From an uncultured Gammaproteobacteria bacterium (GTDB taxonomy: Bacteria; Pseudomonadota; Gammaproteobacteria; Pseudomonadales; Pseudohongiellaceae), in the NCBI GenBank assembly GCA_913060695.1, contig CAJXUA010000004.1:1-64000 (forward strand): a stretch of 64,000 nucleotides of DNA, given 5' to 3'. Under the pieces are notes generated by a model. That model ran no database searches. It had not been told where the DNA came from and saw only the letters and a program-made list of their open reading frames with translations. Below, piece by piece: positions 1-64,000 of this stretch (its first letter is position 1; every line of letters begins with the position of its first letter). A program made the translations under genes and the position numbers.

Positions 1-74
1 ATGGTCTACGTTTTGCGATCCGTGAGGGTGGCCGAACTGTTGGTGCCGGCGTCGTAGCAAAGATTTTCGAGTAA
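1..74 (+). CDS. tuf: Elongation factor Tu, C-terminal end (partial)
   Basis: Reading from base 3, the frame encodes the last 23 residues of EF-Tu, including GLRFAIREGGRTVGAGVV, and stops with TAA at 72-74. This tail is the end of the third beta-barrel domain of EF-Tu, the GTPase that delivers aminoacyl-tRNA to the ribosome. The start lies outside the window. A tuf gene directly upstream of the S10 cluster is usual in gammaproteobacteria, where one tuf copy closes the str operon. Identity is very secure because the tail is nearly invariant; which tuf copy it is cannot be told. Confidence 0.95.
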   Translation, partial: GLRFAIREGGRTVGAGVVAKIFE

Positions 75-84
75 TCTGATGGGA

Positions 85-113
85 GGGCGGTGCCTCTGGG
101 CACCGCCCTTTTC
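85..113 (+). terminator. Rho-independent terminator after tuf
   Basis: A perfect 10-bp stem (GGGCGGTGCC at 85-94 with GGCACCGCCC at 99-108) with a TCTG loop is followed by TTTTC. It lies 11 bases after the tuf stop codon and separates the str-type operon from the S10 operon. Confidence 0.93.
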
Positions 114-166
114 ATTGGGCGTAGGAAAAGCAAGCGAAAGAGTGTGATTGTTGCAAATTCTTTCTC

Positions 167-195
167 TTGACATGTGAGGGTCGCGAACTTAGAAT
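167..195 (+). promoter_or_regulatory. Sigma-70 promoter of the S10 operon
   Basis: A consensus -35 TTGACA at 167-172 is followed, after exactly 17 bases, by a -10 TAGAAT at 190-195. This is the best promoter-like sequence I found in the window. Transcription would begin near 202 and leave about 84 bases of leader before rpsJ, shorter than the E. coli S10 leader that binds L4. I do not see a convincing match to that leader. Confidence 0.8.
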
Positions 196-285
196 CTCGC
201 TTCCATTTTTTCGGTATTGAAAGCCGAACAAATAACATTATTCAGTAACTGTTTCATTTAAAAAGTTTTTTGGAGATTTGAGTAG

Positions 286-597
286 ATGCAAAGTCAGCGT
301 ATCAGAATTCGGCTAAAAGCCTTTGATCATCGGCTGATTGATCAGTCTACCCAAGAGATAGTCGATACGGCGAAGCGAACTGGTGCGCAAGTGCGAGGGC
401 CTATTCCGCTGCCGACGGGTATTGAGCGATACACCATTCTAATTTCACCACACGTGAATAAGGATGCGCGTGATCAATACGAAATCCGTACGCACAAGCG
501 TTTGTTGGATATCGTAGAGCCCACGGAAAAGACAGTAGATGCACTAATGAAGTTGGATTTAGCGGCTGGTGTAGAAGTGCAGATCAGCCTGGGCTGA
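286..597 (+). CDS. rpsJ: 30S ribosomal protein S10
   Basis: At 103 residues it equals the E. coli length. S10 sits in the 30S head and, as NusE, also joins NusB in antitermination complexes. The sequence opens with [16 protein letters not shown] and contains the conserved GPIPLPT segment near residue 40. The ATG is preceded by TTTGGAGATTTG, a good ribosome binding site. It is the first gene after the promoter at 167-195. A 174-base gap separates it from rplC, long for this cluster. Confidence 0.99.
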
Positions 598-771
598 TAC
601 CTTCGGGTGTCTAACCAGAGTTGAGCCTAGTTTGCAGCAGCGCAGCGAACAGATCGGGTTTCCCGGTTCTTAACATGCTCGAGGGCACGTTGAATTGCCC
701 TGTAGCGAACATGGTGTAATGCGAAAGCAGCCATAGCGGGTTTCAGCCCCGTACACGATGAGGTTTATATA
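598..771 (+). other. rpsJ-rplC spacer with a small hairpin
   Basis: No coding potential is visible. A 6-bp stem (AGGGCA at 682-687 with TGCCCT at 696-701) has an 8-base loop and no T-run, so it does not look like a terminator. A role in translation control of rplC is possible but only inferred from its position. Confidence 0.35.
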
Positions 772-1425
772 ATGTCGATTGGATTAGTCGGTCGAAAAAG
801 CGGTATGACCCGCGTTTTCACTGAGGCAGGTTTGTCTATCCCGGTAACGGTCGTAGAAGTTAGCCCTAACAGGGTTACTCAGATCAAAACCGCAGAAGTT
901 GATGGTTACAGCGCTGTGCAAGTAACCGCTGGCGCACGCAAAGCATCGCGCGTTTCTAAGTCTATGGCCGGGCACTTTGCCAAGGCGGGTACCGAAGCAG
1001 GTACAGGGCTATGGGAATTCCGTGCCGATGTGGATGAGCTGGGTAGCATTGCTGCCGGCAACGAGCTCACCGTGGAGCGTTTCACTCCAGGTCAGATGGT
1101 CGATGTTACCGGTACCTCTAAGGGTAAAGGTTTTCAGGGCACCATCAAACGTCACAATTTCTCCATGCAAGATGCCACACACGGCAACTCGCTATCGCAC
1201 CGAGCCCCTGGTTCTATTGGCCAGTGTCAAACTCCTGGTCGCGTATGGAAGGGCAAGAAGATGTCTGGCCACATGGGTGACGCTCGTGTCACTACGCAGA
1301 GTCTCGAGATTGTTCAAGTTGATGTAGAGAACAATTTGCTTCTCGTTAAAGGCGCACTGCCTGGAGCCACTGGCTCTAACGTCATCATTCGTCCCTCCGT
1401 CAAATCAAAAGCGTCCAAGGGGTAA
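772..1425 (+). CDS. rplC: 50S ribosomal protein L3
   Basis: At 217 residues it is slightly longer than the 209 of E. coli. L3 is an early assembly protein whose long loop reaches towards the peptidyl transferase centre. The start [16 protein letters not shown] is typical. The segment [20 protein letters not shown] near residue 150 holds the glutamine that PrmB methylates in E. coli. Three bases separate it from rplD, so the two are probably translationally coupled. Confidence 0.99.
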
Positions 1426-1428
1426 GCA

Positions 1429-2049
1429 ATGGAATTAAGTATTGCAAAGCCCGGCAACAAAACGGGTAAAGAAAAAGTTTCGATCTCTGATGACGCGTTC
1501 GCTCGTGAATTTAACGAGACGCTGGTTCACCAGAGCGTAACGACGTATTTAGCTGGAGCTCGTCAAGGCTCTGTGCAGCAGAAGACGCGCTCAGAAGTTA
1601 GCGGCGGTGGCCGTAAACCTTGGCGCCAGAAGGGTACAGGCCGTGCGCGTGCCGGTACCATTCGTAGCCCAATCTGGCGTTCTGGTGGTGTGACTTTCGC
1701 TGCGCGTCCACAGGACCACAGCAAGAAGTTGAACAAGAAGATGTATCGCGGCGCTATGGCCTGCATCTTCTCTGAGCTGATTCGTCAGGGTCGCCTGCTG
1801 ATCGTAGACGAGTTCGTGGTTAGCTCACACAAGACAAAAGATTTGATTAGTAAGCTGAACGAGTTCTCCTTGGACAACGTGCTGATCGTAGCGGAAGACA
1901 TTGGCGAAGAGCTGTTTTTGGCAGCGCGCAACCTACACAAGGTTGACGTCATGGACGCCGCTGGTTTGGATCCTGTCAGCCTGATTGGTTTCGAAAAGGT
2001 ACTTATGACAGTGCCTGCGCTGAAGAAAGTTGAGGAGATGCTGTCGTGA
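1429..2049 (+). CDS. rplD: 50S ribosomal protein L4
   Basis: At 206 residues it is close to the usual 201. L4 lines the peptide exit tunnel with an extended loop, visible here as the basic stretch around residues 45-90 ([19 protein letters not shown]). In E. coli, L4 also represses its own operon by binding the S10 leader; whether that occurs here is unknown. Its final codons overlap the start of rplW by four bases. Confidence 0.99.
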
Positions 2050-2345
2050 ATCAAGCCAGACTATATTCCATTATTTTAGGGCCGCACATTTCAGAGAAGG
2101 CGACTATTATGGCTGAAGACCATAATCAAGTCGTATTCAAAGTCTGCAATGACGCGAACAAGACTGAGATCAAGCAAGCAATCGAGACTATCTTTAAGGT
2201 CTCTGTTACTGGTCTGCAAGTTTTGAATGTGAAGGGTAAGACCAAGCGCACTGCGCGTGGCGGTATCCGTCAAAAATCAAACTGGAAAAAAGCTTACGTT
2301 CAGCTGGCGCAAGGTCAAGAAATTGATTTTGCCGAAATGAGCTAA
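2046..2345 (+). CDS. rplW: 50S ribosomal protein L23
   Basis: A 99-residue protein that starts with GTG inside the end of rplD (GTGA overlap). L23 lies at the tunnel exit and is the docking site for trigger factor and the signal recognition particle. The [12 protein letters not shown] start and the lysine-rich loop with [11 protein letters not shown] near residue 65 are characteristic. Confidence 0.99.
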
Positions 2346-2361
2346 GAAGGGGTTAACGGTC

Positions 2362-3192
2362 ATGGCAGTTGTAAAGTGTAAACCCACCTCTCCAGGTCGC
2401 AGATTCGTAATCAAGGTTGTAAACCATGATCTGCACAAAGGCGAGCCTTATGCCCCGTTGGTGGCGAGCAAGTCTAAGTCAGGTGGACGTAATAATTTAG
2501 GTCGTATCACTACTCGCCACGTAGGCGGTGGTCATAAGCAGAAGTATCGTATTATCGATTTCCTGCGTAACAAAGATGGCATTCCTGCGAAGGTTGAGCG
2601 TCTTGAGTACGATCCTAACCGTACAGCCCACATCGCGCTGCTTTTGTACGCAGACGGTGAGCGCCGTTACATCATCGCGCCAGGTAAAGTGGCCGCAGGT
2701 GATCAGCTAGTTTCAGGTGTGGATGCGCCAATCAAAGCAGGTAACTGCTTGCCATTGCGCAACATCCCGCTGGGTAGCACGGTACATTGTATTGAGATGA
2801 AGCCAGGCAAAGGTGCGCAAATCGCACGTAGTGCTGGTGGATCTGCACAGTTGGTCGCTCGCGAAGGCAACTACGCAACACTGCGTCTTCGCTCTGGCGA
2901 GATGAGAAAGATCCTAGCTGATTGTCGTGCGACATTGGGCGAAGTATCTAACTCCGAGCACAGCTTGCGCTCACTTGGTAAGGCCGGTGCGGTTCGTTGG
3001 CGCGGTGTTAGACCAACTGTTCGCGGTGTAGCGATGAACCCGGTTGACCACCCACACGGTGGTGGTGAGGGTCGTTCTTCTGGTGGTCGTCACCCAGTTT
3101 CTCCTTGGGGACAGCCAACTAAGGGCTACAAAACTAGAACTAACAAGCGTACTACCAAGATGATCGTACGCCGCAGAAATGCTAGCCGATAA
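2362..3192 (+). CDS. rplB: 50S ribosomal protein L2
   Basis: At 276 residues it matches the family (273 in E. coli). L2 helps join the subunits and supports the peptidyl transferase centre. The signature [18 protein letters not shown] near residues 225-242 includes the histidine known to be important for function. An AAGGGG ribosome binding site precedes the ATG. The basic C-terminus ([16 protein letters not shown]) is typical. Confidence 0.99.
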
Positions 3193-3217
3193 CGGCTCAT
3201 ACTAGAGGAAATAAAAC

Positions 3218-3493
3218 GTGCCACGTTCACTGAAAAAAGGTCCCTTCATAGACCTTCACTTGATGAAGAAAGTGCAGACAGCGATGGAGAACAACGACAA
3301 GCGTCCTATTAAAACTTGGTCGCGTCGTTCAATGGTTTCTCCTGACATGATTGGTTTGACAATTGCGGTACATAACGGTCGCCAACATGTGCCTGTGTTT
3401 GTTTCCGAAGATATGGTCGGCCACAAACTAGGTGAATTCGCGCTGACGCGTACTTATCGCGGTCATGTGGCTGACAAGAAAGCCAAGCGCTAA
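3218..3493 (+). CDS. rpsS: 30S ribosomal protein S19
   Basis: A 91-residue protein using a GTG start behind an AGAGGAAATAAAAC binding site. S19 sits in the 30S head next to S13 and contacts the A-site finger and tRNA. The start [11 protein letters not shown] and the motif [11 protein letters not shown] are diagnostic. Confidence 0.99.
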
Positions 3494-3510
3494 TTAACGG
3501 GGATATAGAG

Positions 3511-3843
3511 ATGGAAGTGGTAGCTAAATTAAAAGGCGCTAAGCTCTCCGCACAGAAGGCGAGACTGGTAGCTGATCAGATTCGCGGCAAGGGTGTAGAA
3601 GAAGCCCTGCTGATTCTGACTTACAGCCCTAAGAAAGGCGCAGAGATTATTAAGAAAGTGCTCGATTCGGCGATTGCCAATGCCGAGCACAACGAAGGTG
3701 CCGATGTAGATGAGTTGAAAGTTACAACAATCTTCGTCGACGAAGGCGTTACCATGAAACGGATTAGTCCACGTGCGAAAGGAAGAGCAGATCGAATCTT
3801 TAAGCGCTCTTGTCACATCACCGTTAAAGTAGCCGATCAGTAG
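3511..3843 (+). CDS. rplV: 50S ribosomal protein L22
   Basis: A 110-residue protein, identical in length to E. coli L22. Its beta-hairpin lines the exit tunnel and is the site of macrolide resistance changes; the hairpin region here is [15 protein letters not shown] near residues 83-97. The N-terminal [21 protein letters not shown] is typical. It begins 17 bases after rpsS and ends 9 bases before rpsC. Confidence 0.99.
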
Positions 3844-3852
3844 GAGATTAGG

Positions 3853-4521
3853 ATGGGTCAGAAAGTACATCCAACCGGAATTCGGCTTGGAATCGTCAAA
3901 AAACATACCTCCGTGTGGTTCGCAGAGGGTAAAAATTACGCCGAGAATCTATTAGTAGATTTGCAGGTTCGCTCTTTCCTTAGAAAGAAGCTTGCTGCTG
4001 CCTCTGTATCGCGTATCGATATCGAGCGCCCAGCGCAGACTGCTCGTATTACTATCCACACTGCCCGTCCAGGCATCGTGATTGGTAAGAAAGGCGAAGA
4101 CGTAGAGAAGCTGAGAACAATTCTGGCAGCGAAGATGGGTGTGCCCGTGCACATCAACATCGAAGAAATTCGCAAGCCTGATCTAGATGCACAATTGGTT
4201 GCCGACAGTGTTGCGCAGCAATTGGAGCGTCGAGTAATGTTCCGCCGCGCGATGAAGCGTGTAGTTCAGAACGCGATGCGCCAAGGTGCGGAAGGCATCA
4301 AAGTACAAGTAGGTGGACGTTTGGGCGGGGCAGAGATTGCACGTTCCGAATGGTACCGCGAAGGGCGCGTTCCATTGCACACCCTGCGTGCGGACATCGA
4401 TTACGCCACGGCTGAGGCAAGCACGACTTATGGCTTGATCGGCGTCAAGGTGTGGATATTCAAAGGTGAAGTATTAAATCTTCACGAAGCGGCTCCGGCG
4501 CCACAGAAAGCGACTAAGTAG
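3853..4521 (+). CDS. rpsC: 30S ribosomal protein S3
   Basis: At 222 residues it is about ten shorter than E. coli S3, mainly at the C-terminus. S3 forms part of the mRNA entry channel and its helicase activity. It has the KH domain signature [16 protein letters not shown] near residue 75 and the C-terminal domain motif [20 protein letters not shown] near 155. Confidence 0.99.
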
Positions 4522-4532
4522 AGGTAGGCTCG

Positions 4533-4946
4533 ATGTTACAACCTAAGCGTACAAAATTTCGCAAGATGATGAAGGGTCGCAATCGCGGTCTGTCTCATCG
4601 CGGTAGCAACGTGGATTTTGGTGATTTTGGTCTTAAGGCTGTCTCTCGTGGCCGGTTGACCGCGCGCCAGATCGAATCTGCTCGACGCGCCATGACTCGT
4701 CACGTAAAACGTGGCGGTAAAATCTGGATCCGTGTGTTTCCGGACAAGCCAATTACTCAGAAGCCTCTCGAAGTGCGTCAGGGTAAAGGTAAGGGTAACG
4801 TCGAGTATTGGGTGGCGCAGATCCAGCCAGGTCGAATCATGTTTGAAATTGAAGGTGTTGACGAAGCGCTGGCAAGAGAAGCTTTTGCCCTGGCCTCTGC
4901 AAAGCTGCCGTTTGATACCACATTCGTAAAACGGACGGTGATGTAA
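4533..4946 (+). CDS. rplP: 50S ribosomal protein L16
   Basis: A 137-residue protein that helps form the A-site and binds near the tRNA elbow. [19 protein letters not shown] and the loop with [18 protein letters not shown] near residue 68 are characteristic. The stop overlaps the rpmC start by one base (TAATG), so coupling is likely. Confidence 0.99.
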
Positions 4947-5143
4947 TGAAAGCCATAGAATTGCGTGAGAAAACCGTTGCAGAACTGAATGAGCAACTGA
5001 ACACGCTGTATCGTGATCAGTTCAACCTCAGAATGCAGAAGAGTACCGGACAGCTGGCTCAGACACATCTGACTGGCAACATCAAAAGAGATATCGCCCG
5101 GGTAAAGACTATCATTACCGAAAAACAGAAAGTTGGGTCTTGA
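4946..5143 (+). CDS. rpmC: 50S ribosomal protein L29
   Basis: A 65-residue, mostly helical protein at the rim of the exit tunnel beside L23. [22 protein letters not shown] followed by the [20 protein letters not shown] helix matches the family. The ATG shares a base with the rplP stop codon. Confidence 0.98.
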
Positions 5144-5145
5144 AT

Positions 5146-5424
5146 ATGACGCTTAGTGAAACTGCAGTAGAAAAGACGGGTCGTACCGTGACCGGCAGAG
5201 TCGTTAGCAACAAGATGGATAAGTCTATCGTTGTGCTGATCGAGCGCCGTGTAAAACATCCTGTGTACGGCAAGTACATCACTCGTTCTTCTAAAGTGCA
5301 TGCGCACGATGCGAATAACGAGTGCAGTGAAGGTGATGCGGTCACCATTAAGGAAGTGCGTCCCATTTCCAAAACTAAAACTTGGGCACTCGTTTCAGTA
5401 GACGAAAAAGCGCTTCAGGTTTAA
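5146..5424 (+). CDS. rpsQ: 30S ribosomal protein S17
   Basis: S17 is an OB-fold protein that binds 16S rRNA helix 11 early in assembly. The ATG at 5146 gives 92 residues, with a short N-terminal extension ([12 protein letters not shown]) before the conserved [14 protein letters not shown]. An in-frame TTG at 5140 would add only two residues and overlaps the rpmC stop, so I prefer the ATG. The family motif [10 protein letters not shown] and the SKTKTWALV ending are clear. An 81-base gap after it marks the usual S10/spc boundary. Confidence 0.98.
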
Positions 5425-5505
5425 GTAGTACTAAACAGAGTTTATTGGGTCCGTAGGGTCCAGAATCGCTAATGCGATAACCAGATAAGGGTTCGGAGAG
5501 AATCG
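5425..5505 (+). other. S10/spc boundary spacer
   Basis: The spacer carries a direct repeat of GGGTCC (in GGGTCCGTAGGGTCC) and a 5-bp hairpin, ATCGC at 5465-5469 with GCGAT at 5474-5478. There is no T-run and no clear sigma-70 promoter. The rplN binding site GGTTCGGAGAG closes it. Confidence 0.3.
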
Positions 5506-5874
5506 ATGATTCAAGTACAGTCATACCTTGACGTTGCAGATAACAGTGGTGCGAAGCGAGTAATGTGCATCAAGGTTTTGGGCGGTTCTCACCGTCGTTA
5601 CGCTCGCATAGGTGATGTCATTAAAGTGACAGTAAAAGAAGCGATTCCACGCGGCAAGGTCAAAAAAGGCCAAGTGCTGACTGCGCTGGTAGTGCGCACG
5701 AAGAAAGGGGTTCGCCGAGGCGATGGCTCACTCATCAAGTTTGATGACAATGCAGCCATACTTTTGAACAATCAACAGGCTCCAATCGGCACTCGCGTGT
5801 TTGGACCAGTTACGCGTGAGCTGCGTTCAGAAAAGTTTATGCGAATTATTTCTCTAGCACCCGAAGTGCTATAA
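5506..5874 (+). CDS. rplN: 50S ribosomal protein L14
   Basis: A 122-residue beta-barrel protein of the subunit interface, where it contacts 16S rRNA and the silencing factor RsfS. The start [20 protein letters not shown] and the motif [20 protein letters not shown] are nearly invariant. The ribosome binding site is GGAGAG. Confidence 0.99.
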
Positions 5875-5898
5875 GACATCAGATTGAGGCCGCGGATT

Positions 5899-6210
5899 AT
5901 GCGTAAGATTAAGTGCAATGACGAAGTGATTGTGATCGCTGGGAAAGACAAGGGAAAGCGCGGAACCGTTTCTCGTCTGGTGGGAACAACTAAAGTAGTA
6001 GTAGGTGGCGTCAACATTGTAAAGCGCCACACGAAGCCAAACCCTAATGCGGGCCAGGCTGGCGGGATTGTCGAAAAAGAAGCTGCGATTGATATTTCGA
6101 ACATCGCCATTTTCAACCCAGAAAGCAACAAAGCTGACCGTGTTGGAATTCAGGTAGAAGACGGAAAGAAGACGCGGATTTTCAAATCCACTAACAAAGC
6201 AATAGATTAA
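5899..6210 (+). CDS. rplX: 50S ribosomal protein L24
   Basis: L24 is an assembly initiator that binds the 5' end of 23S rRNA. I place the start at the ATG at 5899 ([10 protein letters not shown], 103 residues), which has TTGAGG nine bases upstream. A TTG at 5884 would add five residues but overlaps that binding site. The KOW motif [20 protein letters not shown] occupies residues 8-27. Confidence 0.98.
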
Positions 6211-6230
6211 CGAATATTCAGGTTGCCCAA

Positions 6231-6800
6231 ATGGCTCAGTTGAGAGATTTTTACAAGAACGAAGTGATACCAGCCCTGACCGAACAGTTCGGGTATGACA
6301 ATCCAATGCGCGTCCCAAAAATCACGAAAGTGGTTTTGAACATGGGCGTCGGCGAAGCAGTAGGCGACAAGAAGATTCTTGAAAACGCTGTGAACGAGTT
6401 GGAGTTGATCTCTGGTCAGAAAGTCGTAATCACGAAGGCGCGCAAGTCAATTGCAGGCTTCAAGATTCGTGCAGGCTGGCCAATCGGTTGTAAGGTCACT
6501 TTGCGCGGCGAGCGCATGTACGAATTCCTGGAACGTCTGGTTGGTGTGGCAATTCCACGCATCCGTGACTTCCGCGGATTGAGCCCTAAGGCTTTTGATG
6601 GTCGTGGTAACTATGCCATGGGCGTCACTGAACAGATAATTTTCCCGGAAATCGAGTATGACAAGATCGATAGTCTACGCGGGATGGATATCACCATTAC
6701 GACTACTGCGAAAAATGACGATGAGGGCCGGGCGCTGTTAACTGCGTTGCGTTTCCCCTTCAAAGGCGTAGTGGCGAAAGCAGAGACCAAGGAGTCTTAA
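6231..6800 (+). CDS. rplE: 50S ribosomal protein L5
   Basis: L5 carries 5S rRNA into the central protuberance and touches P-site tRNA. At 189 residues it is about ten longer than E. coli L5, with the extra residues at the C-terminus (KAETKES). [18 protein letters not shown] near residue 26 and [17 protein letters not shown] near 110 are signatures. The rpsN start follows after one base. Confidence 0.99.
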
Positions 6801-6801
6801 T

Positions 6802-7107
6802 ATGGCGAAGCGATCAGTTTTGGCTCGTGAGAAGAAACGTACCGATACAGTGGCGAAATTCGCGGTTAAACGCGCAGCCATTAAGGCAATTTTGAACGAC
6901 GTAAATGCGTCTGACGATGAAAAATGGGAAGCACAAGTTAAGCTGCAGAAATTGCCGCGCGATGCCAGCCCAGTACGTCAGCAGAATCGTTGCAGAATCA
7001 CTGGTCGTCCGCACGGTGTTTACCGCAAATTTGGCATGTGTCGACATAAGCTGCGTGAAGCGGCGATGCGCGGAGATGTGCCGGGACTGACTAAGGCAAG
7101 CTGGTAA
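6802..7107 (+). CDS. rpsN: 30S ribosomal protein S14
   Basis: A 101-residue long-form S14 of the type without zinc-binding cysteines. It lies in the 30S head beside S3 and S10. The conserved C-terminal part reads [20 protein letters not shown] around residues 62-81. The gene begins one base after the rplE stop codon. Confidence 0.99.
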
Positions 7108-7122
7108 GCTGGAGTATAAATT

Positions 7123-7518
7123 ATGAGTATGTCCGACCCTATTGCAGATCTGTTGACTCGTATCAGAAATGCTCAGATGGCAAAGCTGCCAAAGATCGTT
7201 TGTCCTTCATCTACGAAGAAGACGGCAATTTGCCAAGTGCTTCAAGACGAAGGCTACATCAACGGTTTCTCTGTAGAAGAAGTAGATAACAAGCCGACTT
7301 TGACAGTAGATCTTAAGTACTTCGAAGGCCGTGCGGTTATCGAAGAGATTAAACGCGAGAGCAAGCCTGGTCTGCGTATTTATCGCGGCAAGACAGAGAT
7401 CCCAGTTAACCGTGGTGGTCTAGGTATCGCGATCGTATCGACGCACAAAGGTTTGATGACCGACAAGCAGGCGCGTGCCGCAGGCTTGGGTGGCGAAGTT
7501 TTGTGTACGGTATTCTAA
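7123..7518 (+). CDS. rpsH: 30S ribosomal protein S8
   Basis: A 131-residue central-domain 16S rRNA binder. In E. coli it also represses the spc operon by binding mRNA near the L5 start. The start [18 protein letters not shown] matches the family, and the C-terminal signature [20 protein letters not shown] is intact. A second ATG two codons in is an equally possible start. Confidence 0.99.
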
Positions 7519-7551
7519 ATAGTCTGTAATTCAGTTAAATAGAGCACGAAT

Positions 7552-8085
7552 ATGTCCAGAGTAGCAAATAACCCGGTTCAATTGCCGAAGGGAGTAGAAG
7601 CCAAGTTTTCGGCGACTGAGATCTCTGTTAAAGGCAGCAAAGGCAATCTCGAGATGGCGTTGCATGATGCCGTTGAGGTTAGCAAAGAGGGTGATACCTT
7701 GCGCGTTACAGCTAAGAATGAATCCAGACAAGCGGTAGCGCTTTCCGGTACATTCCGCGCACTCATCAACAATATGGTGACAGGTGTCAGCGAAGGTTTT
7801 CAGAAGAAATTGCAACTCCAAGGCGTTGGTTACCGCGCTAAGGCACAGGGCAATATACTGAATATATTGGTTGGGTATTCCCACCCGATCGATTTCGAAG
7901 TACCTAAAGGCGTTACTGCGGAAACTCCAACTCCTACGGAGATTGTGATTTCCGGCGCAGACAAGCAGTTAGTAGGCGAAGTTGCAGCCAAAATACGCGA
8001 GTTCCGACCACCTGAGCCCTATAAAGGCAAAGGCATTCGTTATCTCGATGAGCATGTTTACAGGAAAGAAGCTAAGAAGAAATAA
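7552..8085 (+). CDS. rplF: 50S ribosomal protein L6
   Basis: A 177-residue two-domain protein, equal in length to E. coli L6, located near the sarcin-ricin loop and factor-binding centre. It contains [20 protein letters not shown] in the middle and the C-terminal signature [11 protein letters not shown] near residue 155. Confidence 0.99.
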
Positions 8086-8096
8086 GGCTTGAGACT

Positions 8097-8447
8097 ATGA
8101 ATGTAAAGAAGCAGGCACGACTCCGTCGTGCGCGAAGAACTAGAGCAAAGATCAGTCAGCTAAATGTGAACCGTTTGTGCGTTTACCGCACTCCGCGTCA
8201 CATCTACGCGCAAATTATTTCTGCCGCTGGTGCGAAGATATTGGCAAGCGCTTCTACCCTGGATAAGTCCCTACGCGGGACTGCGACAGGTAATGTTGAG
8301 GCAGCTACCAAGATTGGTGCCATGATTGCAGAGCGCGCGAAGGCTGCGGGTGTCAGCAAGGTCGCTTTTGACCGCGCTGGATATAATTACCATGGCCGAG
8401 TTAAGGCACTGGCCGATGCCGCACGTGAAGGCGGTTTGGAATTTTAA
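8097..8447 (+). CDS. rplR: 50S ribosomal protein L18
   Basis: A 116-residue 5S rRNA-binding protein. The basic N-terminal [12 protein letters not shown] and the central [15 protein letters not shown] followed by [20 protein letters not shown] are family signatures. Confidence 0.99.
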
Positions 8448-8461
8448 GGGTTGAATGAGAT

Positions 8462-8971
8462 ATGGCATATAAAGATGACGCTAAAAAGAACGAAGAAGGT
8501 TTGCAGGAGAAGTTGATCCAGGTAAACCGCGTTGCCAAGGTAGTTAAAGGTGGACGCATCTTCAGTTTTACAGCGCTGACAGCTGTAGGCGATGGCAATG
8601 GCCGCGTTGGTTTCGGTCGTGGCAAGGCTCGCGAAGTGCCTCTGGCAATCCAGAAGGCAATGGAAGCGGCACGTCGCAATATGATCTCTGTGTCTCTTGA
8701 TGGCCATACTCTCGAGTACCCAATCAAGGCGCGTCACGGGGCCTCAAAGATTTACATGCAGCCTGCATCTGAAGGTACTGGCGTAATTGCTGGTGGTGCG
8801 ATGCGCGCCATCATGGAGCTCGCCGGCGTTCAGAACGTATTGGCGAAGTGCTATGGCTCTACCAACCCAGTTAACGTTGTACATGCAACGTTTAAAGGGT
8901 TAAAAAATATGCGCGCGCCGGAAAGCATTGCTGCGAAGCGCGGTAAAACTCTCGAAGAAATATTGGGTTAG
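8462..8971 (+). CDS. rpsE: 30S ribosomal protein S5
   Basis: A 169-residue protein at the mRNA entry site, involved in decoding accuracy. The double-stranded RNA-binding-like domain begins [19 protein letters not shown]. The motif [18 protein letters not shown], linked to ram and spectinomycin phenotypes in E. coli, is intact. Confidence 0.99.
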
Positions 8972-8976
8972 CAGAT

Positions 8977-9165
8977 ATGGCTACAAAAACAGTAAAGATC
9001 ACTCTGGTTCGCAGCCAAATTGGCACGATGGAAAGACATCGTCAGTGCCTAATAGGTCTAGGTCTGCGTCGTATGCATCAGAGCGTCGAAGTGCTTGATA
9101 CCCCCGCTAATCGCGGCCTCATCACTAAGATTCGCTATATGTTGTCTGTGGAAGGCGAGGAGTAA
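8977..9165 (+). CDS. rpmD: 50S ribosomal protein L30
   Basis: A 62-residue ferredoxin-like-fold protein. [20 protein letters not shown] and [20 protein letters not shown] match bacterial L30. It sits six bases after rpsE and four before rplO. L30 is missing in several bacterial lineages but is usual here. Confidence 0.98.
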
Positions 9166-9168
9166 GTC

Positions 9169-9669
9169 ATGCATTTGAATACATTGAGCCCAGCACCAGG
9201 CAGCACTAAACCACGTCGTCGTGTTGGTCGCGGTATCGGCAGCGGTCTAGGTAAGACATGTGGTACTGGTCACAAAGGTCAGAAGTCACGCAGCGGCGGC
9301 ACAGTACGTCCTGGTTTCGAAGGCGGTCAAATGCCTTTGCAGCGTCGTCTTCCTAAGTTCGGTTTCTCCTCACGCGTTGGCCGCATCACTGCGGAAGTAC
9401 GTACGAGCGAGCTAGCGGCTGTTACTGCTGAAGTAATCGACATCGCAGCGTTGCGCGATGCAGGTTTGATCACAAGCGTGATTCGTCGCGTTAAAGTGAT
9501 GCTCTCCGGTGAAGTGAGCAAGCCTCTGACAGTTAAGGGCCTGCGCGTAAGTGCTGGCGCACGAGCTGCAATCGAAGCGGCTGGTGGCAAGGTCATCGAA
9601 GATGTGGTTGTCCATAACGTCGGTAAGAATGGCAAGAAACTTCCTAAGAAAGCTGACAAAAAGGACTAG
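9169..9669 (+). CDS. rplO: 50S ribosomal protein L15
   Basis: L15 is a late assembly protein with a glycine-rich N-terminal arm ([20 protein letters not shown]). At 166 residues it exceeds the 144 of E. coli by a C-terminal tail that is rich in lysine ([17 protein letters not shown]). The conserved core ends near [14 protein letters not shown], so the tail is an addition and not a frameshift. It precedes secY by ten bases. Confidence 0.98.
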
Positions 9670-9679
9670 GTAAACCGCG

Positions 9680-11005
9680 ATGGCGACAAAACCTAATATA
9701 AATCCCGAGAAGATCGGTGCCGGTCTGGGCGAGCTCAAGGCTCGCCTGTTGTTTTTGCTAGTGGCACTTATCGTTTATCGTATAGGGACGCATATTCCGG
9801 TTCCCGGCATCGATCCAAATCAATTAACGAACTTGTTCCAACAGAACGAGGGTACGTTTCTAGGTTTGTTTAATATGTTCTCTGGCGGTGCGCTAGAACG
9901 TATGAGTATCGTGGCGTTGGGCATCATGCCTTATATTTCGTCCTCGATTATCATGCAGCTACTCACCGCTGTGAGCCCTCAGCTAGAGCAACTTAAGAAA
10001 GAAGGTGAGTCTGGTCGTCGCAAGATCACACAGTACACACGTTACGGTGCACTAGTGTTGGCTACGGTTCAGGGTACTGGTATGACAGTTGGCTTGTTAG
10101 CGCCGATGGCATACAACCCAGGCATCGCCTTTACGCTGACTGCTGTGATCTCTTTGGTCACTGGTGCCATGTTTATGATGTGGTTGGGTGAGCAGATTAC
10201 CGAGCGCGGCGTGGGTAATGGCATCTCGATGCTAATCTTCGCGGGTATCGTTGCGGGCTTGCCCGGTGCGATCGGTAACTCACTGACTCAAGCCTATGAA
10301 GGCCAGATCAGCGGTCTGTTACTGTTCGTAGTGGCGATTATCGCGGTAGTAGTAATAGCGGCCATCGTGTTCATAGAGCGCGGTCAGCGGCGAATCACGG
10401 TGAATTACGCGAAACGTCAGCAAGGGCGCAAGATGTATGCGGCTCAGTCTAGCCACTTGCCGTTGAAAGTGAATATGGCCGGTGTTATTCCCGCCATCTT
10501 CGCTAGCAGCATACTTCTGTTCCCTGCGTCACTAGGGCAGTGGTTTGGCCAGTCCGAAGGGGCTGAGTGGTTGCAAGATCTGGCGCTGATGATCGGACCA
10601 GGACAGCCGCTGTATATCATTATTTTTAGTGCCATGATCGTGTTTTTCTGTTTCTTCTACACGGCATTGGTGTTTAACCCGAAAGATGTTGCAGAAAATC
10701 TGAAACGCTCGGGTGCGTTTATTCCCGGAATACGTCCCGGTGAACAAACGGCAAAGTATATAGATCTCGTGCTTACGCGATTGACGATGTTCGGTGCGGT
10801 TTACATCACGTTGGTGTGCCTGCTTCCTAACTTCTTCCAGATGATGGCCAATGTGCCCTTCAATCTGGGTGGAACAGCGCTTTTGATTGTTGTTGTTGTC
10901 AGCATGGATTTTATGTCTCAGGTGCAATCTCATTTGATGTCTCATCAGTATGACTCTCTGATGAAAAAATCAAACCTGGGTAGTTTCGGCCGCGGAGGCT
11001 TGTAA
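9680..11005 (+). CDS. secY: Protein translocase subunit SecY
   Basis: The 441-residue channel subunit of the SecYEG translocon in the inner membrane, with ten hydrophobic segments. It starts with the cytoplasmic [20 protein letters not shown]. The plug and pore region contains [16 protein letters not shown] near residue 64. The cytoplasmic loop [20 protein letters not shown] near residue 236 binds SecA and ribosomes. It closes the spc operon together with rpmJ, the usual arrangement. Confidence 0.99.
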
Positions 11006-11073
11006 ATTCGGACTGCCCACGGGGGAAGTTTCCCTGGGAGAATCTAGACCTTACGAATGTTGGGAGAGTGAAC

Positions 11074-11190
11074 GTGAAAGTTAGAGCATCAGTTAAGAAA
11101 GTCTGTCGTAAATGCAAAGTGATTAAGCGCAATGGTGTAGTTAGAGTGATCTGCTCCGCCGAGCCACGTCATAAGCAACGCCAAGGCTAA
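11074..11190 (+). CDS. rpmJ: 50S ribosomal protein L36
   Basis: A 38-residue protein translated from a GTG behind a GGGAGAG binding site: [20 protein letters not shown] and onwards. Cys11, Cys14, Cys27 and His33 form the zinc ribbon, so this is the zinc-containing form. It is easily missed because of its size. It lies between secY and rpsM as in E. coli. The 105 bases after it form the leader of the alpha operon. Confidence 0.97.
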
Positions 11191-11295
11191 TCAGTCTGGT
11201 TGATTTTTTCGAGGTCAGAGTATATCCTTTGCCCCCCGTAATTTTGGCCCGGAATAATCTGGGCATGTACGTAATATTTAAAGTGGAGTAAAAAT

Positions 11296-11652
11296 ATGGC
11301 ACGTATTGCAGGTGTCAACATACCGGATAACAAGCATATTGTGATTTCCCTTGGCTACGTCTTCGGAATCGGTGCAACCAGGGCAAAGGCTATATGCGCA
11401 AGTACTGGTATTGCTCCGGCTACTAAGACAAGTGAGCTTAGTAACGAGCAGCTAGACGCCGTCCGTGCTGAAGTCGCTAAGTTCACCGTTGAGGGTGATC
11501 TTCGTCGCGAATTGTCCATGGCAATTAAGCGTTTGATGGATCTGGGCTGTTTCCGAGGCATTCGTCACCGTCGTTCGCTGCCAGTACGTGGTCAACGAAC
11601 TAAGACTAATGCGCGAACGCGCAAAGGTCCGCGTAAGCCAATTCGCAAATAG
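11296..11652 (+). CDS. rpsM: 30S ribosomal protein S13
   Basis: A 118-residue protein of the 30S head that bridges to L5 and contacts P-site tRNA through its C-terminal tail. [17 protein letters not shown], the helix-hairpin [16 protein letters not shown], and the tail [18 protein letters not shown] are diagnostic. The binding site is AGTGGAG. In E. coli S4 represses translation from the leader in front of this gene; the 105-base leader here has no coding potential. Confidence 0.99.
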
Positions 11653-11686
11653 TCGTTTGTAAACTTAGGCGGCAAGCCTTCGGGCA

Positions 11687-11704
11687 GGATCGGTAAAGCG
11701 ATCC
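11687..11704 (+). other. Hairpin in the rpsM-rpsK spacer
   Basis: A perfect 6-bp stem, GGATCG at 11687-11692 with CGATCC at 11699-11704, closes a GTAAAG loop. It sits in a 101-base spacer, unusually long between S13 and S11, and there is no T-run. A GGCAAGCCTTCGGGC stretch just upstream may add further pairing. A regulatory role is only inferred. Confidence 0.4.
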
Positions 11705-11753
11705 AGTGTCTGATAGGGCTTAAGACGCAGTCAATTTGAATCAGGAATAATTT

Positions 11754-12152
11754 ATGGCAAAGCCAGCAGCAGCGAAGACAACGAAGAAGAAGGCTCGTAA
11801 GGCCGTCGTGGACGGTATTGCGTTCATTCACGCTTCGTTCAACAACACCATCGTTACGATTACCGATCGTCAGGGCAACGCGCTGAGTTGGGCGACTTCC
11901 GGTGGCTCGGGTTTCCGTGGCTCACGTAAGAGTACGCCATTCGCCGCACAGGTTGCTGCAGAGCGAGCTGGTAAGGCTGCCATCGAGTTATACGGTCTTA
12001 AGAATTTGGATGTAAAAGTAAACGGTCCAGGACCTGGCCGCGAGTCTGCTGTACGCGCCCTTAATGGCTGCGGTTTGAAAGTAAGCAATATAACTGACGT
12101 AACGCCTATGCCCCATAACGGCTGTCGTCCACCCAAGAAGCGACGAGTGTAA
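11754..12152 (+). CDS. rpsK: 30S ribosomal protein S11
   Basis: A 132-residue protein of the 30S platform that lines the mRNA exit channel. The core [19 protein letters not shown] and the C-terminal [17 protein letters not shown] are family signatures. The N-terminus is lysine-rich and slightly longer than in E. coli. Confidence 0.99.
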
Positions 12153-12203
12153 TCCTGCAAGTCTGTTTCGCATCACTTTGTTAGGACTCATGAATTTTAG
12201 TGG

Positions 12204-12222
12204 CTTATCTCCAATAGATAAG
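12204..12222 (+). other. Hairpin upstream of rpsD
   Basis: A 7-bp perfect stem, CTTATCT at 12204-12210 with AGATAAG at 12216-12222, has a CCAAT loop. It ends five bases before the rpsD binding site TAGGAGA. Such a position could modulate S4 synthesis. No terminator T-run follows. Confidence 0.4.
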
Positions 12223-12239
12223 AACATAGGAGACAGTAT

Positions 12240-12860
12240 ATGGCCCGTTATTTAGGCCCGAAATGTAAACTGGCACGACGCGAAGGAACAGATCTGTTCT
12301 TGAAGAGCGGCGTTCGTCCTTTAGACAGTAAGTGTAAAGTTGAGAACGCACCAGGCCAACACGGTCTGCGTCGCGGTCGTTTGTCTGACTACGGTGTTCA
12401 GCTGCGTGAAAAGCAGAAAGTACGCAGAATGTATGGCGTTCTTGAGAAGCAATTCGCAGGTTACTACAAAGAAGCAGCGCGTCTGAAAGGCGCAACTGGT
12501 GAGAATCTTCTCCAGCTGCTTGAATCACGTTTGGACAACGTGGTTTACCGTATCGGTTTCGGCTCAACTCGTGCGGAATCGCGTCAATTAGTAGCTCACA
12601 AGTCGATTCTTGTGAACGGCGAAGTTATTAACGTTCCTTCGTATAAAGTATCACCCGGTGATGTCGTCTCTGTTCGCTCTAAGGCGAAAGAACAACTGCG
12701 CATTAAGGCAGCATTAGAGCTGGCCGGACAGCGTAGTCCAATAGATTGGATCAGCGTCAACAGCGAGAAACTTGAAGGCCAGTTTAGTCGCAAGCCTGAC
12801 CGTGCTGACTTGTCTCCTGACATTAACGAAAACTTGATAGTTGAGCTTTACTCCAAGTAG
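12240..12860 (+). CDS. rpsD: 30S ribosomal protein S4
   Basis: A 206-residue primary 16S rRNA binder, identical in length to E. coli S4. It nucleates the 5' domain and represses the alpha operon. [20 protein letters not shown], the S4 domain region [20 protein letters not shown] near residue 98, and the VELYSK end are typical. The ATG follows TAGGAGACAGTAT. Confidence 0.99.
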
Positions 12861-12889
12861 TAAACTGGCTAAGTGTGAAGGGTGATTCC

Positions 12890-13885
12890 ATGCAGATTTC
12901 ATTGTCGGATTTTTTGACACCGCAACTGATTAAGGTTGAAGAGTATGACAAGTGCCACTCAAAGGTGGTTCTGGAGCCTTTAGAAAGGGGTTTTGGTCAT
13001 ACGTTAGGAAATGCGCTTAGAAGAATTTTACTTTCGTCCATGCCAGGCGCGGCAATCGAAGAAGTTGAGATCGATGGCGTTGTGCATGAGTACAGCACTA
13101 TCGAAGGTGTTCAGGAAGACGTAATTGAAATCCTACTGAACCTCAAGGGCGTTGCGATCATTCTTAACGGCCAGGAAGAAGCGGTTATTACGTTGAACGC
13201 TAAAGGCTCTGGTGTCGTAACTGCAGGCAACATCACTGCGGGTCACGATATCGAAATCGTTAACCCAGACCACGTGATCGCGAACTTGAATGACACTGGC
13301 GAGCTGAATATGCGCATGACTGTGCGTAAAGGCCGCGGTTATTCACCAGCAGATACACGCGTCTCTAACGATGACGAAACACGTGCTGTTGGCCGTCTGT
13401 TCCTAGACGCTTCCTACACGCCTGTAACAACTGTTGCTTACTCTGTAGAGAGCACACGTGTTGAGCAGCGTACGGACTTGGACAAATTGATTATCGATCT
13501 GCGCACTAACGGCACTATCGATCCTGAAGAGGCAATTCGTCGTGCTGCGACAATCCTGCAGCACCAGTTGGCAGTGTTTGTTGATCTGCAGAGCCAAGTG
13601 GCTAGCGAGCCAGAAGAGCCTGAGGACGAGATCGACCCAATTCTGTTGCGTCCAGTGGACGATTTGGAATTGACCGTACGCTCTGCGAATTGCTTAAAGG
13701 CAGAGGACATTTACTACATCGGCGACCTGATTCAGCGTACCGAAGTAGAACTGCTCAAGACGCCAAATCTGGGCAAGAAATCACTGACCGAAATCAAAGA
13801 CGTGCTCGCGACTCGCGGCTTGTCTCTGGGGCTGCGTCTAGAGAATTGGCCACCCTCAAGCCTTCGCTCGGACGACCGAGGCTAG
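12890..13885 (+). CDS. rpoA: DNA-directed RNA polymerase subunit alpha
   Basis: The alpha subunit dimerises to start polymerase assembly and contacts UP elements and activators. I place the start at the ATG at 12890 (MQISLSDFL, 331 residues), with AAGGG seven bases upstream; a GTG at 12875 would add five residues. The N-terminal domain includes [20 protein letters not shown]. An acidic linker ([11 protein letters not shown]) leads to the C-terminal domain, which carries [18 protein letters not shown] and [20 protein letters not shown]. Confidence 0.99.
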
Positions 13886-13993
13886 GCAAAGGGCGGATTG
13901 GTTTGAGGCTCGACTGACCTGGGCCCGGTAGATTTTTAACATAGCGTGACCGAGTGCCATTGGGTGCTAAGGTAAGTATAGGAATTAGAAGAT

Positions 13994-14380
13994 ATGCGTC
14001 ATCGTAAAAGTGGACGTCAACTCAGCCGTAACAGCTCACACCGCAAAGCGATGCTGCGCAGCATGACTGTTTCTCTGGTTGAGCACGAAATCATCAAAAC
14101 TACTCTGATCAAAGCCAAAGAGCTGCGCATGGTAGCGGAGCCCTTGATCACTCTGGCGAAGAATGACAGCGTGGCTAACCGCCGTCTGGCATTCAACCGC
14201 ACGCGTGATAAAGCGACTGTTGGCAAGCTCTTCACTGATCTTGGCCCACGTTACACAGAGCGCCCCGGCGGCTACATCCGTATCCTTAAGTGCGGCATGC
14301 GAGCTGGCGACAATGCGCCTATGGCCTATGTCGAGTTGGTAGATCGTCCTAATTCAGGGCTCGATGCTTCTGACGAGTAA
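13994..14380 (+). CDS. rplQ: 50S ribosomal protein L17
   Basis: A 128-residue protein near the tunnel exit. [20 protein letters not shown] and [20 protein letters not shown] are signatures. It is the last gene of the alpha operon and is followed after 23 bases by a strong terminator. The 108-base gap behind rpoA has no coding potential. Confidence 0.99.
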
Positions 14381-14403
14381 TCGCTAAGAGATATTTAATG
14401 TCA

Positions 14404-14430
14404 AAAAAGCCGGGTTCTACTCGGCTTTTT
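14404..14430 (+). terminator. Terminator of the alpha operon
   Basis: AAAAAGCCG at 14404-14412 pairs with CGGCTTTTT at 14422-14430 around a 9-base loop, giving a stem that ends in a T-run on the plus strand. It overlaps a spurious upstream ATG (14398) of the next gene, which supports a later start for that gene. Confidence 0.88.
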
Positions 14431-14448
14431 CGTTTCTGGGAGAACGCC

Positions 14449-15630
14449 ATGCCTAGCTCTTTTCACCCCCCTGTTCGAACGCTCATGGGCCCAGGCCCAT
14501 CCGATGTAAACCCTCGTATTCTGGAGGCTTTGTCGCGGCCTACCATTGGGCACCTCGATCCCGAGTTCATTCGTTTGATGGATGAGATCAAAGCACTTCT
14601 TCAGTATGCGTTTAAGACGAACAACGAGTTGACCTTGCCTGTCTCGGCTCCCGGTTCCGCTGGAATGGAGGCTGTATTCGTCAATCTATTGGAGCGTGGC
14701 GACAAAGCGATCGTTTGCCAAAATGGTGCCTTCGGTGGCCGCATGAAAGAGAATGTGGAGCGCTGTGGTGCGACTCCTGTCATGGTGATGGACGAGTGGG
14801 GCACGGCTGTTGATCTGGACAAGGTTGAACAAGCGCTTAAATCTAATCCAGATGCCAAGATGCTCGCCTTTGTACACGCGGAGACTTCCACTGGCGTACT
14901 TAGTGACGCGCAGCGTCTGGCGGCGCTTGGTCATCAGTATGGTGTCTTGGTGGTGGTGGACGCAGTGACTTCTCTAGGTGGGGTTCCGCTTGAGGTCGAT
15001 GCATGGGGCATCGATGCAATCTACTCCGGCTCGCAGAAATGCCTGTCTTGTATCCCGGGGCTCTCTCCTGTGAGCTTTAGCTCCCGTGCGGTCGAAGTTA
15101 TACGGTCCCGTACGAGCAAGGTACAGAGCTGGTTTCTGGACATGAATCTGATCATGGATTACTGGGGTGGAAGTACAAGGCGTAGTTATCACCATACGGC
15201 ACCCATCAACCCCCTCTACGGCCTTCACGAGGCCCTGGTGTGCTTGCAAGAAGAAGGTCTGCCTCAGGTTTGGCAGCGTCATGCTATGCAGCACAAAGCT
15301 TTTGCGGCTGGTATAGAGGCAATGGGGCTGAAGTTGATCGTCGATCCGCTTTCGCGGCTCCCTCAGCTCAATGCGGTAGGAGTGCCCGAAGGGTTCGACG
15401 AAGCTGTCGTGCGCGCAACCCTGTTAAGTCAGTATGACCTAGAGATTGGTGCTGGCCTTGGCAGTTTGGCGGGCAAGATCTGGCGAGTAGGCCTAATGGG
15501 CTACGGGGCAAGCCAGAAGAATGTGCTGGTGTGCTTAGGTGCTCTAGAGTCTGTGCTCGTAGAGCAGGGTTTAAGCCTTGATCGTGGTGCGGCGGTGCAG
15601 GCGGCGAACGAGATCTATCGAGGCGCCTAA
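14449..15630 (+). CDS. Class V aminotransferase (alanine-glyoxylate / serine-pyruvate type)
   Basis: A 393-residue fold-type I, PLP-dependent aminotransferase of the alanine-glyoxylate or serine-glyoxylate aminotransferase group. It would use an amino acid such as alanine or serine as donor and a 2-oxoacid such as glyoxylate or pyruvate as acceptor. It opens with LMGPGPSDVNPRILEALSRP. VVVDAVTSLGGVPLEVDAWG holds the PLP aspartate, and SGSQKCLSCIPG holds the Schiff-base lysine, Lys197. I start at the ATG at 14449 with a GGGAG binding site, because the earlier ATG at 14398 lies in the alpha operon terminator. Exact substrates cannot be set from sequence. Confidence 0.9.
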   Translation: MPSSFHPPVRTLMGPGPSDVNPRILEALSRPTIGHLDPEFIRLMDEIKALLQYAFKTNNELTLPVSAPGSAGMEAVFVNLLERGDKAIVCQNGAFGGRMKENVERCGATPVMVMDEWGTAVDLDKVEQALKSNPDAKMLAFVHAETSTGVLSDAQRLAALGHQYGVLVVVDAVTSLGGVPLEVDAWGIDAIYSGSQKCLSCIPGLSPVSFSSRAVEVIRSRTSKVQSWFLDMNLIMDYWGGSTRRSYHHTAPINPLYGLHEALVCLQEEGLPQVWQRHAMQHKAFAAGIEAMGLKLIVDPLSRLPQLNAVGVPEGFDEAVVRATLLSQYDLEIGAGLGSLAGKIWRVGLMGYGASQKNVLVCLGALESVLVEQGLSLDRGAAVQAANEIYRGA

Positions 15631-16109
15631 GCTTGCGTGTGCGTAGGGTTGGACTTGAATACGCTGAAATACAGCATTGGCCAAAGTCCTACGTGCACCA
15701 TGACATCGGCAGTGTTGAATATATACTGCCAGTAAGGGATGCCCTGAACATTGATGAAGTCCACGACGCTGCCATAAATTAGGCGATCTAAGATATTGCT
15801 AAGCCCGCCCCCAGCAATGAAGCCGAAGCAGTAATATTCGTAGGTCTGAACGTCCTTGCCTCTATACAAATACAATACGAGACCGCTAATCAGTGCAACA
15901 CTGAATAGTGCGAAGACCCAGCCATGTCCTTGCAACATGCCAAACACACCACCAAGGTTGCGGATATGCGTGAAGTAGATGAGCGAACTCCACTGCACGG
16001 TCTCGCCGAGAGGAATGCTAGCGTTAACTATATAGCTTCCAATCTGGGAGAGGAGTAGAACCGTTAACGCAATCGCACTAAAGGCGAATAATTGTCTGCT
16101 TCTTTGCAC
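15627..16109 (-). CDS. Divergent signal peptidase II (LspA-like)
   Basis: A 160-residue protein with four hydrophobic segments. LspA cleaves lipoprotein signal peptides in the inner membrane. The two catalytic aspartates appear at Asp117 in GSVVDFINV and Asp135 in FNTADVMVHVG, and the NILDR motif is kept. The first-helix motif, normally D-Q-x-(T/S)-K, reads SQIGS, so both the Asp and the Lys are lost, and the GAAF motif reads GGVF. It may be a specialised paralogue. It uses GTG as start, and its stop overlaps the end of the convergent aminotransferase gene by three bases. Confidence 0.75.
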   Translation of the reverse strand: MQRSRQLFAFSAIALTVLLLSQIGSYIVNASIPLGETVQWSSLIYFTHIRNLGGVFGMLQGHGWVFALFSVALISGLVLYLYRGKDVQTYEYYCFGFIAGGGLSNILDRLIYGSVVDFINVQGIPYWQYIFNTADVMVHVGLWPMLYFSVFKSNPTHTQA

Positions 16110-16240
16110 GTTCTTATCTCTTGCTGCGAATTATCGGCCGCAAGCATAACACACCGAAATCGGGGCGCGCATGGCGATATTGTTGCACAGCAAGAGGGGC
16201 GATTTGGTGCGATTGAAGAGGCTCTGTGGATGGGGCAGGT

Positions 16241-16350
16241 CTTTCGCGGGCTAGCCCCCCTTACGAGGGCAAGCGCTCCTACAGTCAGAGATCTTTCCGA
16301 ATCTGGAATGAATTCACTTGCGTAGGAGCTTGCCCTGCAAGCGATCGGGG
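16241..16350. repeat. Paired REP-like palindromic element
   Basis: Two related units face each other. On the minus strand, 16283 to 16241, a unit starts TAGGAGCGCTTGCCCTCG and contains the palindrome GGGCTAGCCC (16248-16257). On the plus strand, a unit begins TAGGAGCTTGCCCTGCAAGC at 16323, with a 6-bp stem (16328-16333 with 16337-16342). The shared TAGGAGC head and following palindrome resemble the GTAGGAGC REP families known from Pseudomonas. The inverted pairing resembles a REPIN. It occupies the gap between lspA and the DUF1499 gene. Confidence 0.65.
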
Positions 16351-16390
16351 ATGATTGATGACGATCCGCAAGAGATCCTCATCAATCCCG
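16347..16390 (-). terminator. Possible hairpin terminator after the DUF1499 gene
   Basis: Read on the minus strand, GGGATTGATGA (16389-16379) pairs with TCATCAAT and then CCC (16361-16347) with a two-base bulge. It starts eight bases past the DUF1499 stop codon. No strong T-run follows, so it may instead only stabilise the 3' end. Confidence 0.45.
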
Positions 16391-16397
16391 AAATCCT

Positions 16398-17204
16398 CTA
16401 GCGCAGCTGTGCGAAGAACTCGCGCAGGCGTGCCGCGTTCTTGCCTACGTCGCTGGTGCCTACTCGGGACAGGGAGCGTGCGTTGAGGACAGAGCCTTGC
16501 GCAGTGGGCGTTACTACGATTACCACGTCGTCTTTAAAACGGAACCAGAATGTAGTGTCCGTGGCTTCTATGCGGCCCGAGGCTAGGTTCTGGTCTACGA
16601 TTTCCCAGCCCAGGTTATTGGCAGCCGCAAGTGCCCGCTCGAATACTACCTCTTTAGACTCTGAGAACTCCTGCGGCACTATGTCAGGGTAGGCCTCTTG
16701 CTGTGCAGCGCTCATGCGTGCTTTGTCCCAATTGGCCTGCTCACCATAGACCATATTATTTGGCGCGTCTGCGCGTAATGGTGCAATCGCGATGTATTCG
16801 GGTGGGTTAACCGTGTCGGTCGTGATGTCGTGGATAGGAGGAGTGCCTTCCGGCGGTCTGAATGTCTCAGGGACAACATAGGCCAGCATGGCGGCGAAAG
16901 CGCCAATTGCCGCAATAGTCGTGAGGCGCAATGTGTTCGGCATTGCGAGGCGCCTTGCCCCGAAGAATACCACGATTGTTACGGCCAGACCGATCCAGGC
17001 TAGCCAGTCTGCGCTAGCATTCACGTTGCGCAACATATTGAAGCCAGTGCCGAAATTCCACATGCCCATCCATACGCCTAGTGATGCAAACAGTGCATAG
17101 GCTCCAAGCCCAACGCCTCCAACTAAGGAGATTATCGCGAGGGCGATCAGGACTTTGCGCGCCATTGGATTGGCGCCGTCTTGCGATTCGGGAACAGTAT
17201 TCAT
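16398..17204 (-). CDS. DUF1499 membrane protein
   Basis: A 268-residue protein with three hydrophobic segments in the first 110 residues, followed by a DUF1499 domain. The domain begins with PPIHDITTDTVNPPEY near residue 123 and ends with GRIEATDTTFWFRFKDDVV and SRVGTSDVGKNAARLREF. This C-terminal part is typical of the family; its function is not established. The ATG has an AAGGA binding site. It is the last of three minus-strand genes (glpK, histidine phosphatase, this one) with short gaps, so they may be co-transcribed. Confidence 0.85.
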   Translation of the reverse strand: MNTVPESQDGANPMARKVLIALAIISLVGGVGLGAYALFASLGVWMGMWNFGTGFNMLRNVNASADWLAWIGLAVTIVVFFGARRLAMPNTLRLTTIAAIGAFAAMLAYVVPETFRPPEGTPPIHDITTDTVNPPEYIAIAPLRADAPNNMVYGEQANWDKARMSAAQQEAYPDIVPQEFSESKEVVFERALAAANNLGWEIVDQNLASGRIEATDTTFWFRFKDDVVIVVTPTAQGSVLNARSLSRVGTSDVGKNAARLREFFAQLR

Positions 17205-17262
17205 TGTGGTTTTCCTTGTTATTAAGTTTCGTTGCAGTAATTAGACCCGCTGCAGGGTGGAG

Positions 17263-17868
17263 CTATTGCGCTATGCCGGCGAACTGAACGATGCGTGGTG
17301 TGGTTTCGGTGCCATCGCAAGTCACTATACTGTGTGCGCAATTGTGCATTATCGGTGGCTCCCATAGCTTGGCCATGGGGCGCCCCTCTAGCGCGCATAG
17401 TATGGACTTGATGAGTACACCGTGGCTAACTATCGCTACGTCCTCTGTCGCATGCGCTGATAATATCCGCTTCAGCTGCATAAGGCCACGTTGCTGCACA
17501 GCGTCAAAGAGCTCTGCCCCCTCTTGTTTGAAGCGCTCTGGAGCATTCCAGAAGTGTGTGAAATCTTCGGGGTATAGTTCTTGAATCTCGCTTTGCAGCA
17601 GACCCTCCCAAGGACCGAGGAAAATCTCTCGCAACTCATCACAATATTCGATAGGAAGACTAGGCTCGGCAAAGAGAATAGCGGCGGTTTCCCGCGTGCG
17701 CACACTAGAGCTGCAATAAACCTTCGCGATCTTATAGGCCTTCAAGGCGGGAGCTAGGGCCGCAGCTTGTTGCTTGCCTTCGAGTGTCAGAGTTGATTCG
17801 GCGTGGCCTTGTACGCGTTTCTCTTTATTCCAATTGGTCTGTCCGTGACGTATTAGGTGAACTCGCAT
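17263..17868 (-). CDS. Histidine phosphatase family protein (phosphoglycerate mutase-like)
   Basis: A 201-residue cytosolic enzyme of the phosphoglycerate mutase-like superfamily. The catalytic motif LIRHGQTNWN places the phospho-accepting histidine at residue 8. CSSSVRTRETA supplies the phosphate-binding arginine, ELREIFLGPWEG the acid, and VSHGVLIKS the second histidine. The family covers cofactor-dependent mutases and broad phosphatases (GpmB, CobC, SixA types), and sequence alone does not decide between them. It lies 35 bases downstream of glpK on the same strand. Confidence 0.85.
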   Translation of the reverse strand: MRVHLIRHGQTNWNKEKRVQGHAESTLTLEGKQQAAALAPALKAYKIAKVYCSSSVRTRETAAILFAEPSLPIEYCDELREIFLGPWEGLLQSEIQELYPEDFTHFWNAPERFKQEGAELFDAVQQRGLMQLKRILSAHATEDVAIVSHGVLIKSILCALEGRPMAKLWEPPIMHNCAHSIVTCDGTETTPRIVQFAGIAQ

Positions 17869-17903
17869 AGGCTCGCTGGTCTCTTAGGGGCGGTTTGTGC
17901 AGC

Positions 17904-19403
17904 TTAAGGTTGAGTGCTGCGCGTGCGTCTTACCGCATCCTGCCATAGCGAATAACGTTCATCTCGCCAGGCCTTATCTTTCTGCGGAGAGAAGGATTGT
18001 TCGAGTTGCCAGTGTTCAGCGATTTGCTCCAGTGAGTCGTAGAGCCCGCACTGTAGCCCTGCGAGCCAGGCCACGCCAAGTGCTGTGGTCTCGGTGACAC
18101 GGGGTCGGTCGACTCGACAACCCAGCAAATCGGCGAGGTTTTGCAACACAAAATCATTACGGGCCATGCCGCCGTCTACGCGCAGAGTATCGGGGCGTTC
18201 ACCGTCGGCCTCCATAGCCTTTTGCAAGTCGCGAGTTTGGTAGCAAACCGATAATAGAGCCGCCGTAACTAACTCTTTGATGCCGGTGTCGCGGGTCAGG
18301 CCAAAGATTGCGCCACGGGCATCCGCATCCCAATAGGGAGCTCCCAGTCCAGTGAATGCGGGTACCATCAGTACGTGCATATTCTTGTCGGCCTGCCGCG
18401 CAAGCTCTTCTGTCTCCTCTGCATCCTTGAAGAGTTTCAATCCATCGCGTAGCCACTGCATCGTAGCGCCGGCCATGAAGATGCTACCCTCAAGTGCATA
18501 AGTGACCTTGCCCTGTAGGCGATAGGCAACGGTGGTAAGTAGTCGGTTCTCCGACCGCAGCGCCTTATCGCCCGTATTAAGGAGTAGGAAACAGCCGGTG
18601 CCATAGGTGCTCTTCGCCATGCCAGGTTCGAAACAACATTGGCCGAAGGCAGCGGCTTGCTGGTCGCCCGCTATGCCGGAGATAGGGATAGCGGCGCCGA
18701 GAATGCTCGCGTCGCATTGACCGAAATCTGCCGCACTATCGAGTACCTCGGGCAGGAGCTCGGAGGGTATATTGAACAGCTCTAGCAGATCCTCGTCCCA
18801 GCGCTGAGTGTGGATATTAAACAACAGAGTGCGGGAGGCATTGGTGGCGTCGGTGAAGTGGCTTTGTCCGCCAGTTAGTCTCCACAATAGGTAGGTATCG
18901 ACAGTGCCGAATGCCAATTCGCCGCGCTGCGCAGCCTCTTGCGCGCCGTCCACATGATCGAGAATCCAACGAATCTTGCTCGCTGAGAAATACGGGTCGA
19001 GTAACAGTCCGGTGCGCTCTTGTATCAAACTCTCTTTGCCTTGTTGCTGTAGTTTCTCACTCAAGCTTTGGCAATAGGCACTGGTGCGGCGGTCCTGCCA
19101 GACGATGGCGCGATGCAGTGTCTCGCCACTCTTGCGGTTCCAGATCAGGGTGGTTTCGCGTTGATTGGTAATGCCAATCGCGCGAATATTTTCGGCCTTT
19201 AACCCGGACTCGGCGAGCGCATTTCGGGCGCTGCGAAGTGTGCTACCCCAGAGGTCTTCGGGCTCATGCTCTACCCAGCCATCTTGCGGAAAATGTTGAG
19301 CGAACTCTTCTTGCCCCGCGCTGATACGTTGCCCATCCGCATCGAAAATAATGGCGCGGCTACTTGTAGTTCCTTGGTCGAGCGCGAGAATATAGTCTGT
19401 CAT
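17904..19403 (-). CDS. glpK: Glycerol kinase
   Basis: A 499-residue FGGY-family kinase that phosphorylates glycerol to glycerol 3-phosphate with ATP. It starts [20 protein letters not shown], the ATP-binding start of the family. INQRETT-type sequence ([16 protein letters not shown]) near residue 80 and [13 protein letters not shown] near 265 are glycerol kinase signatures. It is divergent from glpD with about 120 bases between them. Neither a GlpF glycerol channel nor a GlpR repressor is in the window. Confidence 0.97.
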
Positions 19404-19522
19404 TTAAGATGTCCGGTTCATTGTGGGCTAACACGTGAAACACAGCGTACTATAGGACAGTTTCATGATCCACAAGCATGCTATTAGCATGGGATCTCAA
19501 GTGCAGTAAGGCTAACAACTCT

Positions 19523-21013
19523 ATGACTCAAAACTCTACAATTCATGATCTACTGGTAATCGGCGGCGGGATCAATGGCGTCGGTATCGCGGCTGACGCT
19601 GCAGGGCGAGGTTTAGACGTCGTCTTGTGCGAAAGTAATGACCTAGCCTCGGCCACCTCGTCGGCGAGTACTAAGTTAATACATGGTGGTCTGCGCTATC
19701 TCGAGCAATACGAGTTTAGTTTGGTCCGTAAGGCGCTTGCTGAACGAGAGGTATTGTTGCGCAATGCGCCACATATAATCACGCCACTGCGTTTTCAGCT
19801 GCCCCATCGTCCGCATCTACGCCCGCGTTGGATGATCCGCGCTGGGCTCTATCTTTATGATTTTCTCAGTAAGCGTGTAACTCTACCCGCCTCGCGAAGC
19901 CTGCGCTTCGCGCCCGACAGTCCTCTGGTCTCAAGCCTGCGCAATGGATTTGAGTATTCCGATGCCTGGGTCGACGATGCGCGTTTGGTGGTCATGGTGG
20001 CCAAGCAGGCGCAGCAACACGGCGCGCAGATACTCGTGCGCAAGCAATGCGTCGAGGCTAGCGAAGAGGGGGGGATATGGCGCGTAAGTCTAATGGACAC
20101 GCGCACAGGTCTTGTGGACACCGTTCGAGCTCGAGCATTGGTCAACGCGGCCGGACCTTGGGTTGAGATATTCTCCAACACGGTGCTGCCGCAGAAGAAG
20201 CATGAGCATATTCGTCTCGTGAAAGGTTGCCATATCGTAGTGCCGCGAATGTTCGCCTCGCCCGAGGCTTTCCTGCTACAAAACAGTGATGGAAGAGTTG
20301 TGTTTGTCATTCCCTATGAACAAGATTTTACGCTAATTGGCACTACAGAAGAGGACCAGCTTGGAGACCCTGCTAGCGCGAAAATATCCGCTTGGGAGAT
20401 CGACTACCTAGTCGAGGTAACGAACGAGTATTTTAAGAGTAAGATCGCGAAAGAGGATGTGCTGCACGTTTTTGCTGGTGTGCGACCATTGATGTCGGAC
20501 GAGGAAGAAAGCGCTTCAGAGGTATCGAGAGACTACACGATAACGCTCGATACTACTGGCGCTCCATTGCTGACAATATATGGTGGCAAGATCACAACTT
20601 ATAGGCGCCTAGGAGAGAGTGCATTAGAGAAATTGCGTGAGATATTCCCCAAAATGAAGGGCGATTGGACAGAGCGAGCTTCACTACCGGGCGGAGACTT
20701 CGAAACCCAAGCTAAGCTATCCGAGGCGATAGCGATGGAAGCTCCTTGGCTACCCGAATCCACTAGGCAGCGCTGGGTTGGGAGTTATGGCACCTTGTGC
20801 CGTCAAATCTTTGCCGGCGCAAAGGAATTAGAAGACCTAGGGCAAGACTTTGGGCATGGGCTTAGTGCGAGGGAGGTAGACTATCTCTGCGGGAATGAGT
20901 GGGCGGAGGAGGTCGACGATATTCTGTGGCGTCGCACCAAGCTAGGCTTGCTTTTCAATGCGGAACAAAAAGGCCAATTGGAAAGCTACTTAGCGCGGCA
21001 TCGTAATCCCTAG
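19523..21013 (+). CDS. glpD: Aerobic glycerol-3-phosphate dehydrogenase
   Basis: A 496-residue FAD enzyme that oxidises glycerol 3-phosphate to dihydroxyacetone phosphate on the inner face of the membrane and passes electrons to quinone. The FAD fingerprint VIGGGINGVGIAADAAGRG is at residues 10-28. SSASTKLIHGGLRYLEQYEF and VFAGVRPLMSDEEE agree closely with E. coli GlpD. I chose the ATG at 19523, which places the FAD motif as in E. coli; an ATG at 19478 would add 15 residues. The 3' end overlaps the convergent GGDEF gene by four bases. Confidence 0.97.
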   Translation: MTQNSTIHDLLVIGGGINGVGIAADAAGRGLDVVLCESNDLASATSSASTKLIHGGLRYLEQYEFSLVRKALAEREVLLRNAPHIITPLRFQLPHRPHLRPRWMIRAGLYLYDFLSKRVTLPASRSLRFAPDSPLVSSLRNGFEYSDAWVDDARLVVMVAKQAQQHGAQILVRKQCVEASEEGGIWRVSLMDTRTGLVDTVRARALVNAAGPWVEIFSNTVLPQKKHEHIRLVKGCHIVVPRMFASPEAFLLQNSDGRVVFVIPYEQDFTLIGTTEEDQLGDPASAKISAWEIDYLVEVTNEYFKSKIAKEDVLHVFAGVRPLMSDEEESASEVSRDYTITLDTTGAPLLTIYGGKITTYRRLGESALEKLREIFPKMKGDWTERASLPGGDFETQAKLSEAIAMEAPWLPESTRQRWVGSYGTLCRQIFAGAKELEDLGQDFGHGLSAREVDYLCGNEWAEEVDDILWRRTKLGLLFNAEQKGQLESYLARHRNP

Positions 21014-22341
21014 ACTGCTCTGCGCTTGCTCTGGTACATCGCCTCATCAGCGAAATGCAGCAGTTCTTCGGCATTTTCACCATTCTCAGGATAAACGGCG
21101 ATGCCGATGCTGGGGGCGATTAGAAGTTCTCGGTCACCCAGTTTGAATGGTTTGTTCAGTACATGTCGAATTTTTGCGGCCACGTTTTTCGCGTCGGCCT
21201 GTTCAACGATATTGGTCAATAGCAGCACGAACTCGTCACCGCCTATGCGGGCGGCGGTGTCGGACTCGCGAATGCAGCCCTCTAGGCGACTAGCGACCTC
21301 GACAAGCATTTTGTCTCCGACATTATGGCCATATAAATCATTGATTTCTTTAAATTTATCGAGATCTAGGTATAAAAGAGCAAAGCGTCCAGGGACGCGA
21401 CCTGCCCGTGCAATGACTCTTTGCAAGCGGTCTTGAAATAAGCCACGATTGGCGAGGCCTGTAAGTGAATCATGGCCCGCGGCGTGGATTAAGCGCTCGT
21501 GTAGCTGCGTGCGGATGATTGCCGAGGCTACTTGGTCGGAAACGAACTGCAGCAACTCCTGATCTTGATCTGTGTAACGAACAGTTCCGGTATAAGACTG
21601 CACTACCAAAGTTCCAAACGTTCTCTTTCCCGAATGCAATGGTACGCCCAGCCAGTCTATGGAATCGGTGCCAACTACTTCAGCGTGTTTCAAGTGCATA
21701 GACTTGTTTGAATTCGGTGTAAGTAGAAGCGCTTGGCCTGTTCGAATAACTTCGGCACTCAGTGTGCCACTGTCCAAAGGGCGTGGTGCGGGGCAACTAT
21801 CGAACTCGTCGGCGTAATAGGGAAAGCTCAATTCGTCTTTGTGTCTATCGTACAGTGCTACGAAGAAATTCTTAGCGGGAAGTAATTCGTCAATGATGCG
21901 ATGGATCAAAGGGAAGAGGCTACCGAGATCGCCTGCTTGATGAGACGTCTCAGAGATTTTGTATAAGGCCTTCTGTAAGGATTCGGCCCTTATGCGTTCG
22001 CTTATGTCGTGCGCAACAGCCACGCGAATTTGTTGCTCCTCGGACCACCTAGCTGTCCAGCGGATATGCACCGTATGGCCGTCTTTATGGAGATAGCGAT
22101 TCTCAAAACCTACTATCTCTTCGCCGGCGTTAACCCGTCTAGATACGGCTATAGAGCGCTCTCGATCATCGGGGTGCACGAGGTCGAAGATGGGTTTGCC
22201 GATTAGCTCCTCGGGCGTATAGCCAAACATCTGTTCGCTGGCTGCGCTGATGAATAGCAATCGTCCTTCGGCATCGACGACACAGACGACATCTAGCAAT
22301 AAGTCTATGAAATCAATTAGGTTGTTATAAGTTTTTTTCAT
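21010..22341 (-). CDS. PAS-GAF-GGDEF diguanylate cyclase
   Basis: A 443-residue predicted cytosolic diguanylate cyclase, which makes cyclic di-GMP from GTP. An N-terminal PAS domain with PAC motif spans about 5-122 (GYTPEELIGKPIFDLVHPDD, ending AHDISERIRAE). A GAF domain covers about 130-275, and the GGDEF domain about 288-443. The active site is an intact GGDEF at 367-371. An RESD sequence at 358-361, exactly five residues ahead, fits the RxxD inhibitory site that binds product. No membrane segment and no EAL domain are present. The sensed signal is unknown. Confidence 0.93.
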   Translation of the reverse strand: MKKTYNNLIDFIDLLLDVVCVVDAEGRLLFISAASEQMFGYTPEELIGKPIFDLVHPDDRERSIAVSRRVNAGEEIVGFENRYLHKDGHTVHIRWTARWSEEQQIRVAVAHDISERIRAESLQKALYKISETSHQAGDLGSLFPLIHRIIDELLPAKNFFVALYDRHKDELSFPYYADEFDSCPAPRPLDSGTLSAEVIRTGQALLLTPNSNKSMHLKHAEVVGTDSIDWLGVPLHSGKRTFGTLVVQSYTGTVRYTDQDQELLQFVSDQVASAIIRTQLHERLIHAAGHDSLTGLANRGLFQDRLQRVIARAGRVPGRFALLYLDLDKFKEINDLYGHNVGDKMLVEVASRLEGCIRESDTAARIGGDEFVLLLTNIVEQADAKNVAAKIRHVLNKPFKLGDRELLIAPSIGIAVYPENGENAEELLHFADEAMYQSKRRAV

Positions 22342-22620
22342 TTAGCTTGTCGGTCTACGCAGCTTTAAGTTTCACCGGAATCACTGTGAGTGAGTGTTTG
22401 CGCAGTTTGGTTTAATCTATCGAAGGATTGAACTCGTCCTTAGCTCAATACAGCCTTCGCATCGATGCTCGGGCGAAGATGATACAGAGTAGCCGAACTA
22501 CCCTTGCAAGTCTAACGCGGGTTATGATTAAGGGCTCTGGAAAAAGCGGTGTTTAAATAGGCCGCGCAGAGGCTATTTCGACACATTGGTGCATTATCCA
22601 AGAGCAATAGGAAGTATTAC

Positions 22621-23064
22621 ATGAGAGATCATCTGAAGGGACAAGCCTTTACTTTGGCACTGCTACTAGCATTGCTGGCACCGCCGGCGAGCGCTCAGGC
22701 CCCAGAGGCTGGACTAGTTGGAACTTGGAAATATCTGCGCAATTTCACCTACGTCGATGTTGATGCGCAAGGGCGAGTATTTCAGTGTCGCATTCTCCCA
22801 GACCTCAATCTCTTCATAAGCACTGCCCAAATAGCATCGAACGCCGAAGTGCTATGGGAGCCCGTGCGGTTCTTCAGTCTCTATGGGCGGGAGGTGTCGC
22901 CGTCAGGGCAAGACTGGGGCCTAGACACGATCGAGTTGAGGCGACTAGTGATGTTTCTCAATCCAGTCGATCCCGGTCCAGGTGTGCAGCGCATGGAATT
23001 CGACAAGGTGCCACAACTCCCTACTCTGTGTGCGCATTACTTGGCGTTGTCTCGCGAAGAATAA
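22621..23064 (+). CDS. Small exported protein of unknown function
   Basis: A 147-residue protein with a clear Sec signal peptide (FTLALLLALLAPPASAQ, cleavage near residue 26). The mature part has GTWKYLRNFTYVDVDAQGRVFQC, which looks like a lipocalin-like or small beta-sheet start, and two cysteines (one in FQCRI, one in TLCAHY) that could pair. I do not recognise the family. An AGGAAG binding site is seven bases upstream of the ATG. The 279 bases before it show no other gene. Confidence 0.7.
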   Translation: MRDHLKGQAFTLALLLALLAPPASAQAPEAGLVGTWKYLRNFTYVDVDAQGRVFQCRILPDLNLFISTAQIASNAEVLWEPVRFFSLYGREVSPSGQDWGLDTIELRRLVMFLNPVDPGPGVQRMEFDKVPQLPTLCAHYLALSREE

Positions 23065-23096
23065 AAACGCCGGAAACAAGAACACTTGCTCCCGGC
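23064..23096 (-). terminator. Terminator between convergent genes (minus strand)
   Basis: GCCGG at 23069-23073 pairs with CCGGC at 23092-23096, and CAAG (23077-23080) pairs with CTTG (23085-23088) inside it. Read on the minus strand, the structure is followed by GTTTTTATTC, so it would terminate the CBS-domain gene transcript. Confidence 0.6.
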
Positions 23097-23123
23097 AAAG
23101 ACCTGCTAGGACGTAGTTAAATG

Positions 23124-23693
23124 CTACGCAGCTGGTCGTCTGATCGAGCTGAAGATGTCGACGAAAGTAGGCACTTTCTCAATACGGATTGGGATGCGCA
23201 GGCGCCGCGCTACATCGCTCGCTGAAATCAGACCGCGAATCTGGGTGGTACTTTGATCGACCACCAGGCAATGTTGCTGCCCTTTTTGCTGCAATGTCTT
23301 AATTACATCGTTGATCGTTGCTGACTCCAGATCGGTGAGGCTCAGGGCCATGATTTCGGCTTTGGGTCTCATTAGGTCTTTGACTAGTATCTCCTTGTGG
23401 GCAAAGCCCAGTGCCACTCGTGCCATGAAGTGTTGGTCATCGAGGTCATCGAGGCTAATTGTCCCGATAAATTCGCCTTCACTATCGACAACCAGTTTGA
23501 GCTTAACGTGGTCTCGGCGCATGAGATTCTCAACGGACTCGGCGAGCGTAGACCCGTCGATAGTGAGGGGTACATGTTTCTTGAAGTCCGTAAAGAACTC
23601 TAATGCTGAAGATAGTGGGCTAAGCTCATGAAACTCGTCGGGGCGCACTAGGTGGGCGACACTGCTAACTGGGAATAAATGAATCTGGCGCAT
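23124..23693 (-). CDS. CBS domain pair protein
   Basis: A 189-residue soluble protein with two CBS domains, about residues 45-100 (LAESVENLMRRDHVKLKLVV and FIGTISLDDL) and 110-178 (TINDVIKTLQQKGQQHCLVV and IRGLISASDVARRL). CBS pairs usually bind adenine nucleotides and regulate a partner. No attached enzyme domain is present and the neighbours do not point to a target. The first 30 residues are outside the CBS fold. Confidence 0.85.
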   Translation of the reverse strand: MRQIHLFPVSSVAHLVRPDEFHELSPLSSALEFFTDFKKHVPLTIDGSTLAESVENLMRRDHVKLKLVVDSEGEFIGTISLDDLDDQHFMARVALGFAHKEILVKDLMRPKAEIMALSLTDLESATINDVIKTLQQKGQQHCLVVDQSTTQIRGLISASDVARRLRIPIRIEKVPTFVDIFSSIRRPAA

Positions 23694-23824
23694 GGTAAAT
23701 CCTCTAATTTAAATATAGACGCTAAGTGGAAAAACGCGACACGCGGGTATAGAAGTAGACAGTGCAGCGATGTGCATCCCACAGTGCAGGCTAGTGTCTA
23801 ATTTCTAGAAGTGCGTGTAACAGC

Positions 23825-24115
23825 TTAGGCGCGGATAGAGGGGGGGCCACGAATATTGCGATCAGTTGTGACTGTAGAGTGAGGGGGTGTAAACAGGGAC
23901 ACCGCCAAATAGTCAGCGTGAATGAGCGATAGCTGCAATTCATCGACTGGGAGGAAGTGTTTCTCGGTTTGCTGCTGTGCGGTATAGAAGGTTTCAACTA
24001 CGAGTTGGGAATGGTGCAGGGAATTGGCTTTTACGACGTGCGATACCGGCGCCTCATTTGCGGTAAACGTGAAGCTAAGTAGTAATGCAGTTAAAGCAAG
24101 CAGTGATCGTGTCAC
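23825..24115 (-). CDS. Small exported orphan protein
   Basis: A 96-residue predicted protein beginning with a GTG and a signal-peptide-like stretch (RSLLALTALLLSFTFTANEA). The rest has no motif that I recognise. The sequence upstream holds AGAGAAG, a weak binding site. The frame is open with a plausible export signal, but no homology is apparent, so it could be a fast-evolving secreted peptide or a chance reading frame. Confidence 0.45.
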   Translation of the reverse strand: MTRSLLALTALLLSFTFTANEAPVSHVVKANSLHHSQLVVETFYTAQQQTEKHFLPVDELQLSLIHADYLAVSLFTPPHSTVTTDRNIRGPPSIRA

Positions 24116-24396
24116 GGTTCTTCTCTGTTGTGCAAAACGCTTAAGCGAGGTTTGCTCCTCACTCTCTATGTCTCGTTAAACTCTATATTAGGCCTACTTC
24201 GGCAGTTTTCAAAGGTAGAGGCCTAAATATTTCGCAATTAGGGGCAGTCCTGCTATAAACCTTAGTAAATGCGCGTCCAGGACGTGTCGCGCAAATTGTA
24301 ATCAATAAGGAGGTGGTTTATTCTCCCTCTCCAAATTTTCTTCACTAGTAAGGGATTATTCCCAACGATCGCGTATCCGCGAACCACGGCAATAAC

Positions 24397-26931
24397 ATGA
24401 GCAAGAAATACAGCCCCTCGGCCATTGAGCCGAAATGGCAGCAGTTCTGGGATGAACACAATACCTTCAGTGTCTCCAACGCAGACTTCACTAAGCCGAA
24501 GTACTATGTCCTAGACATGTTCCCTTATCCTTCCGGTTCGGGGCTACACGTAGGGCACCCTGAGGGCTATACCGCGACGGACATCATTGCGCGCTACAAG
24601 CGCATGAATGGCTTCAATGTGCTTCATCCGATGGGTTGGGATGCCTTTGGCCTGCCCGCTGAGCGAGCCGCCATTCGTGAAGGCCGCCATCCTGCCTTGA
24701 TTACCCAAGAAAACATCAAGAATTTCCGTGGTCAGATTAAGCGCCTAGGGCTCTCCTATGACTGGCAGCGCGAGATCGACACTAGCAAGGTGGACTACTA
24801 CCGCTGGACACAGTGGATCTTCCTGAAGTTGTATGAACAAGACCTTGCCTATCTGGCCGAGGTGCCGGTGAACTGGTGCCCAGCCCAGGGCACGGTGTTA
24901 GCGAATGAGGAAGTGCAAGACGGTCGTTATGTGGAGACTGGCGATCTTGTTGAGCGGCGCATGATGCGTCAATGGATGTTGAAGATCACCGCCTATGCCG
25001 AGCGCTTATTGAGCGATTTGGACGGCTTGGACTGGCCTGCGGGCATCATCGAGATGCAGCGACAGTGGATCGGCAAGTCGGTTGGGGCGCAGGTAACCTT
25101 TAAACTGCAGGACTTCGATGCTGGCTTCGAGGTGTTTACAACACGCCCAGATACGCTGTTTGGCGCTAGCTTCTGTGTATTGGCTCCCGAGCATCCGCTC
25201 GTTGAGCAGATCACCAGTGCAGAGCAAGCGGCAATGGTGCAGGCCTATATAGAGAAAGTGAAGAATGTTAGCGATCTCGATCGTGAGACTGCTGCGGCTA
25301 AAGAGAAGACTGGTGTCTTTACGGGCGCCTATGCGCTCAATCCGGCCAGTGGCCTACCTGTCCCCGTGTGGATCGCCGACTATGTGAAGGCCGACTACGG
25401 TTCGGGTGCGATCATGGCCGTGCCTGGGCACGATGAGCGCGACTATGAGTTCGCGAAGAACTTTGGTTTGCCGATCTTGCAAGTCGTCTCTGGCGGAGAC
25501 ATCGACACTGCTGCCTATGCCGAGCACGGCGTGGCCATGAATTCCGGGTTCCTCGACGGATTACCGACCCCAGAGGCCAAGGTGAAGATGATCGCTTGGC
25601 TTGAAGAGAAAGGCGTTGGTAAGGGCGAGACAACTTATAAACTGCGCGATTGGCTGTTCTCGCGCCAGCGCTATTGGGGTGAGCCGTTCCCGATTATGCA
25701 TAACCCCAAGACTGGCGAGATTCATGCGGTGCCAGTGCAGGATCTGCCGATTACCTTGCCCGAGTTGTCGGAGTATAAACCGACTGCAGATGGTCAGCCG
25801 CCATTGGCGCGCGCCGAGCAATGGATGCAAGTCGAGTTGGACGGCGAGGCTTTGCTGCGCGAGACCAACACGATGCCGCAGTGGGCGGGGTCTTGCTGGT
25901 ATTACCTGCGCTACATGGACCCGAGCAACGACAAGATGCCCTTCGACCCAGCTGCCGAGCAGTATTGGGGGCCGGTAGACCTATATGTAGGTGGGGTGGA
26001 GCACGCTGTATTGCACCTGTTGTACGCCCGCTTCTGGCATAAAGTCCTGTTCGACTGTGGCTTGGTGCACACGCGTGAGCCATTCAAGAAGCTCTTCAAT
26101 CAGGGCATGATTCTCGGCATTAGCCACCGCGACGAGTCCGGCCGTTTCTATGGCCCGACCGAGGTTGAGTATCGCGAGGGTAAGCCCTTCGTGAAGGGCA
26201 GCGAAACGCCCTTGACCGCGCGCGAAGAGAAGATGTCGAAATCACGTCTGAATGTCGTGAACCCCGACGATGTCATCGAGGAATATGGCGCGGATTCCTT
26301 GCGTCTGTATGAGATGTTCATGGGGCCACTGGAGGCCGTGAAGCCTTGGCAGACCAATGGGGTTAAAGGGGTTTACGGCTTCCTAGATCGCGCGTGGTCA
26401 TTGCTGATCGATGGGGATACCGATGCTATAGCAAGTGTGATTGTCGATGAGCCAGAGGCGGCAGCCACTGACGAGTTGCGTCGCGAAATCAATATCACGG
26501 TGCATAAGATCACGCACGATATAGAGAATTTACGCTTTAACACCTCGATCGCGAAGATGATGGAGTTTGTGAATCTTGCTAAAAAGCAGACGCATATTCC
26601 TAAGGTCATAGCGGAGAAGTTCGTGTTGGTGTTGGCGCCCTTTGCACCGCATATCGCCGAGGAGCTGTGGCAGCGCCTTGGCCATAGCGATACGCTCGCC
26701 TATCAGGCTTGGCCCCAAGCCGATGAGAATTGGCTAGAGGCTGACACGGTCACGATGACAGTGCATATCAACGGCAAGCGTCGCGCTGAGATCCAGATCG
26801 ATAGGAGCTTGGATCAGGCAAGCATCGAAGGCATCGCTAGAGAAGAGCCAAGTGTTGCCGAGAAGCTTGCTGACCTGAAAATCAAGAAAGTGATCTTTGT
26901 GCCTGGTAAATTGGTGAATTTCATCGTTTAG
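24397..26931 (+). CDS. leuS: Leucyl-tRNA synthetase
   Basis: An 844-residue class I synthetase that charges tRNA-Leu. The HIGH motif appears as HVGH at 51-54 in [18 protein letters not shown]. The KMSKS loop is exact at 612-616. The editing domain lies between, with the threonine-rich [14 protein letters not shown] and the [15 protein letters not shown]-type sequence ([14 protein letters not shown]) intact. The length is slightly below the 860 of E. coli, without a frame break. It stands alone here; lptE and holA, often downstream in gammaproteobacteria, are replaced by an exported cytochrome-type gene. Confidence 0.98.
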
Positions 26932-27057
26932 CAATAGGATTGGCAGTAATCGGGGATTGGGTTCAGAATTCGTCAGCGAAAGTGTGATTCGAGGCAGCAG
27001 CCTCGATAGCGCTATGCTTAAATGCGACGTCTAAGTCGTAATGAGTTGTTATCGTTT

Positions 27058-28812
27058 ATGAAGATTTCTAGCCGCAAACCGGGCCTGTTCGGATTCATCT
27101 GTCTAATCGTCTGCGCTGCGCTGCCCAGCCTAGCAGCTGCGCAGCGTAGCACTGATTTTGCGTTGCTTGATCAGCACGGTACTTTCCATCAGCTTAGTCG
27201 CTACGGGGAGTCCAATGCCGTCGTGCTGTTCGTCCAAGGCAATGGGGAGGAGAGTTCGCGTCAGGCGCTGCCCCAGCTGCAAGCGCTGCAGGAACGTTAT
27301 CGAGAGCAGGGCGTTGTTGTTCTGCTGTTGAACCCAAACCCCACCCAAACTCGTACTTCCGTAGCCCAAGAATTGGCAAGCGTTGGAGTAGAGTTGCCGG
27401 TGCTATTAGATAGCGCTCAGGTGGTCGCCCGATCCCTGCAAGTCGAGTCGACAGCTCAGGCCTATATTCTCGACCCTGTATCCCACGATGTGCTCTACAC
27501 AGGGCCATTCAGCAGTCAGACCGCGAACGCCGATTCGGCTGGGTCTATTCCCTATCTCGAGAATGCCCTCATTGCGATCCTAGCTGGCCAAGAGGTCGAG
27601 CTAGCGGCCGACATGCCTAGTCCTGCCGGCACCCCGATCGATTACCTATACCGTAGCCGCTTCGCAGATCGCCAGATATCCTATCAAGATGAGATCGTGC
27701 CTATTCTCAAGCGCCGCTGCACTACCTGCCACATAGAGGATGGGCTTGCGCCCTGGGCGATGGTCAGCCATCGCATGGTGCAAGGCTGGAGTCCGATGAT
27801 TCGAGAAGTATTGGTGACGCATCGTATGCCACCTGGGCAGATCGATATGCTCGAGGGGGAGTGGGACAATGTGCATCAGATAAGTGACGATGAACTCATC
27901 ACCCTAGTGCACTGGATCGATAGTGGGGCGCGCCGCGAGGGGGATAGCGATCCTCTTACGGAACAGGTCGCTGTCGACGATAGCTGGAAGCTTGGCGAGC
28001 CAGATCTGATTATCGACGTGCCCGCCGAAAAAATCCCCGCCACAGGCATGGTGGACTTTAAGATCAAGCGAGCCGATCTCGCCTTGGAAAAAGATCAATG
28101 GATAAGTGCTGTTGCCTATAATGTTGGCGACCGTTCAGTGCTGCATAGCCTTCTAGTCTTTGCCGTCGACCCCAATATCGATCAGAAAGACTTGGTGGGC
28201 TTGATAGATCCAGCCAACGCCGAATTCATCAGTCTCTATGTGCCGCCGCGTACAGAGGAGTCTTTCGCGGACGATTCGGGTTTTCTGCTGCGGCAGGACC
28301 GCGACCTCAGTTTCAAATTGCGCTATGTAACAGGCGGCCGTGAGACCGAGGACAAGACGCGTATTGGCTTGTACTTTCGCGATTCCGCGCCTGAGTTCTC
28401 GGTGCACAATGTCATAACCCTGAATACAGGTTTCAACATTGCACCTGGCGAGGACAATCACGTAGAGATTGCGGAGACCGAGCCCTTCGAGCACGACGTA
28501 TTAGTAGAGAGTTTCGCGCCGCAGACCCATACGCGTGGCAAGAGCATGAGTATTTCTGCGCGCTATCCAGATGGCAGTGAGAAGCGCTTGATAAACGTCG
28601 CGAACTACAACTTCAATTGGCAGATGAACTACAAGCTTCAAGAGCGCCTGAGCTTGCCAGCGGGTTCAAGCCTAGTGTCTGAGACAGTGTATGACAACTC
28701 CGCCTCGAACCCGCAGAACGTGGACGCAGAAGCGCAGGTCAAGGTGGGTATAACCACCTATGACGAGATCTTCAGTCATTTCGTAAGAGTGCTCGAGCCT
28801 GTAGAGAATTGA
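27058..28812 (+). CDS. Redoxin-cytochrome c-copper monooxygenase-like protein, ligand-poor copy
   Basis: A 584-residue exported protein. After a signal peptide (1-29) comes a thioredoxin-like domain, about 32-175, which has GNGEESS where a CxxC would be. A haem c site, CTTCH, lies at 221-225, followed by HRMPPGQ whose Met257 could be the axial ligand. The C-terminal half resembles copper type II monooxygenases. Against its paralogue at 38099-39856, the copper ligand positions are changed: HH to HS at 363-364, LH to LR at 422, HMH to QTH at 489-491, and DEM to DEI at 571. It probably keeps electron transfer but not copper chemistry. I start at the ATG at 27058; an ATG at 27022 would bury the signal peptide. 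Confidence 0.8.
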   Translation: MKISSRKPGLFGFICLIVCAALPSLAAAQRSTDFALLDQHGTFHQLSRYGESNAVVLFVQGNGEESSRQALPQLQALQERYREQGVVVLLLNPNPTQTRTSVAQELASVGVELPVLLDSAQVVARSLQVESTAQAYILDPVSHDVLYTGPFSSQTANADSAGSIPYLENALIAILAGQEVELAADMPSPAGTPIDYLYRSRFADRQISYQDEIVPILKRRCTTCHIEDGLAPWAMVSHRMVQGWSPMIREVLVTHRMPPGQIDMLEGEWDNVHQISDDELITLVHWIDSGARREGDSDPLTEQVAVDDSWKLGEPDLIIDVPAEKIPATGMVDFKIKRADLALEKDQWISAVAYNVGDRSVLHSLLVFAVDPNIDQKDLVGLIDPANAEFISLYVPPRTEESFADDSGFLLRQDRDLSFKLRYVTGGRETEDKTRIGLYFRDSAPEFSVHNVITLNTGFNIAPGEDNHVEIAETEPFEHDVLVESFAPQTHTRGKSMSISARYPDGSEKRLINVANYNFNWQMNYKLQERLSLPAGSSLVSETVYDNSASNPQNVDAEAQVKVGITTYDEIFSHFVRVLEPVEN

Positions 28813-28817
28813 GAGTC

Positions 28818-29348
28818 TTAGTAGTCCCGCAATAGGCTGCGCATATCGCGCGTGTAGGGCAGCGCATAGTCGTGTGAAGCTACTATGACGCTGTCAGAGG
28901 TGCGTATCAGTTTTGCCGTTACGAAGACATTGTTCTCGCCCACAGCATAGGTGCCAGCTAGCACTAAATGTGCATTGTGCTGTGCACTGATGTCGTTAAC
29001 CTCGCGCGACAATAGGAAAGCACCCTGTGTCTCGCTGATGTAGACGCTATTACGCAGCAACATTTCCACTACGGAGTAACCAGCGGCAGTGAACTGCGAG
29101 GTCAACTGCTGCGAAGCAACACGGCCGAATGTAGAGGACTGTCCTAGATCGTTGATGTCCGCGAAACTGGCAACAATGATGTTGGTGCTCGGGCTGATCT
29201 GATTGCCTGCCATGCGAATGAGATTATTCGCGGCGGCGCGGTTGGTGCTGATGATCAGGTCGATGCCCGTGTCATATTCTTTGCTGGCACAGCCCGCTAT
29301 AGCAACTACACCTAAGACCAGTGCGCACACTCTCATGTGAAACTTCAT
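28818..29348 (-). CDS. FlgO-like outer membrane lipoprotein
   Basis: A 176-residue protein with a lipobox (VAIAGC, lipidated Cys20). The domain from IIVASFADINDLGQSSTFGR to HLVLAGTYAVGENNVFVTAK matches the FlgO family, whose founding member in Vibrio is an outer membrane protein that supports the flagellum. No flagellar gene is nearby. It starts at an ATG that shares a base with the stop of the upstream lipoprotein gene, so the two are coupled, and GAGGGGA is its binding site. Confidence 0.75.
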   Translation of the reverse strand: MKFHMRVCALVLGVVAIAGCASKEYDTGIDLIISTNRAAANNLIRMAGNQISPSTNIIVASFADINDLGQSSTFGRVASQQLTSQFTAAGYSVVEMLLRNSVYISETQGAFLLSREVNDISAQHNAHLVLAGTYAVGENNVFVTAKLIRTSDSVIVASHDYALPYTRDMRSLLRDY

Positions 29349-30040
29349 TATTCGTCCCCTCGCGCACTGACTACATTGAACACACGGCCTTGGCCACGGT
29401 ATTGGGCGATATCGTCCTCGTCGAAGTAATACACTCGGCTACTCGAGTGAACAATCTGTTGGCTGTCGCGGACGCGAGTACTGATGATGACTTCAGTAAC
29501 ACTGGCGGAACGATCCTTATTGAATTTATTCCACAAGTCGCCCGCTAGGCCGATCGGGATTAGAATTAGGCCGCGGTCTCCCCAGTGCTGGGAATCATTG
29601 ATGCCAACACCGGTAAGAAAGAAGGCTGTAATTAGCCCTGGCCTTGCGGGTAGCCATTCACGATCGTCATGCTCGATGACTTGCACGTCGTAGTCGAGTG
29701 TAAACAGTGCGTTCTCGCGGTTGAGCATCACAGCGACATTCTGGTCGACGAGACCAGCTTCGAGCATATTGTGATAAGCGCTTTGGAAGTCGCCGGCGTT
29801 ATTCGCTGGGCGGCCTAGGTAGATAGATGGTGTGATGACACCCCCGCCATCGCCTAGGCTGCTGCGTATCAGTTCGGACTCGTTCTGGGCAAGTAATTGC
29901 CAGTGACTAGCAGACTGCAAGCTTTGTTGTTCTGCTCCGGGGAACATCGTCGCGCGAGGGTAGGGCAGATAATCGTTGTTCCCGCAGGCAGCAAGAACCG
30001 AGCAGGTCAAACACAGTGCGAGCACGCGAGCAATATACAT
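29348..30040 (-). CDS. Lipoprotein of unknown function, partner of the FlgO-like gene
   Basis: A 230-residue protein whose signal peptide ends in a lipobox (LAAC, Cys19). I use the ATG at 30040, which has AGAGG eight bases upstream; an ATG at 30058 adds six residues. A hydrophobic patch, GLITAFFLTGVGIN, lies near residue 135, then GLILIPIGLAGDLWNKF. It overlaps the FlgO-like gene by one base, so a joint envelope complex is likely. I do not recognise a family. Confidence 0.7.
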   Translation of the reverse strand: MYIARVLALCLTCSVLAACGNNDYLPYPRATMFPGAEQQSLQSASHWQLLAQNESELIRSSLGDGGGVITPSIYLGRPANNAGDFQSAYHNMLEAGLVDQNVAVMLNRENALFTLDYDVQVIEHDDREWLPARPGLITAFFLTGVGINDSQHWGDRGLILIPIGLAGDLWNKFNKDRSASVTEVIISTRVRDSQQIVHSSSRVYYFDEDDIAQYRGQGRVFNVVSARGDE

Positions 30041-30126
30041 GGCGAAACCTCTAGTCATGACTTAATGCGCGGGCAAGCGCACTTACATCGCGGCAGTGTA
30101 CTACGAGTTGGAGGCCAGCGGAATTC

Positions 30127-30495
30127 TCAGTTGAGTATGCGATAACCTCGTCCACGTAGACAATTATGCACGACGCGATCGCGTTCGCTCAAACCAGATG
30201 AAGTACCCCGCACTCCGCCACCGATTGCGCCGACGCCCGCACCGCGAGTGGCGGTATTGCGATTACCCACCACAGCCCCTATGGCGCCGCCTATGACCGC
30301 GCCAGTGGCAGCTCCAACAACCGCCCGTTCGCCCACTGGAACTTGGTCTGCGATATCCTGGCATTCGCTGAGATCGGTTTGGTACCGGGTCATGTCGACG
30401 CCCTGGGGGTCGATGATAGGGCCTGAGTAGCCCGGACCGGACCGACAGGCTATGAGGGTAAGTAGGAAGGTGCCTAGAATAACGCGTTGCAACAT
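30127..30495 (-). CDS. Glycine-zipper lipoprotein
   Basis: A 122-residue protein with a lipobox at residues 14-17 (LIAC). A glycine-zipper segment, AVVGAATGAVIGGAIGAVVG, lies near residues 59-78 and probably inserts in or packs against the outer membrane. The family includes small outer membrane proteins of the SlyB/OmpA-linker kind. The ATG at 30495 has a GGAGG binding site; the frame could begin earlier but with no such site. The two terminal cysteines in SECQD and HNCLRG may form a disulfide. Confidence 0.8.
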   Translation of the reverse strand: MLQRVILGTFLLTLIACRSGPGYSGPIIDPQGVDMTRYQTDLSECQDIADQVPVGERAVVGAATGAVIGGAIGAVVGNRNTATRGAGVGAIGGGVRGTSSGLSERDRVVHNCLRGRGYRILN

Positions 30496-30628
30496 GATGA
30501 ACCTCCGTTGCTCGAAGACCAAAATAAAGGCATGGATGGCTAGCGTGAAAACGCGGTGCCACTCAAGCCTTAACGCGCGAGGTCAGGAGGGGTTTACAAA
30601 GTCTCGGTTCAGTACTGAAGTTTCAAGT

Positions 30629-31060
30629 CTATAGCTGCGCATTTACCCATTTTTGGAATTGTGCCGCAGGCATGGCGCCAGAAACCCTCGCCACTTCTTT
30701 GCCTTGTTTGAAGATCATGAGGGTTGGAATGCTACGAATGCCGTAGCGCTGAGCGAGTGCGGTTTCATTCTCTGTATTGACTTTGACTAATCGAACCTTC
30801 GGCTCTAGCACTGCGCTAGCTGCCTCAAATGTTGGAGCAAACTGCAAACAGGGGCCGCACCAGGGTGCCCAGAAGTCGACGACGATCGGCACGTCGCCGC
30901 CGAGGTGCTGGGCGAAGCTACTCTGCGTTAGTGCAATTGGCTTGCCGGTAAACAGGCTTTCCTTACAGGCGCCGCAAGTGCCGTGCGCGGTGAGTTTCTC
31001 CGCTGGCATGCGGTTCTTGCGATGGCAGTGAGGGCAGGTGACAAAGAGTTCGTTCGACAT
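30629..31060 (-). CDS. trxC: Thioredoxin 2
   Basis: A 143-residue disulfide reductase. An N-terminal zinc finger of Cys9, Cys12, Cys29 and Cys32 sets this apart from thioredoxin 1. The active site reads FWAPWCGPC with Cys68 and Cys71, and the cis-proline motif SIPTLMIFKQG follows. It acts in the cytosol with thioredoxin reductase and in oxidative stress in E. coli under OxyR control; I see no OxyR site that I can support here. Confidence 0.96.
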   Translation of the reverse strand: MSNELFVTCPHCHRKNRMPAEKLTAHGTCGACKESLFTGKPIALTQSSFAQHLGGDVPIVVDFWAPWCGPCLQFAPTFEAASAVLEPKVRLVKVNTENETALAQRYGIRSIPTLMIFKQGKEVARVSGAMPAAQFQKWVNAQL

Positions 31061-31246
31061 AATGATTGTGCTCCTACAATATAATAGTTCTAGGATACGC
31101 CTCGGCGCCGCGCATTAAAAATTAATAATCTAAGTCACATCGATAGGGTGCTGTGGGGCAGGGCTTTCTCGTTTCGGCCTAATCACATTGCATTAGCTGG
31201 CAATTTCTAAGATGCTGCCTTGTATTTGTTCGCCGAAGAACTGCAC

Positions 31247-32719
31247 ATGACTCAAGAATTGGAAACAAAGCCTCTCTCCGGCGCGCGCAGTCGCGCCGTC
31301 TGGCTAAGAAGTACGCTGGGTCTTTCGCAGAAAGAAGCCGTCGCCTCTGCGACGATGACGGCAACGGGCGACAACTTCTTCAATGCTTTTGCCATTTACC
31401 TCAATGCTACTGCTGTGCAGATGGGCTGGTTGATGGCAATTCCCCAGCTTTTCGGCGCCCTGTTTCAAGTGCTGTCAGCGTGGTTGGGGAATTACCTGCC
31501 GCGTAAACCTTTGGTGGTCGTAACAGCGCGCGTGCAGACTGCAGTGGTGCTGGGTCTGTCAATTCTCGCGCTGTCGCGCAGCGAGGGCTCAGTGTATTGG
31601 TTGATTGCTTTGGCCGTGCTGTATTTCTCCTGTATCAACTTCATTCAACCTCAGTGGCGGGCTTGGATGGGCAGCGTGGTGCCCCAGCGTCGCCGCGGCA
31701 CCTTCTTTGCCTCTCGTACTAGGCTGACAATGGTGGCCTCGCTGTTTATCTTCATGAGTGGCGGGGCGCTACTTAGTCTTAGCGAACGCTTTGACGTGGT
31801 GTGGCTTGGTTTTGCCATTCTCTTCGCCACTGCGGCGGTAGGGCGTGGTTTTTCATCGCGATACCTCGCGCAGATGCATGACCCTGATGCGAACCCCCAC
31901 CCGGCTGGGCGCAAGGGTTTCTGGCAGAGTGTGAAACAGCTGCGCGCATCTTTGTCCGACAAGACGTTTCGAGACTACAGTTTCTTCGTTGCGGGCATGC
32001 AAGGGGTGGTGGCAATCTCCGCGCCTTTCTTTGCAGTTTATATGCTGCGCGATCTGCAGTTCACTTATATTGAGTACAGCCTAAATTCTATCGCGTCGAT
32101 CCTAACACAGTTCCTATTGCTCAACTTCTGGGGGCGTTTCAGTGATCGTTTCGGCAATCGCTTAGTGATGCAGATTGCCAGTGTGTTGATCCCCTTTATG
32201 CCGCTGTTATGGTTATTTTCCGCAAATCACTACTACTTACTTTGTGTGCAAGTGATGTCCGGTTTTGTGTGGAGTGGTTTTAGTTTGAGCACTGCCAATT
32301 ATTTGTACGATATCCGGCCCCATAAGAGTGACTTCGCAGTGTATGCGGCAATGCAATCTGCGCTCGGAGCTGTGGCAGTTTTTCTTGGTGCGATTACGGG
32401 CGGGCTGATAGCCTCGGCGGCGCCGAGTGTCGTGGAATTTTTTCCGTTCCTGCGTGAAATTCGAAGCCCGATTTTTCTCGTGTTTTTCGCCAGCTTCGCG
32501 CTACGCATGGCGATCGCTATCTGGTTCATTCCAAGAGCGGTGGAGCCTCGAGTGCGCAGGCGTCCAAAGATACTGCAGATCATCTACCGAGTGTCACGCT
32601 TCAATGCTATCTCGGGTATCTCCCTAGACTGGCTAAGTGTGACCAAGCGCAGCAATACAACAAAGGAGTCGGATGCTGAGAAAGACCCGGCAGAGCTTGG
32701 CGAGGAAAAGGACTCCTAG
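31247..32719 (+). CDS. MFS transporter
   Basis: A 490-residue integral membrane protein with about twelve hydrophobic segments, ending in a charged tail (TTKESDAEKDPAELGEEKDS). The start chosen is the ATG at 31247; a TTG at 31220 adds nine residues. GDNFFNAFAIYL near residue 40 and the loop WMGSVVPQRRRGTFFASRTR near 145 fit the major facilitator fold. The substrate cannot be told. Its 3' end comes within three bases of the convergent SMI1/KNR4 gene. Confidence 0.85.
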   Translation: MTQELETKPLSGARSRAVWLRSTLGLSQKEAVASATMTATGDNFFNAFAIYLNATAVQMGWLMAIPQLFGALFQVLSAWLGNYLPRKPLVVVTARVQTAVVLGLSILALSRSEGSVYWLIALAVLYFSCINFIQPQWRAWMGSVVPQRRRGTFFASRTRLTMVASLFIFMSGGALLSLSERFDVVWLGFAILFATAAVGRGFSSRYLAQMHDPDANPHPAGRKGFWQSVKQLRASLSDKTFRDYSFFVAGMQGVVAISAPFFAVYMLRDLQFTYIEYSLNSIASILTQFLLLNFWGRFSDRFGNRLVMQIASVLIPFMPLLWLFSANHYYLLCVQVMSGFVWSGFSLSTANYLYDIRPHKSDFAVYAAMQSALGAVAVFLGAITGGLIASAAPSVVEFFPFLREIRSPIFLVFFASFALRMAIAIWFIPRAVEPRVRRRPKILQIIYRVSRFNAISGISLDWLSVTKRSNTTKESDAEKDPAELGEEKDS

Positions 32720-32722
32720 TTT

Positions 32723-33121
32723 CTAGTCGGCGAGCCAGACATCCTTGCACCAAAGCCAGATGTTGTCCCAGCCCTCGTCGGAGGTCTTCTCATCCCAGAA
32801 AAGAATTGCGCCGTCTTGGCGGATGCAATAGTAACCGCCATTGGCCTCACAAATTGGCAGGTATTTGCGTGGCAGCCCGAGGCTCCATGCAACGGCTGCC
32901 ATCTCTGGGAGAAAGGTATGCGAGTTTGGGTCACTCACCGTGACGGGCTCTAAATGCCCACAGACCACATCACTTACCTGCATCAGGTAGTCGCGCAAGT
33001 CGTCGGGCAATGAGACATAAAGTGCCTCTTCTATTTCTATGAGCAAGTCCTCGTCCGGTAACTCGAGAGGGACCGGCACGGGTTCATTGCGCTCGCGTAG
33101 CATTTCAATTACATCTTCCAT
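32723..33121 (-). CDS. SMI1/KNR4 family protein
   Basis: A 132-residue acidic protein. LPDEDLLIEIEEALYVSLPDDLRDYL, cut here at its typical sequence, and the later PICEANGGYYCIRQDGAILF and NIWLWCKDVW regions fit the SMI1/KNR4 (SUKH) fold. SUKH proteins are often immunity proteins to contact-dependent toxins, but no toxin gene is adjacent. One base separates it from the exported protein gene upstream, so they share a transcript. Confidence 0.75.
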   Translation of the reverse strand: MEDVIEMLRERNEPVPVPLELPDEDLLIEIEEALYVSLPDDLRDYLMQVSDVVCGHLEPVTVSDPNSHTFLPEMAAVAWSLGLPRKYLPICEANGGYYCIRQDGAILFWDEKTSDEGWDNIWLWCKDVWLAD

Positions 33122-33122
33122 T

Positions 33123-34163
33123 CTAAGGTGCTGCTCCTGTTTCTCGCTCTTCCACGCGCGCGCCCGCTAGCACACCAGGTAGAGCATAGTTGCCTTCATG
33201 ACAGGCGTATTCATATAAGCGGTCTTCTGTAGACTTCATCGGGATCTCGGCGGTCCAAGGTGCGACGAATGTCGTGGGGTCGTTCAGTGTAACGCTATAG
33301 TTAACGGTATCTGCTGCGACGCGCGTAAAACGCTCGCTTACAACTAGATTCTCACTCGCGCCGCGATAGCTTTGTAATGAGTTGAAGTTGCGTGTCTCAA
33401 CTACGAGTGTGTCCCCTTCCCAGTGTCCTATCGAGTCACCTAGCCAAGGCGCGTGTACTGCGGGTAGCGGGTCGGCGTCGATGCGTATGATACGCGCATC
33501 GTGCACCATTTCGACAAGTATCATGACATAGCCGGGCGATTGCACAATCTGATAATGGTTGTTGTACAGAATCGGAAGCATGGGTGGACCAGAGCTCGAA
33601 CCAAAAGAGAGTAGGCAGCGCTCGGCAAGCGGGCGCGATTCTGGTCCCTTGAACGGTGCTTGGCTGCGTGCTTGTGCAGCGGCAGCCAGACGTTGTTGAG
33701 CAGCTTCGGTGAAGGCGGGAATGCGGCCGTTGGCCGGGTCGACTATGAGGGAGGTGCGGCGTTCTCCGTTGTAGATGGCAACCGTGGTGCCATCGTCGAA
33801 CCAGAAGTTGTTATAGCTGTCTTCGAGGTCGATCTGGCCTTTCGTAGGAGGCGGTCGATTAGGGTCGCTGGGCAGGTCTGCGAGCGCGCTGCGCTGCGCC
33901 ACCTCCCGCTCCATCTCCTGTTGTTCTTGCTCGCTCAAGAAGGCTTTGTTGGCAAACTGAGTAGGGCGCTCTAGTGGGGTGATAGTGTTGTTGGTCCACA
34001 TGCCTTGCAGGTCTGCTTTGCCATCGACTGTGCGCGGCGCAGTATAATCGCCGGTTTGTGCGGTACTGGTCATTGATATCAGCGCCACGAGGATTAAAAG
34101 GCCGGCTGCGGGAGCTAGGCGCAGATGCATAGTAACGCGATCTACTACACGACACTTGTTCAT
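33123..34163 (-). CDS. Exported protein of unknown function
   Basis: A 346-residue secreted protein. Signal peptide: RLAPAAGLLILVALISMTSTAQ, cut near the AQ, with a longer N-terminal tail. The mature start, APRTVDGKADLQGMWTNNTITP, is a motif I know from many uncharacterised exported proteins of environmental bacteria. A second block contains DSIGHWEGDTLVVETRNFN and a third TVNYSVTLNDPTTFVAPW. The ATG at 34163 has GGAGAA upstream. No catalytic residues are clear. It is co-transcribed with the SMI1/KNR4 gene. Confidence 0.7.
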   Translation of the reverse strand: MNKCRVVDRVTMHLRLAPAAGLLILVALISMTSTAQTGDYTAPRTVDGKADLQGMWTNNTITPLERPTQFANKAFLSEQEQQEMEREVAQRSALADLPSDPNRPPPTKGQIDLEDSYNNFWFDDGTTVAIYNGERRTSLIVDPANGRIPAFTEAAQQRLAAAAQARSQAPFKGPESRPLAERCLLSFGSSSGPPMLPILYNNHYQIVQSPGYVMILVEMVHDARIIRIDADPLPAVHAPWLGDSIGHWEGDTLVVETRNFNSLQSYRGASENLVVSERFTRVAADTVNYSVTLNDPTTFVAPWTAEIPMKSTEDRLYEYACHEGNYALPGVLAGARVEERETGAAP

Positions 34164-34244
34164 TATTATTCTCCGAGTTGTGCTCGTCAGTGAGTTTTGG
34201 CAGAGTAGCAAAGTCGTTCGAAATTAGGCAACTAGAGCGCGCTG

Positions 34245-35006
34245 TTATGGTTTGCGGAGCCGTAACAAGTATTGATCTGTGCTGCGATTGAGCATTGGGT
34301 CGAATATTGAACGCATATGACGATCCTGCGAGTTTGCTAGCAAGTTACTCTCCGCCTCGAGTACGAAACCTGCCTCCTCGACTACTTGTATTGCGGCCTC
34401 TTTTGGAAGGCGGTGCAGTCGTCGGTTGTCGCGACCGACTACTCCCTCGTGATCGATGATGCCCACCACACCAGCCGGTTTAAGGACGTAATACACATTG
34501 CGTAGCATGCTGATGGCGCGCTGTGGATGACTATTGAAATAGTCATGGAGAATCTGCGAGATCAACACGAAGTCAACGGAGTTTTCCGCGAGTCCAAGAT
34601 CGCTGACTGGGCGCTCTAGGCGCTGCACGTTATCGAGCTGACCGGCTAGGATTCTTGCCTCGAGTGCTACGCTGCGGGTGCGCTCGCCACGGTCCTCCTC
34701 CAAGTTCAATCCGCTGGGTGAGTTCTGTGCATACACAAGCCCCTCGGGCCCGACTGCCTTGGCGAGAATATAGCTGTAGTAGCCCCCAGCCGCATAGAGG
34801 TCTAGGACCACCATGCCTGGGCGCAATTGCAGAAACTCCAGTGTCTGGACAGGCTTGCGTTTAGGGTCGCGAATGCGGTCACTTACGTCGCGCCCGGAAG
34901 CCTTTAGCGCGGTCTCCAAAGCCTCTGTGTCCAAGGACTGTGCGGCGCAATTGGCAGCAATGCACAAGGTCAGTAGCGTTGTGAGGAATAAATGGTAATG
35001 TCGCAC
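34245..35006 (-). CDS. Exported class I SAM-dependent methyltransferase-like protein
   Basis: A 253-residue protein with a signal peptide (MRHYHLFLTTLLTLCIAANC, mature near AQSL). The rest is a Rossmann-type methyltransferase fold of the predicted-methyltransferase group. Motif I is VVLDLYAAGGYYSYILA, and later FVLISQILHDYF and LKPAGVVGIIDHEG are strand and loop motifs of the fold. I choose the GTG at 35006, which has CGGAGA at an ideal distance; the upstream ATGs lack a site. S-adenosylmethionine is not known to be available in the periplasm, so the real ligand is uncertain. Confidence 0.7.
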   Translation of the reverse strand: MRHYHLFLTTLLTLCIAANCAAQSLDTEALETALKASGRDVSDRIRDPKRKPVQTLEFLQLRPGMVVLDLYAAGGYYSYILAKAVGPEGLVYAQNSPSGLNLEEDRGERTRSVALEARILAGQLDNVQRLERPVSDLGLAENSVDFVLISQILHDYFNSHPQRAISMLRNVYYVLKPAGVVGIIDHEGVVGRDNRRLHRLPKEAAIQVVEEAGFVLEAESNLLANSQDRHMRSIFDPMLNRSTDQYLLRLRKP

Positions 35007-35107
35007 GACTTTTAGTCTCCGAATGTGACTTGGTACTGGCATCATAGGCTGGATTTGAGACAATGCCCATTTTGCACTATTCATTTCGTACTACAAGAAG
35101 GCACAAC

Positions 35108-35773
35108 ATGAGTCTATTACCCGCCGTCGAACTCGTCAGCCCAGCAGGCGCAAGCCCCGATGCCAGCATCATTTGGCTGCATGGACTCGGCTCCGATGGG
35201 CACGATTTCGCAGGCATTGTTCCCGAGCTACATCTTCCTAGCACGATGGCCGTGCGTTTCGTGCTTCCCCACGCACCCTCTATACCCGTGACAATCAATA
35301 ATGGCTTTGTGATGCCCGCTTGGTATGACATCTTGGAAATGGATATAGGAAGAACCGTCGACACCGACCAGCTTATACAATCGGCGAAAGCTGTCCACGC
35401 GTTAATCGACAGAGAGATTGAAAGAGGCATAGATAGCAGCCGCATCATTCTTGCCGGTTTCTCCCAAGGTGGTGCTGTCATCTTGCACGCGGCTTTAAGC
35501 TGCCCTTATCCTTTAGCCGGCGCGCTTTCTTTGTCGAGTTATTTTCCGACTAGTGACACGATTGTCCCACACGAAGCGAATCGTGAATTACCCATTTTGG
35601 TATGCCATGGTACGCGCGACCCCATGGTCAATGAGGCATTAGGGAGGAAGGCAGAGGCAGATCTGCGTGCACTCGGACATCCCACGCAATATCGAAATTA
35701 CCCAATGGAACATTCCGTCTGTCTTGAACAGATACGGGACATCTCTGCGTGGTTTCAGGAACGATTAGGCTAG
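35108..35773 (+). CDS. Carboxylesterase / lysophospholipase-like hydrolase
   Basis: A 221-residue cytosolic alpha/beta hydrolase of the Abhydrolase_2 (EstB) family. The oxyanion region reads WLHGLGSDGHDF. The nucleophile Ser119 is in GFSQGG, the acid Asp171 in CHGTRDPMV, and the histidine is His202 in MEHSV. Length and triad spacing fit bacterial carboxylesterases acting on short-chain esters. The ATG at 35108 follows AAGAAGG. It is divergent from the methyltransferase gene. Confidence 0.9.
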   Translation: MSLLPAVELVSPAGASPDASIIWLHGLGSDGHDFAGIVPELHLPSTMAVRFVLPHAPSIPVTINNGFVMPAWYDILEMDIGRTVDTDQLIQSAKAVHALIDREIERGIDSSRIILAGFSQGGAVILHAALSCPYPLAGALSLSSYFPTSDTIVPHEANRELPILVCHGTRDPMVNEALGRKAEADLRALGHPTQYRNYPMEHSVCLEQIRDISAWFQERLG

Positions 35774-35782
35774 TAAGTGGCC

Positions 35783-36211
35783 CTACAAGCCAACGCCTCT
35801 TGCCATCAGGTAGGCAAGCACTGGGATGAAGGCAAGCAGCACTAGTTCGATGCGCAAAACGCGAATAACGCCTGCGGGGACTAGGATTGGTTCCACCTGG
35901 TTTTTGCGTTGGCGCAAGAAGAACACGGTAGGGTAGATGGACAGTAGCGCTACGAGTACGAACAGCGTGAGCTTGGCGTGAAACACTGGGTTGCTGCTGT
36001 AGAAGCTGCTTGGCTTGCCTACCCACAACCAAAGACTGATGCCTAAAATGGCGACTAGGCCGGCGCTGAGTCCATATACCGCGTCGACCTTGAGGAGATT
36101 ACGCAAGTCCTCGCGCGAGATCTCTTTGCCTATCGCAATGTTCTCAATTATGAGAGTGCCGGCGAGTACGATGACAGCGAATAGGTGGAGGTATCGAATC
36201 AACACGTCCAT
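35783..36211 (-). CDS. DUF2214 membrane protein
   Basis: A 142-residue protein with four hydrophobic segments. MDVLIRYLHLFAVIVLAGTL and the DAVYGLSAGLVAILGISLWL part match the DUF2214 family, whose role is unknown. The conserved His in RYLHLF recalls haem-binding membrane proteins such as CopD, but this is only a resemblance. It lies 18 bases downstream of a glutaredoxin-like gene on the same strand, with a GCGGAG binding site. Confidence 0.75.
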   Translation of the reverse strand: MDVLIRYLHLFAVIVLAGTLIIENIAIGKEISREDLRNLLKVDAVYGLSAGLVAILGISLWLWVGKPSSFYSSNPVFHAKLTLFVLVALLSIYPTVFFLRQRKNQVEPILVPAGVIRVLRIELVLLAFIPVLAYLMARGVGL

Positions 36212-36229
36212 TTTTATACTCCGCAAACA

Positions 36230-36619
36230 TTAGTCAGGGGATGGTAGCGTAGAGGCAATTCCGTGTTTAGTTAGGATTTGAGCAAGCTTAGTACTTCGGA
36301 GCGCGACTGCAGTCTCGGTGTAGCCGCCAAGCCCCTCACCGCCAATGAATAGCTGCGGCAGAGTGTTGCTGTGAGTGATTTCCTTGAGTCGCCCGCGGAC
36401 CTCGCTTTGCAAGTTTGGCTCTAGAAACTCCCCTTGATCGAGCTCTATCACGCGATACTTCACTCCTATTTGGTCGAGCAATTGTTTGGCTGCGCGGCAG
36501 AATGAGCACCAGCTTAAAGAAAAGAGTACAACTGCCGCCTGTGGGGTGGAGATAGCATCATCGACCAAATCCCGCCCGTTGCGTGGGGCTGGTTTGGAGC
36601 TTGAAACGATTTCACTCAT
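36230..36619 (-). CDS. Glutaredoxin-like protein
   Basis: A 129-residue thioredoxin-fold protein. The active site is LSWCSFCRAAKQLL (CxxC), followed by the glutaredoxin-typical YRVIELDQGEFL, the TLPQLFIGGEGLGGYTE cis-Pro and GSH-binding region. It thus looks redox active, with WCSFC in place of the classical CPYC. I start at the ATG at 36619; an ATG at 36631 adds four residues. It probably shares a transcript with the DUF2214 gene. Confidence 0.85.
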   Translation of the reverse strand: MSEIVSSSKPAPRNGRDLVDDAISTPQAAVVLFSLSWCSFCRAAKQLLDQIGVKYRVIELDQGEFLEPNLQSEVRGRLKEITHSNTLPQLFIGGEGLGGYTETAVALRSTKLAQILTKHGIASTLPSPD

Positions 36620-36772
36620 TGGTAATTCCATTCGGCGAAAAGATGTGTATTGTCGCACAAAATATGGGCAGTTTCTCGGGCTCTAATGATCTGGGTCAGC
36701 GTTATAGTAGATTTAGCTGTGCTAAAGTGCTCGCGTTGCTTTTCGGGCATAAACTATTAGGAGAATTGTCAA

Positions 36773-37144
36773 ATGATTGGTTATATAACTCTTGGTACGA
36801 ATGATCTTCAACGCGCTGGTGCCTTTTATGATTCGTTATTGGCAGAGCTCGGCGCGGCTCGCACGATGGACTATCCCACTTTTATCGCATGGGGAACAAG
36901 TCCCGAACGTACTGCTCTATCAGTGATTAAGCCTTACGACGGCAATCCCGCGACAGTAGGTAATGGAGTCATGGTGGGATTACAAGCCGACAGTCGCGAG
37001 ACAGTTGAGCGTGTTTATAATAAGGCGATGGCATTGGGCGCTAAAGACGAAGGCCCGGCGGGACCTCGAGGCGATGCATTTTATGCAGGCTATTTTCGAG
37101 ATCCGGACGGCAATAAGTTGAATATTTTTTACGCCGGGCAGTGA
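36773..37144 (+). CDS. VOC family protein (glyoxalase/bleomycin resistance fold)
   Basis: A 123-residue protein with a single vicinal oxygen chelate domain. IGYITLGTNDLQRAGAFYDSLL opens the first beta-alpha module, and GYFRDPDGNKLNIFYAG closes the second. The usual metal ligands (His near the start, Glu near the end) read Tyr and Asn, so metal binding is doubtful. TAGGAGAATTG is the binding site. The TetR gene follows after 73 bases. Confidence 0.88.
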   Translation: MIGYITLGTNDLQRAGAFYDSLLAELGAARTMDYPTFIAWGTSPERTALSVIKPYDGNPATVGNGVMVGLQADSRETVERVYNKAMALGAKDEGPAGPRGDAFYAGYFRDPDGNKLNIFYAGQ

Positions 37145-37163
37145 ATTAGGGCCTTGCAACAAA

Positions 37164-37185
37164 GGCGAGCTGAAAGCGGCTCGCC
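37164..37185 (+). terminator. Hairpin between the VOC and TetR genes
   Basis: A perfect 7-bp stem, GGCGAGC at 37164-37170 with GCTCGCC at 37179-37185, has an 8-base loop. Downstream is ATTGCTTG and no clear T-run, so termination would be weak or partial. Confidence 0.4.
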
Positions 37186-37217
37186 ATTGCTTGAATAACA
37201 ATTAGGACAAGCGTTTC

Positions 37218-37883
37218 ATGGATCATCAAAACACGAATGAGCGCAGCGAAGTGCCGGCTGAGCCGATGCTACCCAAGCCGGGCTTGCGAGAGCGCAAGAA
37301 ACGCTTGCGTCTTCAGCGCATTATCGATGTGTCGCATCAGCTATTTGTTAGTAAAGGCTTCCAAGACACTACTATTCAAGATATTGCCGACGAGGCCGGC
37401 ATAGGGCTCGGAACGCTTTATCTTTATGCCAAGGGTAAGGATGATCTTCTAGTACTGGTATTCCGCGAACACCTGTTGCAGATGACAGAATCTGCCTTCG
37501 AGATCATCGACCCAAAAGATCCTGTTATAGACCAGTTGATGACCTTTTTCTCAGTACACATCGACTACCATAAAGAGGATCAATTGCTCTCTAGAACGGT
37601 TCTAAAGGAGCTATCTTTCCCTAGCAATCCCAAAAGAAGGCACGATATTGAGTTAATCTTCAATACAGCTTATGAGAAATTGGCTTTGCTATTAAAGCGC
37701 GGAATCAAGGTTGGCAAGCTTAACTCAAGCCTCTATGTTGGTACTGCCGCCAGTAGTATTTTCGGCCTTTACTATCACCTCTTACAGGGTTTTCTCTGCG
37801 GATTCTTTACGGAGAAAGAGTTCAAGAAGAATCTCCGTCATGCACTGGATATGCTCCTAGCCAGCGCCAATCGCGACGCCTAA
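37218..37883 (+). CDS. TetR family transcriptional regulator
   Basis: A 221-residue repressor-type protein. The N-terminal helix-turn-helix spans residues 35-80 with TTIQDIADEAGIGLGTLYLY in the middle. The C-terminal ligand-binding half is not recognisable in detail. It starts 73 bases after the VOC gene and precedes the cytochrome-monooxygenase-like gene at 38099, so it may control one or both. The ligand cannot be deduced. Confidence 0.92.
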   Translation: MDHQNTNERSEVPAEPMLPKPGLRERKKRLRLQRIIDVSHQLFVSKGFQDTTIQDIADEAGIGLGTLYLYAKGKDDLLVLVFREHLLQMTESAFEIIDPKDPVIDQLMTFFSVHIDYHKEDQLLSRTVLKELSFPSNPKRRHDIELIFNTAYEKLALLLKRGIKVGKLNSSLYVGTAASSIFGLYYHLLQGFLCGFFTEKEFKKNLRHALDMLLASANRDA

Positions 37884-37923
37884 AACTCCTGCCTGCATTC
37901 TAAATTCTTGCTGATTTCTACAA

Positions 37924-38030
37924 TTGACAAAGTGATGAGGGATAAACTCTTACTCATGACGCTTCCCGTTTGCATTGCTCGGGGGCGGTGCTAGCATCTG
38001 TCACAATATGGACTAAGTGAATTTGTTCAT
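37924..38030 (+). promoter_or_regulatory. Upstream region of the cytochrome-monooxygenase-like gene with inverted repeats
   Basis: The gap holds a consensus-like TTGACA at 37924, without a matching -10 at 17 bases. It also holds two inverted repeats: GTGATGAG (37932-37939) against CTCATGAC (37953-37960), one mismatch, and AGTGAA-TTTG-TTCATT (around 38016-38031), one mismatch. Either could be an operator for the adjacent TetR protein. This is inference only. Confidence 0.3.
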
Positions 38031-38098
38031 TTTTTGATCATAATGCTGATTTTTGGCAAGAACATTAATATTGTCAGTTGTAAATTTTGGAGAAACCC

Positions 38099-39856
38099 AT
38101 GTTCACGAAGCTCAAGAACAAGAATTATCGGCAGTGGCAACTTGCCCTCGCGGCACTAGTTTGTGCCGCGCTAACAACGCCTTTGCACGCCGCGGAGCGT
38201 GTTGGGGATTTCTCTCTTCTCGATCAGAATGGCAAATTTCACCACATGGCATGGTATGACGACCACAAGGCCATCGCCTTCCTGGTGCAAGTCAATGGCA
38301 GTGCGGCGACACGTACCGCAGCCGCTGAATATGAGCGTCTACAAGCCGAATTCGATGCTCAGGGCATCGAGTTCATGATGATCAACCCTCTGGGGCAGGC
38401 GCGAGATTTGGTTCAGGCCGAGGTCGCTACTCTGGGTACAACTCTTCCTGTGCTAATCGATGACGCGCAAATAGTGTCTCAGGCGATGGGTGTTCAGCGC
38501 AGTGGCGAGACATTCCTTTTCGATCCACGCACCTTTGAGGTGATTTACCGCGGCCCGGTTGCAGGTCTGCAAAGTGCACTTGGGGAAGTGGCCGCAGGGC
38601 AAGCGATCAGCGCGCCTATGCTAGCGATGACGGGCACCGATGTTGATTATCAGTCGAGTCAGCAGATAGCACAGCACGGTGTCTCTTATAGTGAAGACGT
38701 TGCCCCAATTATTGAGCAAAATTGCGCCAGCTGTCACCGAGTGGGTGGCATAGCGCCATTTGCGATGGATAGCCATGCAATGCTGCAGGGTTGGTCTCCC
38801 ATGATTCGCGAAGTCTTAATGACTAAGCGTATGCCACCAGGCCAGCTCGATCCTCACGTTGGTAATTTCTCCAACGACTATAATTTGGCTGTTGCAGACC
38901 AGCAGAAGCTTATCCAATGGATTGAGGCTGGCTCTGTAAAAGACGGCAGTGTTGACCCGCTGGCAGAACTGACCTGGCCTGAGTCGAAGTGGGCTTTCGG
39001 TGAGCCAGACTTGATCGTTAAGCTGCCGCCTCAGAATATTCCCGCTACAGGCATACTCGAGTATAGGACAGTGATTGTGCCGTTCGAGGGCTTGGACAGA
39101 GACCGTTGGGTACGTGCTAGTGAGTATCTTGCTGGCGACAGACAAGTTCTGCACCACACACTCAATGCCGTAATGCAGCCAGGCGAGACTCGTCCTCGTG
39201 GCTTCTTAGGCGAAGTCGACCCCAACGCAGCCTATATAACGCCCTATATTCCTGGTGCGGAGCCCCATATCGAGAAGCCCAATACCGGTGGCTTGCTCAA
39301 GGCAGGGTCTAAACTTGCTTTGCAATTGCACTACACGACTATGGGCAAAGAGACTGTAGATGCCAGCGAAATCGGGATCTGGTTCTACCCTGATGACCAG
39401 ATTCCTCAGGAGCGTCTATCCAGCGAGTGTGCCTGCATATTCCCAGATAAGTGGACCAATATTCCCGCTTACGATCCAGATTTCGAGCAGCAGCAGAGCA
39501 TCACTATTGAAGCCGACGCCTATTTGCAGAGCTTCATTCCGCATATGCACTTCCGCGGCAAGAGCATGAGTTTCGCCGCCCACTTTCCCAATGGAGAGGT
39601 GGAGCAGCTCATCAATATCGCCAACTACAACTACAATTGGCAGATCGACTATAAGCTCGAGGAGCCAGTGTTCGTGCCTGCAGGAACGAAGATCGTAGTG
39701 ACCGCGGCTTACGATAACTCTAGTCAGAACAAGGCTAACCCTGATCCTGCGCGCACAGTGCCGTGGGGCGATCAGAGTTGGGATGAGATGTTCTTCGGTC
39801 AAGTGTATTGGAAGTATGTTGATCAGAGCGCATTCGTGAGCTCATTAGCACAATGA
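38099..39856 (+). CDS. Redoxin-cytochrome c-copper monooxygenase-like protein, ligand-complete copy
   Basis: A 585-residue exported protein with the signal peptide ending near residue 32. A thioredoxin-like domain (about 35-165) lacks the CxxC and reads QVNGSAAT there. The haem c site CASCH is at 209-213, followed by KRMPPGQ with Met245 as a possible axial ligand. The C-terminal half resembles copper type II monooxygenases: HH at 352-353, LH at 411, HMH at 482-484 (PHMHFRGKSM), and Met564 in WDEMFFG. Those match the two-site His and His/Met ligand pattern of peptidylglycine monooxygenase. The substrate is unknown. I use the ATG at 38099, seven bases after a GGAG site. Confidence 0.82.
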   Translation: MFTKLKNKNYRQWQLALAALVCAALTTPLHAAERVGDFSLLDQNGKFHHMAWYDDHKAIAFLVQVNGSAATRTAAAEYERLQAEFDAQGIEFMMINPLGQARDLVQAEVATLGTTLPVLIDDAQIVSQAMGVQRSGETFLFDPRTFEVIYRGPVAGLQSALGEVAAGQAISAPMLAMTGTDVDYQSSQQIAQHGVSYSEDVAPIIEQNCASCHRVGGIAPFAMDSHAMLQGWSPMIREVLMTKRMPPGQLDPHVGNFSNDYNLAVADQQKLIQWIEAGSVKDGSVDPLAELTWPESKWAFGEPDLIVKLPPQNIPATGILEYRTVIVPFEGLDRDRWVRASEYLAGDRQVLHHTLNAVMQPGETRPRGFLGEVDPNAAYITPYIPGAEPHIEKPNTGGLLKAGSKLALQLHYTTMGKETVDASEIGIWFYPDDQIPQERLSSECACIFPDKWTNIPAYDPDFEQQQSITIEADAYLQSFIPHMHFRGKSMSFAAHFPNGEVEQLINIANYNYNWQIDYKLEEPVFVPAGTKIVVTAAYDNSSQNKANPDPARTVPWGDQSWDEMFFGQVYWKYVDQSAFVSSLAQ

Positions 39857-39896
39857 TTTAGACCACAGGGAGAAAGGGGGGGAACGGACGCAACAA

Positions 39897-39931
39897 AAAA
39901 GGGAAAGAGGCTGGAAGCTTCTTTCCCTTTT
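39897..39931. terminator. Bidirectional terminator between convergent genes
   Basis: A perfect 12-bp stem, AAAAGGGAAAGA at 39897-39908 with TCTTTCCCTTTT at 39920-39931, ends in T-runs on both strands. It separates the copper monooxygenase-like gene from the exported FAH-fold gene. Confidence 0.92.
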
Positions 39932-39977
39932 CCTTTTCTAGCGGCAGTGTTCTTGCTGCAGCTACTTACTGCGCTTT

Positions 39978-40802
39978 CTACTTAGCTTTTTCGATCGGTG
40001 TGCGCAGGATGCCAACGCCTTCTACTTCTACTTCGTAGGTGTCGCCGCCCACCATTTCACGCGTACGGCCCATAGTGCCAGACCAGATGATATCGCCTGG
40101 CTCTAGAACGAAATAGTGGGAGATGTAGCTCACCATGTAGTCGAAATTGTAGAGCATGTCAGACGTGTTCTCGCCCTGGCGCACTTCGCCATTCAGGCGG
40201 CCTTCGATCTTCAACTCGTTCGGGTTCAGGCCCGTGACGATTTTCGGTCCTACCGCGTTAAAGGTCTTGCTGCCTTTCGCGCGTGTCCACTGTAGATCCG
40301 CACCTTGCCAATCACGCGCGCTGCCGTCGTTGCCAGCAGTGACGCCGAAGATGTAGTCGCGCGCATCTTCCAATGCAACATTCTCTGCATGCTTGCCGAT
40401 AACTACGATAGCCTCAGCCTCGTAATGGAAATTGTTGGAGTCCGCGGGAATAACCATTGTCTCGCCTGGTCCAATGATGGAGTTGGCGGGAACAATGAAG
40501 AGGCCGGGATATGCTGCTGGCTCACCGGTGAGATGGCTACGGAAGTTCAGGGCTGTCATCACGACCAGCTCTGGGTCGACTGGCGCCTTAAGCATAACGG
40601 CAGACTCCGCCACCGTTTGACCAGTATGAGTGCCGCCAAGATAGGGGGCGTCAGTCAATTGATGGATGGTAGTGCCTTGCAGCTCACCCCAAGAAATCAC
40701 CCCATTTTGCTCGTATCGAACGAATTCAGCGGCTTGGGCCGAAGCTACCATGGCGCCTGAAACTAAAAGACCTGCTACTAACTTATTAAATGAATGCGTC
40801 AC
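39978..40802 (-). CDS. Exported fumarylacetoacetate hydrolase-family protein
   Basis: A 274-residue protein with a signal peptide (1-24, LLVSGAMVASAQA) followed by an FAH-fold domain. Metal ligands appear intact at Glu128, Glu130 and Asp159 (YEAEAIVVIGKH and AGNDGSARDWQ), and a lysine at RAKGSKTF is also kept. The family cleaves carbon-carbon bonds in acylpyruvates and related oxo acids or decarboxylates oxaloacetate, and is normally cytosolic, so export is odd. A GTG start at 40802 has the unusually complete binding site AGGAGGTGAT. An earlier reading would add 19 residues and lacks such a site. Confidence 0.83.
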   Translation of the reverse strand: MTHSFNKLVAGLLVSGAMVASAQAAEFVRYEQNGVISWGELQGTTIHQLTDAPYLGGTHTGQTVAESAVMLKAPVDPELVVMTALNFRSHLTGEPAAYPGLFIVPANSIIGPGETMVIPADSNNFHYEAEAIVVIGKHAENVALEDARDYIFGVTAGNDGSARDWQGADLQWTRAKGSKTFNAVGPKIVTGLNPNELKIEGRLNGEVRQGENTSDMLYNFDYMVSYISHYFVLEPGDIIWSGTMGRTREMVGGDTYEVEVEGVGILRTPIEKAK

Positions 40803-41117
40803 GCAATCACCTCCTCTATGTGGATTTGGGCTACGACAACCCGTCTCTCGCAATGTCACGAAACCGGGAAGGCTTTGCCCTTTCTAATTATATAGCGATT
40901 TGCGGATTGGGCCCGGAAGTGAGTCTCAATACTGCGGGCACTATCGTGAACCTAAATAGAAGTCGAATCAAGCACTGGGAAGAGAACAATGTGCTCGTTG
41001 CGCCCTAGTACAGTTGTTGTATGGGGGTATAGTTTGAGTTTGTAGTAAATGGGCTTATGATTCTTATTCGCTGCACTTCCTTTCCAATGATAAAAAGCTG
41101 AAGTAGGGTGCCTTCAA
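40803..41117. other. 315-base non-coding gap
   Basis: This divergent region must hold the upstream signals of both the FAH-fold gene and the serine hydrolase gene. Apart from the FAH ribosome binding site at 40804-40820 I see no convincing promoter pair, no hairpin and no RNA gene. A 72-codon open frame (40790-41008, plus strand) has no binding site and no family resemblance. Confidence 0.6.
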
Positions 41118-42407
41118 ATGTCGAATACTTCCCGTGTTCATACTCGTATCGCCGTCATATACAGCCTAGTATGTCTGTGTATTATCTCGATAAATCAAAC
41201 TCTTGCGGCTGATGCTTTGCCGCGTGCCATCGCCGAGGATGTGGGCATGTCTACTTCTCGCTTAGCGTTATTAGACACCGTGTTGCGCCAGCATGTGCAA
41301 GATGGCCATGTCGCCGGCCTTGTGGCGGGAGTCGTGCGCCATGGCAAAATTGTTTATCTAGAGAGTATGGGCTGGCAGGATATTGAACAAGCGTCCGCGA
41401 TGCGAGATGACTCGCTCTTTCAGGTCCGCTCAATGACTAAGCCTATCACCTCCCTTGCCGTAATGCAGTTGGTGGAGGCCGGCCTCCTGCGTTTAGACGA
41501 CCCAGTTGCAGCCTATATCCCCAGCTTCGCCGACGTTAAAGTCTTCGAGTCTCCTGATAATCCCGATGACAGTGCGCTGCGCCCGCCATCCCGAGCCATT
41601 AGCATCGAAGATCTGCTGCTCAATGTCGGAGGCATCAGTCACCGGTTTGGGGCTCTATACCGCAGCCGTGGCGTGCGCTCGCGCAGTGATACTCTGGAAC
41701 AATTCGTGGAGAAGGTTGCGGCAGTGCCTCTGATGGGGGATCCGGGGAGTGTGTGGATCTACAGCGAGTCAACGACAATCTTAGGACGCGTAGTTGAAAT
41801 CGTTAGCGGGCAAAAGTTTGATGCCTACTTACTGCAGCATGTGTTCGACCCACTGGGCATGCCCGACACGGGATTCTACGTGCCCGCAGATAAGCTCGAC
41901 AGGCTGGCACGCCTGTATCGGGCTCCGAGCGGCACGGACGGCTTGCTACTTGCCCCCGAGATGTCTGTTCCTATCACGAGCAATCCAGCGCTTCTGGAAG
42001 GGTCCGCTGGTCTGGTCAGCACCGTCCCGGATTATTTGCGTTTTCTACAGAGCTTCATCAATTCTGGAGAGCTCGAGGGGCAGCGTGTGTTAAGCCCTAG
42101 TTTGGTGAAGGAGATGACGCGCAATCACATTGCGGCGCAGTTGCTTCCCATCGGTTTATCGCCGAACAATCCTATGCTCGATCTTGGTTGGGGTTATGGT
42201 TTCTCCGTGGTAATCGACCCAAGTAAGAGTGATTACGCAGTGAATATGGGCGAGTTTGGTTGGAATGGATCACTGGGCACGTTCTCATGGGCAGACCCGC
42301 AAAGCGGCACTATTGCCGTTTTAATGTTGCAGATAGAGCCATCTAACGCTTACAGTCTCTCTGCGCAATTCAAGTCGCTCGTCGCGCAGGCGCTTATCGC
42401 ACCTTAG
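41118..42407 (+). CDS. Exported serine hydrolase (class C beta-lactamase family)
   Basis: A 429-residue protein with a signal peptide (about 1-31, LVCLCIISINQTLAADA). It has the beta-lactamase/esterase/DD-peptidase fold with SMTK at 105-108 (nucleophile Ser105, base Lys108), Tyr215 in IYSEST, and GWNGSLG as the third conserved region. Typical cell-wall peptidases have YxN as the second motif, so esterase activity is as likely as lactamase. It lies 49 bases ahead of an esterase gene, possibly co-transcribed. Confidence 0.85.
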   Translation: MSNTSRVHTRIAVIYSLVCLCIISINQTLAADALPRAIAEDVGMSTSRLALLDTVLRQHVQDGHVAGLVAGVVRHGKIVYLESMGWQDIEQASAMRDDSLFQVRSMTKPITSLAVMQLVEAGLLRLDDPVAAYIPSFADVKVFESPDNPDDSALRPPSRAISIEDLLLNVGGISHRFGALYRSRGVRSRSDTLEQFVEKVAAVPLMGDPGSVWIYSESTTILGRVVEIVSGQKFDAYLLQHVFDPLGMPDTGFYVPADKLDRLARLYRAPSGTDGLLLAPEMSVPITSNPALLEGSAGLVSTVPDYLRFLQSFINSGELEGQRVLSPSLVKEMTRNHIAAQLLPIGLSPNNPMLDLGWGYGFSVVIDPSKSDYAVNMGEFGWNGSLGTFSWADPQSGTIAVLMLQIEPSNAYSLSAQFKSLVAQALIAP

Positions 42408-42456
42408 CGCACAGAATTCATCTTCAGGGCCAGTATTGGCAGTTAAGGACGCCCTC

Positions 42457-43467
42457 ATGAACAATATTAGATTTCCTAGCCGTTTAATAATGGCCTTAGT
42501 AGGCTTGTTGCTGCTGTCGAGCCAAAGCCTGCTTGCGCAGCCGGGCAAGCCCGTGGTGCCGCCTCTGCCTGAAGGGCTCAGGACCATCGAGTTCTCTAGC
42601 CCAGCGGTGCAGCGCACGATGAAATACGACATCGTGCTGCCGCCCGATTATGAGCAGAGTGAAAAGCGCTATCCGGTTATCTATCTGCTCCATGGCTATA
42701 TGCAGAACTACACAGTGTGGGGCCGTAATCTTGGGGCTAGTTTCTATGCGCGCAATCTAGGCGATCTAATTCTCGTTCTTCCCGATGCTGGCAATACCTG
42801 GTTCGTGAACTATGCCGAAAGTGAAAATGGTAAAGATCAATGGGAAGACTATCTTATCGAAGATGTTATCGGGCATGTGGACGCCAATTTTCGCACCATA
42901 AATGAACGCGCTGGACGGGCGCTTGCGGGACTTTCTATGGGTGGTTTCGGGGCATTCTCTTTGGGACTGCGTCACCCGGAAATGTTTATCTCTCTAGGCA
43001 GCACTAGTGGCGCTTTGAATTTTGCGCGGGACCGTGCGGAGGCGATCGGCGAGGGCAAATTACTCGATCGCAATGCGCGCAGTCCCGAGCAGCAGGAGGC
43101 AATTGATCGTGCCGACGAATTCATCTCTAGCATTATCGATATACCAGGTTTTAGCAAGCAAGATGAGCGCACTCCCCAGAGTGTAGATTTCGTCACGCAG
43201 GAGCAGGCATTAGCGTACGATCCGTTCCAGATAATCTTCAAAGTGCAGAAGAGTAATCTCCCGCATTTCTATATCGATGCAGGCACGGAAGATAGTTTAG
43301 TGACAGTGGCTCGTGAGTACATGGGTTTATTATTGATGAATGATGTGCCTTTTGACTTCATGCAGAGTCGCGGCAAACATAATTCTGAGTATTGGCGTCG
43401 CTCTATTGGCCATATGATGACTGTGCAGAACGAGATCATGCAGCGCGCCTTGGGCAACAGACCTTAA
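42457..43467 (+). CDS. Exported esterase (esterase D / S-formylglutathione hydrolase-like)
   Basis: A 336-residue protein with a signal peptide (1-28, ending LLAQPG). The alpha/beta hydrolase has YLLHGYMQNYTVW, nucleophile Ser160 in GLSMGGFGA, an acid in YIDAGTEDSLV, and His in RGKHNSEYW. This fold includes feruloyl esterases and trehalose/antigen 85-like acyltransferases. The ATG at 42457 has AAGGA at eight bases. It ends three bases before modF. Confidence 0.88.
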   Translation: MNNIRFPSRLIMALVGLLLLSSQSLLAQPGKPVVPPLPEGLRTIEFSSPAVQRTMKYDIVLPPDYEQSEKRYPVIYLLHGYMQNYTVWGRNLGASFYARNLGDLILVLPDAGNTWFVNYAESENGKDQWEDYLIEDVIGHVDANFRTINERAGRALAGLSMGGFGAFSLGLRHPEMFISLGSTSGALNFARDRAEAIGEGKLLDRNARSPEQQEAIDRADEFISSIIDIPGFSKQDERTPQSVDFVTQEQALAYDPFQIIFKVQKSNLPHFYIDAGTEDSLVTVAREYMGLLLMNDVPFDFMQSRGKHNSEYWRRSIGHMMTVQNEIMQRALGNRP

Positions 43468-43470
43468 GCG

Positions 43471-44961
43471 ATGGGACGCGTGTTAATTCAGTTGCGAGAC
43501 GCACTGTGTCGCCTAAGCGCCAAGCGCACTCTGCGGGTAGCTCATCTCGATATCATTGCAGGTCAACATCTTTGTGTTTTCGGTGGCAATGGCGCGGGAA
43601 AATCGACACTACTACAGCTCCTTTTGGGAGCGCTTCCTTCGGGTCGAGCACATGTGCAATATGGTCTAGGTTTCGATCCGAACGTCGATTGCCTCGTAGT
43701 GTCTTTCGAGCAGCAACAAGCCCTTTGGGCGATGGACAATCGTCACGACATCAGCGAGTACAGCGAAGACGCGCGCGACCAAGGCACTACGGTGAGGGCA
43801 TGGATACTCGGTAATGCGCAAGCCGATGCACGTTACGAGGCAGTTCTCGTGAGTCTGGGGCTCGAGGAATTGGCGAGCCGCGGCATGCGCTACCTCTCCT
43901 CTGGGCAGTGTCGCAAAGCGATGTTGGCCAAGGCCTTGTACCAACGCCCCCGACTTCTTATCTTAGATGACCCTCTAGGCAGCATAGACCGTGCCGCGCA
44001 GAAGCAGATAAATGCCGCATTACAGCAATGGATGACGCCAGAGAACAGCACGCTGTTATTGTGCCGACGTGCCGTCGATATCCTGCCGGGCATTAGTCAC
44101 TTAGCCCTCATGGATGATATGAGTTTGTTGGCTCAGGGTGAACTCAATGCGATGCGCGAGGATTCCCGCTTCCGCGTGATTACACAGCGTTCAATCACCT
44201 TGCCCAAGACCTTGCCTGCGCCTGTACAGACGCGCCGCTCTCCCGCCTTAGTTCCCGGCCGAACCTTGATCGAGTTGCACGACGTGTTTGCGGCCTATCA
44301 CGGCGAGAGGGTACTAGAGAATCTATCGTGGACGATGCACTTTGGGCAGCACACGCTGGTAGAGGGGCCAAATGGCTGTGGTAAGTCGACACTATTGAGT
44401 CTAATCGATGGAGAGAACCACATGGCCTATGGCCAAGAGGTTTATCTGTTTGGTAAAAAGCGCGGCAGTGGCGAGACTATCTGGGATGTGAAGTCGCACT
44501 TCGGCGTAGTCTCGAATGAGATGCATAATCGCTATGTGAAGGGCTGGCGAGTATTGGAGGTGGTAATCTCCGGTTTCTTCGACTCCGTTGGGCTATACGA
44601 TGAAAGTGGCGCAAGCGAGCGTAGCTGCGCGATGGAATGGTTAAAGGCCCTGAATATCGAGGGGCTTGCGAGGGAATATTACGACAGCATCTCATTCGGT
44701 CAGCAACGCCTAGTATTGCTCGTCAGAGCGATGGTTAAGCATCCCAATATACTGATACTAGACGAACCCTGTGTAGGCCTAGACGACGCTCATCGTGAGG
44801 CTATTCTTGCGCTGGCCGATCTCATCGCAGCCACAACTAGCACTCATATCCTCTATGTTAGCCATACCCAAGGCGAGCGACCGCGCTGCATCAATCAATG
44901 CATCCGCTTTGGCGAAGGGGGTATAGAGATATCCCCATTCGACTCAAGCAGCCTCGCTTAG
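43471..44961 (+). CDS. modF: ModF-like double ABC ATPase
   Basis: A 496-residue protein with two ATP-binding cassettes and no membrane segment. Domain 1 has Walker A GGNGAGKST at 38-46 and LSSGQ at 143. Its Walker B reads LLILDDP, with Asp in place of the usual Glu. Domain 2 has GPNGCGKST at 300-308, SFGQQ at 409, and LILDEP. The phrase RGSGETIWDVKSHFGVVS matches E. coli ModF closely. ModF's partner and exact role in molybdate physiology are unsettled. No modABC genes are nearby. Confidence 0.85.
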   Translation: MGRVLIQLRDALCRLSAKRTLRVAHLDIIAGQHLCVFGGNGAGKSTLLQLLLGALPSGRAHVQYGLGFDPNVDCLVVSFEQQQALWAMDNRHDISEYSEDARDQGTTVRAWILGNAQADARYEAVLVSLGLEELASRGMRYLSSGQCRKAMLAKALYQRPRLLILDDPLGSIDRAAQKQINAALQQWMTPENSTLLLCRRAVDILPGISHLALMDDMSLLAQGELNAMREDSRFRVITQRSITLPKTLPAPVQTRRSPALVPGRTLIELHDVFAAYHGERVLENLSWTMHFGQHTLVEGPNGCGKSTLLSLIDGENHMAYGQEVYLFGKKRGSGETIWDVKSHFGVVSNEMHNRYVKGWRVLEVVISGFFDSVGLYDESGASERSCAMEWLKALNIEGLAREYYDSISFGQQRLVLLVRAMVKHPNILILDEPCVGLDDAHREAILALADLIAATTSTHILYVSHTQGERPRCINQCIRFGEGGIEISPFDSSSLA

Positions 44962-45047
44962 AGCTATTCGGCGGACTTGCCAAGTTTGGGTAATCGCGGT
45001 AATTTGACCGTACAGCCTGACCTTTTTTGGAAGCGAGGAGCCTAATA

Positions 45048-45524
45048 ATGATAAGAACCGCTCGAGATATCCTGCAAGAGAAAAGTGGCCACATGGTCAC
45101 CGTCAGCACCGAAGCCACTGTGTATCAGGCTGTTAAAATCATGAGCCAGAATCGCATAGGCGCGATCGTCGTTGTCGACGAGGGTCGCATCGTTGGAATA
45201 TGGACCGAACGGGACTTAATGTACCGTGTGCTCAACGAAGGCTTTGATCCCAAGACAGAACTCATCAGTGCCAGCATGACCACCAATTTGATCTCCGCAC
45301 ACATGGACGATCAGGCTTTCCAGCTCTACGACAAATTCCTTGGCCGACGCATTCGTCATTTGCTCATCAAAGAGCACGATGAGTATGTGGGTATTCTCTC
45401 TGTAGGCGACGTAATGCGTGCGAATCTTCAGCAGCGCGCAGAAGAGTATAAAGACCTTAACGAGATGGTCAGCCTCGAGTATTACGAGAACTGGAAAGTA
45501 CAACATGATGGGGCGCTGCGCTAA
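45048..45524 (+). CDS. CBS domain pair protein
   Basis: A 158-residue soluble protein with two CBS motifs: TARDILQEKSGHMVTVSTEA to RIVGIWTERDLMYRVL, then SASMTTNLISAHMDD to EYVGILSVGDVMRANL. The C-terminal tail is charged and helical. The ATG at 45048 has a GAGGAG site. It differs strongly from the other CBS gene in the window and its regulatory target is not evident. Confidence 0.88.
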   Translation: MIRTARDILQEKSGHMVTVSTEATVYQAVKIMSQNRIGAIVVVDEGRIVGIWTERDLMYRVLNEGFDPKTELISASMTTNLISAHMDDQAFQLYDKFLGRRIRHLLIKEHDEYVGILSVGDVMRANLQQRAEEYKDLNEMVSLEYYENWKVQHDGALR

Positions 45525-45923
45525 GGCGTGCAGCGCTTGTGCACTCGACAGAAAGCACTTGCCATCAATTTGCGATGCGTGTAGATTCAAAAGCACTCTT
45601 TGGGCCGGCAGTCTTAATAAGAACAAGAAAGAAAAGGCCGTTATCCACTATCTAGCAGCCTCTCCCTGTTCTATTTTTTTCGTAGTCGAATGCCTTTGGT
45701 TTGAGTAAGCAGTACTTTTTCTTGTACCGCGTTTTGCAATTATCTCGCGGTGCGTATTAGGGTGTTTTTTCTGAAACTATTGTCAAACACGAAAAATATT
45801 GGAGTGCTAAATAATTCTGCAGTAGGTGAGAAGTAACGCAACACACTTGTATTAGAATGGCTTGACTTCGAGTAAGGCTGTTCCAGATCCACAATCGAAG
45901 GCGGTCAGTCCAGCACTCCCTGA
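45525..45923. other. 399-base non-coding region before nuoA
   Basis: This stretch is AT-rich in its second half (45640-45860) and should carry the nuo operon promoter. TTGTCA at 45780 and TAGAAT at 45853 are seen, but not with a partner at the right distance, so I mark no promoter. A GTGCA/TGCAC inverted repeat just after the CBS stop lacks a T-run. No tRNA or small gene is visible. Confidence 0.6.
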
Positions 45924-46403
45924 ATGCACATGGGAGCGAAAGGCTTGGAAAGCGCGAATCAAATGTTGGACGCTCTGCGCCCATTTCTGGTTTATTTTGC
46001 CTTGGTAATTCTTGTAGTGATTACCATGCTCTCCTTGTCCTATTTTCTTGGACAAAGAAAATCCAGTCCCGCAAAAGACTATCCCTATGAGTCCGGCATC
46101 GTCTCCGTTGGCAGCGCCCATTTCCGAATTTCCGTGCATTTCTATATCACGGCAATCCTCTTCATTATCTTCGATCTCGAAGTAGTCTTCCTTTTCGCCT
46201 GGGCTGTCGCTGTGCGCGAGAACGGCTGGGCGGGTTTCATCGAAATCTCTGTCTTCATCTCAATTCTGACCGTCGCCTTAGTGTATTTGTGGCGCATCGG
46301 TGCGTTGGACTGGCGTACCCACACGCAGCGGCGTCAACAACGTGCTGTGCAAGGACCCGGCGGTGTCACCAATATTAATGCAGGCCAAGGAGAGAAGACA
46401 TGA
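45924..46403 (+). CDS. nuoA: NADH-quinone oxidoreductase subunit A
   Basis: A membrane subunit of complex I, 159 residues, with three hydrophobic segments. [20 protein letters not shown] is the conserved loop between helices 1 and 2 that reaches the quinone site. The C-terminal WRIGALDW is typical. An ATG at 45924 opens the frame but lacks a clear binding site; an ATG at 45963 with GGAAAG upstream is an alternative. It overlaps nuoB by four bases (ATGA). Confidence 0.95.
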
Positions 46404-47041
46404 GCTGGGAACTCGAGCGCGCAGATCAGGCTAAGTCACCCGGGCGGGGCGAGAGTTCCTTCGACGAATATATACGCCGCAATGTGATGATGGGGCGACT
46501 CGAGGACATGGTGTCCTGGGGGCGCAAGAACTCACTGTGGCCTTTTAACTTTGGCCTGTCTTGCTGCTATGTCGAGATGGCGACCGCTTTCACAAGTCGG
46601 CATGACTTGGCACGTTTCGGTTCAGAGGTAATCCGGGGCACGCCGAGACAGGCGGACCTCATCGTGATCGCCGGTACAGTGTTTCGGAAGATGGCGCCCG
46701 TAGTGGAGTTACTCTACGAACAATTATTAGAGCCTAAATGGGTTATCTCGATGGGCTCCTGTGCGAACTCGGGCGGCATGTACGACATCTATTCGGTAGT
46801 GCAGGGTGTCGACAAATTTCTACCGGTGGACGTTTATGTATCGGGCTGTCCGCCGCGCCCAGAGGCATTGCTGCAGGGCTTGAATCTTCTGCAGGATTCG
46901 ATAGGCCGCGAGCAACGCCCGTTGAGTTGGGTTATCAACGATCAAAAGGTTTATCGCAAAGAAGCGGACCCGGTACAGCGCGAACGTCGTCATGCGGAGC
47001 GTATTGCCGCGAAAGAACTGCGCTCGCCCGACGAGCTTTAA
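46400..47041 (+). CDS. nuoB: NADH-quinone oxidoreductase subunit B
   Basis: A 213-residue peripheral arm subunit that carries cluster N2, the last iron-sulfur centre before quinone. Its four ligands are visible: the tandem pair Cys55-Cys56 in LSCCYVEM, Cys121 in MGSCANSGG, and Cys150 in SGCPPRPEA. It overlaps nuoA by four bases. The C-terminus is longer than the core ([20 protein letters not shown]), basic and probably flexible. Confidence 0.97.
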
Positions 47042-47124
47042 GCAAGCGAAGTTCTTACAGAATAATAATGAATTCGGTCTCAAACCGATCGACAGTGGCG
47101 AGCCCACAGGATAGTGAGTAAGCA

Positions 47125-48903
47125 ATGGATGTTGTAGACCTGACATTGGAAGCCGAAGCAGCGACTGCCACATTGGTGGAGGAGTTGTGTTTGCGTTTCG
47201 AGCAGGAGATCGTCACGGTACAGAGTTACTGTGATGGCATACCAGTACTGTGGCTAAGCCGCGCTGGCTTGAAGACGGTCTTGCACTATCTGCGTACTAG
47301 TGCATCGCTGCGCTTTCAAATGCTGTTTGATGTTACCGCTATAGACGAGCGCACACGAGTCAATCGCCAGGGACAGCCGGAGAGCGACTTCACCGTTAGC
47401 TATCATCTGATGTCCTTTACGAGTCACTGCGATGTGCGCCTGAAGGTGGCCTTGCAGGAGGGCGATCTCAATATCCCTAGCATAGTCGACCTATGGCCCA
47501 ACGCGAATTGGTACGAGCGCGAGTGCTGGGACATGTTTGGGATCTGCTTCACCGGTCATCCGAACCTAAGCCGCATCATGCTGCCCCCGACGTGGGTCGG
47601 CCACCCGCTGCGTAAAGACCACCCGGCACGCGCGACTGAGATGGAGCCCTATTCCCTCTCCGAGGAACGCCAAGTGGCGGAGCAGGAAGCGCTGCGCTTC
47701 AACCCTGAGGAGTGGGGCATGACTCGGGAGTCTAAGAATTCCGAATTCATGTTTCTCAATCTAGGGCCAAATCACCCGAGTGTGCATGGCGTGTTCCGCA
47801 TAGCGCTACAGCTAGATGGTGAGATATTAATCGATGCTGTGCCCGACATTGGCTACCACCATCGTGGCGCCGAGAAAATGGGCGAGCGCCAGTCTTGGCA
47901 TACCTATATTCCCTATACCGATCGCATCGATTATCTCGGTGGGGTGATGAATAATCTGCCCTATGTGATGGCGGTTGAGAAGATGGCGGGCATCGTGGTG
48001 CCAGAGCGAGTGAAAGTGATTCGCATCATGCTCTGCGAGATGTTTCGTATCGCTAGTCATCTATTGTTCTATGGCACTTTTGCGCAAGATGTCGGTCAAC
48101 TCTCGCCCGTTTTCTATATGTTTGTGGACCGCGAGCGCGTCTTCAATATCATCGAGTCCATCTGCGGGGCGCGGATGCATCCGGGTTGGTTCCGTATCGG
48201 CGGTGTAGCGCAGGATCTTCCCATCGGCTGGGACAAGGCGATACGCGAATTACTCGACTTCCTGCCGCCTCGTCTCAAAGACTACGACAGCATGGTGATG
48301 AACAACGGCATCCTCAAGCGCCGCACACAGGGAGTGGGGGCTTATAGCACCAAAGATGCATTCGACTGGGGCATCACCGGCGCGGGGCTAAGGGCCACCG
48401 GCCTAGAGTACGACCTGCGCAAGAAGCGCCCCTACAGCGGTTACGAGAATTTCGAATTCGAGGTGCCTATAGCGGTCAATGGCGATAGTTATGACCGCTG
48501 CGCGGTGCGTGTCGAGGAGATACGCCAGAGCGTGCGCATTATCCGTCAATGCGTGGATAACATGCCAGAAGGCCCTTATAAGTCCGCGCACCCCTCGACC
48601 ACTCCTCCTCTGAAAGAGAAGAGCAAGCAGGATATCGAAACGCTGATCAATCATTTCCTAAGCGTGAGTTGGGGCCCCGTGATCGCCCCGAACGAGGTCA
48701 CCATGACCATTGAGGCAACTAAAGGGCTGAACAGTTACTACCTAGTGAGCGATGGCAACACTGGCTCCTATCGCACGAGAATACGCACGCCTTCTTTCGC
48801 TCACTTGCAGATGATTCCCGAGATTAGCCGCGGCTTCATGGTGGCGGATCTTATCGCGATCATCGCTAGTATCGACTTCGTAATGGCAGACGTGGACAGG
48901 TAG
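47125..48903 (+). CDS. nuoC: NADH-quinone oxidoreductase fused subunit C/D
   Basis: A 592-residue fusion of NuoC (about 1-175) and NuoD (about 205-592), the arrangement of E. coli and relatives. The C part includes [21 protein letters not shown]. The D part begins at [20 protein letters not shown], which holds the conserved His facing the quinone cavity, with [13 protein letters not shown] after it. The gap to nuoB is 83 bases, longer than elsewhere in the operon, and holds no credible gene. Confidence 0.97.
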
Positions 48904-48925
48904 ATTTGATGAGAGATCTGAAACT

Positions 48926-49459
48926 ATGACGACAAGCACCATCATCGCTAGCTCCGCGCCTAAGGTACAGGCGCGCACGCTCAGTCCGGAGGAGACCCAT
49001 GAGATCGATCACGAACTCACGCTCTATCCGGACCGCCGCGCTGTTGGACTTGAGGCCTTGAAGATCGTGCAGAAGCATCAGGGCTGGGTGTCGGACGAGA
49101 GCCTTGTCGCGGTGGCGGAGTATCTAGGTATGTCCGCACACGAACTGGATGGGGTGGCAACTTTCTTCAACCTGATCTTCAGGCAGCCCGTTGGCCGCAA
49201 TGTCATGCTGTTCTGCGATAGCGTCAGTTGTTACATCATGGGCTGCGAGCGCATCAAAGACCATATCAGCGCCCGGCTCGGTATTGACTATGGAGAGACT
49301 ACGGCGGATGGGGAATTCACTTTATTGCCTGTGCCCTGTCTAGGTGACTGTGATCGCGCGCCAGTTATGTTGATGGCGGGTGAGCAGTATCGCAATCTAA
49401 CGAAAGAGAAGATCGACGCACTACTGACGCGAGTGCAACAGGAACAAACGAATAAGTAA
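48926..49459 (+). CDS. nuoE: NADH-quinone oxidoreductase subunit E
   Basis: A 177-residue thioredoxin-fold subunit of the NADH dehydrogenase module. It binds the [2Fe-2S] cluster N1a with Cys97, Cys102, Cys138 and Cys142 (FCDSVSC and PCLGDC). The HQGWVSDESLVAVAEYLGM region is family-typical. It is part of the electron input module with NuoF and NuoG. Confidence 0.96.
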   Translation: MTTSTIIASSAPKVQARTLSPEETHEIDHELTLYPDRRAVGLEALKIVQKHQGWVSDESLVAVAEYLGMSAHELDGVATFFNLIFRQPVGRNVMLFCDSVSCYIMGCERIKDHISARLGIDYGETTADGEFTLLPVPCLGDCDRAPVMLMAGEQYRNLTKEKIDALLTRVQQEQTNK

Positions 49460-49480
49460 ATAATAACCGAGAAGTCTGAT

Positions 49481-50761
49481 ATGACAGACCTACCACTGAC
49501 CAAGAACATCGACATGAGTCGAGCGCCCTTCGACATCGGGCAGTATCGTCAGGCGCAAGGCTATGATGCTGTGCTGCAGATGTTCAAGGATATGGCGCCT
49601 AGCGACGTCTTGGAGATGGTCAAGAACTCAGGCCTGAAAGGGCGCGGTGGGGCTGGCTTCCCAACGGGTTTGAAGTGGAGTTTCGTGCCCTCGGGAGACG
49701 ATGCGCCGAAGACCAAATATCTGGTGGTCAACGCCGACGAGATGGAGCCAGGCACCTTCAAGGATCGACTGCTTCTTGAGGGCGACCCTCATCTATTGCT
49801 CGAAGGCATGCTGATTGCCGCCTATACGATACAGGCGAATACTGCCTATATTTTCCTGCGCGGCGAGTATCTGCGCGCGGAGAAATTACTGCGAGAGGCC
49901 ATCGCGCAAGCTCACGAGCAAGGCCTGCTAGGCAAGAATATTCAAGGGTCGGGTTTCGACCTCGAGATCATCTTACATACCAGCGCCGGTCGTTATATCT
50001 GCGGTGAAGAAACTGCGCTGCTCAATGCCCTAGAGGGCAAGCGCGCAAACCCTCGTGCCAAGCCACCATTTCCGCAAGTCAGTGGCTTGTGGGGCAAGCC
50101 CACTATCGTCAACAACGTCGAGACACTGTGCAATCTCCCGGGCATCCTACGTTATGGCGTCGATTGGTATAAGGCACTTGGCAAGGGGGGCGATGCCGGC
50201 ACCAAACTATGTGGTGTGAGTGGCAGAGTGAATAATCCCGGTTGTTGGGAGTTAGCGCTAGGCACTCCCATAAGAGAGCTGTTAGAAGATAAGGCCGGTG
50301 GCATGTGCGCAGGTTACAAGCTGAGAGGCTTCTTGCCTGGTGGGGGGTCCACTGATTTTCTGCTTCCTGAACACTTAGATCTCACACTGGACTATGACGT
50401 CATAGGCAAAGCGGGCAGCCGGCTCGCAACTGGCACGATGATCGTACTCGACGATCAGACCTGCCCGGTTGGCATGGTGGGCAATCTGATGCGCTTCTTC
50501 AGTCACGAATCCTGTGGTTGGTGTACGCCTTGCCGCGATGGGCTGCCGTGGATAGACGAGATCTTCCAGCGCCTAGAGAAGGGGGGCGGCCGAGCGGAAG
50601 ACTTGCAGATTCTGACCGACCATCTCGAGTACCTTGGCCCCGGTCGTACTTTCTGTGCGCTAGCACCCGGCGCTATGGCGCCACTTGGCAGCGCACTGCG
50701 TCATTTCCGCGAAGACTTCGACGCGCATATTCACTCAGGAGGCTGCCCATGGCGAAAATAA
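49481..50761 (+). CDS. nuoF: NADH-quinone oxidoreductase subunit F
   Basis: The 426-residue flavoprotein that oxidises NADH. GLKGRGGAGFPTGLKW is the NADH/FMN loop, RYICGEETALLNALEGKRA the second nucleotide region. The [4Fe-4S] cluster N3 ligands are Cys345, Cys348, Cys351 (ESCGWCTPC) and Cys392. The last 13 bases overlap the start of nuoG. Confidence 0.97.
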   Translation: MTDLPLTKNIDMSRAPFDIGQYRQAQGYDAVLQMFKDMAPSDVLEMVKNSGLKGRGGAGFPTGLKWSFVPSGDDAPKTKYLVVNADEMEPGTFKDRLLLEGDPHLLLEGMLIAAYTIQANTAYIFLRGEYLRAEKLLREAIAQAHEQGLLGKNIQGSGFDLEIILHTSAGRYICGEETALLNALEGKRANPRAKPPFPQVSGLWGKPTIVNNVETLCNLPGILRYGVDWYKALGKGGDAGTKLCGVSGRVNNPGCWELALGTPIRELLEDKAGGMCAGYKLRGFLPGGGSTDFLLPEHLDLTLDYDVIGKAGSRLATGTMIVLDDQTCPVGMVGNLMRFFSHESCGWCTPCRDGLPWIDEIFQRLEKGGGRAEDLQILTDHLEYLGPGRTFCALAPGAMAPLGSALRHFREDFDAHIHSGGCPWRK

Positions 50762-53538
50762 GCGTTGATGGCGTCGAGTATGAGGTGAACCCTGCGAATA
50801 ACTTGCTGCAGGAGTGCCTGTCGCAAGGGCTCGACCTACCCTATTTCTGCTGGCATCCATGCATGGGTTCTGTTGGCGCGTGCCGGCAGTGTGCCGTGAA
50901 ACAATATCGCAATGCCGACGATAAGACGGGCACCGTGGTCATGGCCTGCATGACACCCGCGAGCGATGGCAGCATCATCTCCATCAACGACAAGCAGGCT
51001 ACGGATTTCCGCAGCCATGTGATCGAGAGCTTGATGATCAGCCATCCGCACGACTGCCCTGTGTGCGAGGAGGGGGGCGAGTGCCATCTTCAAGACATGA
51101 CGCAGATGTCGGGGCACAATTATCGTCGCTATGATTTCAAGAAGGTCACGCATCGCAATCAGGACCTCGGGCCTTTTATCAACCACGAGATGAATCGCTG
51201 TATCGCCTGCTATCGTTGTGTGCGCTTCTACGACGACTATGCTGGGGGTACCGATCTCGCCGCACTCGGCTCACACCATCATGTCTATTTCGGGCGTCAT
51301 GAAGAGGGCACGCTAGAGAATGAGTTCAGTGGCAATCTGGTCGAGGTCTGTCCTACGGGAGTGTTCACTGACAAGACCTTCAGTGCGCATTACACCCGCA
51401 AATGGGATCTGCAGACAGCCCCATCGGTTTGCGCTGGCTGTGGCGCGGGCTGCAATACCACACCGGGGGAGCGCTATGGCACATTGCGCCGCATCGTCAA
51501 TCGCTATCACCATGATCTGAATGGCTATTTTCTGTGTGATCGCGGGCGCTTCGGCTATGACGCCAACAATAGTACGCAGCGCGTAGTCGAGACTTTGTTC
51601 CGCCACTTGCAAGGCGAAGACGGAGAAGTTCGCAAGGCGCTGACGTCAACCGAGGCCGCTAGGCAGCTAGATGCGATGTCGAGCGGCGAACTCATAGGCA
51701 TCGGCTCACCAAGGGCCTCCCTCGAAAGCAATATGGCCTTGCGCCAACGCGTAGGGACGCAGAATTTCTTCTCAGGCATGAGCGATGCACAGCTTAGCTG
51801 CGCTACCGAGGTCATTGCGCTATTGCAGGAGCCGGGCTTGAACTGCCCAGACATTCGTACACTAGAGCAATCTGACTGTGTGCTTGTGGTGAACGAGGAC
51901 ATTACCAATACCTCCGCTCGCATGGCGCTGGCATTGCGGCAGGCCACTCGCAATGCGGCGACCGCTATGGCACAGAGCGCGCGTATACCGCTTTGGCAAG
52001 ATGCGGCGGTACGAGAGTTAGCGCAGCACTCGCGCAGTCCGCTGATAATTCTGAGCCCTCAGGGTACCCGTCTAGATGATGTGGCAAGCGACACCTTCTT
52101 GGGCACTGTCGAACAACAGATTGCGCTTGTAGAGGGTATTACCTATGCCATCGACGCGGACTGCCCTGCATCCACCTCTAGTTTCAATTTTGATGCACAG
52201 GCGGCGAGTATCGCGAAACAATTGTGTGCAGCGACGCGTCCCTGCATCGTGTCGGGTATCAGCGCCGAGAGCATAGAGTTAATCAGGGCGACCGGCAACC
52301 TAGCCCGCGCACTGCGTGAGTATCGTCATCGTCAGAGTGAGGTCAAACTTAGCGTGGATCTATGCTTCGCCATGCCCGAGGCCAACACCATGGGCCTCGC
52401 ACTATTGATGAGGGAGGGTGGCGGGTCTCTCTCTAGCGCGCTGAGTATTTTGGGTAAAGGTGCGGCCGATGCCGCTATCGTCTTAGAGAATGATCTTTAC
52501 CGTCGCGCGGCCACCGAAGCAATCGACGCGGCACTAGCGGGCAACACCCCAATGATCGCTATAGACCAACTGCACAATGGGTTCAATGCCAAGGCGCATC
52601 TGTTATTACCTGCCGCCAGCATGGCGGAGCAGGGTGGTACATGGGTTAATTATGAGGGCCGGGCGCAACATAGTTATCAGGTCTTTCAGCCGGAGGGTAA
52701 GATCCGTGCCTCCTATGAATGGTTAGTCCCGAGCAATCCCGTGAGTGGCCCAACAGTTCATGGGGACACTTTACTTGAGGAACTCGCTGCTGAGTCGGCA
52801 AACTTCGCACCCTTATTGGAGTTGTTGAGTTCCCGCACCGGCATTGCCGCGCTCATGAAAAGTCCTCGTCAATCTCATCGTTACAGTGGTCGCACGGCGA
52901 TGCACGCCAATGAGCACGTTCATGAGACTAAGCAAGCGCAGGACCCACATTCCCCGCTGTCCTTCTCGATGGAAGGCATGCTACTTCAGAAAGATGCCAG
53001 TCTCATGTCCGCCGCATGGGCGCCCGCGTGGAACTCCAATCAGGCAATCTCCAAATTCCAGGAAGAGATCAATGGCGAATTAAAACAGGGCAATAAAGGG
53101 GTGCACCTGCTCGCTCGCGATGGCGCACAACGCCCCTATAGCAAAGTGGAATATGTGGCGGAAGAGGGCATTGCCAAGTATTTCATCGACCAACTTTTCG
53201 GCAGCGAAGAGATAAGTGCCGCTTCACCCGCGATTCAAGCGCGGGCAGTGCCGGCCTATGCTTGTATAAGTCATGAATTAGCGCAGTCCTTAGGCGTGCA
53301 ACAACATGGCCTGCTGAGGCTCTCCACGAATCGCTATAGTGTGGAACTCCCTGTGCTGATTCGCGATCGCATAGCTGCCCAGTGTGTGGGGATTTACTGC
53401 GGCAGTGATGTGAGCCGCGCAGATCTTACCGGTAAGCTAAGTGTCGCGGCGGTCGCGCAAGATAGCAATGTGCTTGCCAGCAGCCGTGCGATGTTCAGCA
53501 GCTTAGTCATTAATGACACATTGCCGAGGGAGGGCTGA
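50749..53538 (+). CDS. nuoG: NADH-quinone oxidoreductase subunit G
   Basis: A 929-residue iron-sulfur subunit. The N-terminal ferredoxin domain binds N1b through Cys34, Cys45, Cys48 and Cys67. A CxxCxxxC block, [12 protein letters not shown], and [10 protein letters not shown] follow for further clusters. The off-pathway N7 motif, [18 protein letters not shown] with the later [11 protein letters not shown], is retained. The rest is a molybdopterin oxidoreductase-like domain. The ATG at 50749 with AGGAGG is the real start; the frame is open 231 bases further upstream inside nuoF, which is coincidental. Confidence 0.96.
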
Positions 53539-53540
53539 GT

Positions 53541-54503
53541 ATGCGTTTCGAAGTCGGTTCAGCCCTTAGCATAGGGGCTATCCTGTTCACCGTCATCATT
53601 GTCGCGGCGATGTTGATCTGGGTGGAGCGGCGCCTGTTGGGTTTGTGGCAGGAGCGCCTCGGGCCCAATCGCGTGGGTCCCTTTGGTTTGCTGCAAGTGG
53701 TAGCGGACATGATCAAGATCTTCACTAAGGAAGATTGGGTGCCCCCCTTCGCCGACAAATTCAGTTTTATTCTCGCCCCTCCCATCATCATGGTCGTCAT
53801 TCTGATGAGCTTCTCCGTCATCCCTTTCGCGCCAGGGGTAGGGGTAATTGACTCAGATATCGGCGTGCTTTTCGTATTAGCGATGGCCTCTCTGGGGGCC
53901 TATAGCGTGATGCTTGGGGGCTTGGCCTCTAACAATAAATATGCTTTGCTCGGAAGCCTTCGCGCCGCGGCGCAGATGGTCAGCTACGAAGTGTTTATGG
54001 GCATATCCCTATTGGGGGTTGTGGCACTTGCAGGATCATTCAATTTGCGTGAGATCGTGTTGTCGCAGAGCGATGGCTGGTATGTAGTGCCGCAGTTTGT
54101 CGGCTTCGTGATTTTCTTGATTGCGGGGGTGGCAGAGAGTCATCGACTACCCTTCGATATCCCAGAGGCCGAACAGGAAATTGTTGCGGGTTACCACACC
54201 GAGTATTCCGGAATGAAGTTCGGCATGTTCTTCGTCGGAGAGTATTTAGGGGTATTGCTGATCTCGTCCTTATTAGTGGTGTTGTTCTGTGGCGGATGGC
54301 TTGGCCCCGCCTTCCTGCCACCGATCGTATGGTTCGCCCTTAAAACGGGTTTCTTCATCGCCTTCTTTATCTTGCTGCGCGCAGCAATCCCGCGGCCGCG
54401 CTATGACCAGCTTATGAATTACGGCTGGTTATTCCTGTTGCCGCTTTCATTACTCAATCTATTGCTCACAGGCGCCTTTATCCTGTGGCAGGACGGGATG
54501 TGA
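53541..54503 (+). CDS. nuoH: NADH-quinone oxidoreductase subunit H
   Basis: A 320-residue membrane subunit with eight hydrophobic segments that forms the quinone channel with NuoB and Nuo[21 protein letters not shown] at the start and [20 protein letters not shown] near residue 195, with [11 protein letters not shown], are the conserved acidic loops that link quinone reduction to the pumps. Its TGA overlaps the nuoI ATG by one base. Confidence 0.97.
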
Positions 54504-55042
54504 TGTTACGTTTAATAAAAGACACGCTCACAACTCAGGTCGTCACGCTATGGCGAGTCTTCGTGCATGCCTTCGCCAAGACTGACACGGTAGAGTACCC
54601 CGACGTGCAACCGCAGATGGCAGCGCGTTGGCGGGGGCGCATCATTCTGTCGCGCGATCCCGACGGCGAGGAGCGCTGCGTGGCCTGTAATCTTTGCGCG
54701 GTTGCTTGTCCAGTGGACTGCATCGCCTTGCAGAAGGCCGAGGACGATGAGGGGCGTTGGTATCCCGAGTTCTTCCGCATCAACTTCTCGCGCTGCATCA
54801 TGTGTGGTTTCTGCGAAGAGGCCTGCCCCACCAATGCGATTCAGCTGACCCCCGACTTCGAGATGGCCGAGTATGTACGCCAAGACATGGTCTGGGAGAA
54901 GGAAGATCTGCTGATCAATGGCACTGGCAAATATCACGACTACAACTTCTACCGAGTCGCGGGTAAGAAGATCGGCGGCAAGGATAAAGGTGAGGCGATC
55001 AACGAAGCGCCTCCTGTCAACGTAAGGAGCCTATTGCCATGA
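54503..55042 (+). CDS. nuoI: NADH-quinone oxidoreductase subunit I
   Basis: A 179-residue ferredoxin-type subunit with clusters N6a and N6b. Ligands are Cys59, Cys62, Cys65, Cys69 and Cys98, Cys101, Cys104, Cys108 ([12 protein letters not shown] and [12 protein letters not shown]). I start at the ATG at 54503 (MLRLIKDTL), matching the 180 residues of E. coli; a GTG six codons upstream is unlikely. It overlaps nuoH by one base and nuoJ by four. Confidence 0.97.
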
Positions 55043-55521
55043 TGATGCTCTTTTACAGCGCGGCTGCCATTGCCGTGATCGCAACTCTCGCAGTGATTAG
55101 CAGCTCGAACGTCGTGCATGCGTTGGTGTATCTCATCATCTCTCTGCTTTCCGTGGCGGTGATTTTCTTCGTACTGGGTGCGCCGTTCGCGGCGATGCTC
55201 GAGGCTATCGTCTATGCCGGTGCCATCATGGTCTTGTTCCTGTTTGTGATGATGATGCTGAATCTGGGGCAGGCAACGGAGAACGAGGAGAAGGCTTGGA
55301 TGACGCCCAAGCTCTGGATTGGTCCTGGCCTTTTAACCGCGGTGCTCTTCGTTCAACTCGCCAGTGTGTTGTTAACACAAGGGGTTGCGCTGGCGCCCGT
55401 CGAGGTCGGTGTGCTCGACATCAGCTTATTGCTATTTGGACCATGGCTGCTTGCGGTGGAGCTGGCCTCTATGCTGCTCCTAGCAGGATTGATCGCCGCC
55501 TATCACTTGGCGAAGAGGTGA
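55039..55521 (+). CDS. nuoJ: NADH-quinone oxidoreductase subunit J
   Basis: A 160-residue membrane subunit with five hydrophobic segments. [20 protein letters not shown] near residue 55 is the broken third helix, a hallmark of NuoJ whose pi-bulge moves during turnover. It overlaps nuoI by four bases. Confidence 0.96.
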
Positions 55522-55525
55522 GGTG

Positions 55526-55834
55526 ATGGAGACGATACCTTACGAACACGGTTTGATTCTCGCGGCGATCCTATTCGTGTGCGGGCTGTTCGGAGTGCTA
55601 ACGCGGCGCAATATCGTGTTCGTCCTAATGTCGCTCGAGATCATGCTCAATGCCTGTGGCTTAGCCTTCGTAGTCGCCTCGGCACGCTGGGGCCACGCCG
55701 ATGGCCAAATAATGTTTCTTATGATTCTAACGCTGGCCGCCGCCGAGGTGGCGGTAGGTCTTGGGCTAATCATTCAGATGTACCGTCGTTTTCATACGGT
55801 GGACATCAGTGTGCTTAATGAGATGAAGGGCTGA
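55526..55834 (+). CDS. nuoK: NADH-quinone oxidoreductase subunit K
   Basis: A 102-residue membrane subunit with three helices. Glu38 ([13 protein letters not shown]) and Glu74 ([13 protein letters not shown]) are the two buried acidic residues of the proton path. The ATG at 55526 is preceded by AGAGGTGAGGTG and matches the E. coli length; a GTG at 55523 adds one residue only. Confidence 0.96.
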
Positions 55835-55838
55835 CCTG

Positions 55839-57737
55839 ATGCAAGACTGGATTGGACTCTTACCCGCTTTTCCTCTTGCCGGCTTCCTGTTGCTGGTGCT
55901 CAGCCGTGGTCGCATGCCCCGCAATATCGCGAGCCTCATCGGGGCAGGCAGCGTTGGGCTGTCCTTCCTTCTAGCGGCTGCTATCTGCATCGAGTTTCTA
56001 GGCGGTGACGGTGAGTCGTTCCAGAAGACTCTCTGGGTATGGATGCAAGTTGGCAGCCTAGAGCCGGGGTTCTCTTTCTATCTCGATGGACTGAGTGTCG
56101 TGATGATCCTGATCATAAGCGGTGTGGGTTTCCTGATTCATTTGTATTCAACCGGCTTCATGGCGGACGACCCAGGCTTCGCACGCTTCTTCTCCTATAT
56201 GAATCTCTTCGTAGCCTCGATGCTGGTGTTGGTGTTGGCGGATAATCTCGTCCTCCTGTACTTGGGTTGGGAGGGAGTAGGCCTGTGCAGTTACCTGTTG
56301 ATCGGCTTCTGGTACGACAAACCGTCCAATGGCTACGCGGCGCGCAAGGCCTTCGTGGTGACGCGAGTTGGCGATACCTCCATGGCCATTGGCCTGTTCC
56401 TACTTTTCTCGCAACTTGGCACCCTGAACATTCAGGAGATTTTGACGCTGGCGCCGCAACAGTGGAGTAGCGGTTCGGGCATCGCCGTAGCGGCCGCGGC
56501 TTTATTGCTCGGTGGCGCCGTCGGCAAGTCTGCCCAGTTGCCATTGCAGACCTGGCTGCCCGACGCCATGGCGGGGCCCACACCGATCAGCGCCCTGATT
56601 CACGCCGCTACCATGGTGACGGCGGGTGTCTATCTTATCGCGCGGACCCATGTGTTGTTCGAGCTGGCCCCTAGTGTGCAAATATTGGTGGCGTTCATAG
56701 GTCTCGCGACTCTACTGATGGCGGGCTTTACTGCGCTTATGCAACGCGATATTAAGCGTATTTTGGCCTACTCCACCATCAGCCAGATTGGCTATATGTT
56801 CCTAGCGCTCGGGGTAGGGGCTTGGTCTGCAGCGGTCTTCCATCTGATGACACATGCCTTCTTCAAGGCTCTGCTCTTCCTTGCCGCTGGCACAGTCATA
56901 CTCAGCCTACATCACGAGCATGACATCTTCCGTATGGGTGCAATGCGTCGTCGTCTGCCGGTGGCATTCTTCTCCTTCTTGGTGGGCAGTGCCGCGCTTA
57001 CGGCCTTGCCCTTTACCTCTGGCTTTTATAGTAAGGACGAAATACTGCTGGCTGCCTTGGCCCATCCTCAGTACGGCATGTTGTTGTGGGCTGGTGGTGT
57101 ACTTGGTGCTTTCCTAACGGCGCTCTACAGTTTCCGCTTGGTCTTCGTAGTGTTCTTCGGCAGCGATCATCATGCGCATAATACCCACGAGGGCGATCAA
57201 ACCCATGATGCCGTCGTTGAGAACACTAGCCCCGCGATGTTCTTCCCACTGCTTATTCTGGGGGGGCTCTCTCTTCTGGGAGGCTTAATCCATGTGCCAG
57301 TCGACGCGGTTTTTACCCATGGCGCCGGGCATGAGGAGGCACATGCTAGCCAGTTGATTCATGCGGTGATGATAATGGTTCCGGTGATCGGCGTGATCAT
57401 CAGTTGGTTCCTCTACGGTAGCAAACCCTATGAGAAGGCAGGGCAGCATGCTCGTAAGCGGCTCCTCGAATCCTCCCTCGGTGGCTTCCTGAGTCGCTTC
57501 TGGTTCAGTGGCTGGGGCATGGACACGCTGTACCAGTTCGTCTTCGTGCGTCCGTTCGTGGCACTAGCGCAAGTCAATCGCAAAGATGTGATCGATCTGC
57601 TCTATAGCTGGGTTGCGCTCGTGGCGCGGGTTGGCAATAGCGCAGTGGTGATGACGCAGACCGGCAATCTGCGCTGGTATGCCATCAGTCTGGTTGGTGG
57701 TTTGGTGCTAGTGATTGGCTTGGGGGTATGGCGATGA
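55839..57737 (+). CDS. nuoL: NADH-quinone oxidoreductase subunit L
   Basis: A 632-residue antiporter-like subunit at the far end of the membrane arm. WEGVGLCSYLLIGFWY contains the key Glu of helix 5, and GKSAQLPLQTWLPDAMAGPT the conserved Lys. The C-terminal part has the long lateral helix. It contains a histidine-rich loop, SDHHAHNTHEGDQTHD, near residue 450. The end overlaps nuoM by ten bases. Confidence 0.97.
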   Translation: MQDWIGLLPAFPLAGFLLLVLSRGRMPRNIASLIGAGSVGLSFLLAAAICIEFLGGDGESFQKTLWVWMQVGSLEPGFSFYLDGLSVVMILIISGVGFLIHLYSTGFMADDPGFARFFSYMNLFVASMLVLVLADNLVLLYLGWEGVGLCSYLLIGFWYDKPSNGYAARKAFVVTRVGDTSMAIGLFLLFSQLGTLNIQEILTLAPQQWSSGSGIAVAAAALLLGGAVGKSAQLPLQTWLPDAMAGPTPISALIHAATMVTAGVYLIARTHVLFELAPSVQILVAFIGLATLLMAGFTALMQRDIKRILAYSTISQIGYMFLALGVGAWSAAVFHLMTHAFFKALLFLAAGTVILSLHHEHDIFRMGAMRRRLPVAFFSFLVGSAALTALPFTSGFYSKDEILLAALAHPQYGMLLWAGGVLGAFLTALYSFRLVFVVFFGSDHHAHNTHEGDQTHDAVVENTSPAMFFPLLILGGLSLLGGLIHVPVDAVFTHGAGHEEAHASQLIHAVMIMVPVIGVIISWFLYGSKPYEKAGQHARKRLLESSLGGFLSRFWFSGWGMDTLYQFVFVRPFVALAQVNRKDVIDLLYSWVALVARVGNSAVVMTQTGNLRWYAISLVGGLVLVIGLGVWR

Positions 57738-59275
57738 TTCTCCTGTGGCTGATTGTCATCTTGTTTCTAGGCGGCGCGTTGGCGTGGGCTAGTGAGGCGC
57801 TCGATGCGAAGCTGCCCCGAGTAGTGGCACTGTTTAGTCTGCTCGCAAGCTTAGGGCTTGTGCTCTGGCTTTGGAGCACTGGCGGTGCCGATGTGCGCAC
57901 GCCAGGTGGCACTTGGTGGGTGCTCGATAGCTGGAACTGGATCCCTCGTTTCGGAATTGCCCTTAAAGTAGGCGTGGACGGTCTTGGGCTCTTGATGCTC
58001 GTGCTAACAGTTTTTCTTGGGCTAATGGCGCTCGGTGCCGCATGGAACGAGATTACCCAGCGCACCGGCTTCTTCTATTTTAACTTGCTATGGACACTCG
58101 CGGGTGTGGTGGGAGTCTTCACAGCCTTAGACCTATTCCTATTTTTCTTCTTCTGGGAAGTGATGCTGATACCGATGTATCTCATCATTGCGATCTGGGG
58201 GCATGAGAATCGGGCCTATGCCGCGATGAAATTCTTCCTGTTCACCCAAGTCTCCGGCCTGTTGTTATTGCTCGCGATCCTCTGCCTTGCCTATTTCCAC
58301 TACGCGCAATTTGGGGTCTTTAGTTTCGACTACTTCGCGCTGCAAAACGTGGTTCTCGAAGAACGTTTCCAGATGTGGGTAATGCTCGGTTTCTTTATCG
58401 GATTCGCTACTAAGTTGCCGGCCTTCCCACTGCATTCCTGGCTGCCGGATGCCCATAGTCAGGCGCCTACTGCGGGTAGCGTTCTGCTGGCTGGCGTGCT
58501 GCTCAAGACCGGCGCCTATGGCCTTATCCGTTTCACTATTCCGCTCTTTCCGGAGGCCTCCGCTAGCTTCGCTCCTGTGGCGATGAGCATCGCCGCCATT
58601 GGCATCTTGTACTGCGCGAAACTGGCTTTCGCGCAGAACGACATCAAGCGCCTGATCGCCTATACCAGCGTCAGCCATATGGGCTTCGTTCTCCTCGGTA
58701 TCTACGCATGGAATCTCTACGGACTGCAGGGCGCCGTCATGACGATGTTGGCCCATGGCCTGAGTTCCGCTGCCTTGTTCATGCTGGCGGGCGGTCTGCA
58801 ACATCGCCTACATACCCGTGACATGGATAAGATGAATGGGCTCTGGTCGCAATTGCCGATGCTCTCTGCCATGGCGCTTTTCTTCTCCATCGCCGCAGTC
58901 GGTATGCCTGGGCTCGGCAACTTCATCGGCGAGTTCCTTTCGCTATTGGGGGCCTTCCAAGCGAGCCGCACGATTACGGCTATCTCTGCACTCGGCCTGA
59001 TCTTCGCCGCCGTGTATTCGCTGTGGGTCATCCAAAAAGTGTTTCATGGCCCCTATAAGATTCCGGAAGGGGTGGGGCGCAGCGCTATCCCCGAGGACCT
59101 CTCGACTGTGGAACTGCTTTGCTATGTATTGATGGCATTGGGGCTAATCTGGATGGGCATGTATCCACAGAGTTTTCTGGAACTCTCAGGCCCTGGGCTA
59201 GAAAGCTTGTTGCAGGCGATCGGTGCCTTTAGCGGCGAGCTTGGCTCGGCCACTCTCAATGGAGGTGCGTTGTAA
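57728..59275 (+). CDS. nuoM: NADH-quinone oxidoreductase subunit M
   Basis: A 515-residue antiporter-like subunit. FFFWEVMLIPMYLIIAIWG has the helix-5 Glu, GFATKLPAFPLHSWLPDAHS the pumping Lys, and AGVLLKTGAYG a further conserved Lys. An ATG at 57734 is an alternative start two codons on. The last base of its stop is the first base of the nuoN ATG (TAATG). Confidence 0.97.
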   Translation: MAMILLWLIVILFLGGALAWASEALDAKLPRVVALFSLLASLGLVLWLWSTGGADVRTPGGTWWVLDSWNWIPRFGIALKVGVDGLGLLMLVLTVFLGLMALGAAWNEITQRTGFFYFNLLWTLAGVVGVFTALDLFLFFFFWEVMLIPMYLIIAIWGHENRAYAAMKFFLFTQVSGLLLLLAILCLAYFHYAQFGVFSFDYFALQNVVLEERFQMWVMLGFFIGFATKLPAFPLHSWLPDAHSQAPTAGSVLLAGVLLKTGAYGLIRFTIPLFPEASASFAPVAMSIAAIGILYCAKLAFAQNDIKRLIAYTSVSHMGFVLLGIYAWNLYGLQGAVMTMLAHGLSSAALFMLAGGLQHRLHTRDMDKMNGLWSQLPMLSAMALFFSIAAVGMPGLGNFIGEFLSLLGAFQASRTITAISALGLIFAAVYSLWVIQKVFHGPYKIPEGVGRSAIPEDLSTVELLCYVLMALGLIWMGMYPQSFLELSGPGLESLLQAIGAFSGELGSATLNGGAL

Positions 59276-60741
59276 TGACCGGCGAACAATTGCTCCTCCT
59301 AATGCCCATCATTCTCGTCACCGTTACCGCGGTAATGACGATGCTCATGGTAGCTGTAAAACGCAATCATGCCGTGAGCTGTTTGATCAGCGCCGTCGGC
59401 TTAATTCTGGCACTTCTTAGTCTAGTGATCGTGATTCCACTGGCGCCTGCCGAGGTCACGCCGTTGCTACGAGTGGACGCCTTCTCCCTATTCTTCACGG
59501 CACTCATCCTCTTGTCCGGACTTGCGATCACTTTGTTCAGCTACCCCTATCTATCGAATCTCGAAGACCATCAAGACGAATTCTATCTACTGTTGGTGAT
59601 TGCTGTACTGGGCGCTTTAGTGATGGTGAGTAGCACCCACTTCATTACTGCTTTCCTAGGCATGGAGACTCTGAGTGTGTGTCTCTATGGCATGATCGCC
59701 TACCCGTTGCATCGACGCGAGACTGCCCAATATCCCATGGAGGCGAGCATCAAGTATCTCGTTCTCTCGGCAGTTTCCTCTGGCTTTGTCCTGTTCGGTA
59801 TGGCCTTGCTCTATGCCCAAACCGGTACGCTCCATTTCAGCTCCATCGCCGCGGCACTTAGCGGGTTGGAGGGCGTAGTACCACCGGTCTACTATGTAGT
59901 GGCCGCTCTGCTCATCATCACCGGCTTCGCCTTCAAGTTGTCCTTAGTGCCTTTCCATCTGTGGACTCCCGATGTCTACGAGGGGGCGCCACTACCCGCA
60001 ACTGCCTTCCTGGCCACCGTCGGTAAGCTGGCAATGGCGGCGCTACTGATGCGCTATATGAGCGTTGGTGGCGTGTTGGGCAGCGAATCGATTGTGTACG
60101 TACTGAGCGTGATGGCGGTGTTTTCAATAATCGCGGGCAATCTATTGGCCTTATTACAGAGTAATCTCAAACGGCTGCTGTCCTATTCCTCGATCGCCCA
60201 TATGGGTTATCTGCTAATCGCACTTCTCACCCTCGACACACTCGAGGACAGCCTAGGTGCCGAGGCGGTGAGCTTCTATCTAGTGGCCTATGTAGTGATG
60301 TCTCTAGGAGCTTTCGGCGTGATGATGGTGGTGTCCGATAGTGCGCAAGAGCGCGACCATATCGGTCACTATCAGGGCCTATTCTGGCGCAATCCTTGGC
60401 TTGCTCTCGTGTTCACTGCGATGCTGCTATCCCTTGCGGGCATACCCCTTACGGTTGGTTTTATCGCGAAGTTCTATATTGTTGCGGCGGGTGTGGAAGG
60501 GGCGAAATGGGGACTACTATTCGCCATGATCGTAGGCAGTGGTATAGGGCTGTTCTACTATCTGCGCATCATCTACCGAATGCTGACACCGCTGGAATAC
60601 TTCGAGCCAATGCGCGAGGCGGGGCTCAAAGAGTTGCTGTCCCACTGCGTATTGTTCGTGCTGCTATGCGCCCTAATAGCGTTCGGTGTATACCCCAACG
60701 GCCTGATGAGTTTGCTAGAGTCGGTTGTGGCGACGCTGTAG
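59275..60741 (+). CDS. nuoN: NADH-quinone oxidoreductase subunit N
   Basis: A 488-residue antiporter-like subunit, the last of the complex I operon. FLGMETLSVCLYGMIAYPL has the helix-5 Glu, and FKLSLVPFHLWTPDVYEGAP the Lys and conserved WTPDVYEG. Thirteen bases separate it from the convergent pxpA gene, with no terminator in that gap. Confidence 0.97.
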   Translation: MTGEQLLLLMPIILVTVTAVMTMLMVAVKRNHAVSCLISAVGLILALLSLVIVIPLAPAEVTPLLRVDAFSLFFTALILLSGLAITLFSYPYLSNLEDHQDEFYLLLVIAVLGALVMVSSTHFITAFLGMETLSVCLYGMIAYPLHRRETAQYPMEASIKYLVLSAVSSGFVLFGMALLYAQTGTLHFSSIAAALSGLEGVVPPVYYVVAALLIITGFAFKLSLVPFHLWTPDVYEGAPLPATAFLATVGKLAMAALLMRYMSVGGVLGSESIVYVLSVMAVFSIIAGNLLALLQSNLKRLLSYSSIAHMGYLLIALLTLDTLEDSLGAEAVSFYLVAYVVMSLGAFGVMMVVSDSAQERDHIGHYQGLFWRNPWLALVFTAMLLSLAGIPLTVGFIAKFYIVAAGVEGAKWGLLFAMIVGSGIGLFYYLRIIYRMLTPLEYFEPMREAGLKELLSHCVLFVLLCALIAFGVYPNGLMSLLESVVATL

Positions 60742-60754
60742 CCCGCCCACAATT

Positions 60755-61504
60755 TCAAGAGATGTTATTTGACCGCGCTATCCTAACGCCAGCTTCATTC
60801 AATGCATTTGTGAGGGATTGCGCAAACACTAGCGCCTCAGGCGTGTCTCCATGTAGGCAAAGGGTATCGACCTGCACGTCGATGCGCTGTCCTTCAATAC
60901 TCGTAACTTTTCCCTCGCAAATCATCTCGAGACACTGAGCAACGGCCTGCTGTGGGTTGTGAATGACCGCATGGGCTTGTGAGCGTGGCACTAGGGTGCC
61001 ATCGGCAGCGTAGCGACGATCGGCGAAGCCCTCGGCAATAGCGGTCATGCCCAATTGCCTTACGCTGCGCAGCAATTGGCTACCGGCTAAACCCACCACG
61101 GCGAGTTGTGGATCGAACTCCTGCAGGATCAGCGCGAGCTCTTCGGCCAACTTAGAATCTGTGGCTGCCTGATTATAAAGCGCACCATGGGGTTTGATGT
61201 GGGAGAGCTGTGCGCCTTGCGCTAGCGCCATCCCGCGCAGCGCGTGCAACTGATACAGCAGATGATTGCGCAGGCTTGGAACCGGCAACTGCATAGCCTT
61301 GCGACCAAAATTCTCGCGATCGGGGAACGACGGGTGGGCACCGATACGCACCCCGTGGGCCCGGGCGAGGGCAATGGCATTGGCGATGGAATCGGCGTCG
61401 CCGGCATGGGCGCCACAGCTAATATTAGCGGAACTCACGATTGCCAATAGCTCACGATCATGGGGGGCGCCTTCGCCAAGGTCCGCGTTGAGGTCGATTT
61501 GCAT
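60755..61504 (-). CDS. pxpA: 5-oxoprolinase subunit A (LamB/YcsF family)
   Basis: A 249-residue TIM-barrel-like protein. MQIDLNADLGEG, NISCGAHAGDADSI, and IGAHPSFPDRENFGRKAMQL are the family signatures, with IKPHGALYNQA further on. PxpA with PxpB and PxpC opens 5-oxoproline to glutamate with ATP. Here pxpB and pxpC are not adjacent, at least up to the window's edge. The ATG at 61504 has an AAGGG site nine bases upstream; the frame is open further but without a site. Confidence 0.88.
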   Translation of the reverse strand: MQIDLNADLGEGAPHDRELLAIVSSANISCGAHAGDADSIANAIALARAHGVRIGAHPSFPDRENFGRKAMQLPVPSLRNHLLYQLHALRGMALAQGAQLSHIKPHGALYNQAATDSKLAEELALILQEFDPQLAVVGLAGSQLLRSVRQLGMTAIAEGFADRRYAADGTLVPRSQAHAVIHNPQQAVAQCLEMICEGKVTSIEGQRIDVQVDTLCLHGDTPEALVFAQSLTNALNEAGVRIARSNNIS

Positions 61505-61679
61505 CCGCTTTACCCTTATAAAACCAAGTGGCAGCATAGTGGATTGTTCAAGGTGACACCATGAAAATGGCCACTTTATGCCCCAAAAACAATAAGATGA
61601 GGCTAGCAAGAAGTGGCGTAAAGGGGTCTAATAGCGCCCATTAAACTTAAGTTTGCTTAAAGTGTAAGGAGTTGTATCG

Positions 61680-63974
61680 TTGAGTTCCTTGTCCATATTG
61701 CTGCGCAGTATCCCTGCATTGGTCTTAAGCGCGTTTTCTTTATCTGCAATCGCTCAAGCCCCATCTCTGGTTAGTATTCCAGAGGCTTTGCGAGGCATAT
61801 ATCAGTTGGAAATTACCGATGTGCCGCCTCTATCACCCTTGCAGAATACTGATTTAACGGACTCCTCTGACGACATACTCCTTTACCTAAGCCCAATCGG
61901 TGAACTTTGTATTAAAAGCTCGAATGCTGCCGTCGAAGTCATCTCTAGCCAACCCCAATTACAGTATGGCGTATTCAATAAGGTAAGTTGGGACATCGCG
62001 GATCTCGCAATGCGATTTACGCTCGATATTGCGCAGAACAATTTTGCTGGTATTGATATCAGTTCTCTTGGAGGCACTTTTTTCGGACGACTAACTGGCA
62101 TTCGAATCGATGCAACTGATACCGGTTCGTGTCGTACGTCAACATTTAACAGTGCCGCTGCGCTAAGCATAATTACTGCGGCGGAAGTCGCATTTCCTGC
62201 TTATTTCCCTAAGAGCGCACTGAGTGTTAACCAAATTGGCGACGGATTCGACCTCTACCGCTACTATCCAACTACCAAGGTATATCTAGCTATTAAAGAC
62301 GAAACTGTATTCGCTCGTGGCGGTGCATTTGGGGTCGATTATATAGTTATAGGGTATGTTGATGAATTGAACAGCAGTATCTCGAATTTGCGTGTTCCTA
62401 CAAATGACACGCGAATCGAATTTTTCCAAGGAACCTATTTACTGGATCTTACAGCGGCATTACCTGTATCTCCCGTACCCGAAGGTACGCAGATAAATCT
62501 CGTAGTTGGGGATGGAGGTCTACTATGTGTCGAGGAGAAGATATTAGCGTTTCCAAGTATTTCTACCGTCGTGGATGCTACAACGGGAACTTCGACACTA
62601 ATTGCGACTTGGTCAGATCCAATAGCAAAATTGCGATATGTGCTAAACCTTGATAGGAGACTTGAAGCCGCAAATTTCGGTCAAGGGGAGTTTTCATTAC
62701 AGTCTACAAGTGGTAACGCCTATGGATTGTTCACTGGCGATCAAACCTCCTTATCGAAGGAGTGTAGTGGGGCTCAGGGCGCAGACCCTGATTTAGCGAG
62801 TAAAAACTCCTTTTTCTCATCGATTGAGGCTAAGTACCCTGCCCTGTTTCCCAGTGGGCCGCAAACCTTCAATCAAACTAAGGACGGATTTACCTATCGA
62901 TACTATTTTGCTTCGCAAATCTATGTTGGCATTAAGGACAATATTGTTTATGCCAATGGCGGGCAGTTTGGATTCAATGTCAATCCAATGCCTGTGGGAA
63001 CATTGTCGGCCCTGACTTCACAAATAAACGATGCGCCAATAGGACATAATTTTCCGGCAACATCTGCTGGAACTTACTCCATGATTTTCTCTGGTGCCTC
63101 GGTCTATTCGCCGTTCGCAGATGGCAATAGTGCGACTGTCGTATTCGATGCCAGCGGTTCTTTATGCCTAAACGGTAGTAGTCTTGGAACCGCCACTGCG
63201 AAGAACAGTAGTCCCAATACGGCGATTTGGGAGAACTCAGATCTAGGCCTTAAATTTTCAGTCGATACAGCGAGTATTTCGGGTAGCAGTGTCAGCATCA
63301 GTGTTGCGTCCACAGCAGGTCAGGCCTACTCAACGCTAAGTGGCAGCCGAACGAGTTTCGAAACGGCATGCGGAACTTCATCAAGCGCACTTAGTATCGC
63401 CAAGGCAAATCAGTTGTTTGGTCTTGCCGAGCAATATTATCCCCAATATTTTCCGAGTAATTTGCTCACGGTAAATCAGCTGTCCGCCAATACAGTGCAT
63501 CGTTTCTATCAGTCTACTGGGATGTTCCTTTCGATCACAGGGCAAGACGTGTCTGTGCGAGGAGGCCCTTTCGGTGGTAGCTATGTAAATGTAGGCAACA
63601 TCGATGCCCTGAACACGCAGATTGTTCTCGATAATACGCCAGCCGTCCCAGCGCAACCTGCAGCTCCTATATACGATCTAAGGATTACCGGTTCTGGCGA
63701 GGTGCGTGCACTGAGTACTACGCTCTATCCAAAAGTTGACATGAAAGAATATGCTGTCGTACTGCCCGACACTAATGTTTATTCTGATTTATCGAGCTTT
63801 GTTCGTACCAGTTTCGCAAGTACATTACCTACAATTGACTCTGTTTCTGTCTATTCAATCACGTCAACTAGTTCGCAAATACAGTTTTATACGACTGTGT
63901 CTAATACGACTAGCATCGGCAGTACAGAGACCACTCGCACTTATGATTTGGTCTACACCTTCACCAAACGTTAG
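61680..63974 (+). CDS. Exported protein with three two-domain repeats
   Basis: A 764-residue protein starting at TTG with AAGGAG ten bases upstream. A signal peptide (ALVLSAFSLSAIAQA) ends near residue 27. Three modules follow. Each has an A part with two cysteines (77/151, 283/362, 496/564) that could form a disulfide, then a B part of about 75 residues: 162-235, 376-450 and 577-650. B runs YPxxFP, an NQ, YRYY, YxxIK, a GGxFG, and VGxxxxL. A C-terminal domain (664-764) is beta-rich and Ser/Thr-rich. B resembles short domains seen in many uncharacterised exported proteins. I do not know its role. Confidence 0.75.
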   Translation: MSSLSILLRSIPALVLSAFSLSAIAQAPSLVSIPEALRGIYQLEITDVPPLSPLQNTDLTDSSDDILLYLSPIGELCIKSSNAAVEVISSQPQLQYGVFNKVSWDIADLAMRFTLDIAQNNFAGIDISSLGGTFFGRLTGIRIDATDTGSCRTSTFNSAAALSIITAAEVAFPAYFPKSALSVNQIGDGFDLYRYYPTTKVYLAIKDETVFARGGAFGVDYIVIGYVDELNSSISNLRVPTNDTRIEFFQGTYLLDLTAALPVSPVPEGTQINLVVGDGGLLCVEEKILAFPSISTVVDATTGTSTLIATWSDPIAKLRYVLNLDRRLEAANFGQGEFSLQSTSGNAYGLFTGDQTSLSKECSGAQGADPDLASKNSFFSSIEAKYPALFPSGPQTFNQTKDGFTYRYYFASQIYVGIKDNIVYANGGQFGFNVNPMPVGTLSALTSQINDAPIGHNFPATSAGTYSMIFSGASVYSPFADGNSATVVFDASGSLCLNGSSLGTATAKNSSPNTAIWENSDLGLKFSVDTASISGSSVSISVASTAGQAYSTLSGSRTSFETACGTSSSALSIAKANQLFGLAEQYYPQYFPSNLLTVNQLSANTVHRFYQSTGMFLSITGQDVSVRGGPFGGSYVNVGNIDALNTQIVLDNTPAVPAQPAAPIYDLRITGSGEVRALSTTLYPKVDMKEYAVVLPDTNVYSDLSSFVRTSFASTLPTIDSVSVYSITSTSSQIQFYTTVSNTTSIGSTETTRTYDLVYTFTKR
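62163..62384 (+). repeat. Module B, copy 1 of the three-repeat protein
   Basis: Residues 162-235 contain FPAYFPKSALSVNQIGDGF, LYRYYPTTKVYLAIKDETVF, ARGGAFG and VIGYVDELNSSI, the YPxxFP-NQ-YRYY-GGxFG order of the repeat. Confidence 0.75.
62805..63029 (+). repeat. Module B, copy 2 of the three-repeat protein
   Basis: Residues 376-450 contain YPALFPSGPQTFNQTKDGF, TYRYYFASQIYVGIKDNIVY, ANGGQFG and PVGTLSALTSQI. The match to copy 1 is clear across the whole length. Confidence 0.75.
63408..63629 (+). repeat. Module B, copy 3 of the three-repeat protein
   Basis: Residues 577-650 contain YYPQYFPSNLLTVNQLSANT, HRFYQSTGMFLSITGQDVSV, RGGPFG and NVGNIDALNTQI. It is the most divergent of the three, with RFY in place of YRYY. 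Confidence 0.7.
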
Positions 63975-64000
63975 GCTTTAGTTGATTCGTTCGGCACCCA

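Follow-up and report, generated by a model that had tools for sequence, protein, structure and literature searches.

Introduction

The coppers of peptidylglycine alpha-hydroxylating monooxygenase (PHM) and of dopamine beta-hydroxylase (DBH) lie 11 Å apart, and the role of each copper, as well as the spacing between them, has been probed mainly by laboratory mutants. The N-terminal domain of DBH is a DOMON domain, and the enzyme is not known to carry haem c. According to a study on PHM (PMC6123673), laboratory mutants exist for H107, H108, H172 and M314, among them H108A, H172A and M314I; replacement of H107, H108 or H172 by Ala inactivates the rat enzyme, yet in solution single CuH-site mutants can retain copper and still bind substrate.

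The window analysed here is a stretch of 64,000 nucleotides from an uncultured gammaproteobacterium of the family Pseudohongiellaceae (GCA_913060695.1, contig CAJXUA010000004.1). Two of its genes, P0001 and P0002, both on the forward (+) strand, encode proteins that differ from PHM and DBH in carrying N-terminal redoxin-like and c-haem domains fused to a PHM-type fold; unlike PHM, P0001 has no complete copper site. A search of the open-licence PMC literature found no publication on this bacterial family or on natural copper-site loss in it.

Results

The open reading frame of P0001 spans 27022-28812 (596 aa) and gives 584 aa when counted from the ATG at 27058 (27058..28812); directly upstream lies a gene named by eye as leucyl-tRNA synthetase (24397..26931, +). 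The frame of P0002 spans 38087-39856 (589 aa), or 585 aa from the ATG at 38099 (38099..39856). The two proteins are paralogues (BLASTP over 554 columns: 205/554 identical, 37%; 325/554 positive; E 1e-134), built in the same order from redoxin-like, c-haem and PHM-fold parts as the initial annotation had read them, and the near-identical blocks quoted there are present in both sequences. Judged by eye, the N-terminus of P0001 resembles a signal peptide. The redoxin-like (AhpC-TSA) domain of P0001 (residues 42-151, 27145..27474) matches PF00578 at 1.4e-10, with a score of 41.6 bits against 26.1 bits for P0002 (cut-off 26), and in both proteins the fold is like that of ResA and related thioredoxin-like proteins (1ST9, 3U5R). 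Unlike ResA, however, neither protein has a cysteine in this region; the earlier label “redoxin” is thus borne out by the fold and profile match but is a fold name only, and no thiol chemistry is expected there. CXXCH, reported initially for P0001, occurs in both proteins (CTTCH at residues 233-237 of P0001, 27718..27732; CASCH in P0002, 38723..38737). Since the two cysteines of this motif are the only ones across the three domains of P0001, and no copper site is complete, no redox centre other than haem is evident in this protein. The invariant M269 (of MPPG) is a candidate for the axial haem ligand.

The C-terminal PHM/DBH model PF03712 scored 20.2 bits in P0001 and 19.4 bits in P0002 (cut-off 23), and in the genome search 23.1 bits, above the cut-off, and 20.4 bits, respectively. 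The N-terminal PHM model (PF01082) had no match at E<=1 in either protein. Foldseek searches with predicted models found the PHM-type two-domain fold (rat 1PHM) in both: PHM was the best match by E-value for P0001 (pLDDT 88.3; 3mll, E 6.9e-15, TMt 0.66) and for P0002 (6nck, E 3.1e-9, TMt 0.57), with a sequence identity of only 12-17%. Human DBH (4ZEL), which has the same catalytic fold, reached a TM of 0.36-0.38 by target length. The AlphaFold model of P0001 contains neither metal nor haem. With a copper-region profile of 40 sequences, PHM was the only solved-structure match at E<0.1 (0.022-0.037); by visual reading of this alignment, PHM H172, H242/H244 and M314 correspond to the LH, HxH and M columns, and the HH pair of the P0002 type is offset by one residue from the PHM register.

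By sequence and PHM profile alignment, P0002 has the same six ligands as PHM in the same order: the CuH set of three histidines is complete (HH, 39152..39157; H of LQLHY, 39329..39331), and so is the CuM set of HxH and Met (HMH, 39542..39550; Met of DEMF, 39788..39790). Both sets are incomplete in P0001 (HS, R; QTH, I), where the alignment places H375-S376 (28144..28149) at the HH pair (PHM H107, H108), K432-L-R434 (28315..28323) at Q-L-H (Q170, H172), Q501-T-H503 (28522..28530) at HMH (H242, H244), and I583 at the M314 position, together with a lineage-specific H586 (28768..28779). The initial annotation had read the positions in the same way (HH, LH, HMH, M in P0002; HS, LR, QTH, I in P0001), but its description of the ligand loss as complete goes too far: four of the six PHM-type ligands are replaced, and H375 (H107-like) and H503 (H244-like) stay.

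Orthologues of P0001 were found in 30 of the 137 genomes of the family; in the tree the lineage formed a single clade (SH-aLRT 100 with the ligand columns masked). All 14 genomes of the window's genus had the states HS, R, Q[TA]H and I/V/T, and all 16 other carriers (15 of genus g4, one of g7) had HS, R/K, HAH and M; an additional lineage copy in one genome (G011) read HS, R, QMH, I. Genus g4 includes Pseudohongiella. Recurrence of the same states in 30 genomes led us to reject a one-off assembly or sequencing error as the cause of the loss. As read from these states, the loss of copper ligands is stepwise: the sister genera have lost CuH ligands and kept those of CuM, and the window's genus has lost ligands of both. 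Three genomes (G066, G070, G076) had no P0001 match at 1e-140 and were assigned by profile and by lineage ligand states; the profile scores of loci L190-L193 (503-542 bits) lie in the range of other paralogues.

A GTDB scan, which required an exact match to either of two short peptide patterns, retained the best 80 of 418 relatives and is thus not a full census (for six of the 15 g4 genomes, including G016, the HS copy is missing from its list), found HS with R/K in 24 of 78 retrieved loci. Of the resulting 25 rows, window copy included, 15 are altered at both sites and 10 retain HAH and Met. The R434 position is Arg in 24 of these rows and Lys in one, CXXCH is retained in all 25, and the redoxin region is cysteine-free in 23. 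H375 and H503 are invariant across 28 lineage rows, and H586 (M314+3) is found in 25/25 lineage rows versus 0/60 intact rows, the latter excluding the split pair, the lone redoxin, six redoxin-less paralogues and C2:173180. Among the columns conserved in intact members, the P0001 lineage keeps 22/22 in the haem domain and 47/60 in the copper domain.

P0001 and P0002 are not each other's closest relatives. In a tree computed without the split pair and the lone redoxin, the P0001 lineage and the C40:3382 clade form one group (SH-aLRT 87), and constraining the lineage to the P0002 clade was rejected (p-AU 0.0043, groups named after the tree was seen). This excludes direct duplication and speaks against the initially proposed subfunctional split between these two copies; C8:1689, at 72% the closest paralogue of P0002 within its own genome, stands nearer to P0002. 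The co-occurrence expected for such a pair was seen from one side only: 29 of the 30 lineage carriers also have a P0002-type gene, but of the 101 family genomes with that type, 72 have no detected lineage member. Because the P0002 type is common without the P0001 lineage, the co-occurrence is nested and not obligate. In the window the two genes are about 9 kb from each other and do not share an operon, and seven of the 14 genomes of the genus (G000, G001, G003, G004, G005, G010, G012) carry both on a single contig, at a distance of about 5-22 kb.

The neighbourhoods of P0001 orthologues were compared at 22 loci (L115 and L124 being left out). A leucyl-tRNA synthetase homologue precedes the gene at 12/12 loci run in the window's genus (L108-L114, L116-L119, L133) and is absent at L120, an extra copy in a genome of this genus, and at all nine sister-genus loci run; the flanks of these nine (<=10 kb) had no P0002-type gene. 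No partner gene or operon pointing to an electron-transfer role was found for P0001. Plasmid-borne spread was rejected, since the PLSDB plasmid collection gave no match to P0001.

A second orthologous group changed in the other direction. Replacement began at its CuM histidines ([K/R]M[N/G/S]); in six of the 14 members of the genus, a loss of one or two CuH ligands followed. Matches to it at E 1e-130 were found in three of the 15 g4 genomes (G016, G071, G072), and G016 holds two half-site states, CuM ligands only at L059 (HS, R, HAH, M) and CuH ligands only at L219 (HH, H, RMN, V). As the P0001 lineage lost CuH first and the second group CuM first, the same dicopper scaffold seems to have been taken apart twice, the two lineages following opposite orders and both retaining the haem motif. 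A split pair, in which a CuM-only and a CuH-only protein would complement each other, is thought unlikely, because none of the 14 genomes of the window's genus has a CuM-only member and only those three g4 genomes match the second lineage at this threshold.

Across six species pairs, dN/dS of the P0001 lineage was 0.037-0.172. The haem region (0.012-0.054, against 0.036-0.237 in the copper region) was the lowest region in five of the six pairs; copper-domain values were 2.8-4.6 times those of P0002 orthologues in five pairs and equal in the sixth. Three of 28 matches (G012, G067, G074) had one stop codon inside the aligned stretch, with open frames of 586, 571 and 569 aa there. Based on dN/dS and the open frames, P0001 is not a pseudogene. 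The initial observation of a conserved fold and haem motif despite lost ligands was thereby confirmed, and their maintenance under purifying selection argues for functional divergence.

Discussion

We favour, with moderate confidence, the view that P0001 is a retained haem-only pseudo-monooxygenase, probably serving electron transfer or binding, whose two copper sites were taken apart one after the other. The CuH site would have changed first, at the base of the lineage (H108-like to Ser, H172-like to Arg or, once, Lys), accompanied by Q170-like to Lys and by the new His at M314+3; in the window's genus the CuM site would have followed (Gln for the H242-like residue; Ile, Val or Thr for the M314-like one). 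The charge of Arg or Lys may substitute for copper. Built on a monooxygenase scaffold, the present protein would most likely serve as a c-type cytochrome of the periplasm, or else act as a partner in binding or regulation; it would presumably be copper-free, carry attached haem, and be exported if the signal peptide judged by eye is genuine. Changed ligands are no proof of an empty site, since according to PMC6123673 single CuH-site variants of PHM can hold copper.

Another kind of metalloenzyme is conceivable, with H375, H503 and H586 forming a new mononuclear site between the PHM sub-domains. Each of the three is invariant in the lineage while four neighbouring ligands changed, and PMC6123673 describes H108A PHM with citrate, where, in a closed form, a single copper is bound by H242, H244 and an H107 that has left CuH. 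However, the P0001 model is somewhat nearer to open PHM (3mib, TM 0.69, rmsd 3.5) than to this closed form (6ala, TM 0.60-0.62, rmsd 5.6-5.9), some open entries being equally low, and in the window's genus the H242-like member of the closed-form triad is Gln, so that we hold this reading unlikely. A copper domain decaying as a relic, with selection acting mainly on the haem domain, would also be expected to raise copper-domain dN/dS and agrees with the contrast between the two regions and with the weaker constraint relative to P0002 orthologues; it appears less likely still, because the copper region remains clearly constrained and retains 47 of 60 conserved columns, and because residues specific to the lineage are fixed in different genera. 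Least probable is the pair proposed in the initial annotation, one member catalytic and the other its electron carrier or assembly partner: shared carriage and proximity on one contig favour it, but the genes are not sister copies and share no operon, the flanks (<=10 kb) of the nine sister-genus loci run hold no P0002-type gene, and the P0002 type is widespread by itself.

Besides the haem-only reading of P0001, it is possible, if doubtful, that the orthologues of the Pseudohongiella group are natural PHM enzymes with a single copper, with CuH gone, an Arg/Lys charge in its place and CuM fed by the fused c-haem or by hydrogen peroxide, that a copper-free haem protein then arose in the window's genus, and that the second lineage went the opposite way (CuH-only). 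If true, this would be a worked example of the passage from a dicopper monooxygenase through a haem-fed mono-copper enzyme or peroxygenase to a copper-free haem protein.

In pseudoenzymes in general the catalytic residues are gone while fold and selection are retained, as in P0001. Unlike the general case, two lineages here seem to have taken the one active site apart, each in the reverse order of the other, and to have kept the motif for a second cofactor, haem. Positions equivalent to PHM H108, H172, H242 and M314 have changed naturally in the P0001 lineage, and orthologues kept by selection hold the CuM ligands but not CuH, CuH but not the CuM histidines, or neither; such half-site proteins would allow direct tests of the contributions of each copper and of the fused haem. 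The recurrent replacement of His by Arg or Lys hints at a simple route by which a copper site can be retired with the fold intact.

Ligand Contrast Between the Two Paralogs

Reading frames at 27022–28812 (with an ATG also at 27058) and 38087–39856 (ATG at 38099), both on the forward strand, confirm that the two genes are real. Their products, P0001 (584 residues) and P0002 (585 residues), look exported and are 37% identical over 554 aligned columns (E 1e-134). In each of them Pfam finds an AhpC-TSA domain and, with a score below threshold, a Cu2_monoox_C domain. The ligand contrast pointed out in the initial annotation is present: P0002 has HH, LH, HMH, and Met where P0001 has HS, LR, QTH, and Ile, and CXXCH is common to both. 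The three domains of P0001 contain no cysteines other than those of CTTCH, so thiol catalysis is not the role of its redoxin part. The 38099 gene lies between two others, 39978–40859 on the reverse strand and 37218–37883 on the forward strand; one of these encodes a TetR regulator and the other an FAA hydrolase whose N-terminus looks exported. The TetR gene recurs in loci L108–L110, and the hydrolase gene recurs in L109, L110, and L118.

The proposed correspondence of the ligand groups to the copper sites of peptidylglycine alpha-hydroxylating monooxygenase (PHM), namely CuH (H107, H108, H172) and CuM (H242, H244, M314; numbering after PMC6123673), holds at the level of fold (Foldseek) and alignment (profile against the PDB), and no further. 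AlphaFold2 models made from the window proteins and GTDB homologs are confident, with pLDDT 88.3 and pTM 0.85 for P0001, and 87.0 and 0.84 for P0002. In Foldseek, PHM ranked first for P0001 (3mll, E 6.9e-15; TM 0.57–0.69 by PHM length among the PHM chains listed), and a PHM entry was also first for P0002 (6nck, E 3.1e-9; TM 0.46–0.58 among the PHM chains listed), with redoxin-fold entries close behind. When a copper-region profile of 40 sequences was run against the PDB, the sole matches below E 0.1 were PHM chains (E 0.022–0.037). By eye, the LH, HxH, and DEM columns of this alignment fall on H172, H242/H244, and M314, and the HH pair is one residue out of register.

Stepwise Ligand Loss in the P0001 Lineage

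Scanning GTDB (one genome per species) with two short peptide patterns yielded 418 relatives, the best 80 of which, representing 78 loci, were kept; 24 of these loci carry the HS plus R/K signature, and the other 54 retain every ligand. Together with the window copy, the degenerate sequences form one clade of 25 rows (SH-aLRT 100) in a 92-row tree with the ligand columns masked; both sites are changed in 15 rows, and HAH and Met are kept in 10. The lineage was found in 27 of 137 family genomes at E 1e-140, and a profile added three more (G066, G070, G076), giving 30/137. Across the order, the lineage profile at 1e-160 matched 10 of 293 genomes, seven within the family and three outside it, the latter with intact ligands.

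In the window's genus, each of the 14 genomes has an ortholog with HS, R, Q[TA]H, and I/V/T, and the 16 other lineage genomes (15 from g4, the sister genus that includes Pseudohongiella, and one from g7, also a sister genus) have HS, R/K, HAH, and M; genome G011 carries an additional copy with HS, R, QMH, and I. Most simply, the lineage lost CuH a single time, at its base, and CuM afterwards. The double-loss rows are only weakly supported as one group (59), owing to the long branch of L120, an extra copy in a genome of the window's genus, and CuM may therefore have disappeared on more than one occasion. The window's genus is a relative of Pseudohongiella. Strain LSUCC0112 is described as a cultured representative (PMC6606908). 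Locus L116 (CAMCRC010000062.1), from a record titled Klebsiella pneumoniae MAG, sits within the window's genus by tree and synteny and is probably a mislabelled bin.

A Second Lineage With the Opposite Order of Loss

In a second lineage, well separated from that of P0001 in the tree and with CuM HxH changed to [K/R]M[N/G/S], the window's genome is represented by G000:C2:173171–174859 (L194; L238:8172–9860; reverse strand). Among the 44 loci read, which are orthologs and near relatives of this gene, 35 have lost the CuM histidines and kept CuH, six have also lost at least one CuH ligand, and three are intact. The first histidine of HxH became Lys or Arg and the second Asn, Gly, or Ser; in the 41 changed loci Met is kept in 34, replaced by Ile or Val in six, and gapped in one. 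The CuM-histidine change occurs in 14/14 members of the window's genus, and CuH ligands are changed too in six of them (H172-like to Gln in all six, H108-like to Gln in four). The dN/dS values were 0.025–0.067 in six of seven pairs and undefined in one owing to saturated dS. Two intact rows, L218 and L228, lie at a fork without resolution inside this lineage, and the tree therefore does not establish a single loss there. The haem motif is kept in every row read of both lineages. The ligand states indicate that the same dicopper site was dismantled in two lineages, one of which lost CuH first, whereas the other began with the CuM histidines.

Pairing of the 27058 and 38099 Genes

The initial annotation proposed that the two genes are a subfunctionalized pair, which the phylogeny does not support: the P0001 lineage joins the clade of the intact paralog C40:3382 (13 intact rows; support 87), and its grouping with the 38099 clade was rejected (p-AU 0.0043, the groups having been named after the tree was seen). 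A 38099-type gene (E 1e-180) is present in 29 of 30 P0001-lineage carriers (the exception, G006, is 76% complete), but also in 101/137 family genomes, so that the co-occurrence is what nested taxonomy gives.

In 12/12 genus loci run, the gene immediately upstream of the P0001 ortholog encodes a leucyl-tRNA synthetase, identified by eye; it is absent from this position in the nine sister-genus loci run and in L120. Loci L123, L126, and L128 contain a 39–40% homolog of the window gene 33123–34211, and L123 also has a fragment that shares 84% identity with the FAA hydrolase adjoining 38099.

Constraint and Possible Function

Compared with 60 intact rows, the P0001 lineage has fixed S376 (25/25), K432 (24/25), and R434 (24/25). 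By alignment, K432 and R434 occupy the positions of PHM Q170 and H172, and by motif S376 that of H108; a cation replacing a copper-ligand histidine could hold the pocket closed. P0001 keeps 22/22 strongly conserved columns of the haem domain and 47/60 of the copper domain. Over six species pairs, dN/dS was 0.037–0.172 for P0001 orthologs and 0.022–0.071 for 38099 orthologs, higher for the former in five; several of the dS values lie above 1 and are approximate. The haem region is the tightest in 5/6 pairs of the P0001 lineage; among 38099 orthologs it is tightest in three and the copper region in the other three. In five pairs, copper-region dN/dS in the P0001 lineage is 2.8–4.6 times that of the 38099 orthologs, and in the remaining pair the two values are equal; selection thus retains the copper domain but constrains it less tightly.

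The sequences and models show that ligands were lost and in what order, that the fold and the haem motif are conserved, and that the protein is under constraint, and we class the P0001-type proteins as pseudoenzymes of the PHM fold with the haem motif retained. In rat PHM, replacing H107, H108, or H172 with Ala inactivates the enzyme, but single CuH-site mutants can still bind copper and substrate when in solution (PMC6123673), and changed ligands alone are therefore no proof of an empty site; natural CuM-only proteins retain exactly the H107-, H242-, H244-, and M314-like residues. We lean toward a P0001 that would bind no copper and perform no oxygenation, its haem serving electron transfer or the protein acting as a scaffold for binding or regulation. 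H375 and H503 are invariant in the lineage, and H586 is present in 25/25 lineage rows and 0/60 intact rows; that these three histidines form a new metal site seems unlikely, and the P0001 model, somewhat closer in Foldseek to open PHM than to the closed single-copper form, argues mildly against it. Searches of open-licence full texts, which leave most subscription journals outside, turned up no paper on the fused redoxin-haem-copper family or on its natural loss of copper sites.

The Family in the Window's Genome

The window's genome encodes eight full-length redoxin-haem-copper proteins and one split pair, as well as six haem-copper proteins without redoxin and one lone redoxin. All six ligands are kept in 13 of its 15 copper-domain proteins, the exceptions being P0001 and C2:173171–174859 (KMN replacing HMH). 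In the split pair (G000:C4:234739–236585; L243:6746–8724; reverse strand), the copper gene comes first and the redoxin-haem gene next, an arrangement suggesting that the two proteins act jointly. One full-length paralog, G000:C2:210076–211782 (L013), has HAH; C-terminal EF hands occur in one of 40 copper regions scanned, taken from its tail to be this protein.

At two places of the genome, exported-looking proteins that are alike by eye adjoin haem-copper genes (L238:9914–11041, reverse; L241:2161–3318, L238:5562–6497, and L241:4896–5810, forward); they gave no clear Pfam family and one weak PKD hit. Two intact copies on G000:C40 are adjoined by exported-looking NHL beta-propeller proteins (L239:7299–8336 and 10008–11189, both forward). 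The PAL lyase half of animal PAM is among the matches of both, ranked below other NHL structures, and with the copper copies the two may form a PHM-plus-PAL-like neighborhood. NHL homologs lie near 10 of the 12 loci fetched from the clade of these intact copies and also near L184.
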